Assembly: GCF_022548875.1 (NCBI RefSeq)
Contig: NZ_JAKZEW010000022.1
Coordinates: 300 to 33,616, forward strand
Reading direction: 5' to 3'
DNA: 33,317 nucleotides
Source of the DNA: Glycomyces sp. L485
GTDB lineage: Bacteria > Actinomycetota > Actinomycetes > Mycobacteriales > Micromonosporaceae
A model generated the notes under the pieces. The model made no database searches, was not told where the DNA came from, and was given only the letters and a program-made list of their open reading frames with translations. The position numbers and the translations under genes are program-made. Shown here piece by piece: positions 1 through 33,317 of the stretch. The number at the start of each line of letters is the position of its first letter. Position 1 is the stretch's first letter.

Positions 1-513
1 CCCCAAGCCTCTACAGCCGAGCGGCCCGAAACCCGCACACCCGGCCGCCCCGAACCGACATCCCCTCACCGCCACCGAACCCACACCCACAGCCCCGCCA
101 CAGCCGCCGAACCGGCCTCGAGAGTCCCGCTCCTGCTCCCCACGACCGGCCTCCGTGGCCGACAGGGCACCCGCGGCCCCCACTCAGCTCCTCATCGCTG
201 CCTCGCCTGAAGCCCGACCGAGAATCACCGAACAGCCGAAGACCCCACCCCGCCCAACCATCCACCTCGTCATCGCCGCCGCCCTTGGCGCAGAACAACC
301 ATCAGCCACACCGATCCCGCCGACGACCCCACGGCCATTGCCGGACTCCTCAGGCGCACCGCGCCAACGACCACCGACACATCCGCTGCTGCTCCCCGCC
401 CCGACCTCCGCTCAGCTCCTATGACCACCAAGGCAGTCCAGGACCGGCCGCTCAAAACGACAAGCCAACGACCAACCCGCCCCGTGCGTTCGCAGCCGCC
501 CGAGACAACACGG
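1..513. other. Unassigned C/A-rich, strand-skewed stretch
   Basis: About 510 bases lie between the window edge and the truA stop codon with no gene I can support. The plus strand is strongly enriched in C and A and poor in G and T. One plus-strand frame is open from base 2 to a TGA at 422-424 and would read as a Pro/Ala/Thr-rich tail, so it could be the C-terminal end of a gene entering from the left. Its third codon positions look less GC-biased than those of the real genes here, and overlapping frames on the minus strand are also open, so I leave it as unassigned. Confidence 0.5.
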
Positions 514-1326
514 CTAGAGCGTCCGGACGCGCCTGGTGACGTCGATGCGGGAGCGCCAGTCCTCAGGATCATCTGAATAGGACACCTCGACGAGTGCGAG
601 GCCCTGCGGGCCCACGACATGGACGTCGTTCGCGCGCTCGGTGAGGGTCAAGACCGAGGCCAGCCAGTCCTCGTCGCGGCGGCCGTCGCCGACGGCGAGC
701 GCGGCGCCGACCAAGCTGCGGACCATCGAATGGCAGAACGCGTCGGCGCGGACGGTCGCGAAGGCGACGCCTTCGTCGTCGCGGGCCCAGTCGTACTGGA
801 GGAGTTCGCGGATCGTCGTAGCGCCCTCACGCTGCTTGCAGAAGCCGACGAAGTCGTGCTCGCCGAGCAGCGCCTGGCAGGCGGAGTGCATGCGCTCGAC
901 GTCGACCGGCCTGGGCCAGGCGAGGGTGTCGGACCGGCGCAGCGGGTTGACGCCCCACCGGGCGTCGGCGACACGGTAGACATAGCGGCGCCAGCGGGCC
1001 GCGAAGCGGGCGTGGAACGCCGGGTCGACCGCCTTGGACGACGTGATCCGCACATCGGGCGGCAGGATTCCCCGCAGCCGCCACAGGAGCTTCTCCCGCA
1101 GCTGTTCCCATTTCGCGGTCGGCACGTCGACGTGGACGACCTGCCCGACTGCGTGGACGCCGGCATCGGTGCGCCCGGCGACGGTGAACTCCTCGATCTC
1201 GCCGAACAGCAACTCCAGGGCGCGGATCACCTCGGCGGCGACGGTCCGCCGGCCGGGTTGCAGCGCCCAGCCGGAGAAGTCCGCCCCGTCGTAGGCGACG
1301 CCGAGCCGCAGCCTGGTCTTTTCCAC
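514..1326 (-). CDS. truA: tRNA pseudouridine(38-40) synthase TruA
   Basis: TruA isomerises uridines 38-40 in the anticodon arm of many tRNAs to pseudouridine. The 270-residue product opens with the family-typical TRLRLGVAYDG and contains AGRTDAGVHA, whose Asp is the catalytic residue. I chose GTG at 1326 because a GGAGG ribosome binding site lies just upstream. The in-frame ATG at 1359 falls inside the terminator hairpin between rplQ and truA and would start within that stem. truA is the last gene of the alpha-operon cluster, in its usual place after rplQ, but the terminator means that full expression needs readthrough or its own promoter. Confidence 0.95.
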   Translation of the reverse strand: MEKTRLRLGVAYDGADFSGWALQPGRRTVAAEVIRALELLFGEIEEFTVAGRTDAGVHAVGQVVHVDVPTAKWEQLREKLLWRLRGILPPDVRITSSKAVDPAFHARFAARWRRYVYRVADARWGVNPLRRSDTLAWPRPVDVERMHSACQALLGEHDFVGFCKQREGATTIRELLQYDWARDDEGVAFATVRADAFCHSMVRSLVGAALAVGDGRRDEDWLASVLTLTERANDVHVVGPQGLALVEVSYSDDPEDWRSRIDVTRRVRTL

Positions 1327-1348
1327 GAAATGCCTCCAGATACGGAAA

Positions 1349-1380
1349 ACCGCGCGCAAAGCATAAGCCTTGCGCGCGGT
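1349..1380 (-). terminator. Intrinsic terminator between rplQ and truA
   Basis: A perfect 11-bp stem (ACCGCGCGCAA, 1349-1359, pairing with 1370-1380) has a 10-base loop and is followed on the minus strand by TTTTCC. This is a classic rho-independent terminator after rplQ. The truA ribosome binding site begins only a few bases beyond it. Confidence 0.8.
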
Positions 1381-1391
1381 CTCACGCGTTG

Positions 1392-1745
1392 CTAGTCGAC
1401 GAGCTCGATGATCGCCATCGGCGCGTTGTCGCCCTTGCGGTTCCCGGCCTTGATGATCCGGGTGTAACCGCCTTCGCGCTCGGCGAAGCGCGGGGCGACC
1501 TGCTCGAACAGGTCGTGCGTAGCGTCCTTGTTGCGCAGCTTGGCCAGCGCCAGACGGCGGTGGTGCAGGCTGCCCTTCTTGCCGTACGTGATGAGACGCT
1601 CGGCGTAGGGACGCAGCCGACGAGCCTTCGTCAGCGTGGTCGTGATGCTGCCGTGCTCGAACAGCGAGGCGGCCAGGTTGGCCAGCATCAGCTTCTCGTG
1701 CGCCGGGGAACCGCCCAGGCGCGGGCCCTTGGGAGGCTTAGGCAT
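1392..1745 (-). CDS. rplQ: 50S ribosomal protein L17
   Basis: L17 is a structural protein of the large ribosomal subunit. The 117-residue product starts [25 protein letters not shown], matching the conserved L17 N-terminus (normally with RLGRxxxHR in Gram-negatives, RLGGSxAHE in actinobacteria), and continues with the [17 protein letters not shown] segment. A GAGGAGC ribosome binding site precedes the ATG. It follows rpoA after about 69 bases and is ended by the hairpin before truA, so it is probably the last gene of the main ribosomal transcript. Confidence 0.97.
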
Positions 1746-1814
1746 TGTCTTGCTCCTCTGGTGTTGGCGCGGCCGGCCGTTTCACGGAACCGACCGCCAC
1801 TGGTTCGGGCAGCG

Positions 1815-2861
1815 CTAGAGCTGCTCGGTCTCGCGGAGATCCTCACCGTCGTCTTCGTACTCGTCGGACTCGGCGGTCTCCTCGGATCCGTAGGCCACGG
1901 CGGCCTCGGACGGGTCGAAGGTGCCGGGCGAGTCCTTCAGGCTCAGGCCCATGCCGGCGAGCTTCATCTTGACCTCGTCGATCGACTTCTGCCCGAAATT
2001 CCTTATGTCGAGCAGGTCGGCCTCGGTGCGGTTGATGAGTTCGCCGACGGTGTTGACGCCCTCGCGCTTGAGGCAGTTGTAGGACCGGACGGTCATGTCC
2101 AGATCCTCGATCGGCAGGGCCAGGTCGGCTGCCAGCTGCTGGTCGGCGGGGCTCGGCCCGACATCGATGCCCTCGGCCTCGGTGTCGAGCTCGCGGTAGA
2201 GCCCGAACAGCTCGACCAGGGTCGAGCCGGCCGAGGCCAGAGCCGTGCGCGGCGAGGTCGAGGCCTTCGTCTCGACGTCGACGGTCAGCTTGTCGAAGTC
2301 GGTGCGCTGCTCGACGCGGGTGGCGTCGACCGAGTAGGCCACCTTCAAGACCGGCGAGTAGATCGAGTCGACCGGGACGCGGCCGATCTCGTTCGTGTCG
2401 GCCTTGTTCTGCGGGGCCGAGACGTAGCCTCGGCCGCGCTCCACTACGAACTCCATGTCCAGACGGCCCTTGGAGTTCAGGGTCGCGAGCTTGAGTTCGG
2501 GGTTGTGGACCTGCACTCCGGCGGGCGGCTGGATGTCGCCGGCGAGGACTTCGCCGGGTCCTTCCTTGCGCAGGTACATGGTGGCCGGCTCGTCGTTCTC
2601 CGAGGAGACGCAGATCTGCTTGACGTTCAGCACCAGCTCGACGACGTCTTCTTTGACGCCGGGAATGGTGGAGAACTCGTGCAGCACGCCGTCGATCTTG
2701 ATCGAGGTGACCGCTGCGCCCGGGATGGACGACAGCAGCGTGCGCCGCAGCGAGTTGCCCAGCGTGTAGCCGAAGCCGGGCTCGAGCGGTTCGATGGTGA
2801 ACTTCGAGCGGGTCGGGCTGATCTGCTGCTCGGAAAGCGTGGGCCGCTGAGTGATAAGCAC
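1815..2861 (-). CDS. rpoA: DNA-directed RNA polymerase alpha subunit
   Basis: RpoA nucleates assembly of core RNA polymerase through its N-terminal domain and contacts upstream promoter DNA and activators through its C-terminal domain. The 348-residue product begins with GTG, reading [10 protein letters not shown]. It shows the dimerisation segment [20 protein letters not shown] and, near residues 250-320, the C-terminal helix-hairpin-helix region with [14 protein letters not shown] and [14 protein letters not shown]. An acidic tail rich in Glu and Asp follows, as in many actinobacteria. An AAAGGA ribosome binding site lies upstream. Unusually for this operon type, rpsK rather than rpsD is the immediate upstream gene. 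Confidence 0.98.
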
Positions 2862-2957
2862 TGTCGGTGTTTCCTTTGTTCGGGGCGCCCGCTATATGAC
2901 GCCGCTAACGTTTGGATCTTTGCCGTCCGGCCGGACGGCTAACGGTGTGGAACCCGG

Positions 2958-3356
2958 CTAGACGCGGCGGCGCTTCGGCGGGCGGCAACCGTTGTGCGGC
3001 TGCGGGGTCACGTCGTTGATCGAGCCGACCTCGAGGCCGACGGCCTGAAGCGAGCGGATCGCGGTCTCGCGGCCGGAGCCGGGACCCTTGACGTAGACGT
3101 CGACCTTGCGCATGCCGTTGTCCATCGCCTTGCGGGCGGCGGCCTCGGCCGCCATCTGCGCGGCGAACGGGGTCGACTTGCGCGAGCCCTTGAAGCCCAC
3201 CTGGCCCGAGGAGGACCAGGAGATGACCGCACCGGTCGGGTCGGTGATCGACACGATGGTGTTGTTGAAGGTGCTCTTGATGTGGGCGTGCCCGTGGGGC
3301 ACGTTCTTCTTCTTTGCGCGCGGGTTCTTTGAACCGCCGCGAGTCTTCGGTGGCAT
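2958..3356 (-). CDS. rpsK: 30S ribosomal protein S11
   Basis: S11 is a platform protein of the small subunit near the E site. The 132-residue product contains the family core [23 protein letters not shown] and [18 protein letters not shown]. It ends in the conserved basic tail around [16 protein letters not shown]. It follows rpsM with a 19-base gap and is followed by rpoA with about 96 bases between. In the common bacterial order rpsD would occupy that last gap, but here it does not. Confidence 0.98.
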
Positions 3357-3375
3357 CTCTTGCGCTCCTCAGGCC

Positions 3376-3750
3376 CTAGCGGGCCTTCTTCTTTCCGGCG
3401 ACGGTCTTCTTCGGGCCCTTGCGGGTCCGAGCGTTGGTCTTGGTGCGCTGACCGTGGACCGGGAGGCCGAAGCGGTGACGCAGGCCCTGGTAGCAGCCGA
3501 TCTCGATCTTGCGGCGGATGTCGGCCTGCACTTCGCGGCGCAGGTCACCCTCGACTTGGTAGTGCTCCTCGATGTGGTCGCGGAGCTTCACCATTTCTTC
3601 GTCGGTGAGGTCCTTGACCCGCTTGTCGCGGTCGAGACCGGTGGCCTCGATCGTCTCAAGCGAGCGCGTGCGGCCGACACCGTAGATGTAGGTGAGTGCG
3701 ATCTCCAGGCGCTTGTCGCGCGGGAGGTCCACTCCAACCAGGCGTGCCAT
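3376..3750 (-). CDS. rpsM: 30S ribosomal protein S13
   Basis: S13 lies in the head of the small subunit and forms bridges to the large subunit and P-site tRNA. The 124-residue product begins [24 protein letters not shown] and has the conserved [25 protein letters not shown] near the C-terminus. An AAGGAG ribosome binding site sits 9 bases before the ATG. It is separated from rpmJ by an unusually long, hairpin-rich 182-base spacer, described separately. Confidence 0.98.
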
Positions 3751-3932
3751 CTAGGCGTTCTCCTTGGCGTTCCGGAGGTCTGACCGCCGCCGTCCCGCCG
3801 GGGTGCGAATCCCCTGCCCTCGACGGGCGATGCGAGCCTCGGCCTCCGAGCCGAGGGTTGTGCGCGAAAGGGCGCACTGGCGGCGGTTCCCCATCTCTGA
3901 GCGTGGGGCCTTGCTTATTGGCGTTTGAAGGT
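3751..3932 (-). promoter_or_regulatory. Hairpin-rich leader between rpmJ and rpsM
   Basis: This 182-base spacer is long for genes within a ribosomal operon. Read on the minus strand it can form consecutive hairpins: CCCCA/TGGGG, GTGCGC/GCGCAC, CCTCGGC/GCCGAGG and GGGG/CCCC around ATTCGCA. An outer CCGCCG/CGGCGG pairing could close a multi-branched structure that ends just before the rpsM ribosome binding site. This is what an autoregulatory ribosomal-protein leader or an attenuator would look like. I saw no U-run, and I do not recognise a named leader family. Confidence 0.35.
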
Positions 3933-4049
3933 CTAGCCCTGACGCTGCTTGTGACGCGGGTCGGACGAGCAGATGACCATCACTCGTCCGTGCCTGCGGA
4001 TCACGCGGCAGTTCTTGCAGATCTTCTTGACGCTCGGTTTGACTTTCAC
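3933..4049 (-). CDS. rpmJ: 50S ribosomal protein L36
   Basis: L36 is the smallest large-subunit protein. The gene starts with GTG and encodes 38 residues, [14 protein letters not shown] followed by [24 protein letters not shown]. The zinc ligands C11, C14, C27 and H33 are all present, so this is the zinc-binding form. It lies between infA (27 bases upstream) and rpsM, its normal position. The usual family length is 37-38 residues. Confidence 0.95.
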
Positions 4050-4076
4050 GAGTCCTACTTACGTGTAGTCGTCAGG

Positions 4077-4298
4077 TCAGCGATAGCGGTAGACAATCCG
4101 CCCGCGCGACAGGTCGTACGGCGAGAGTTCGACGACTACGCGGTCCTCTGGGAGGATCCGGATGTAGTTCTGACGCATCTTGCCGCTGATGTGAGCGAGT
4201 ACTTTGTGGCCGTTGGTGAGTTCCACCCGGAACATAGCGTTCGGGAGGGACTCGACGACCTTGCCTTCAATCTCGATGGCACCGTCTTTTTTCGGCAT
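4077..4298 (-). CDS. infA: Translation initiation factor IF-1
   Basis: IF-1 is an OB-fold protein that occupies the ribosomal A site during initiation. The 73-residue product, [20 protein letters not shown] onward, matches the family along its whole length, with the conserved [21 protein letters not shown] segment. I chose the ATG at 4298, which gives the standard N-terminus; a longer in-frame extension upstream has no family support. A GGAGG lies very close to the start. infA is usually preceded by map and adk. Here it is preceded by a long spacer and rpsD, so it probably begins its own transcript. Confidence 0.97.
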
Positions 4299-4638
4299 GT
4301 CCTCCGCTACCGTGACAACTAGGTCCGAACACTCCCCACCCATGGCGGATGCGGAGCTACTGGCACAGCCTGCCCAGCGCTGGTGGTCCCGCGAAGGGGC
4401 CGCTTGCGTTGATCAGGCATGTTTCACGGCCCGCAGATGGGGCCGCATGTGCGGCCGCGGTGCGGCCTGAAGGGCCGCGCGCTGGTCGCACCGGTACAGC
4501 TCGCCTTAGCCGCGTCCCAGTTCACCGGAGCGCGGGCGAACTCGGAACAGAACGGACTGCACCGCTGGCTAAGTCTACTCGCGTCCGCGAGGCGACTACC
4601 AGCGGGGAGACCGTGACGGACGGCACTGCTGCGAACAC
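4299..4638 (-). promoter_or_regulatory. infA upstream region with candidate promoter and structured leader
   Basis: About 340 bases separate infA from the rpsD terminator. On the minus strand a TAGACT -10-like hexamer lies at 4577-4572, with a weak -35-like TGGTAG upstream. The transcript from it would have a leader of roughly 260 bases. Several GC-rich inverted repeats of the GCGGCC/GGCCGC type lie around 4440-4482. No open frame in the spacer looks like a gene. It is the likely start of the infA-to-rplQ transcript. Confidence 0.4.
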
Positions 4639-4671
4639 GAGGCGGCCCACCGCATCGCGGAGGGCCGCCTC
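4639..4671 (-). terminator. Terminator hairpin downstream of rpsD
   Basis: A perfect 10-bp stem, GAGGCGGCCC (4639-4648) with GGGCCGCCTC (4662-4671), surrounds a 13-base loop and starts about 10 bases after the rpsD stop codon. There is no long U-tract, which is common for actinobacterial terminators. It separates rpsD from infA transcriptionally. Confidence 0.7.
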
Positions 4672-4681
4672 GCTGAAACTC

Positions 4682-5287
4682 TTACTTCGAGTAGTACTCG
4701 ACGACGAGCTGCTCGTCGCAGATCACAGGGACCTGCTTGCGCTCGGGCACCTGGATGAACCGGGCCACGAGGCCTTCGAGGTGCGACTCGATGTAGGCCG
4801 GGGTCTGCTCGCCCGCCCAGGCGCCGGCCGCGGCCAGCTGGAACGGCGTCATCGAACGGGACTTCTTCCGGACCTGGATGAAGTCGTTCGGCTTGAGCCG
4901 GTAGGACGGGATGTCGACCTTGCGGCCGTTCACGGTGAAGTGACCGTGGTTGACGAACTGGCGCGCCTGGTAGATGGTGCGCGCGAAGCCGGCGCGCAGC
5001 ACGAAGGCGTCGAGGCGCGACTCGAGCAGGCCGACGAGGATCTCACCGGTCTTGCCCTGCTTGCGCACGGCCTCGGCGTAGGCGTTGCGCAGCTGGCGCT
5101 CGGAGATGTTGTACTGCGCGCGGAGGCGCTGCTTCTCGACGAGCTGGTTCTTGTAGTCCGATTCCTTCTTGCGGCCACGGCCGTGCTGCCCCGGAGGGTA
5201 GGGACGGCGCTCCATGTATTTGGCGGCCTTCGGCGTCAGGGCGATCCCGAGAGAACGGGAAAGCTTGACCTTCGCCTTCGCTTCCAT
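4682..5287 (-). CDS. rpsD: 30S ribosomal protein S4 (zinc-free form)
   Basis: S4 binds 16S rRNA early in assembly of the small subunit. The 201-residue product contains PYPPGQHGRGRKKESDYKNQL, the S4 RNA-binding domain (RLDAFVLRAGFARTIYQARQ, then FVNHGHFTVNGRKVDIPSYR) and the C-terminal VPVICDEQLVVEYYSK. The N-terminal cysteines of the zinc-binding S4 type are absent, so this is the C-minus paralogue, as in Streptomyces, where rpsD is also outside the alpha operon. A GGAG site 6 bases upstream supports the ATG. It has its own terminator downstream and a 176-base spacer upstream. Confidence 0.97.
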   Translation of the reverse strand: MEAKAKVKLSRSLGIALTPKAAKYMERRPYPPGQHGRGRKKESDYKNQLVEKQRLRAQYNISERQLRNAYAEAVRKQGKTGEILVGLLESRLDAFVLRAGFARTIYQARQFVNHGHFTVNGRKVDIPSYRLKPNDFIQVRKKSRSMTPFQLAAAGAWAGEQTPAYIESHLEGLVARFIQVPERKQVPVICDEQLVVEYYSK

Positions 5288-5463
5288 GCAAACTCCATTA
5301 ATTCATCACTTGCCTCGTTCGAGGCACGACTCGCCTCTGACCTGCAGAAGCGGGAGAGTGTCGCGTGCTCATGCGGCGCGGACACGGGTATACGGCGGAT
5401 CCCGCGCCCCGGGATTGGGACGTGAACCTCAGCTGACCAATCTACGCGGCACTCGGACCAGCA
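5288..5463 (-). promoter_or_regulatory. rpsD leader with hairpin and candidate promoter
   Basis: This spacer lies between the ddl stop and rpsD. On the minus strand it contains a TATACC -10-like hexamer near 5390. Close to the gene it has a compact hairpin, TGCCTC-GTTC-GAGGCA on the plus strand (5311-5326), which ends about 20 bases upstream of the rpsD ribosome binding site. S4 is a known autogenous regulator in other bacteria, so the hairpin is a possible binding site; that link is inference. Confidence 0.35.
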
Positions 5464-6504
5464 TCAACGCCGGGATGCCGCGAGAGTGACCAAGCGCTCC
5501 ACCAGCTCGCCGTACTCGACTCCGGCGGCGGCGAACGCCTGCGGCACGCCGCTCATCGGGGTGAGGCCCGGCATGGTGTTGACCTCGTTGAGGTAGACCG
5601 TGCCGTCGGCCGTCAGGAAGCAGTCCACGCGGGCCAGGTCGCGGCAGTCGAGCAGCCGGAAGACCTTCCTGGCCAGCGCCTGCGCCTGCTCGGCGACGCC
5701 CTCGGGGTAGTCGGGCCTGAGGTTGAACGGCTCGGGGTTGTCGAGGTACTTCGCCTCGAAGTCGAACCACCCGTCCTCGCCGGCGGCGAGGACCTCGAGC
5801 GGGAAGGTGACGTCCAGGTCGCCGTCGAGCGTGGCGAGGACGCCCATCTCGATCTCGCGGACGCCTTCGAAGGCGGCTTCGAAGACGACCTTTTCGTCGA
5901 CTTCGCGGGCCTTCCCGACGGCCTCCTCGAGCGAGGCTCCCGACTTGACCTTGCTGATCCCCAGGCTGGAGCCGGCGCGGGCCGGCTTGACGAAGACCGG
6001 GAAGCCGAGCTCGTCGATGACGGCCTGCGCGTCGAGTTCCTCACCGGGTTTGAGGACCGCCCACTTGCCCTGCGGGACGCCCTCGGCGTCGAGCAGGCGC
6101 TTGGTGAACTCCTTGTCCATGCAGATGGAGCTGGCGAGCACGCCGGAGCCGACGTACGGGACTCCCGCCATCTCGAACAGGCCCTGGATCGTGCCGTCCT
6201 CGCCGTAGGGGCCGTGGAGGACGGGGAAGGCGACGTCGGCGGGCTGCTCGGAGCCGGGTCCGAGTTCGAGCGCGACGGACTTGCCGGAGTCGGCGGTGAC
6301 CTCCGGGAGCGGCTTGGACTCCTCGATCGCGAAGGTGGAGTCGTCCGGGAGTCGCACCCAGTCGCCGTCGCGGGTGATGCCGATGGCGGTGACCTCGTAG
6401 CCGCGTCCCCGGAGCGCTTCGGCGACACCGGAGCCGGACGAGCAGGAGACGGGTTGTTCGACACTGCGCCCGCCGAGGAACACGGCGACGGTTGGCTTAG
6501 ACAT
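5464..6504 (-). CDS. ddl: D-alanine--D-alanine ligase
   Basis: Ddl makes D-alanyl-D-alanine for peptidoglycan precursors using ATP. The 346-residue product shows the ATP-grasp elements [12 protein letters not shown] (from H97), [15 protein letters not shown] and the C-terminal [14 protein letters not shown]. The N-terminal motif, normally GGRSSEHEVS, reads [10 protein letters not shown] (residues 11-20): the D-Ala-binding Glu16 is kept but the following His-Glu is Gln-Pro. A GAGG site 8 bases upstream supports the ATG. The start overlaps the gpsA stop by 8 bases, so the two are translationally coupled. It is the last gene of plsC-gpsA-ddl. Confidence 0.94.
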
Positions 6505-7516
6505 TATTTGACCTCAAGGTGTCGGTTTCGGGTTTGGTCTCGCGGCCCATGAGCTCGGCGACGGCGGCTCGGGGGTCGAGTCCTTCGTGGCAGACGCGTT
6601 CGACGGCGTCGCAAATCGGCATCTCCACTCCGACCTTGCGGGCGAGGTCGGTGATCGAACGGCAGCTCTTGACGCCCTCGGCGGTCTGCTTGGTGACCCG
6701 GGCGGCCTCTTCCAACGTCGCGCCGAGGCCGAGCTGCTCACCGAAGGTGTGGTTGCGCGACAGCGGCGAGGAGCAGGTGGCGACCAGGTCGCCGAGCCCG
6801 GCCAGACCCGCGAACGTGGCGGGGTCGGCGCCGAGCCGGATACCGAGGCGCGTCGTCTCGGCCAGGCCGCGGGTGATGATCGTGGCTTTGGTGTTGTCGC
6901 CCAGGCCCATGCCGGCGGCCATGCCGTAGGCGAGGGCTATGACGTTCTTGGTGGCGCCGCCGAGCTCGCAGCCGACGACGTCGGTGTTGGTGTAGGGCCG
7001 GAAGTATGAGGTGATGACCGCGCGCTGGACGGCGACGGCGCGGTCGTGGTCGGTGCAGGCCACCACGGAGGCGGTCGGCTGCTCCTCGGCGATCTCACGG
7101 GCCAGGTTCGGCCCGGACAAGACCGCCACGCGTCCGGGGTCGGCACCGGTGACCTCGGCGATGACCTCGGTCATGCGGGAGGTGGTGCCGAGTTCGATGC
7201 CCTTCATGAGGCTCAGGAGGGTCGCGTCGGGTTCGATGAGGTCGGACCAGGCGGCGAGGTTCTCGCGGAGGGTCTGGCTGGGGATGGAGAGCACGACGAT
7301 GCCGGCGCCCTTGAGGGCCTCTGCCGGGTCGTCGGTGGCGGAGACGGCCTCGCCGAGCCTGATGTCCGGGAAGTATTCCGGGTTGGAGCGTCGGTCTCTG
7401 ATACCCGCGGCGACGCTGGCGCGCCGCGCCCAGAGAGTGACAGGCGTTCCGGCGTCGGCGAGGATCTTGGCGAACACGGTTCCCCATGACCCGGCTCCCA
7501 TGACGGCTGCTCTCAC
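6497..7516 (-). CDS. gpsA: NAD(P)-dependent glycerol-3-phosphate dehydrogenase
   Basis: GpsA reduces dihydroxyacetone phosphate to sn-glycerol-3-phosphate, the backbone of phospholipids. The 339-residue product has the N-terminal Rossmann motif [18 protein letters not shown], the conserved [17 protein letters not shown] and the catalytic-lysine segment [21 protein letters not shown]. It starts at GTG 7516, overlapping the plsC stop codon as GTGA. Its own ribosome binding site is weak, which suggests coupling to plsC translation. Placement next to an acyltransferase and ddl is the arrangement known from actinobacteria. Confidence 0.96.
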
Positions 7517-8292
7517 TCGGTCGGCTCGCTTTCTTCGTTCTGGTTCCTACGTTGCTCGCGGAGATCGAACAGGGGCGGTGCCTTTTCGCCGCGAAGCTCG
7601 GCGACGCCGAGCCGGAGGGCGTTCATGATCTCGTCGGTGACGGCGGCGAGGTTCTCACGGGTGGTCTCGGCGCCCTGCCATCTCGACAAGTCGACCGGCG
7701 GGAGCGCTTTGACGGTCACCGTCTTGCGCTTGCCGAGCTTGAACTTGGGCTTGCGGTGGCGGTCGTGGATCGCGAGGGCGCCCCACTGCACGACCGGGAC
7801 CACGGGGGCGCCGGTCTCCAGGGCGAGGCGGGCGACGCCGGTCTTGCCGCGCATGGGCCAGCGGTTCGGTTCCTTGGTGACCGTGCCTTCCGGGGCGACG
7901 ACGACCACGCCCCCGCGTCTCAGCACCGCGATGGCCTCGCGCAGGGAGTCGGCGGCGTCGGTGCGGCCCCGGTAGACCGGGATCTGACCGGTGGCCTTGA
8001 GAATCGGGCCGATGACGGGGACCTCGACGATGGTGTTCTTGAGCAGGAAGCGGGGGTGGCGGCCGGCGTTGTAGATGTAGTGGACGACCGGGAGCGGGTC
8101 GATGTCGGAGTAGTGGTTCCACACGAAGATGACCGGGCCGTCGAGGGGCACATGCTCCATGCCGCTCCAGCGGCGCTTGGTGAGGAGCAGCATGCCGCCC
8201 TTGAAGATGCTGCCGGGGAGGTGGACCCAGCCGAGCCGTTCGCCTCCGGCCCGGCGGAGAGTGTATTTCGTCCCCGCCGTCTCCTCGGTCAC
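7513..8292 (-). CDS. plsC: 1-acyl-sn-glycerol-3-phosphate acyltransferase family protein
   Basis: PlsC-family enzymes transfer an acyl chain to lysophosphatidic acid to make phosphatidic acid at the membrane. The 259-residue product has the acyltransferase motif I as NHYSDID (H60 and D65, the HX4D pair) and motif III as PEGT (E135-T137). It ends in a charged tail. I chose GTG at 8292 because AAGGAG lies 7 bases upstream; a longer frame upstream has no family similarity. It leads an operon with gpsA and ddl. The exact acyl acceptor cannot be read from sequence. Confidence 0.9.
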
Positions 8293-8345
8293 CTGCTCGC
8301 TCCTTAAATGTGGGATGGTCTGTGGGGAGCACTCTATAGCCCGCT
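8293..8345 (-). promoter_or_regulatory. Candidate plsC-gpsA-ddl promoter
   Basis: On the minus strand a TATAGA hexamer at 8338-8333 would place the transcript start near 8326, giving a leader of about 34 bases before the plsC GTG with its AAGGAG site. The -35 region is not convincing, so the promoter may be an extended or activator-dependent type. Confidence 0.4.
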
Positions 8346-8553
8346 CGGCCACGGGCGGGAGACGGGAACCGTGCCGTGTGGTTCGACTCAGAGAGCAAAG
8401 CCTGGTCAACACGGGGTGTGAGCCCACCGGTACGGCCTGAGCCGATTCGTGGCTCGCAAGTTTCGCCATGGGGTCAATTTACGGCTCGGAAGCTTCACCA
8501 GAGGCCGATTCAGCCCGCGGCTCTCACGAACGGCGACTTGCGCCGATAGCCGA

Positions 8554-8581
8554 ATGATGTCATCATAGAGTCATAATGACA
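8554..8581. promoter_or_regulatory. Paired AT-rich palindromes upstream of small membrane gene
   Basis: Two short inverted repeats sit side by side: ATGATG-T-CATCAT (8554-8566) and GTCAT-A-ATGAC (8570-8580), with centres 15 bases apart. A CATAAT hexamer resembling a -10 element (8572-8577) lies inside the second. The composition contrasts with the GC-rich surroundings. The pair looks like an operator over the promoter of the gene at 8641 and could also serve the divergent plsC operon. I cannot name the regulator. Confidence 0.45.
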
Positions 8582-8640
8582 TCTAGCCTGCTGACGCGAC
8601 GCGACAGCAAAGTCCTCGAACTCGACCGGAGTGATTGAAC

Positions 8641-8856
8641 ATGAACTGGCGCCTCCTCGGATGGCTCGCCGCCCTGTTCGGCGGCGCGATCGTGGCGATC
8701 TGGCTCGCGGCCACCGTTATCGGGTGGATCTTCGCGGGCATCGGAGCCCTCATCAAGATCGCCCTCGTCATCGGCGTCGTCGGCGGCCTGGTGTTCCTCG
8801 GCTGGAAGGCCAAGAACGCCATCACCGGTTCCGACCGCAGGCAGATTCGCAGGTAA
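8641..8856 (+). CDS. Small membrane protein of unknown function
   Basis: The 71-residue product has two hydrophobic stretches, roughly residues 5-35 and 37-58, joined by a short Gly-rich turn, and ends in a basic tail (KAKNAITGSDRRQIRR). This suggests a membrane hairpin with a cytoplasmic C-terminus. A GGAG lies 9 bases before the ATG at 8641; an in-frame TTG at 8635 is too close to that site. The next gene starts 7 bases after the stop, so the two are probably co-transcribed. I recognise no family. Confidence 0.6.
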   Translation: MNWRLLGWLAALFGGAIVAIWLAATVIGWIFAGIGALIKIALVIGVVGGLVFLGWKAKNAITGSDRRQIRR

Positions 8857-8862
8857 ACAACC

Positions 8863-9060
8863 TTGCAGGGTACCGTTGCAAGCTTCAATGAGGACACCTC
8901 CGGCGAGGTCGTCCTCGACTCGGGCCGTCGCGTCCCATTCGACGCGGCGGCCTTCGCCGCCTCCGGTCTGCGCTTCCTGCGCCCGGGCCAGCGCGTCCAA
9001 CTCGACAGGGACGAAACGGGATCGATCATCGCGATCCGCATACTCACCATGCACCCGTAG
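8863..9060 (+). CDS. Cold-shock-domain-like small protein
   Basis: The 65-residue product reads MQGTVASFNEDTSGEVVLDSG at its start and continues with FDAAAFAASGLRFLRPGQRVQL. The pattern GTVxxFxxxxxxGxVxxDxGxxxxFxxxAF, then LRPGQRV, matches an OB-fold cold-shock-like domain found in actinobacteria. The aromatic RNP1 and RNP2 motifs of classical CspA are not intact, so nucleic-acid binding is plausible but unproven. The start is a TTG at 8863 with only a weak AGG upstream, and it lies 7 bases after the preceding stop. Confidence 0.65.
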   Translation: MQGTVASFNEDTSGEVVLDSGRRVPFDAAAFAASGLRFLRPGQRVQLDRDETGSIIAIRILTMHP

Positions 9061-9095
9061 AGGTGTACTGCTACCCGTTCGCGGCTCGACCCCAG

Positions 9096-9109
9096 TACGG
9101 TGTGAGGCG
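9096..9109 (+). promoter_or_regulatory. Leaderless-type promoter of the Nudix gene
   Basis: TACGGT (9096-9101) is a fair -10 hexamer and ends 7 bases before the GTG at 9109, so transcription would start at or next to the start codon. The only purine run, GAGG, is 1 base from the GTG, too close to act as a ribosome binding site. The -35 is weak. Confidence 0.4.
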
Positions 9110-9999
9110 TGAGCGGGACACGGAAACGAGTGGCCGCGGCGGGTGGCGTGCTGTGGCGCACCGTCGAGCGCGGGCGCATCGAGGTGGTCGCCGTCTGGCG
9201 GCCGAAGGTCGGCAACTGGTCGCTGCCCAAGGGCAAGCTCGACGAAGGCGAGCACCCTCTGACGGCGGCATGCCGCGAGGTAGAGGAGGAGACCGGCGTG
9301 CCGGTCATCCCGCAGATGTGGCTGTGCCGTGCGGCCTACGTGCTTCCCAACCCCACCGGCGACGTCCACAAGACCGTCGACTTCTGGTCCATGCGAACCG
9401 AGAAGCCCGACGCGGCGTTCGTCGCCGACGAGGAGATCGGCGAGCGGCGCTGGGTGCCGCTGCCCGAGGCGCGCACCCTGCTCGAACGGCCCAGGGATCA
9501 ACAGGCGCTCAAGGCGTTCTCGGCGCTCCCGGCGATCACCTCGACGATCCTGCTCGTCGCTCCGGCCGAGATCGCGAGGAATTTCGACGGACCCGACGTG
9601 GCCCGGCCGCTGTCGGCGACCGGCCGCGAGCAGGCCGTGCGCCTGGCGGCCCTGGCGGCGCTATACCAGCCGGAGCGGGCTCTGAGCGCGACCGGCAGGG
9701 CGAGCGTGCAGACACTGGAACCGGTGGCGCATGCCGTGCGGTGCCGGTTGAACGGTGACTCGGTGTTCGATTCGGGCTCCCACGGGCGCAATCCGGAGCG
9801 GTCCAGTGCCCGGTTGCGGGAACTGGCGGCCGCGGGCGGCTGCGCGATCGTCTGCGCCGAGGCCGAGGTCATCAGCGACACCGTGGCGATCCTGGCCGAC
9901 GAGGACGATCTCGCGGCGGCCGACGTCTCCACACACGCAGGCGAAGGCTGGGTCCTGTCGCTGGCCGGGCAGCGTCTCATCGGTGTCGAGCGGCTGTGA
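9109..9999 (+). CDS. MutT1-type Nudix hydrolase with degenerate histidine-phosphatase domain
   Basis: MutT1-type proteins hydrolyse oxidised nucleotides and diadenosine polyphosphates. The 296-residue product has an intact Nudix box from G42 to V64 (GKLDEGE, then REVEEETGV). The second half (about 146-296) aligns with the histidine-phosphatase domain of MutT1, as shown by RPLSATGREQA and SATGRASVQTLEP. It has lost the catalytic motif: the usual RH of LVRHA is A151-P152, and the second catalytic His position in the CTH motif falls in C249-A-E251. The Nudix half is probably active and the other half structural or regulatory. In mycobacteria mutT1 likewise lies beside hupB-leuD-leuC. Confidence 0.85.
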   Translation: MSGTRKRVAAAGGVLWRTVERGRIEVVAVWRPKVGNWSLPKGKLDEGEHPLTAACREVEEETGVPVIPQMWLCRAAYVLPNPTGDVHKTVDFWSMRTEKPDAAFVADEEIGERRWVPLPEARTLLERPRDQQALKAFSALPAITSTILLVAPAEIARNFDGPDVARPLSATGREQAVRLAALAALYQPERALSATGRASVQTLEPVAHAVRCRLNGDSVFDSGSHGRNPERSSARLRELAAAGGCAIVCAEAEVISDTVAILADEDDLAAADVSTHAGEGWVLSLAGQRLIGVERL

Positions 10000-10078
10000 C
10001 ACATCCGGGTACGGTTGCGCCTGATTCACGGCTCATGGGCCGTGGATGAGTGGAGCAATCGCATACAAGGAGGCACCC

Positions 10079-11443
10079 GTGCGCAACTCCCCCGACGGAG
10101 CGTCCACCCCCGCGCTCACCAACTGGGCTGGCAACATCGTCTTCGACCCCGAGCGCTTCGAGCCCGTCGCAGACCTCGACCAGGCGCGGGAGGTCGTCGC
10201 CGCGGCCTCGCGTCTGCGGGTGCTCGGCTCGGGCCACTCGTTCAACGCGATCGCCGATTCCAGTGCCGTACTGCTGTCGCTCAGCGGAATCGAGCCCGAA
10301 GTCGACATCGACGCAGAGGCCCGCCGGGTTCGGGCCTCCGGTTGGATCACGTACGCCGCGCTCGGGCAGGCGGTCCACGAGGCCGGGTTCGCACTGCACA
10401 ACTTCGCCTCGCTCCCCCACATCTCGGTGGCCGGGTCGATCGCGACCGGCACGCACGGCTCGGGCGACCGCGTAGGGAACCTCGCGAGCGCCGTGGCCGC
10501 CTTGGAGTTCATCGGCCCCGACGGCGAGAGCCGCACCGTCGAGCGCGGCGACGCCGACTTCCCCGGTTCAGTGGTCCACCTGGGTGCGTTGGGAGTCGTG
10601 ACGGCCGTGACGCTCGACCTCCTGCCGACCTTCGCGATGCGCCAGTACGTTTACGACGGCCTGCCGTTCGACGCGGCGATCGCGCACTTCGACGAGCTGA
10701 CCTCCTCGGCGTACAGCACGAGCATGTTCACGGTCTGGGGCGCCGAGCCGTCGTTCAACTACTGGGTCAAGCAGCGGGTGTCGGACCAGACGCAGCCGTT
10801 CCCGGCCCTGCAGCGGTTCGGGGCGGCGCTGGCAGACGGGCCGCGCCACCCGATCCCGGGCGTCGATCCGGCGGCCTCGACCGAGCAGCAGGGCCGGACC
10901 GGACCGGCGCATGAGCGCCTGCCGCACTTCCGACCCGAGTTCACCCCGAGCGCCGGCGAGGAGCTCCAGTCGGAATACCTGGTAGACCGGGCCGACGCGC
11001 CCGCCGCTCTCGAAGCGTTGCGGGGCCTGTCGGCGAGGCTCGCACCGGTGGTGCAGGTGAGCGAGGTGCGGACGATGGCGGCCGATGAGATGTGGCTGTC
11101 GCCTGCGTACAGAAGGGACACTGTGGGCTTCCACTTCACGTGGATTCGCGACTATGAATCGGTCGAGCCGGTCATGGCATTGGTGGAGCACGCACTCGGC
11201 GCGTTCGGGCCGCGGCCCCATTGGGGCAAATTGTTCACGATTCCCATTACCGAGGTCCGCTCACAATATCCCCGAATGGGTGAGTTCGAAAAACTGCGCG
11301 AGCGCGTCGATCCAGAGGAGAAGTTCGCGAACGACTTCAGCTCGGAACTGCTCGGGGGAATCGCTCGATTACGGGTAGTGCCGGTTCATTCGGTCGGGAG
11401 GGCCTTTTGCGGACATAGCCGAGGGCATTCAGGTGGCTCCTGA
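10079..11443 (+). CDS. Alditol oxidase (covalent FAD, VAO family)
   Basis: Alditol oxidase (AldO/XyoA) oxidises xylitol, sorbitol and related polyols to aldoses with O2, releasing H2O2. The product resembles Streptomyces AldO throughout. Its LGSGHSFN contains the FAD-linking His (H53), followed by NFASLPHISVAGSIATGTHGSG. The C-terminal half has RLPHFRPEFTPS, ELQSEYL, WLSPAYRRDTVGFHFTW and RPHWGKLF. GTG at 10079 has AAGGAGG 5 bases upstream. AldO is about 418 residues; this one is 454 because the frame runs about 25 residues past the usual end and stops inside a terminator hairpin. A frame change near 11350 would end at 11378 instead. Confidence 0.9.
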   Translation: MRNSPDGASTPALTNWAGNIVFDPERFEPVADLDQAREVVAAASRLRVLGSGHSFNAIADSSAVLLSLSGIEPEVDIDAEARRVRASGWITYAALGQAVHEAGFALHNFASLPHISVAGSIATGTHGSGDRVGNLASAVAALEFIGPDGESRTVERGDADFPGSVVHLGALGVVTAVTLDLLPTFAMRQYVYDGLPFDAAIAHFDELTSSAYSTSMFTVWGAEPSFNYWVKQRVSDQTQPFPALQRFGAALADGPRHPIPGVDPAASTEQQGRTGPAHERLPHFRPEFTPSAGEELQSEYLVDRADAPAALEALRGLSARLAPVVQVSEVRTMAADEMWLSPAYRRDTVGFHFTWIRDYESVEPVMALVEHALGAFGPRPHWGKLFTIPITEVRSQYPRMGEFEKLRERVDPEEKFANDFSSELLGGIARLRVVPVHSVGRAFCGHSRGHSGGS

Positions 11444-11451
11444 ATGCCCTC
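11421..11451. terminator. Terminator between alditol oxidase and hup
   Basis: A perfect 13-bp stem, GAGGGCATTCAGG (11421-11433) with 11439-11451, has a 5-base loop. The TGA of the alditol oxidase frame (11441-11443) lies in the 3' arm. The symmetrical stem between convergent genes could stop transcription from both sides. A second, shorter hairpin (CCCGG/CCGGG, 11490-11506) is closer to hup. Confidence 0.75.
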
Positions 11452-11516
11452 TGTCCCCGTGCGAGTGCAATGTTGATGCTTCGCGGAGACCCGGATTTCA
11501 GCCGGGCCGTAGGCTT

Positions 11517-12062
11517 TCAGCGGCGCCCGCGCTTGGCGGTGGACTTGCGCGCCGGGGCCTTCTTCGCAGCGGTCTTCTTGGCCGCCGTCTTCCGTGCGGC
11601 CTTCTTGGGCGCGGCCTTCTTCGCAGCGGTCTTCTTGGTGCCAGAGACCCTTCCGGTGGTGACCGAACGCGTCGAGCCGGCCGCCCTGGTGGTCTTCTTG
11701 GCCGCCTTCTTCGCAGTCTTCTTGGCCGCGGTCTTCTTGGCCGGAGCCGCCGCGGACTTCTTCGCCGTGCTGAGTCTGGGCTGCTTCCGCCTTCCAGTCA
11801 CCAGTTCTTTGAAGCCAGTACCGGGTCGGAACGCCGGGATAACGGTCTTCTTGACCCGCACGGCTTCGCCAGTTCGCGGGTTGCGGGCCATACGCGCGGC
11901 ACGCTGGCGCTTCTCGAAGACACCGAATCCGGCGAAGGAGACCTTCTCGCCTTTCACCACCGCGCGCTGTATCTCGTCGATCGCCACATCCACGACTTCC
12001 TTCGCGGCCTGACGGTCCCCGGTGCGAGCGGCTATCCGATCTACGAACTCTGCCTTGTTCAC
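11517..12062 (-). CDS. hup: HU-family nucleoid protein with Lys/Ala-rich tail
   Basis: HU bends and compacts DNA. Residues 1-92 form a standard HU domain: MNKAEFVDRIAARTG, then GFGVFEKRQRAARMARNPRTGE with the intercalating Pro62. Residues 93-181 are a low-complexity basic tail of repeated AKK, AAKK and PAKK units resembling histone H1, as in mycobacterial HupB and Streptomyces HupS. The start is GTG 12062 with a GGGAGGGAAGG purine run upstream. It is convergent with alditol oxidase and downstream of leuCD, from which two terminators separate it. The tail may be modified and adds non-specific DNA binding; that is family knowledge. Confidence 0.95.
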   Translation of the reverse strand: MNKAEFVDRIAARTGDRQAAKEVVDVAIDEIQRAVVKGEKVSFAGFGVFEKRQRAARMARNPRTGEAVRVKKTVIPAFRPGTGFKELVTGRRKQPRLSTAKKSAAAPAKKTAAKKTAKKAAKKTTRAAGSTRSVTTGRVSGTKKTAAKKAAPKKAARKTAAKKTAAKKAPARKSTAKRGRR

Positions 12063-12112
12063 GAGTCCTTCCCTCCCGATAAGGTTGTCTAGCTAAACCA
12101 GCCGTTAAGCGC

Positions 12113-12141
12113 ACGGTATGACGTTTCGAAAGCGAACGCAA
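12113..12141 (-). promoter_or_regulatory. Promoter of hup
   Basis: On the minus strand TTGCGT (12141-12136) and TACCGT (12118-12113) are separated by 17 bases. The predicted start lies near 12106, about 44 bases before the GTG of hup. The spacing and hexamers fit a primary sigma promoter. Confidence 0.55.
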
Positions 12142-12152
12142 CTGTTTCGAGG

Positions 12153-12182
12153 AAAAAACCCGTTGTGTCGCAGGGCTTTTTT
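12153..12182. terminator. A/T-flanked terminator upstream of hup
   Basis: AAAAAACCC (12153-12161) pairs with GGG-C-TTTTTT (12173-12182) with one bulged base. Runs of six T on either strand make it a good rho-independent signal in both directions. It lies between the leuD hairpin and the hup promoter. Confidence 0.7.
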
Positions 12183-12233
12183 ATTTGGACGCCCGAAATC
12201 GACGCTGGCAACCCCGTTGGGGCGGGCCTAAAC

Positions 12234-12272
12234 ACGTCTGGAGCCGGTGGTCGACCCACCGGCTCCAGACGT
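12234..12272 (-). terminator. Long perfect hairpin downstream of leuD
   Basis: A perfect 17-bp stem (ACGTCTGGAGCCGGTGG, 12234-12250, with 12256-12272) encloses the 5-base loop TCGAC. It lies about 30 bases after the leuD stop codon and is the strongest hairpin in the window. There is no U-tract. I call it the leuCD terminator. Confidence 0.75.
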
Positions 12273-12301
12273 GAAGAATTCGATTATCGTTGTGGCGCGC
12301 G

Positions 12302-12901
12302 CTAGACGGGACTCGGGAGAGTCTTAGGCCGCCAAGCTTCCCGGTCCGATTCGAAGGCCGCGATTCGGGCCTCGTCGCGGAGGGTCAAGGCGACGTCGTC
12401 GAGTCCCTCCATCAGGCGCCAGCGGGCGAAGTCGTCGAACTCGAAAGCCCAGGTTTCGCCTCCCGCACGGACTTCCCGCCCGACCAGGTCGACCGTGACC
12501 TCAAGCGTCGGGTCGGCCTCGACGGCGTCCCAGATCGCTTCGACGGCCTCGGTCGGCAGTTCCACAGTCAACAGACCGTTCTTGAGCGAATTGCCTCGGA
12601 AGATGTCGCCGTAGCGGGGCGCGATGACGGCTTTGAAGCCGAAGTCCTTCAGTGCCCACACCGCGTGCTCGCGGCTTGAGCCGGTGCCGAACTCGGTCCC
12701 CGTGACGAGGATCGTGGCGCCCTGGTAGGCGTCCTGGTTCAGCACGAACTCCGGGTCGTCGCGCCACTCGGCGAACAGCCCGTCCTCGAAGCCGGTCTTG
12801 GTGACCCGCTTGAGGTAGACGGCGGGGATGATCTGGTCGGTGTCGACGTTGGAACGCCGCAGCGGGGCCGCGGTGCCGGTGTGCGTCGTGACTTTCTCCA
12901 T
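12302..12901 (-). CDS. leuD: 3-isopropylmalate dehydratase small subunit
   Basis: LeuD is the swivel subunit that, with LeuC, isomerises 2- to 3-isopropylmalate in leucine synthesis. The 199-residue product begins [20 protein letters not shown] with the family motif [15 protein letters not shown], and has [19 protein letters not shown]. The ATG at 12901 has AGGAGAGG and AGGG purine runs upstream. The leuC stop is 14 bases before it. Length is normal for the family (about 200). Confidence 0.97.
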
Positions 12902-12915
12902 GTCCCTGTCCTCTC

Positions 12916-14343
12916 CTACAGGTCGGCCGGGCCGGCCAGGCGGCCCGCGACGGCGGTTGCGGCGGCGACCTCGGGGCTCACCAGGTGGGTACGACCGCCC
13001 TTGCCCTGGCGGCCCTCGAAGTTGCGGTTCGAGGTCGACGCGGCCCGCTGGCCGGGCGTCAACTGGTCCGGGTTCATGCCCAGGCACATCGAGCAGCCCG
13101 CGAAGCGCCAGTCGGCACCCGCGTCGGTGAAGACCTTGTCGAGGCCCTCGTCCATGGCCTGCTCGCGCACGCGGGCCGAGCCGGGCACGACCATCATGTT
13201 GACGCTGTCGGCGACCTTGCGACCCTTGATGACCTCGGCGGCGGCGCGGAGGTCCTCGATGCGGCCGTTGGTGCAGGAGCCGAGGAAGACGACGTCGACG
13301 CCGACCTCCCGCATCGGCGTGCCCGCCTCCAGGCCCATGTAGGTCAGGGCGTTCTGGGCGGCGGTGCGCTCGACCGGGTCGTCGAACGCGGCCGGGTCCG
13401 GCACGGCGCCCGACAGCTCGACGCCCTGCCCGGGGTTGGTGCCCCAGGTGACGAACGGGCTCAGCTCGGCCGCGTCGATGACGATCTCACGGTCGAACTC
13501 GGCGCCGGAATCGGTCTTGAGACTCTTCCAGTGCTCGACGGCGGCGTCCCAGTCCTCGCCGGTCGGCGCGTGCGCGCGGCCGGAGACGTACGCGAACGTC
13601 TTCTCGTCGGGGGCGATCATGCCCGCCTTCGCACCCCACTCGATCGACATGTTGCACACCGTCATGCGGCCCTCCATCGAGAGCTCCTCGACGGCCTGCC
13701 CGCGGTACTCGACGATGTGGCCCTTGCCCCCGCCGGTGCCGGTGATCGAGATGATCTTGAGGATGAGGTCCTTTGCGCTTACCCCTTCGGGCAGCGAGCC
13801 GTTCACGGTCACGGCCATCGTCTTCGGCTTCGCCTGCGGCAGCGTCTGGGTGGCGAGCACGTGCTCGACCTCGCTGGTGCCGATGCCGAACGCGATCGAG
13901 CCGAACGCTCCATGGGTGGAGGTGTGGGAGTCGCCGCAGACGACCGTCATGCCCGGCTGGGTGAGTCCCAACTGGGGTCCCACCACGTGGACCACGCCCT
14001 GCTCGGCGTCACCGAGCGAGTGGATGCGCACCCCGAACTCCTCGCAGTTCGAGCGCAGCGTCTCGATCTGCTTGCGGGAGGTCGGATCCTCGATGGTGAA
14101 GAGGTTGTCGGTGGGCGTGTTGTGGTCCTCGGTGGCGATGGTGAGGTCGGCGCGCCGGACCTTGCGCCCTGCCTGGCGCAGCCCGTCGAACGCCTGCGGG
14201 CTCGTGACCTCGTGAAGCAGGTGCAGGTCGATGTAGAGCAGATCGGGCTGCTCGCCATCGGAGCGGACCACGTGGGCGTCCCAGACCTTCTCTGCGAGGG
14301 TGCGCGGCCGCGCCTCCTCGGATCCTTGTGGTGTACGTGACAT
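12916..14343 (-). CDS. leuC: 3-isopropylmalate dehydratase large subunit
   Basis: LeuC carries the 4Fe-4S cluster of isopropylmalate isomerase. The 475-residue product has the N-terminal [41 protein letters not shown], and the cluster cysteines in LGSCTNGR and [11 protein letters not shown]. It begins at ATG 14343, divergent from ndgR with only 52 bases between the start codons. It is followed by leuD. Regulation by the adjacent NdgR-type protein binding in this short gap is expected from work in Streptomyces. Confidence 0.97.
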
Positions 14344-14358
14344 CTCTTATCCCAGTCG

Positions 14359-14396
14359 TTGGACTTCTCGAATAATGGGAGGTAATGTTCAGCTCG
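14359..14396 (+). promoter_or_regulatory. Leaderless promoter of ndgR
   Basis: TTGGAC (14359-14364) and TAATGT (14383-14388) are 18 bases apart, and the -10 ends 7 bases before the GTG at 14396. Transcription would begin at the start codon. The element overlaps the only space available for leuC control, so one bound regulator could act on both directions. Confidence 0.6.
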
Positions 14397-15097
14397 TGAG
14401 AACGAATACTATCAGCGGAGTGGGCGTCCTCGACAAGGCGGTGCTCATCCTCACGGCTTGCACCAACGGCGCCAGCCTGGCTGAACTCGTACACGAGACG
14501 GGACTGCCCAGGGCCACCGCCCACCGCCTCGCCCAGGCCCTCGAAGCCCACGAGATGCTCCAGCGCGACCACGAAGGGCGCTGGCGCCCCGGCCCCAAGC
14601 TCGGCGAACTCGCCGGCTCCACGGCCGACGTCCTGCTCTCCGCCGCCGAGCCGGTCCTGAACCTCCTGCGGGACCAGACCGGTGAGTCGACGCAGCTGTA
14701 CCGCCGCCGCGCCGACGAGCGCATCTGCGTCGCCGCCGCCGAGCGGGCCTCCGGGCTGCGCGACACCGTCCCGGTGGGCGCGTCGCTGCCGATGACCGCC
14801 GGATCGGGCGCGCAGGTACTGCTCGCCTGGGAGCCTCCCGAAGGCATCCTGCCGCTGCTGCCCAAGTGCCGGTTCTCCTCCAAGACCCTCGCCGAAGTGC
14901 GTCGCCGGGGATTCGCCCAGTCAGTCGCCGAGCGCGAGGCCGGTGTGGTCAGCGTCTCCGCCCCCGTGCGCGACAAGACCGGCCGGGTAGTCGCGGCGAT
15001 CTCGGTGTCCGGACCGCTCGAACGACTCGGACGGCGACCAGGCGACCGGCTCGGCATGGCCGTCATCCGCGCCGGCCAGAAGCTCTCCGGCCTCTAG
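14396..15097 (+). CDS. ndgR: IclR-family regulator, NdgR type
   Basis: NdgR-type regulators control leuCD and related amino-acid genes in actinobacteria. The 233-residue product has an N-terminal winged HTH (SLAELVHETGLPRATAHRLA, residues about 25-45) and a C-terminal effector domain with ICVAAAERASGLRDTVPVG, GSGAQVLLAWE and SVSAPVRDKTGRVVAAISVSG. These match NdgR closely. I chose GTG 14396 because it fits the promoter geometry and gives the standard start VRTNTISGVGVLDKA; an in-frame ATG at 14375 would lie upstream of the -10. It is divergent from leuC, the conserved arrangement. Confidence 0.9.
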   Translation: MRTNTISGVGVLDKAVLILTACTNGASLAELVHETGLPRATAHRLAQALEAHEMLQRDHEGRWRPGPKLGELAGSTADVLLSAAEPVLNLLRDQTGESTQLYRRRADERICVAAAERASGLRDTVPVGASLPMTAGSGAQVLLAWEPPEGILPLLPKCRFSSKTLAEVRRRGFAQSVAEREAGVVSVSAPVRDKTGRVVAAISVSGPLERLGRRPGDRLGMAVIRAGQKLSGL

Positions 15098-15133
15098 GCC
15101 GCGCTCGCCTGAGCCCGCAGGACCGGGCCTAGA
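15093..15133. terminator. Inverted repeat holding both stop codons of ndgR and the CHAD gene
   Basis: TCTAGGCC (15093-15100) and GGCCTAGA (15126-15133) form a perfect 8-bp inverted repeat with a 25-base loop. The ndgR TAG (15095-15097) lies in one arm and the TAG of the convergent CHAD gene (complement of 15129-15131) in the other. A shorter hairpin, CGGCC-TCTA-GGCCG, is nested at the ndgR stop. It may act as a shared terminator. Confidence 0.45.
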
Positions 15134-15929
15134 CCGCCAGCGCCCGCTCGACCGCGTCGAGCTGCGCTTCCCTGCTGCGACGCTCGGCCTCGAGCACTTC
15201 TTCGCGACGTGCATCACCCACCTTCGTATGCGACTCGATATAGGCGATCGCCACGACACAGTCCTGGTAGCGCCCGCAGACCGTCTGGAGCCGTTTGGCC
15301 TCCGCCGCGGGCGCGGCCGCCTCGTCGCCGAGGGCCTTCGCGGCGGCCTCGGCGGTGTAGCGGGTCCGCTTGGCGGTCTTCCGGGCTCGGTGGCGGGCCG
15401 CGTCGGGGTCGTCGGCGGTCGCGATGGCGCCGAAGGCGTCCGCGAGGTCGAGCCGCGCGGCGCGGACGATCGGCGAGAGCACGTCCGCCGCGGGGCGCAC
15501 GGCCGCGGCCGAGAAGTGCGGCCGCCCTGCCATGCGCTCAGCGGCGTCGATGAGCGCGGCGTAGCGCTTGCGGTCGAAGGCCTTGCCGAGGCGCCCATAG
15601 GCGCGGCGCTCGGCTTCGGCCAGCTCGTCGAACCACTGAGGACGGTCCTGTCCCAGGTGCTCGGCGAAGCGCATCCGCAGCACTTCCAGGTCCCTGACCT
15701 CGCCGAGGACTCCGGCCAGCCAGCGCAGGCGCTGGCGGGAGACCGGGATCTCGGCGTAGAGGTCCCCGTAAGCCGACAGCAGCGAACGGAGCCGCCTGGT
15801 GGCGACCCGCATCTGGTGGACGGCGTCCGCTTCGGCCCGCCGTGCCGGTTTCCGAAGGCGGTGCAGCGCCTCGACCTGGCGGGCGAGGTAGTCGTGCACG
15901 CCTGCTCCGGCGCTGAGTGTCGCGGTCAT
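15129..15929 (-). CDS. CHAD domain-containing protein
   Basis: CHAD domains are helical bundles rich in conserved His and basic residues; they bind inorganic polyphosphate. The 266-residue product is a stand-alone CHAD protein. DAVHQMRVATRRLRSLLSAYGDLY is followed by RLRWLAGVLGEVRDLEVLRMR, and the second repeat has ARHRARKTAKRTRYTAEAA and LQTVCGRYQDCVVA. The ATG at 15929 gives the family start (MTATLSAGAGVHDYLARQV) and has AGGGG 6 bases upstream. In actinobacteria CHAD genes often accompany ppk and mutT. Here mutT1 is 6 kb away and no ppk is in the window. Confidence 0.9.
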   Translation of the reverse strand: MTATLSAGAGVHDYLARQVEALHRLRKPARRAEADAVHQMRVATRRLRSLLSAYGDLYAEIPVSRQRLRWLAGVLGEVRDLEVLRMRFAEHLGQDRPQWFDELAEAERRAYGRLGKAFDRKRYAALIDAAERMAGRPHFSAAAVRPAADVLSPIVRAARLDLADAFGAIATADDPDAARHRARKTAKRTRYTAEAAAKALGDEAAAPAAEAKRLQTVCGRYQDCVVAIAYIESHTKVGDARREEVLEAERRSREAQLDAVERALAV

Positions 15930-16066
15930 GAAGGCCCCTGAGGATCGACCTGAACTCCATTGTCCGGCCGACCCGTTCCTATGCCAAGAGCTCGCGCACC
16001 GGCAATTCGACCTTCGGCGCGCGACGGCGGTCGTCTCGGCCACGAGGCGACCGAGGCGATCCGGCG

Positions 16067-16084
16067 CGGTCAGACGACTGACCG
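16067..16084 (-). terminator. Terminator hairpin over the tetR stop codon
   Basis: CGGTCAG (16067-16073), loop ACGA, CTGACCG (16078-16084). The TGA of the TetR-family gene (complement of 16070-16072) lies inside the stem. It is short but perfect, and separates this gene from the CHAD gene. Confidence 0.45.
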
Positions 16085-16750
16085 GGGAGCGGACAGACGG
16101 CGTATGAGTGTGAAGGTGAGCTCCGCGTCGATCGGGTCGGCGCCGAGCTTGTCGATACCGTCGGCGCGGAGGCCGTCGATGACGACGCCGATGTAGCGGC
16201 GCCAGGCGTCCGGGGCGACCTGGGCGCAAGCGCGCACGATCATGCTGTTGATGCCGAGGACGAACAGGACGATGTCTTCGCCGGTTATGTCATCGCGGAG
16301 CACTCCGGCGCTCTGGGCTTCGGTGATGATCGCCTCGGCGCCGCCGCGGGCCTTCTCGCAGAGCTGGTCGATCCGCCCGGTCTCGACGAATCGCCGAGCG
16401 ATGACGTCGGAGAACTTCGGGTCGGCGGCCTGGTACTCGCACAGCCCCATGACCAGACGTACGAACCGTTCCCAGGGGTCGGGGCTGCGCATCGCGCGCC
16501 GCGTGACCGTCTCGACGCCCAGGGAGACCAGGGAGGGCGCGACGGAGTCGATGAGGTTCCGCCGGTTGCGGAAGTGGTTGTAGAGCGTCGCGGTGCTGAT
16601 GCCGGCGCGTCGGACCACTGCTTCCATCGGCGCATCGATGCCATGTTCCCGGAACACCTCGATCGCGGCCTGCCTGATCTTCTCCCCGTTGCGTCGCGCG
16701 TCCGATCGCAAGACCTGATCGTGCTCGGGTTTCGGTTCCTTACCGGCCAT
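16070..16750 (-). CDS. TetR-family transcriptional regulator
   Basis: The 226-residue product has an N-terminal TetR HTH: GEKIRQAAIEVFREHGIDAP, then MEAVVRRAGISTATLYNHFRNRRNLI (about residues 25-65). It has a divergent ligand-binding domain. ATG 16750 has GGGGA 7 bases upstream; a TTG four codons earlier overlaps that site. It sits between the end of the hut operon and the CHAD gene, all on the minus strand, with its own promoter. The target is not evident: it could regulate itself, the CHAD gene or something distant. I see no sign that it controls hut. Confidence 0.88.
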   Translation of the reverse strand: MAGKEPKPEHDQVLRSDARRNGEKIRQAAIEVFREHGIDAPMEAVVRRAGISTATLYNHFRNRRNLIDSVAPSLVSLGVETVTRRAMRSPDPWERFVRLVMGLCEYQAADPKFSDVIARRFVETGRIDQLCEKARGGAEAIITEAQSAGVLRDDITGEDIVLFVLGINSMIVRACAQVAPDAWRRYIGVVIDGLRADGIDKLGADPIDAELTFTLIRRLSAPRSVV

Positions 16751-16798
16751 TTCGGTCCCCAACCGTTTTCAGGAGCATCGTGCTGCAAAGTGGGGCTC

Positions 16799-16826
16799 AT
16801 ATTACGCTATCTATTTGAAACTTCAA
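16799..16826 (-). promoter_or_regulatory. TetR gene promoter with overlapping operator
   Basis: On the minus strand TTGAAG (16826-16821) and TAATAT (16804-16799) are 16 bases apart. The predicted start is about 40 bases before the ATG. An inverted repeat, TTGAA-AC-TTCAA (16815-16826), covers the -35 element and is the likely autoregulatory operator. The whole stretch is strikingly AT-rich for this genome. Confidence 0.5.
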
Positions 16827-16861
16827 TATATGTGAATGTGCGGCGACGGGACGGGCCCCGA

Positions 16862-18400
16862 TCAGCGGAGCGGGCCGACGGCGCCTTCGATGTCGGCCCG
16901 CAGTGCCGTGCCCGAGACCAGCTGCTTCACCTGCTCCAGCACCGGGGCGAGGAACTGGTCGGGCCCGGGCTTGTCGGCGATGCGCTCGACCGCGGCGATC
17001 GCGACTCTCGCGGTCGGAGACGGGGCCATCGGCTCGCGCAGTTGGAGCGCGCGCACCGCGCTCAGCAGTTCCACCCCGAGCACGCTGCCGAGGTTGTCGA
17101 GGACCTCGCGAAGTTTGCAGCCCGCCGACCAGCCCATCGACACATGGTCCTCCTGCATGCCGGAGGTGGGCACCGAGTCGACCGACGCGGGCTGCGCGAG
17201 GCGCCGGTTCTCCGCGACGATGCCCGCGGCCGTGTACTGGGCGATCATGAGGCCCGAGTTCACCCCTGCGTCGGGGCTGAGGAACGCCGGCAGGCCGCGT
17301 GAGCGCGTCACGTCGAGCAGCCGGTCCACGCGGCGCTCAGCGATCGAACCGACGTCGGCGGCGGCGATCGCAAGGAAATCGGAGGCGTAGCCCAGCGGCG
17401 CGCCGTGGAAGTTGCCGGTCGACTCGACCCGTCCGTCGAGCAGCACCACCGGGTTGTCCACGACCGACACCAGCTCACGGTCGGCGACCGTCGACGCGAA
17501 GGCGAGCACGTCCCGGGCGGCCCCGGCGACCTGCGGGGCGCAGCGCATCGAGTAGGCGTCCTGCACGGCGTGGAGCAGGTCGGAGCGGTGGGAGTCCATG
17601 ATCTCGGAGTCCTGCAGGAGCCGGTGGATGTTGGCGGCGCTCGCACCTTGGCCTGGGTGGGGGCGGATCTCGTGCAGCTCGGCCGCGAACGGGCGGTCCG
17701 AACCGAGCATCGCCTCGATCGCCAGCGCGGCGGTCACGTCGGCCATGGTGAGCAGGTGGCGGGCATCGGCGATCGCCAGAAGCAGCATCCCGAGCATGCC
17801 GTCGGTGCCGTTGATGAGCGACAGGCCTTCTTTGGAGGACAGCTCGATCGGCGCCAGGCCGGCCCGTTCGAGGGCCGGTCCCGCGTCGGCCCGGGCACCG
17901 TCGGCGCCGAGGACCCGGCCTTCACCGAGAAGCACCATCGCGCAGTGCGCCAGCGGCGCCAGGTCTCCCGATGCGCCGAGCGAGCCGAATCTCGGCACCC
18001 ACGGGGTGATGTCGGCGTTCAGCAGTCCCGCCAGCGCGGCCGCGACCTCGGGCCGCACACCGGAGCGACCCATCGCGATCGATCGCAGGCGCAGCAGCAT
18101 CATGGCGCGCACGACCTCCTTCGGCATCGGCTCGCCGATGCCCGCCGCGTGCGAGCGGATGAGCGCGTGCTGGAGCTCGGCTCTGCGCTCGGGGGCGATG
18201 AAGGTGCTCGCAAGCGCGCCGAATCCGGTGGAGACGCCGTAGACGGGGCGGCCGTCGCGTTCGATGCCGTCGACGATGGCGCGACTGCGCCGCATCGCCT
18301 CGACGGCGTCGTCGTCTATGACGACCTCAGCGCCGGTCCTGGCGACGGCGACGACGCCGGCGGGTCCGACACCGGTCGATGTTATGTGGACGGTGGTCAT
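16862..18400 (-). CDS. hutH: Histidine ammonia-lyase
   Basis: HutH deaminates L-histidine to trans-urocanate, the first step of histidine degradation. The 512-residue product contains the MIO cofactor triad Ala143-Ser144-Gly145 in GSLGASGDLAPLAH, the YGVSTGFG motif with catalytic Tyr54, and NGTDGMLGM. It starts at ATG 18400, one base after the hutI stop, with TGGAG upstream. It is the last gene of the operon although it acts first in the pathway. Length is normal (about 510). Confidence 0.97.
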   Translation of the reverse strand: MTTVHITSTGVGPAGVVAVARTGAEVVIDDDAVEAMRRSRAIVDGIERDGRPVYGVSTGFGALASTFIAPERRAELQHALIRSHAAGIGEPMPKEVVRAMMLLRLRSIAMGRSGVRPEVAAALAGLLNADITPWVPRFGSLGASGDLAPLAHCAMVLLGEGRVLGADGARADAGPALERAGLAPIELSSKEGLSLINGTDGMLGMLLLAIADARHLLTMADVTAALAIEAMLGSDRPFAAELHEIRPHPGQGASAANIHRLLQDSEIMDSHRSDLLHAVQDAYSMRCAPQVAGAARDVLAFASTVADRELVSVVDNPVVLLDGRVESTGNFHGAPLGYASDFLAIAAADVGSIAERRVDRLLDVTRSRGLPAFLSPDAGVNSGLMIAQYTAAGIVAENRRLAQPASVDSVPTSGMQEDHVSMGWSAGCKLREVLDNLGSVLGVELLSAVRALQLREPMAPSPTARVAIAAVERIADKPGPDQFLAPVLEQVKQLVSGTALRADIEGAVGPLR

Positions 18401-18401
18401 G

Positions 18402-19556
18402 TCATGGCTCCAGATGCGCGATGGTGCCGCCGAGTACGACGGCTTTGACCAGGGGCGTGCCGGGCCGGTAGGCCAGATGCACGTGGGAGGGCGCGGCGAG
18501 GACCACCACGTCGGCGCGGGCGCCGAGTGCGATGCGCCCGATGTCGCCGCGGTGCAGGGCTTTCGACCCTCCGAGGGTGGCGGCGGTGACGGCTTCGGCG
18601 GGGGTCATGCCCATCTCCCGGACGGCGAGGGCGATGCAGAAGGCCATGCTGCTGGTGAAGGAGGAGCCCGGATTGCAGTCGGTGGCGAGCGCGACGGTCG
18701 CCCCGGCTCGGATGAGCCGGCGCGCGTCCGGGTAGGGCGACTTCGTCGAGAACTCGGCGCCTGGCAGGAGGGTCGCGACCGTCTCGCCGCCAGCCAGTGC
18801 CTGGACATCGCTGTCCGACAGGTGGGTGCAGTGGTCGGCCGAGGCCGCCCCGAGTTCCACCGCCAGCTGCACGCCCGGTCCTTCGGTGAGCTGATTGGCG
18901 TGGACGCGCGGCGCGAGCCCGGCTTTGATTCCGGCGGTGAGGACCTCGCGGGCTTGGTCGCCGTCGAAGGCGCCGCGCTCGCAGAACACGTCGACCCATC
19001 TGGCGTGCGGGGCGCAGGCGGTGAGCATCTCGCCGCACACGAGCTCGACGTACGCGTCGGCGTCGGCGGCGGCCGGGACCGTGTGGGCGCCGAGGAAGGT
19101 CGTCTCGGTGGTGAGTTCGCGGGCGATGCGCAGTTGCCGCTCCTCATCGGCGACGGTGAGCCCGTAGCCCGACTTTATCTCCACTGTGGTCGTTCCCTGG
19201 CGGAGCATCTCGGTTGCGAGTCGCGCGCAGGTGGCGCGCAGTTCGTCGTCGCCGGCGCGGCGGGTGGCGGCGACGGTGGTGCGTATGCCGCCGCCGGTAT
19301 AGGACTCGCCGCTCATGCGGGCGGCGAACTCGGCGGCGCGGTCGCCGCCGAAGACGATGTGGGAGTGGCTGTCGACGAACCCGGGGATGACGGCCCCGCC
19401 CGCGGCGTCGAGGCGTTGGTCGGCGACGGGCGCGTCGGCTCTGGCGCCGATCCAGGCGACGGCGCCGCCGTCGACGACGAGGGCGGCGTCGTTGCGGATG
19501 CCGTGTTCTTCGGTGGCGGTGAACAACTCACCGATGTTGTCGATCAAGAGACTCAT
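18402..19556 (-). CDS. hutI: Imidazolonepropionase
   Basis: HutI hydrolyses 4-imidazolone-5-propionate to N-formimino-L-glutamate, the third step. The 384-residue product is an amidohydrolase-fold metalloenzyme with [16 protein letters not shown] (metal-binding HxH), [13 protein letters not shown], and later ATDCNPGSS. It begins at ATG 19556, overlapping the hutF stop as ATGA, with GGAGG 8 bases upstream. The hutH start is one base past its stop. Confidence 0.96.
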
Positions 19557-20848
19557 GCCCACGCCTCCTCGATCGCTTCGGCCAGTTCGGCGGCGGCGTC
19601 GATCGCGGTGTGGCGGCCCTCGGCGACGATGCGGCGGCCGCCGGAGACGACGTCGGTGATGTCGGCGGCGGTGGCGGCGTACAGGATTCCGGAGGGCGCG
19701 CATCCTGCGGTGCGGGGCGTATCGAGCGCGACGGTGACGAGGTCGGCTCGCCGGCCCGGGGCGATGCGTCCGGCGTCGTTCCAGCCGAGGCTGTCGTGGC
19801 CGGTGGCGGCGGCCAACAGTTCGGCGCTCGTGAAGCGGCCGCGCTGGCCGGAGACGAGCCGTTCGTGCATCTCAAGGGCGCGGGCCTCCTCGAACATGTC
19901 GATGACGGCGTTCGCGTCGGTGCCGAGCGACAGCGGTATGCCGGACTCGGCCATGGCGTAGGCCGGGCCGATGCCGTCGGCGAGGTCCCGTTCGGTGGTC
20001 GGGCACAGGCATACGGTCGTCCCGGACCGGCGCAGCAGTTCGAGGTCGTTGTTGGTCGGGTGGGTGGCGTGGACGGCGGTCGTGCCGGGGCCGAGCAGGC
20101 CGCAGTCTTCGAGCAGCTGCGTCGGGCTGCATCCGTGCTCGGCGCGGCATGCCTCGTTCTCGGCGCGCTGCTCGGAGACGTGGACGTGGACTGGCCGGCC
20201 CTCGGTGGATCCGGCGAGGGCCTCGATCGCGGCGTCGGGAACCGCGCGGACCGAGTGGACGGCCGTGCCGGTCAGGCCGAGTGCGCCGGTCGCGATCTTG
20301 TCGACGCGGTTCATCCACGCTTCGAGGCTGCCGTCGCCGAAGCGCCGCTGCGGTCCTTCGAGCGGTTCGCCGAAGCCTCCGGAGAGGTAGAGCGTGTCGA
20401 GCAGTGTGATGCGGATTCCCGCATCGGCCGCGGCGGCGATGAGCGCGTGGCCCATCGCGTTCGGGTCGTCGTACGGGCGGCCGCCCGGGGCGTGGTGAAC
20501 GTAGTGGAACTCCCCCACGCACGTGATCCCGGCGAGGGCCATCTCGGCGTAGACGCCCCTGGCGAGCCGGTAGTACGAGTCGGGGTCGAGGCGTTCGGCC
20601 AGGGCGTACATGCCCTTTCTCCAGTTCCAGAAGTTGCCGCTCTCATCGTGGGTGCGCCCGCGCAGCGCGCGGTGGAAGGCGTGCGAGTGGGCATCGGCCA
20701 GGCCCGGGATGGTCAGGCCCCGCAGGACCGTGCCGCGGCGTGCGGCTCCGGCGGTGACCGAGCGGATGCGGTCCCCGTCGACCTCGACCGCGACCGCCTC
20801 GGCCGGACCCGAATCGAGCCAGGCACGCTCGGCCCAGTAGGTCAGCAC
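19553..20848 (-). CDS. hutF: Formimidoylglutamate deiminase
   Basis: HutF converts N-formimino-L-glutamate to N-formyl-L-glutamate and ammonia, defining the five-step route of histidine degradation. The 431-residue product is an amidohydrolase-superfamily protein with [42 protein letters not shown] and [16 protein letters not shown] chose GTG 20848 because GGGAG lies 6 bases upstream; longer readings run into the previous gene. It overlaps the M20 gene by 7 bases and hutI by 4, so the three are coupled. Confidence 0.94.
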
Positions 20849-22047
20849 GCCAGCTCCCGCAGTACGGCCGCGAGCGCGTCGACGCCGGCGGCGCAGTCTT
20901 CGTCGTCGGCCGTCTCCGAGGGGGCGTGCGAGATGCCGGTGCGGTTGCGCACGAACAGCATCGCGGTCGGCACGTGCGCGGAGACGACGCCCGCGTCGTG
21001 GCCGGCGCCGGTCGGCAGTACCGGGACGCCTCCCAGCAGCGACGCGATCCGGTCGCGCAGCGCGGCGTCGAACTCGACCACGGGCGTCTCGGATTCGGCC
21101 CGCGATCCCACCTGGGTGCCGTCGCGCCCGGCCCGTTCGGACACCTTGGACTCGATTCCTTCGAGTATCGCGTTGAGCACCGCCTCGTCGGGGGCGCGGG
21201 CGTCCAGCCAGGCGTGGACCTTCCCGGCGATCACGTTGGCGGCCCCCGGATCGGACTCGATGCGACCGACCGTGGCGACGCCTCCGGCGAGCCGCGCTTC
21301 CTTGCGGGCGGCGAGGATCATGAACGCCGCGGTCAGCATCGGGTCGGACCGGTCGGGAAGTCGCGTCGTACCCGCGTGGTTGGCCTCGCCGGTGAACGTG
21401 AACCGCCAGCGTCCGTGCGGCCAGATCGCAGTGGCTACGCCGACGGGCGCGTCCTCGGCGTCGAGGGCGCGGCCCTGCTCGATGTGGAGTTCGACGAACA
21501 CGCCGATCTGGCGGAGGCGCTCGGGGTCGGGGCCGAGGACGCTCGGGTCGGCGTTCAAGGAGTCCATGGCCTCGGCGAGCGTGACGCCGTCCGAATCGGT
21601 GAGGTCGCGGGCCCGGTCCGCGTCGAGCGCGCCGGTCATGAGGCGGGTGCCGACGCACGGGACACCGAACCGTCCACCCTCCTCTTCGGAGAACGCGACG
21701 ATGCCGATGGGGTGGCGCCGTTTCGCGCCGCTCGCGCGCAGCTCGTCGACGGCGAGGAACGCCGAGACGATGCCGAGAGGGCCGTCGTAGGCGCCGCCGT
21801 GCGGGACCGAGTCGAAGTGGCTGCCGGTCAGCACCGCGTCACCGGCGTGGCGGTCGCCCCACCAGGCGTAGAGGTTACCGTTCCGGTCGGTCTCGACCTC
21901 CAGGTTCCGTTTCTCGGCCTGGGCTCGGAACCAGTTGCGGCACTCCAGGTCGGTCTCGGTCCATGAGTAGCGCAGATACCCGCCCTCCGGGGACCGCCCG
22001 ATCGGTTCGAAATCGCCCCACAGCTCCCTGAACCCGGCGGCGTCCAT
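20842..22047 (-). CDS. M20-family amidohydrolase (allantoate amidohydrolase-like), candidate formylglutamate deformylase
   Basis: The 401-residue product is an M20 metallohydrolase of the allantoate/N-carbamoyl-amino-acid amidohydrolase type. Metal ligands are visible in GSHFDSVPHGGAYDG, SEEEGGRFG, VELHIEQG, TGAGHDAG and ISHAPSE. GAGGAGGG upstream supports ATG 22047. It lies 18 bases after hutU and overlaps hutF by 7 bases. The pathway needs N-formylglutamate to be cleaved to glutamate and formate, and there is no HutG-type gene here, so this enzyme probably does that. The same arrangement occurs in other actinomycetes. The substrate is inference; the family assignment is firm. Confidence 0.85.
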   Translation of the reverse strand: MDAAGFRELWGDFEPIGRSPEGGYLRYSWTETDLECRNWFRAQAEKRNLEVETDRNGNLYAWWGDRHAGDAVLTGSHFDSVPHGGAYDGPLGIVSAFLAVDELRASGAKRRHPIGIVAFSEEEGGRFGVPCVGTRLMTGALDADRARDLTDSDGVTLAEAMDSLNADPSVLGPDPERLRQIGVFVELHIEQGRALDAEDAPVGVATAIWPHGRWRFTFTGEANHAGTTRLPDRSDPMLTAAFMILAARKEARLAGGVATVGRIESDPGAANVIAGKVHAWLDARAPDEAVLNAILEGIESKVSERAGRDGTQVGSRAESETPVVEFDAALRDRIASLLGGVPVLPTGAGHDAGVVSAHVPTAMLFVRNRTGISHAPSETADDEDCAAGVDALAAVLRELAC

Positions 22048-22065
22048 CGCTTCCCTCCTCGGTGC

Positions 22066-23703
22066 TCACGCTTCTTTGGACGGGATCCTGATCCCGTGGT
22101 CCTCGGCTACCCGATCGGCCGCCTCGTATCCGGCGTCGACGTGGCGGATGACGCCCGTCGCCGGGTCGTTGGACAGGACCCGAGCGAGCTTCTCGGCGGC
22201 GAGCGGTGTGCCGTCGGCGACGCTGACCTGTCCGGCGTGCAGAGACCGCCCCATGCCGACGCCGCCGCCGTGGTGGATGCTCACCCAGCTGGCGCCCGAG
22301 GCGGTGTTGACCATGGCGTTGAGCAGCGGCCAGTCGGCGATCGCGTCGGAGCCGTCCTTCATGGCCTCGGTCTCGCGGTAGGGGCTGGCGACCGAACCGC
22401 AGTCGAGGTGGTCGCGGCCGATGACTACGGGCGCCTTGAGGGTCCCGTCGGCGACCATCTCGTTGAACCGTGCCCCCGCCCGGTCCCTTTCGCCGTGGCC
22501 GAGCCAGCAGATACGGGCCGGCAGGCCCTGGAAGGCGACGCGTTCGCGGGCGAGGGAGATCCAGCGCGCCAGCGACCGGTTCTCGGGGAACAGGTCGAGC
22601 ACCGCCTCGTCGGTGCGGGCGATGTCGGCGGGGTCGCCCGAGAGCGCGGCCCACCGGAAGGGGCCCTTGCCCTCGCAGAACAGGGGCCGGATGTAGGCGG
22701 GGACGAATCCGGGGAAGGCGAAGGCGCGTTCGAAGCCGCCGGCGAGGGCCTCGCCGCGGATCGAGTTGCCGTAGTCGAAGACCTCGACGCCGGCGTCGAG
22801 GAAGCCGACCATGGCCTCGACATGCTTGGCCATCGAAGCGCGGGCGCCTTCGGTGAACGAGTCGGGGTTCTCTCGGGCGAGCGCGGGCGCGTCGCGGTAG
22901 TCGATTCCCTCGGGGATGTAGGCGAGCGGGTCGTGCGCAGAGGTCTGGTCGGTGACGATGTCGACCTCGACGTCGCGGGCGAGGAACTCGGGGACGAGCG
23001 TGGCGGCGTTGCCGACCAGGCCGATCGAGGCCGCCTCGCCGGCACGCTTCGCGGCCAGCGCCGTTTTTATCGCTTGATCGATATCCTCGGCGATCGTGTC
23101 GAGGTAGCGCTGCTCGACTCTGCGACGCAGCTTGTCGGGGTCGACGTCGATGATGAGGCAGACGCCGTCGTTCATGGTGACGGCGAGCGGTTGGGCCCCG
23201 CCCATCCCGCCGCAGCCGGCCGTGAGCGTCAGCGTGCCCCGCAGGGACCCCCCGAAGCGCTTCGCGGCGACCGCGGCGAACGTCTCGTAGGTGCCCTGAA
23301 GGATCCCCTGGGTGCCGATGTAGATCCACGAACCGGCCGTCATCTGGCCGTACATGGTCAGCCCGGCCGCTTCGAGACGCCGGAACTCGGGCCAGTCGGC
23401 CCAGTCGCCGACGAGGTTCGAGTTCGCCAGCAGCACGCGCGGCGCCCACTCGTGGGTGCGCATGACGCCGACCGCGCGGCCGGACTGGACGAGCATCGTC
23501 TCATCCGCCTCGAGGGTCCCGAGCGTCCGCAGGATCGTCTCCAGGTCGTCGCGGCTCCGCGCGGCCTTCCCGGTGCCGCCGTAGACGACAAGGTCGTCGG
23601 GCCTCTCGGCCACCTCCGGGTCGAGGTTGTTCTGAAGCATCCGCCAGGCCGCCTCGGCCTGCCAGTTCTTGCAGTGCAGGCTTGTGCCGTGTGGTGCGCG
23701 CAT
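22066..23703 (-). CDS. hutU: Urocanate hydratase
   Basis: HutU uses tightly bound NAD+ to hydrate urocanate to imidazolone propionate, the second step. The 545-residue product begins [20 protein letters not shown] and includes [31 protein letters not shown], and the catalytic-cysteine motif [17 protein letters not shown], then [17 protein letters not shown]. The ATG at 23703 has an AAGGCGG run upstream. It is the first gene of the hut operon; the 90-base gap after hppD would have to hold the operon promoter, which I could not identify clearly. Confidence 0.97.
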
Positions 23704-23774
23704 TCGGACCGCCTTCGTTCTCGTCGCCAGTCTTGCAGATTTCCCGGCGGCCTCCGGGCAACACCTGCTTTCGT

Positions 23775-25109
<1,335 letters not shown>

Positions 25110-25613
25110 ATGACCAGCGATTCACCGATCGACGCGCTCGACGCCCGACTCATCGCCCTGCTGGAGGACGAACCTCGCATCGGGGTCCTCGAATGCTCGC
25201 GCCGACTCGGCGTCGCGCGCGGAACGGTGCAGGCGCGCATGGACAAGCTCGCCGCACGCGGCGTCATCCGCGGTTTCGGGCCGCGCCTCGACCCGGCGGC
25301 GCTGGGCTATCCGGTGATGGCGTTCGTGACCTTGGAGCTGCGCCAGGCCATCGGCCACGACGCGGTCGCCAGGGAGCTCACGGGCGTGCCCGAGGTGCTG
25401 GAGGCGCATACGGTCTCGGGGACCGGCGACCTGCTGTGCCGGATCGTCGCACGCACGAACGCCGAGCTCCAGGGCGTGATCGATAGGGTCTTGGCGTGCG
25501 AGGGCGTGATGCGGGCGTCCACGGTGATCGCCCTGGCCGAGCAGATACCTCACCGGACGCTCCCGCTGGTGGCGGAGGCGGCGGACCTCCAGTCAAAATC
25601 CTATAGGATATAG
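25110..25613 (+). CDS. Lrp/AsnC-family transcriptional regulator
   Basis: The 167-residue product has an N-terminal HTH (DALDARLIALLEDEPRIGVLE, then CSRRLGVARGTVQARMDKLAARGVI) and a C-terminal RAM-type ligand domain (LGYPVMAFVTLELRQ, EVLEAHTVSGTGDLLCRIVART). It is divergent from hppD and convergent with fahA, which makes it the likely regulator of tyrosine catabolism, perhaps sensing an aromatic amino acid or an intermediate. I chose ATG 25110 because the -10 element sits 7 bases upstream; GTG 25092 in the same frame would lie upstream of that element. Its last four codons form part of a terminator stem. Confidence 0.9.
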   Translation: MTSDSPIDALDARLIALLEDEPRIGVLECSRRLGVARGTVQARMDKLAARGVIRGFGPRLDPAALGYPVMAFVTLELRQAIGHDAVARELTGVPEVLEAHTVSGTGDLLCRIVARTNAELQGVIDRVLACEGVMRASTVIALAEQIPHRTLPLVAEAADLQSKSYRI

Positions 25614-25630
25614 GAAATATTCTATAGGAT
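25598..25630. terminator. AT-rich bidirectional terminator containing two stop codons
   Basis: ATCCTATAGGATAT (25598-25611) pairs with 25617-25630 over 14 positions, with one G-T wobble, around the loop AGGAA. The first nine bases also overlap a perfect 12-base palindrome. The Lrp TAG (25611-25613) begins in the left arm and the fahA TAG (complement of 25622-25624) is in the right arm. Only 8 bases separate the two coding regions. Confidence 0.7.
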
Positions 25631-26824
25631 CGAGCCGGTGACCTCTCCCAGGCCGACTACCTCGCCGTTCGCGCCCGGTGCGGTGGCGGTGATCGTGACG
25701 GTGTCGCCGTCTTCGAGGAACGTGTGGGCCGCGCCGTCACCGAGTTCGAGCGGCTCGGTCCCTCCCCAGGTGAGTTCCTGGAAGCTCCCCCACTGGCGCT
25801 TCTCCGGGCCCGAGACGGTGCCGGAGGCGAACAGGTCGCCGGTTCGCAGGCCGGCGCCGTTCACGGTCATGTGCGCGAGCTGCTGGGCGGGCGTCCAGTA
25901 CATCCCGGCGAACGGCGGCTTGGACAGCTCGATGCCGTTGAGCGACACCGACATCGTAATGTCGTAGGAGAACCGCTCGGATTCCTTCAGGTACTCCAGC
26001 GGTGCCGGGTCCTGCTCCGGCGCGGCGGTCTTGGCCCAGGCCAGTGCCTCCAGCGGCGTCACCCAATGACTGATCGAGGTCGCGAACGACTTGCCGAGGA
26101 ACGGGCCGAGCGGCTGGTACTCCCAGGCCTGGATGTCGCGAGCCGACCAGTCGTTGACCAGGACCGCCCCGAAGACGTGGTCGGCGAAGTCGTCCGGACC
26201 GACCGCGGTCCCCAGCTCCGTCGGGACGCCGACGACGAAACCGATCTCGGCCTCGATGTCGAGCCTGCGGCTCGGGCCGACCTCGATCTCGCCGTCCGCC
26301 CTCTTGTACTGCCCTGCGGGCCTGGTGATCGGCGTTCCGGAGGCGACGACCGTCCCCGCCCGCCCGTGGTAGCCGACCGGCAGCCGCTTCCAGTTGGGCA
26401 GCAGCGGTTCACTGCCTGGCCTGAACATCTTCCCGAGATTGGAGGCGTGGTGCTCCGAGGCGTAGAAGTCGACGAAGTCGGCGACGGCGAACGGCAGGTG
26501 CATCCGCACCTTGTCGACCGGGACGAGCAGGTGCCGATACCGGTCGCGGTAGACGTCGTCGATGAGCAGCTCGATGAGCTGGAGGCGCACCGTCCGCCAC
26601 GCCGGCGGGCCGGCGGCCATGAACTCGCCCAGGTCGGGAGCGTGGAACACGGGGCGGATCCACGGCAGGAAGAACGGCCCGGCCGCCAGGCCCCGCAGGT
26701 CCAGCACGAAGTCGCCGATGCGGACGCCGAGTCGCGGATGCGGGTCCTTCCTGGTCGAGAAGACCCCGTAGGGCAGATGGTGTACGCCGTACGGGCTGCC
26801 GCCCGCGCCTTCGACCCAGCTCAC
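25622..26824 (-). CDS. fahA: Fumarylacetoacetase
   Basis: FahA hydrolyses fumarylacetoacetate to fumarate and acetoacetate, the last step of the homogentisate pathway. The 400-residue product has YGVFSTRKDPHPRLGVRIGD near the start, FVDFYASEHHASNLGKMFRP with the metal Asp and catalytic His, LDIEAEIGFVVGVP, VLVNDWSARDIQAWEYQPLGPF, and SGTVSGPEKRQWGSF. GTG 26824 overlaps the stop of the upstream gene as GTGA, so translation of the two is coupled. Length is close to the usual 400-420. Confidence 0.95.
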   Translation of the reverse strand: MSWVEGAGGSPYGVHHLPYGVFSTRKDPHPRLGVRIGDFVLDLRGLAAGPFFLPWIRPVFHAPDLGEFMAAGPPAWRTVRLQLIELLIDDVYRDRYRHLLVPVDKVRMHLPFAVADFVDFYASEHHASNLGKMFRPGSEPLLPNWKRLPVGYHGRAGTVVASGTPITRPAGQYKRADGEIEVGPSRRLDIEAEIGFVVGVPTELGTAVGPDDFADHVFGAVLVNDWSARDIQAWEYQPLGPFLGKSFATSISHWVTPLEALAWAKTAAPEQDPAPLEYLKESERFSYDITMSVSLNGIELSKPPFAGMYWTPAQQLAHMTVNGAGLRTGDLFASGTVSGPEKRQWGSFQELTWGGTEPLELGDGAAHTFLEDGDTVTITATAPGANGEVVGLGEVTGSIL

Positions 26825-27618
26825 GATTCGGTCCCGCCTCTCGTCACCAGCGACAGTGCCGTCAGTTCCTGCAGCGGTTCGATGATGCTGCACGAACCGA
26901 AGCCGACCCACAGCGGCCTCGGCACGTCGCGGATCGCGCGGACCCGGTGCACGATGTGCTCGGTGTCGGTGGAGGCCAGGAGTTCGGCGACCTCGGCGAC
27001 CGGCGCCCCGGCCGAGGCCTCGGCGGAGGCGGCGAGCACGTTGAGGAAGCCGTGGTGGACGAAGCCGGTCTCGGGGTCGCGGTGCCGGATCGCGCGGTGC
27101 AGCCCGGCGGTGAGTTTGAACCGCAGGCCCCGCTCGGCGCAACCGACGATGACCTCGGCCAGGGTCCGCGGCGACGGGAAGAACTCCTCGAAAAGCCCGC
27201 CGGTGCGGAACTTCGGTGTGAACCCGGTCCCGACGACGGCGTCGAGGCCCTCCTCGCCGAACGGGAGTTCGGCATAGATCGGCGCACCCCAGCCCACGGC
27301 GGCCTTCTCCAGGTGGTGGAGGGCCGCACGGGACTCGTACTGGACGACCGCGATCGACTCGTCGAGAGCGCCGACCAGCTCGGACACCTGCTCGGGCTCG
27401 ACGTCGACGATGACGCCTATACGCAGGGCGGTGCGGCTCGGCGCGAGGTCGTGCAGCCGGCTGGCCGGGATCAGGAGGGCACCGACCATGGTCGCGTACC
27501 AGGACTGGCGGTGTCCCCGGTGGGCCGGGACGGCCTCCTCCAGCGGCGCGTTGCCGGGCGGGAAGACCGCCGCGTCGTCGATCAGGTCCCGCAGCACCGC
27601 GGGTATGGCACCAGACAT
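26821..27618 (-). CDS. Uncharacterised protein coupled to fumarylacetoacetase
   Basis: I cannot assign a known function. The 265-residue product has short motifs that look conserved: LIDDAAVFPPG (12-22), KFRTGG (136-141), FKLTAGLHRAIRH (167-179), HGFLNVL (189-195) and FGSCSIIEP (240-248). Alternating hydrophobic strands such as RIGVIVDV, IYAELPF and RFKLTAG suggest a TIM-barrel-like fold, with Lys136 and Lys168 at strand ends. It shares a promoter with fahA, overlaps it by 4 bases, and is divergent from hmgA. The missing maleylacetoacetate isomerase step is one possible role. ATG 27618 lies 6 bases after a -10 element. Confidence 0.75.
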   Translation of the reverse strand: MSGAIPAVLRDLIDDAAVFPPGNAPLEEAVPAHRGHRQSWYATMVGALLIPASRLHDLAPSRTALRIGVIVDVEPEQVSELVGALDESIAVVQYESRAALHHLEKAAVGWGAPIYAELPFGEEGLDAVVGTGFTPKFRTGGLFEEFFPSPRTLAEVIVGCAERGLRFKLTAGLHRAIRHRDPETGFVHHGFLNVLAASAEASAGAPVAEVAELLASTDTEHIVHRVRAIRDVPRPLWVGFGSCSIIEPLQELTALSLVTRGGTES

Positions 27619-27685
27619 GCCCTGAGGATACGGCCGCGGCGCGGAGTTGTCGATACGGAACGGAGTGAACGCTATTCTCAGGGCA
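27618..27685. promoter_or_regulatory. Divergent tyrosine-catabolic promoters flanked by an inverted repeat
   Basis: For the fahA operon, TCGACA (minus, 27653-27648) and TATCCT (27630-27625) are 17 bases apart, 6 bases before the ATG. On the plus side TATTCT (27673-27678) is the likely -10 of hmgA. Both -10 elements continue with CTCAGGGCA: TATCCTCAGGGCA on minus (27630-27618) and TATTCTCAGGGCA on plus (27673-27685). The two copies match at 12 of 13 positions and form an inverted repeat around the shared region. Confidence 0.6.
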
Positions 27686-27743
27686 GGACCACCCGCAGCG
27701 GGCGCGCGCACCCGCCCGCCCGCACACCGACAAAGGAGTCGTC

Positions 27744-28928
27744 GTGCCGTTCTATCGTTCCGTCGGGCGGATCCCCGACAAACGACACACGCAGTTCCGC
27801 CAAAGCGACGGGAGCCTGTACTCCGAGGAGCTCATGGGCCAGGAGGGCTTCTCCTCGGACTCCTCGCTGCTGTACCACCGGTTCAGACCGACCGCGATCA
27901 GCTCCAGCACCGAGTACCGGCCCGAGAAGGCCGAGCCGGTGCCGAACCACCCGCTCAAACCGAGGCACCTGCGCACCCACAAGCTCAACGGGGCGGGCGA
28001 CGCGATCCTCGGACGCGACCACTTGCTCTCGAACGCGGACTGCCGGATCTCCTACGCCGTCTCGAACAAGCCGTCCCCCCTGTACCGCAACGCCATCGGC
28101 GATGAATGCATCTACGTCGAGGACGGCTCGGCGCACGTCGAGACCTCGTTCGGGGCGCTCGACATCGCCCAGGGCGACTACCTGATCGTCCCGATGTCGA
28201 CGATCTACCGGATCGTCCCCACCGGCGACGACCCGCTCCGCACGCTCGTGGTCGAGTCCTCGGGCCACATCACGCCGCCGAAGCGCTACCTGTCGGTGCG
28301 GGGCCAGTTCCTGGAGCACTCCCCGTACTGCGAGAGGGACCTGCGCAGCCCGTCCGAACCGCTGTTGGCGGACGGCGAGAACGTCGACGTCTACGTCCAG
28401 CATCGGGGCCGCGGGTCGTCGACCGTCTGGACGAAGTTCACCTACGCCCACCACCCGTTCGACGTCGTCGGCTGGGACGGGTGCCTGTACCCGTGGGTGT
28501 TCTCCGTCCACGACTTCGAGCCGATCACCGGGCGCATCCACCAGCCGCCGCCCGCGCACCAGGTCTTCCAGGGGCCGAACTTCGTGATCTGCAACTTCGT
28601 GCCGCGCAAGGTGGATTACCACCCGGACGCGATCCCCGTCCCGTACAACCACCACAACGTCGACTCCGACGAGGTGATGTTCTACTGCGGAGGGAACTAC
28701 GAGGCCAGGCGCGGCTCGGGCATCGAGCAGGGCTCGATCTCGCTGCACCCGTCGGGCTTCACGCACGGCCCGCAGCCGGGCGCCCCCGAGCGCAGCATCG
28801 GCGCCGACTACTTCGACGAACTGGCGGTCATGGTCGACACGTTCCGCCCGCTCGAACTGTGCGAAGCGGCCCTGGACTGCGAGGACACCGACTACGCCTG
28901 GACCTGGAACCGCGATCCCGACATGTAG
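27744..28928 (+). CDS. hmgA: Homogentisate 1,2-dioxygenase
   Basis: HmgA opens the aromatic ring of homogentisate with O2 to give maleylacetoacetate. The 394-residue product has a cupin fold with the iron-ligand region PYNHHNVDSDEVMFYCGGNYEARRG (His and Glu) and HPSGFTHGPQPGAPE (second His). Earlier it has AIGDECIYVEDGSAHVET and GDYLIVPMSTIYRI. GTG 27744 is preceded by AAAGGAG at 7 bases. Divergent from the fahA operon, it completes hppD-hmgA-fahA in this island. It is somewhat shorter than proteobacterial homologues (about 430), as is usual in actinobacteria. Confidence 0.95.
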   Translation: MPFYRSVGRIPDKRHTQFRQSDGSLYSEELMGQEGFSSDSSLLYHRFRPTAISSSTEYRPEKAEPVPNHPLKPRHLRTHKLNGAGDAILGRDHLLSNADCRISYAVSNKPSPLYRNAIGDECIYVEDGSAHVETSFGALDIAQGDYLIVPMSTIYRIVPTGDDPLRTLVVESSGHITPPKRYLSVRGQFLEHSPYCERDLRSPSEPLLADGENVDVYVQHRGRGSSTVWTKFTYAHHPFDVVGWDGCLYPWVFSVHDFEPITGRIHQPPPAHQVFQGPNFVICNFVPRKVDYHPDAIPVPYNHHNVDSDEVMFYCGGNYEARRGSGIEQGSISLHPSGFTHGPQPGAPERSIGADYFDELAVMVDTFRPLELCEAALDCEDTDYAWTWNRDPDM

Positions 28929-28954
28929 TCACACCCCCGTGCGACCATCACCCG

Positions 28955-29287
28955 ATGGCGTACGACGAGAGACTGGCCGGCCGCGTCCGCGAGATCCTCG
29001 GGGACCGGCCGGACCTGTCGGAGCAGAAGATGTTCGGCGGGCTCGCCTGGCTGGTGGGCGGCAACATGGCCGTCGCCGCACGCGGCGACGGCGGCCTCAT
29101 GGTGCGGGTCGACCGCGCCGACCACACGGAATTCCTTACGGACGAGGGCGCGGCGCCGACGATCATGCGCGGCAGCGCCATGCGGGGCTGGATAACCGTC
29201 GCGGCCGAGACCTGCGAGGACGATGAGCGCCTGCGCACCTGGGTCCGGCGCGGCCTGGCGTTCGCCGAGACGCTCCCGCCGAAGTAA
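28955..29287 (+). CDS. TfoX N-terminal domain protein
   Basis: The 110-residue product matches the TfoX-N domain: MAYDERLAGRVREIL, EQKMFGGLAWLVGGNMAVAARGDGGLMVRV, then RGSAMRGWITVAAETCEDDERLRTWVRRGLAFA. Stand-alone TfoX-N proteins are common in actinobacteria and have no proven role; the link to competence comes from a distant, larger Haemophilus protein. The ATG lies 26 bases after hmgA on the same strand without a clear ribosome binding site, so it may be translated from an hmgA transcript or be leaderless. Confidence 0.85.
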   Translation: MAYDERLAGRVREILGDRPDLSEQKMFGGLAWLVGGNMAVAARGDGGLMVRVDRADHTEFLTDEGAAPTIMRGSAMRGWITVAAETCEDDERLRTWVRRGLAFAETLPPK

Positions 29288-29805
29288 CGGCGCGGTCCGC
29301 CCGCCTCGTAGTCGAGACGCTTCCGTGAACGCATGAGGCGGCGGCCGGTGTCGGACCCGCCGCCTATGGCGAAAAGCCGGCGTTTCGAAGACCGGTCCAA
29401 CCGGCTGGAATCCCGTCGCTTCGGCGACCGGAGGGTTCGCCTGCTGCCAATCCTCATGGCTTCGCCGGGGGGGTGTTCCTCGTTTCCTGGGTCGCCGCCG
29501 CGGCGGTTCCGCTCGCTCGGCATGCTCGGCATAGGGGAATCCTTCGCAGTCGGGGGACATCGTCCGCCGCCACATACACGCATGCGCCCTTCAAGACCAA
29601 CATCGCGCCGGACCTCGACCACCCGGCGTCCGCCGGGAGACCTCACTCAGCGGCAAGAAGTGGCGATCGAACGGCTCCGCCAGGGCGACATCGCCTACCG
29701 GCCAGTAAGCCGCGGTCGCGGTGCAATGCGGCCGGCCCCGTCCACGTCCTTGATGACAGGGGCCGTCGTCGCGACCGCGCCGGGCCCCCGGAGGAGGAGA
29801 GTCCG
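29288..29805. other. Hairpin-rich spacer without a recognisable gene
   Basis: This 518-base gap separates the TfoX-N gene from the OsmC-family gene. A 9-bp stem, AGGCGGCGG (29336-29344) with CCGCCGCCT (29357-29365), probably ends the hmgA-TfoX transcript. It is followed by further inverted repeats: CCGGT-CCA-ACCGG near 29390-29405 and GTCGC-TTCG-GCGAC (29415-29428), the latter with a stable TTCG tetraloop. Frames are open on both strands, but none has a clear ribosome binding site or family pattern. It could hold a structured RNA, a dispersed repeat or decayed coding sequence. Confidence 0.4.
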
Positions 29806-30369
29806 ATGACCACCACAGCGATACGCAACGGCATCAACGTCGAGCAGCTGCTGCAGACCATCGATGCCGTCAAGGACGACGAGGCCGTCGGGACGTTCAC
29901 GTTCCGGGCCTCCAGCAACTGGAAGGAAGGCACCTACAACCAAGGTGAAATCGGCGACTTCACGCACGCCGGACAAGAGGACACCAGCCGCGGCGCCCCG
30001 TTCCGAACGCACGGTGACGAACCGCCCGTCCTGCTGGGATCCAACCGCGGACCCAACGCGGTCGAGCTCGTGCTGCAGGCGCTGGGCTTCTGCTACGCAG
30101 TCGGATACGTGGCCAACGCCGCCGCACGGGGCATCGACATCGAGCAGATGGAGTACGAGGTCGAAGGCGACCTCGACGTGCACCGCTTCCTCGGCCTCGA
30201 CGGCGAGCGGGCCGGATTCACCGAGATCAGGGTCAAGGGCACGGTCAAGAGCCCGAACGCGACCCGAGAGCAGCTGACCGAACTGTGCCGGTACGTGCAG
30301 GACACCTCGCCGGTTCGCGACATCATCGCCAACCCGGTCCCGGTGAAGACGTCCTTGCAGGTCATCTGA
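29806..30369 (+). CDS. OsmC-family protein
   Basis: OsmC-family proteins are thiol peroxidases or related stress proteins. The 187-residue product has the core GSNRGPNAVELVLQALGFCYAVGYVANAAARGID with one Cys in the helix, the EGDLDVHRFLGLDGERAGFTEIRV sheet segment, and the C-terminal ELCRYVQDTSPVRDIIANPVPV. In the classical second motif CPV the Cys is Ser (TSPV), and another Cys lies 9 residues earlier, so peroxidase chemistry is not assured. A GGAGGAGGAGA run supports ATG 29806. It leads the sigma factor/methyltransferase cluster, 46 bases before the sigma gene. Confidence 0.88.
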   Translation: MTTTAIRNGINVEQLLQTIDAVKDDEAVGTFTFRASSNWKEGTYNQGEIGDFTHAGQEDTSRGAPFRTHGDEPPVLLGSNRGPNAVELVLQALGFCYAVGYVANAAARGIDIEQMEYEVEGDLDVHRFLGLDGERAGFTEIRVKGTVKSPNATREQLTELCRYVQDTSPVRDIIANPVPVKTSLQVI

Positions 30370-30415
30370 GCTACGGGAGCCTCGGCACGGGCTAGCATCG
30401 GAAACGGGGGATCGG

Positions 30416-31033
30416 ATGCTGGGAACAATCGATCGAACATCACTCCAGGAACTCGCCCGTGCCGAGCTCCCAGGCCTTTACGCCCTCGCCCGCTATCTGA
30501 CGCACACCCCGTCCGCAGCGGAGGAACTGGTGCAGGACACCATGGTGCGGGCCTGCCGCTCCTTCGCCTCGCTGAAGGACGTCGAAGCGGGCCCGAAATG
30601 GCTCCGGGTCATCATGACGAACGTGTGGCGCGACCAGCTGCGACGGGACGGGCGCCGACCCGAAGAGGTCCTGGTCGACCCTTCCCCCGAGCCGGGACGT
30701 TTCTCGCTGTACCAGACACTCGCCGACGAGGACCCCCTGCCGTGGTCGGACACCCTGCACGTGGACTTCCTCGGCGCCTTCTCCGCCGAGGACATCCACC
30801 TCGTTCTGGAGCGGGTTCCCGAGCGCTACCGCGTGCCCCTGCTGCTGCGATACATGGACGGCTTCGACACGGGTGAGATATGCGAGCTGCTGAGCCTGCC
30901 ACCGGGGACGGTCTACTCGCTCCTCCACCGCGGGAGACGGCACTTCGAACGAACGCTTTGGGAGTACGCGAACGAATCCGGACTCCTCGAACAGGCGGCC
31001 GGCGCCGAGCGCCCACCGCGGAAGGAGGCCTGA
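30416..31033 (+). CDS. ECF-type RNA polymerase sigma factor
   Basis: The 205-residue product has sigma region 2 at about 14-80 (LYALARYLTHTPSAAEELVQD, then TMVRACRSFASL and KWLRVIMTNVWRDQLRRDGRRP). Region 4 is at about 135-190 (VLERVPERYRVPLLLRYMDGF, EICELLSLPPGTVYSLLHRGRRHFE). No region 1.1 or 3 is present, as expected for an extracytoplasmic-function factor. A GGGGGAT lies just before the ATG, and TAGCAT (30393-30398) could be a -10. The anti-sigma gene follows after 5 bases. It likely controls the surrounding cluster; the signal is unknown. Confidence 0.9.
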   Translation: MLGTIDRTSLQELARAELPGLYALARYLTHTPSAAEELVQDTMVRACRSFASLKDVEAGPKWLRVIMTNVWRDQLRRDGRRPEEVLVDPSPEPGRFSLYQTLADEDPLPWSDTLHVDFLGAFSAEDIHLVLERVPERYRVPLLLRYMDGFDTGEICELLSLPPGTVYSLLHRGRRHFERTLWEYANESGLLEQAAGAERPPRKEA

Positions 31034-31038
31034 TCGCG

Positions 31039-31284
31039 ATGATTCGCTGCCGCGAAGTCGTCGAACGGCTATGGACCTACCTCGACGGAGATCTCGAGGA
31101 GGCCGACCGCCTCGCCATCGAGGAACACCTGCGGCTGTGCGTGCGCTGCTGCGGCGAGACCGCGTTCGCGAAAGAGATTCGTAACACCTTGGCCACCCGA
31201 AGCCGACCCAAGATGCCCGACGACGTGCAGAGACTTCTGGAGCAATTCATCGAAGGACTCGACGCACCGAAACCGAACACTTAG
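31039..31284 (+). CDS. Zinc-binding anti-sigma factor (zf-HC2 type)
   Basis: The 81-residue product matches the short soluble ZAS anti-sigma type. MIRCREVVERLWTYLDGDLE is followed by the HX3CX2C motif EEHLRLCVRCC (H30, C34, C37), with an additional C4 and C38. There is no membrane segment, so it would sense a cytoplasmic signal such as thiol oxidation or an electrophile, with release of zinc freeing the sigma factor. That mechanism is known for RsrA-like proteins and is inferred here. GGAGG lies 10 bases before the ATG, overlapping the end of the sigma gene. Confidence 0.88.
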   Translation: MIRCREVVERLWTYLDGDLEEADRLAIEEHLRLCVRCCGETAFAKEIRNTLATRSRPKMPDDVQRLLEQFIEGLDAPKPNT

Positions 31285-31312
31285 CTCCGTCGAATGCAAG
31301 GGAGGAGACGTC

Positions 31313-32113
31313 GTGACCAGGGACCTAATGTTCCAGAGCGAAATCCGCAATGTCGTCCGATCGACCTACGGCCGACTGCCCGGCGGTGCCGGCCGGGCCA
31401 TGGCAGAGCGGCTGTACAGCGAAGAGCAACTGGCGGGCCTCCCCGACGACGCGATCGACTGGTCGCTGGGCGTCGGCAACCCTGTCGCGCACGCCGCCCT
31501 GCGACCGGGCGAGCGGATCGTCGACCTCGGCTGCGGCGGAGGCATCGACTCGATCCTTGCCGCCCGAGAGGTGGGGCCGACCGGAACGGTAACTGGGGTG
31601 GACACGCTCACCGAGATGTGCGAGCGCACCCGGCAGGCCGCGGGGACCGCCGGTGTCGCCGAATGGTGCGACGCGGTCCAAGGCGAGCTGGAGGATCTCC
31701 CGCTACCCGACGACAGCGCGGACGCGGTCGTCTCGAACGGCGTGGTAAACCTGTCGCCGCGCAAGAGCCGGGCGCTGGCCGAAGCCGCCCGGGTGCTGCG
31801 CGGCGGCGGCCGGCTCTGCATCGCCGACTTCGTCGTCAACGACGATCTGCCCCCGGAAGTCCTGACCTCAAGCGCCGCGTGGGCCGGCTGCATCGCAGGC
31901 GCACTGTCGGAAGAAGTCCTGGTCAAGAAGCTCATGAAGGCCGGGTTCACTGAGATCGAGCTGGGCGAGCGGATACCGTTCGGCATCGACGACGTCGCCG
32001 TCTACCCCCTGTTCGACGACGCCGTGATCCAGCTGATGAAGCGCGTCGTGCCCGAGCCTGAGCAACGGCGGATCGCCACCAGCGTCATCGCGAAGGCCGT
32101 CCGTGCCGGCTGA
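31313..32113 (+). CDS. ArsM-like SAM-dependent methyltransferase, two arsenic-binding Cys missing
   Basis: The 266-residue product has the class I methyltransferase motif VDLGCGGGIDSILAA (about 70-84) and closely follows bacterial arsenite methyltransferases: YSEEQLAGLPDDAIDWSLG, SNGVVNLSPRKSRALAEAARVLRGGGRL, AGCIAGAL. The three cysteines that hold As(III) in ArsM would be at GCGNP, SNCV and GCIAGAL. Here the first is Val54, the second Gly143, and only C193 remains. Arsenite methylation is therefore unlikely; another soft or thiol substrate is possible. GTG 31313 has GGGAGGAG upstream. It follows the anti-sigma gene by 28 bases. Confidence 0.87.
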   Translation: MTRDLMFQSEIRNVVRSTYGRLPGGAGRAMAERLYSEEQLAGLPDDAIDWSLGVGNPVAHAALRPGERIVDLGCGGGIDSILAAREVGPTGTVTGVDTLTEMCERTRQAAGTAGVAEWCDAVQGELEDLPLPDDSADAVVSNGVVNLSPRKSRALAEAARVLRGGGRLCIADFVVNDDLPPEVLTSSAAWAGCIAGALSEEVLVKKLMKAGFTEIELGERIPFGIDDVAVYPLFDDAVIQLMKRVVPEPEQRRIATSVIAKAVRAG

Positions 32114-32210
32114 CCGCCGAGTCGGCGCGTCCCGAACGCAATGGAGCGCGCGCCGAGATCGTCCTCAACTGTGTCCCGGATTCCGGGGCGACGGATGAAG
32201 GAGGACCATC

Positions 32211-32996
32211 ATGACGAACACAACGACGAGCCTGCCCGTCGATCCCAAAGCGCTGCGGGTGTCCGTGCGAGAGAAGTACCGCGAGGTCGCGCGGCACCCG
32301 GACGGCCACTTCCACTTCCACTCCGGGCGGCCCTTGGCCGCGCTGCTGGGCTACGACCGGTCTCTGGTGGACGCACTTCCCGACCGCGCCGTAGAGTCGT
32401 TCGCGGGAGTGGCAAACCCGTTCGGGTTCCACCCGCTCGGCCAGGACGACCGGCTGGTCGACATCGGCAGCGGCAGCGGGTTCGACGCGTTCGTCGCCGC
32501 GCGACTGGTCGGGCCCGGAGGCAGCGTGGTCGGGGTGGACATGACGCCCGAGATGCTGGCCAAGGCACGTGAGACATCGGCCCTGCTCGGCCTCGACAAC
32601 GTGGAGTTCCGCGAAGGCATCGCCGAGGACCTGCCGATCGAGGACGGCTGGGCTGACGTGGTCGTCTCCAACGGCGTGCTCAACCTGGTCGCCGAGAAGC
32701 ACGCGGTGTTCACCGAGATCTTCCGGGTGCTTCACCCTGGCGGGCGACTGCAGTTCGCCGACATCGCGGTTGGCCGGCAGGTCCCGCCGGAGGCGACATG
32801 CAACATCGACCTGTGGACCGACTGCATCGCCGGTGGACTGTCCCGGCAGGAGTGGCAGTCGATGATCGAAGACGCGGGCTTCATCGACGTCAAGGTCGGG
32901 CCGGGCGTGGACGTCTTCGCCGGAGCCGCCGGGGAACGCAACGCGCGCCGCTACGACGTGCTCGCGCACGTCTTCTATGCGCGCAAACCGCAGTGA
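32211..32996 (+). CDS. Second ArsM-like methyltransferase with His-rich N-terminus
   Basis: The 261-residue product has the SAM motif VDIGSGSGFDAFVAA (about 83-97) and again resembles ArsM. SFAGVANP stands where GCGNP would be (V67), SNGVLNL where SNCVINL would be (G155), and DCIAGGL keeps one cysteine (C205). A His-rich segment, HPDGHFHFHSGRP (H29, H33, H35, H37), precedes the core and could bind metal. AAGGAGG supports ATG 32211. It lies 97 bases after the first methyltransferase, which it resembles in architecture; the two may act in series or as a heterodimer. Substrate unknown. Confidence 0.86.
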   Translation: MTNTTTSLPVDPKALRVSVREKYREVARHPDGHFHFHSGRPLAALLGYDRSLVDALPDRAVESFAGVANPFGFHPLGQDDRLVDIGSGSGFDAFVAARLVGPGGSVVGVDMTPEMLAKARETSALLGLDNVEFREGIAEDLPIEDGWADVVVSNGVLNLVAEKHAVFTEIFRVLHPGGRLQFADIAVGRQVPPEATCNIDLWTDCIAGGLSRQEWQSMIEDAGFIDVKVGPGVDVFAGAAGERNARRYDVLAHVFYARKPQ

Positions 32997-33084
32997 GCAC
33001 TTCGTCGCTCTCCCGCAACAGATGCTGAGATCGAAGCAGGAGCAAGTACCCGCTCAGCAGTCCCTGTATTCCGCACCAACGGAT

Positions 33085-33276
33085 TTAGCGGCCGCGGCGA
33101 CGCCCGGCATTGATTTTGCTGGAGCGGCGGACCCTCCACCAGATGTAGAGGATGCGGACCCCGATCCCGATCAGTAAGAGGCCGACCGCGGTCGCCAGAC
33201 GGCGACCGAGGTTGGCGTTCGACGGATCCTCGAACTGGGCCCTCACCATTCCCTCGGGGTCATAAACCACCGTCAT
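33085..33276 (-). CDS. Small single-span membrane protein of unknown function
   Basis: The 63-residue product has a charged N-terminus (MTVVYDPEGMVRAQFEDPSN), one hydrophobic segment at about residues 27-46 (LATAVGLLLIGIGVRILYIW) and a basic tail (RVRRSSKINAGRRRGR) that favours a cytoplasmic C-terminus. The ATG overlaps the stop of an upstream gene as ATGA, so it is probably translationally coupled and functionally tied to that gene. I recognise no family. It is convergent with the second methyltransferase. Confidence 0.55.
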   Translation of the reverse strand: MTVVYDPEGMVRAQFEDPSNANLGRRLATAVGLLLIGIGVRILYIWWRVRRSSKINAGRRRGR

Positions 33277-33317
33277 GCAACGATCGTCTTGACCTGCTTG
33301 TTCACCCAGTCGGAACG
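33273..33317 (-). CDS. C-terminal end of a gene entering from the right edge
   Basis: On the minus strand the last 45 bases of the window stay open and end in TGA (33275-33273), encoding RSDWVNKQVKTIVA. The stop overlaps the ATG of the small membrane protein. Too little is present to identify it; the evidence is the ATGA overlap typical of coupled genes here. Confidence 0.4.
   Translation of the reverse strand, partial: RSDWVNKQVKTIVA

What the first reader, a model, noticed from the sequence alone, without database searches (positions are those of the whole stretch)
26821..27618. Uncharacterised gene coupled to fahA where a maleylacetoacetate isomerase is missing
The island encodes HppD, HmgA and FahA but no recognisable GST-zeta or other maleylacetoacetate isomerase. 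Actinobacteria lack glutathione in general, so a different isomerase or a by-pass is required. The unknown 265-residue protein shares a promoter and a GTGA overlap with fahA and has ordered motifs (DDAAVFPPG, KFRTGG, FKLTAGLHRAIRH, FGSCSIIEP) suggestive of a TIM-barrel enzyme with lysines at strand ends.
Basis: partly seen in the sequence, partly recalled or inferred. Interest (0 to 1): 0.75.

Follow-up and report, generated by a model that had tools for sequence, protein, structure and literature searches.

The report
Likely missing tyrosine-breakdown isomerase family
A large family of bacterial proteins without a family name is encoded, in most genomes examined, directly in front of the last gene of tyrosine breakdown, and it is the best candidate for a step that these bacteria were thought to lack: the glutathione-free conversion of maleylacetoacetate to fumarylacetoacetate.

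Summary
Window 26821-27618 (-) encodes a 265-aa protein ("X") that overlaps fahA by GTGA. X has no Pfam, NCBIfam or PDB sequence match, but belongs to a large family in Actinomycetota, Bacillota and Cyanobacteriota. fahA lies directly downstream of X in 73 of 80 named loci, 14 of 15 full-length cases among 296 genomes of the phylum, and 24 of 24 plasmid records. In 6 of the 7 other named loci fahA is elsewhere in the genome. The GST-zeta isomerase (TIGR01262) reaches its cut-off in 0 of the 296 genomes; the window's genome also lacks a GshB match and has MshC (mycothiol). Two AlphaFold models (pLDDT 93, 92) give a TIM barrel nearest to deoxyribose-phosphate aldolase, with near-invariant lysines on strands 6 and 7 and a near-invariant cysteine after strand 8. 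X most likely is a glutathione-independent maleylacetoacetate isomerase using Lys136 (iminium) and Cys243 (Michael addition); this activity is inferred, not shown. Against exclusivity: 19 of 34 FahA genomes in the sample lack X, and in three genomes the only X found, beside fahA, lacks Cys243. This would be a new enzyme family for a known reaction.

The parts
26821..27618 (-). X: 265-aa protein of the unnamed family, proposed glutathione-independent maleylacetoacetate isomerase
   Evidence: translation; no significant Pfam/NCBIfam/PDB match; family
26821..26824 (-). GTGA overlap: stop of X and GTG start of fahA
   Evidence: one search prints GAATCGTGAGCTGG
25622..26824 (-). fahA, fumarylacetoacetase
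   Evidence: TIGR01266 438.6 bits
27744..28928 (+). hmgA-like gene, short-type homogentisate 1,2-dioxygenase, divergent from X
   Evidence: PF04209 and PF20510 above cut-off; TIGR01015 only 55 bits of 510.75
23794..25101 (-). hppD, 4-hydroxyphenylpyruvate dioxygenase (mechanical ORF; an ATG at 24999 is a more likely start, by reading)
   Evidence: TIGR01263 413.4 bits
25092..25613 (+). AsnC/Lrp-type regulator between hppD and fahA
   Evidence: PF01037 6e-15
27625..27653 (-). sigma-70-like promoter TCGACA-17-TATCCT; six bases lie between the -10 and the ATG of X, so the transcript may be leaderless
   Evidence: 1 found, 0.1 expected; -10 conserved in 7 Glycomyces loci; function not tested
27211..27213 (-). 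codon of Lys136 on strand 6 (proposed Schiff-base lysine)
   Evidence: K in 343 of 345 sequences; strand
27115..27117 (-). codon of Lys168 on strand 7
   Evidence: K in 342 of 345 sequences; strand
26890..26892 (-). codon of Cys243 just after strand 8 (proposed nucleophile)
   Evidence: C in 337 of 345 sequences; position

Best explanation
X is an enzyme of the homogentisate pathway that converts maleylacetoacetate (the HmgA product) to fumarylacetoacetate (the FahA substrate) without glutathione: a non-homologous replacement of GST-zeta MaiA. SHOWN by computation: linkage to fahA in three phyla; no maiA above cut-off in the phylum sample; a predicted TIM barrel of the class-I-aldolase (DERA) type; near-invariant residues mostly on the strands or in the loops after them, with Lys136 on strand 6, Lys168 on strand 7 and Cys243 after strand 8. 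[quoted passage not shown] The iminium makes C2 a strong Michael acceptor. The Cys243 thiol, with His174 as partner, adds there; the C2-C3 bond, now single, rotates; the thiol leaves and hydrolysis releases the trans product. In effect the enzyme carries the thiol that glutathione supplies in MaiA. Arg138, Arg178, His189 and Arg234 may bind the carboxylates.
For: Pathway membership: fahA directly downstream on the same strand in 73 of 80 loci of named genomes, estimated median gap -4 bases, 72 of 73 within 150 bases; one search of 296 genomes finds X in 16, 15 of them full-length, and all 15 have FahA (34 of 296 overall), 14 adjacent and one with the genes on different contigs; the 16th is a fragment at a contig end without FahA found (hypergeometric for 15 of 16: 4e-15, kinship not corrected); 24 of 24 plasmid records, including Priestia (Bacillota) and Kovacikia (Cyanobacteriota). 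Gap: TIGR01262 over cut-off in 0 of 296; own genome without TIGR01380 match, with MshC. R. ruber Chol-4 grows on homogentisate while the legend of its cluster names hmgA and hmgB but no isomerase (PMC6498646, passages); R. ruber NBRC 15591 has hmgA-X-fahA (L121). Structure. Conservation; spacing of Lys136 and residue 168 is 32 in 343 of 343. Chemistry precedent in the same fold: E. coli DERA Lys167 forms a Schiff base with crotonaldehyde and Cys47 adds to its beta carbon (PMC6244999, passages).
Against: 19 of 34 FahA genomes of the sample have no X, 8 of them of one genus (g8); so X is not the only solution in the phylum. The own genome has 7 MDMPI_N proteins over cut-off, any of which could be a mycothiol-dependent isomerase. 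Cys243 is missing in 8 of 345 sequences; three of these (L077, L088, L091) are the only X found in their genomes and sit beside fahA and hmgA, so either those copies have lost or changed function or Cys243 is not essential. Two members beside fahA (G057, G258) have lost Lys136 as well. In 4 genomes of the exception set fahA has no X next to it (L164, L165, L168, L169). R. ruber Chol-4 did not grow on L-tyrosine. Profile comparison with DERA is not significant (probability 0.1%) and Foldseek gave X no match at E 0.001, so DERA-like chemistry rests on the predicted fold alone. No activity has been measured.
Confidence: 0.62

Rival explanations
1. X acts in the same pathway but on another reaction: a lysine-dependent class I aldolase, decarboxylase or repair enzyme that removes an off-path product of maleyl- or fumarylacetoacetate, while isomerisation is spontaneous, thiol-catalysed or done by another enzyme.
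For: The nearest folds are aldolases. FahA occurs without X in 19 of 34 FahA genomes, and hmgA-fahA without X between or beside them is seen in L165, L168, L169, L209. Isomerisation can be catalysed by small thiols (recalled).
Against: X is coupled to the FahA gene in most loci and lies between hmgA and fahA, on one strand in 25 and with hmgA divergent in 47 of 80 loci. maiA sits in the same cluster in 3 of 6 Pseudomonadota plasmid regions looked at, where X was not found.
Confidence: 0.15
2. X is a maleylacetoacetate hydrolase that cleaves the cis compound directly to maleate and acetoacetate, as reported biochemically for some Bacillus strains.
For: PMC4457819 cites Crawford 1976 for such an activity in Bacillus, with no gene identified in B. 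anthracis (passages; Crawford itself not read). X occurs in Bacillota.
Against: X is paired with FahA in nearly all genomes examined, which would then be superfluous, and no gene named for maleate was seen in the seven annotated plasmid regions. FahA itself is the more likely hydrolase.
Confidence: 0.08
3. X is a maleylacetoacetate isomerase that uses the cell's own low-molecular-weight thiol (mycothiol, bacillithiol) as cofactor instead of Cys243.
For: The own genome has MshC. Natural variants without Cys243/His174 remain beside fahA (L077, L088, L091).
Against: One family serves phyla with different main thiols (thiols recalled; phyla), which is easier if no diffusible thiol is needed. C243 is kept in 337 of 345 and goes together with H174. 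The predicted fold is not a thiol-transferase fold (thiol-transferase folds recalled).
Confidence: 0.1
4. X is a non-catalytic partner of FahA (subunit, chaperone or scaffold).
For: Tight coupling, estimated median gap -4 bases.
Against: Thirteen polar or charged positions are conserved in at least 97% of 345 sequences; 11 of them lie on strands or in the loops after strands 7 and 8, as in an active site. X is unlinked to fahA in some genomes.
Confidence: 0.05

Closest known systems
Maleylacetoacetate isomerase MaiA / GST zeta (TIGR01262)
   Same: Same gene cluster and proposed reaction; both proposed to use a thiol Michael addition (MaiA mechanism recalled)
   Different: No sequence match; TIM barrel instead of the GST fold; no glutathione; the thiol is proposed to be a protein cysteine
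Deoxyribose-5-phosphate aldolase (DERA) and the class I aldolase TIM barrels
   Different: Under 20% identity in the listed rows; hhalign probability 0.1%; no Pfam/NCBIfam DERA match; different pathway
Mycothiol-dependent maleylpyruvate isomerase (MDMPI)
   Same: Solves the analogous cis-trans problem of the gentisate pathway in Actinomycetota without glutathione (stated for Rhodococcus in PMC6498646, passages)
   Different: DinB-like four-helix-bundle fold (recalled for MDMPI; DinB fold described in PMC10950700, passages), thiol cofactor; PF11716 not among the matches of X
Maleate isomerase (Asp/Glu racemase superfamily), recalled only
   Same: Cofactor-free cis-trans isomerisation by an enzyme cysteine
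   Different: Another fold; not tested here

Membership tests
Maleylacetoacetate isomerase MaiA / GST zeta (TIGR01262) | sequence match to the family model | tested here: not met
   NCBIfam scan of X lists no TIGR01262 even at E 1
Maleylacetoacetate isomerase MaiA / GST zeta (TIGR01262) | gene linked to hmgA/fahA | tested here: met
   fahA directly downstream in 73 of 80 loci
Maleylacetoacetate isomerase MaiA / GST zeta (TIGR01262) | isomerase activity on maleylacetoacetate | not testable with these tools
   needs enzyme assay
DERA / class I aldolase (TIGR00126, PF01791) | TIM-barrel fold nearest to DERA | tested here: met
DERA / class I aldolase (TIGR00126, PF01791) | catalytic lysines on strands 6 and 7 | tested here: inconclusive
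   K136 and K168 (and their equivalents in the Priestia member) are on the 6th and 7th of eight strands, but that DERA Lys167/Lys201 lie on strands 6/7 is recalled and no residue-level superposition was available
DERA / class I aldolase (TIGR00126, PF01791) | sequence-family membership | tested here: not met
   no such Pfam/NCBIfam match; hhalign against 10 DERAs probability 0.1%
Mycothiol-dependent maleylpyruvate isomerase (PF11716) | MDMPI_N domain | tested here: not met
   not in the Pfam scan of X at E 1

The most novel reading that the evidence does not exclude
X founds a new class of cofactor-free cis-trans isomerase: a class-I-aldolase barrel in which a Schiff-base lysine and a built-in cysteine do together what glutathione does in GST-zeta, turning the Lys-enal-Cys adduct that inactivates DERA into a catalytic cycle. 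It closes tyrosine catabolism in glutathione-poor bacteria of at least two phyla and occurs in a third, and its repeated loss of the Cys/His pair (with a second, intact X-fahA pair in two Actinoplanes genomes) marks the catalytic residues.
Probability: 0.45. Interest if true: 0.85.

Novelty: new variant of a known kind. Interest (0 to 1): 0.76.

Why it matters
Tyrosine and phenylalanine catabolism is textbook biochemistry, yet in bacteria without glutathione one step often has no known gene; two papers on Bacillus species say so (PMC4457819, PMC6193087, passages), though the operons they describe do not contain X. A family with thousands of sequence clusters, labelled hypothetical protein nearly everywhere it was listed, sits in exactly that gap in many Actinomycetota, in Priestia and in a cyanobacterium. 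If the role holds, one enzyme assay would name the family, correct metabolic models, and show a second way to isomerise a cis-enedione, with a lysine/cysteine pair instead of a diffusible thiol.

Tried and rejected
Known-family searches of X or of family sets: Pfam, NCBIfam, PADLOC and PDB sequences gave nothing significant. Weak names (T4_deiodinase E 0.29, TPP_ScyA E 0.032 and, for single members of the set, a few at E 0.01-0.06) are far under their cut-offs or unsupported and were rejected. Three UniProt labels (HpcH/HpaI aldolase twice, Transaldolase once) look automatic and were not used.

Sequence homology to DERA: profile comparison not significant; kept as a fold resemblance only. Foldseek for the window's model gave no match at E 0.001; for the Priestia model its 17 matches at that level were mixed TIM barrels with low TM-scores. 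The DERA ranking comes from VIA-align.

X as the only actinobacterial solution: rejected, 19 of 34 FahA genomes lack it. Cys243 as strictly essential: not established (8 of 345 lack it). X as always linked: rejected for 7 of 80; of these L069 lies near a contig end with no fahA found in that assembly, the other six have fahA elsewhere, and two of the six carry a second X beside it. Among the 73, three fahA genes are incomplete: L089 and L117 end with the contig, L078 is in three collinear pieces.

Looked for an existing description of a glutathione-independent maleylacetoacetate isomerase or of this family in the paper library: none seen in the listings. The library holds open-licence PubMed Central papers only, and I saw listings and passages, no whole paper.

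Rfam scan of the window: no match. The upstream alignment was not informative beyond Glycomyces.

Full report
WHAT IS THERE. Window 26821-27618 (-) is an open frame of 265 codons, called X below. Its stop overlaps the GTG start of fahA (25622-26824, -) in the bases GTGA. Downstream lies hppD (23794-25101, -) beyond an AsnC-type regulator (25092-25613, +); upstream, divergently, lies an HmgA-like gene (27744-28928, +). FahA and HppD pass their NCBIfam equivalog cut-offs; the HmgA-like protein has both HgmA Pfam domains but scores only 55 bits against TIGR01015, so it is of a short, divergent type. A gene of similar size (1,173 bp) is functional as hmgA in Bacillus thuringiensis (PMC6193087, passages; sequences not compared here). 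The nearest relatives of X that carry an organism name are from Glycomyces.

X IS UNNAMED BUT NOT RARE. Neither Pfam, NCBIfam nor the PDB has a significant sequence match for X, nor for a set of 30 diverse members (Pfam, NCBIfam), nor for a profile of 11 members (PDB). Yet 2738 of 7996, 3259 of 7997 and 7896 of 8000 scored candidates match in three successively wider searches; each search scored only its top 8000 or so candidates, so these are lower bounds. In the 120 rows listed by each search, names given by sources were nearly all 'hypothetical protein' (three UniProt labels differ) and the precomputed Pfam column was empty. Named members come from Actinomycetota, Bacillota (Priestia, Paenibacillus, Brevibacillus, Aneurinibacillus tyrosinisolvens and others), one Eremiobacteraeota bin and Cyanobacteriota (Kovacikia).

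GENE NEIGHBOURHOOD. Three samples were examined. (a) The best 80 of 554 confirmed loci in named species genomes (all 80 kept are Actinomycetota by title): fahA lies directly downstream on the same strand in 73 of 80; the estimated gap has median -4 bases, and 72 of 73 lie within 150 bases. hmgA is upstream on the same strand in 25, divergent in 47 and not found in 8. In three of the 73 fahA is incomplete (L089 and L117 at contig ends, L078 in three collinear pieces). Of the 7 exceptions, L069 lies near a contig end and its assembly has no fahA found; the other six genomes have fahA elsewhere, four over the family cut-off and two below it, two of them with a second X beside it (L166, L167). (b) 296 genomes drawn evenly from the phylum: a first search found X in 15; a wider profile over all 296 finds 16, of which one (G269) is a fragment at a contig end without FahA. 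All 15 full-length cases are among the 34 with FahA; in 14 the two genes are adjacent, and in G279 they lie on different contigs. Chance of 15 of 16 is 4e-15 without correcting for kinship. Only 8 candidates per genome were scored, so further distant members may be missed. (c) 72,556 plasmid records: X in 24. 23 of these are among the 60 listed of 114 FahA records, with adjacent coordinates, and the 24th (Kovacikia) has X 8001-8897 and fahA 8894-10201 with hppD and hmgA beside them. Priestia carries hppD-X-fahA-hisC-hmgA, Tsukamurella tyrosinosolvens hppD-hmgA-X-fahA. Of the other 37 listed FahA records, 36 are Pseudomonadota by genus name and one is Nocardia farcinica, with hmgA-fahA and no X. 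In 6 Pseudomonadota records looked at, 3 have maiA within 4 kb and none has X in the stretch. In one X plasmid (L200) an MDMPI_N-type protein lies about 4 kb from X.

THE GAP. TIGR01262 (MaiA) has no match in the own genome at E 10 (98.7% complete, 151 contigs) and none above cut-off in the 296 genomes; 37 have weak matches, among them one X genome, G121. The own genome has no TIGR01380 glutathione synthetase match, has MshC of mycothiol synthesis (600.8 bits, cut-off 485.1), and 7 MDMPI_N proteins over cut-off, so a mycothiol-dependent isomerase elsewhere cannot be excluded. Literature seen as passages: in Bacillus anthracis and B. thuringiensis the authors could not identify an isomerase gene (PMC4457819, PMC6193087), but the operon described there is hppD-fahA-hmgA without X, and I did not search those genomes for X elsewhere. 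Rhodococcus ruber Chol-4 grows on homogentisate (not on L-tyrosine), while the figure legend for its cluster names hmgA and hmgB and no isomerase; the text speaks of hmgABC in general (PMC6498646). R. ruber NBRC 15591 has hmgA-X-fahA (L121).

CONSERVATION AND NATURAL VARIANTS. In 345 sequences (105 from loci, 240 from the lists; the rows P0121-P0226 first listed were left out): R138 345, E117 344, K136 343, D14 343 (2 gaps), E95 343, R178 343, K168 342, H189 339, H174 338, C243 337. C243 is absent in 8; seven of these also lack H174, so the two go together. On a quick tree of 96 rows the loss of C243 needs at least 4 changes (3 forced by well-supported branches); the five Actinoplanes-type losses form one clade (support 99), and the second X of two of those genomes branches elsewhere. 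This fits replacement of a decayed copy by an acquired intact one. Against that reading, L077, L088 and L091 have only the variant X found, still beside fahA and hmgA. G057 and G258, also beside fahA, have lost K136 too, which looks like decay.

MECHANISM. Maleylacetoacetate has a ketone conjugated to the cis double bond. A lysine iminium on that ketone would make the far alkene carbon accept a thiol; the resulting single bond can rotate, and elimination gives the trans isomer. Precedent in the same fold: in DERA crotonaldehyde is bound as a Schiff base and Cys47 adds to its beta carbon, which inactivates DERA (PMC6244999, passages). In X the same chemistry would be made reversible. Steps shown: linkage, gap, predicted fold, residue positions. 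Steps inferred: substrate, Schiff base, cysteine attack, isomer released.

VERDICT. That X belongs to the homogentisate pathway I hold about 95% likely; that it is the maleylacetoacetate isomerase about 62%. It is not the only answer in Actinomycetota, since 19 of 34 FahA genomes in the sample lack it (14 of the 29 whose FahA passes its cut-off), 8 of them of one genus.

Noticed in passing
window 19553-23703 (-): hutF, an allantoate-amidohydrolase-like M20 peptidase and hutU lie next to the tyrosine genes (NCBIfam): histidine and tyrosine breakdown share one island.
   Followed up: no
window 27618-27653 (-): Six bases lie between the promoter-like -10 and the ATG of X, and the -10 is conserved in seven Glycomyces loci, so the X-fahA transcript may be leaderless.
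   Followed up: partly
L093, L102 (Actinoplanes italicus, A. regularis) with L166, L167: These genomes hold an X without Cys243/His174, away from fahA, plus a second intact X beside fahA from another branch of the tree.
   Followed up: partly
G000:C7:26924-27880: A second, shorter FahA-like match in the window's genome (231.7 bits, below the TIGR01266 cut-off).
   Followed up: no
window about 29779-32996 (+): By reading only: an OsmC-like protein, an ECF-type sigma factor, a zinc-finger anti-sigma-like protein and two similar methyltransferases in a row.
   Followed up: no
window 27744-28928 (+) and relatives: The HmgA beside X is a short type that scores far below the NCBI hmgA cut-off (55 of 510.75 bits); plasmid records label its relatives as homogentisate dioxygenase or as cupin protein.
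   Followed up: no
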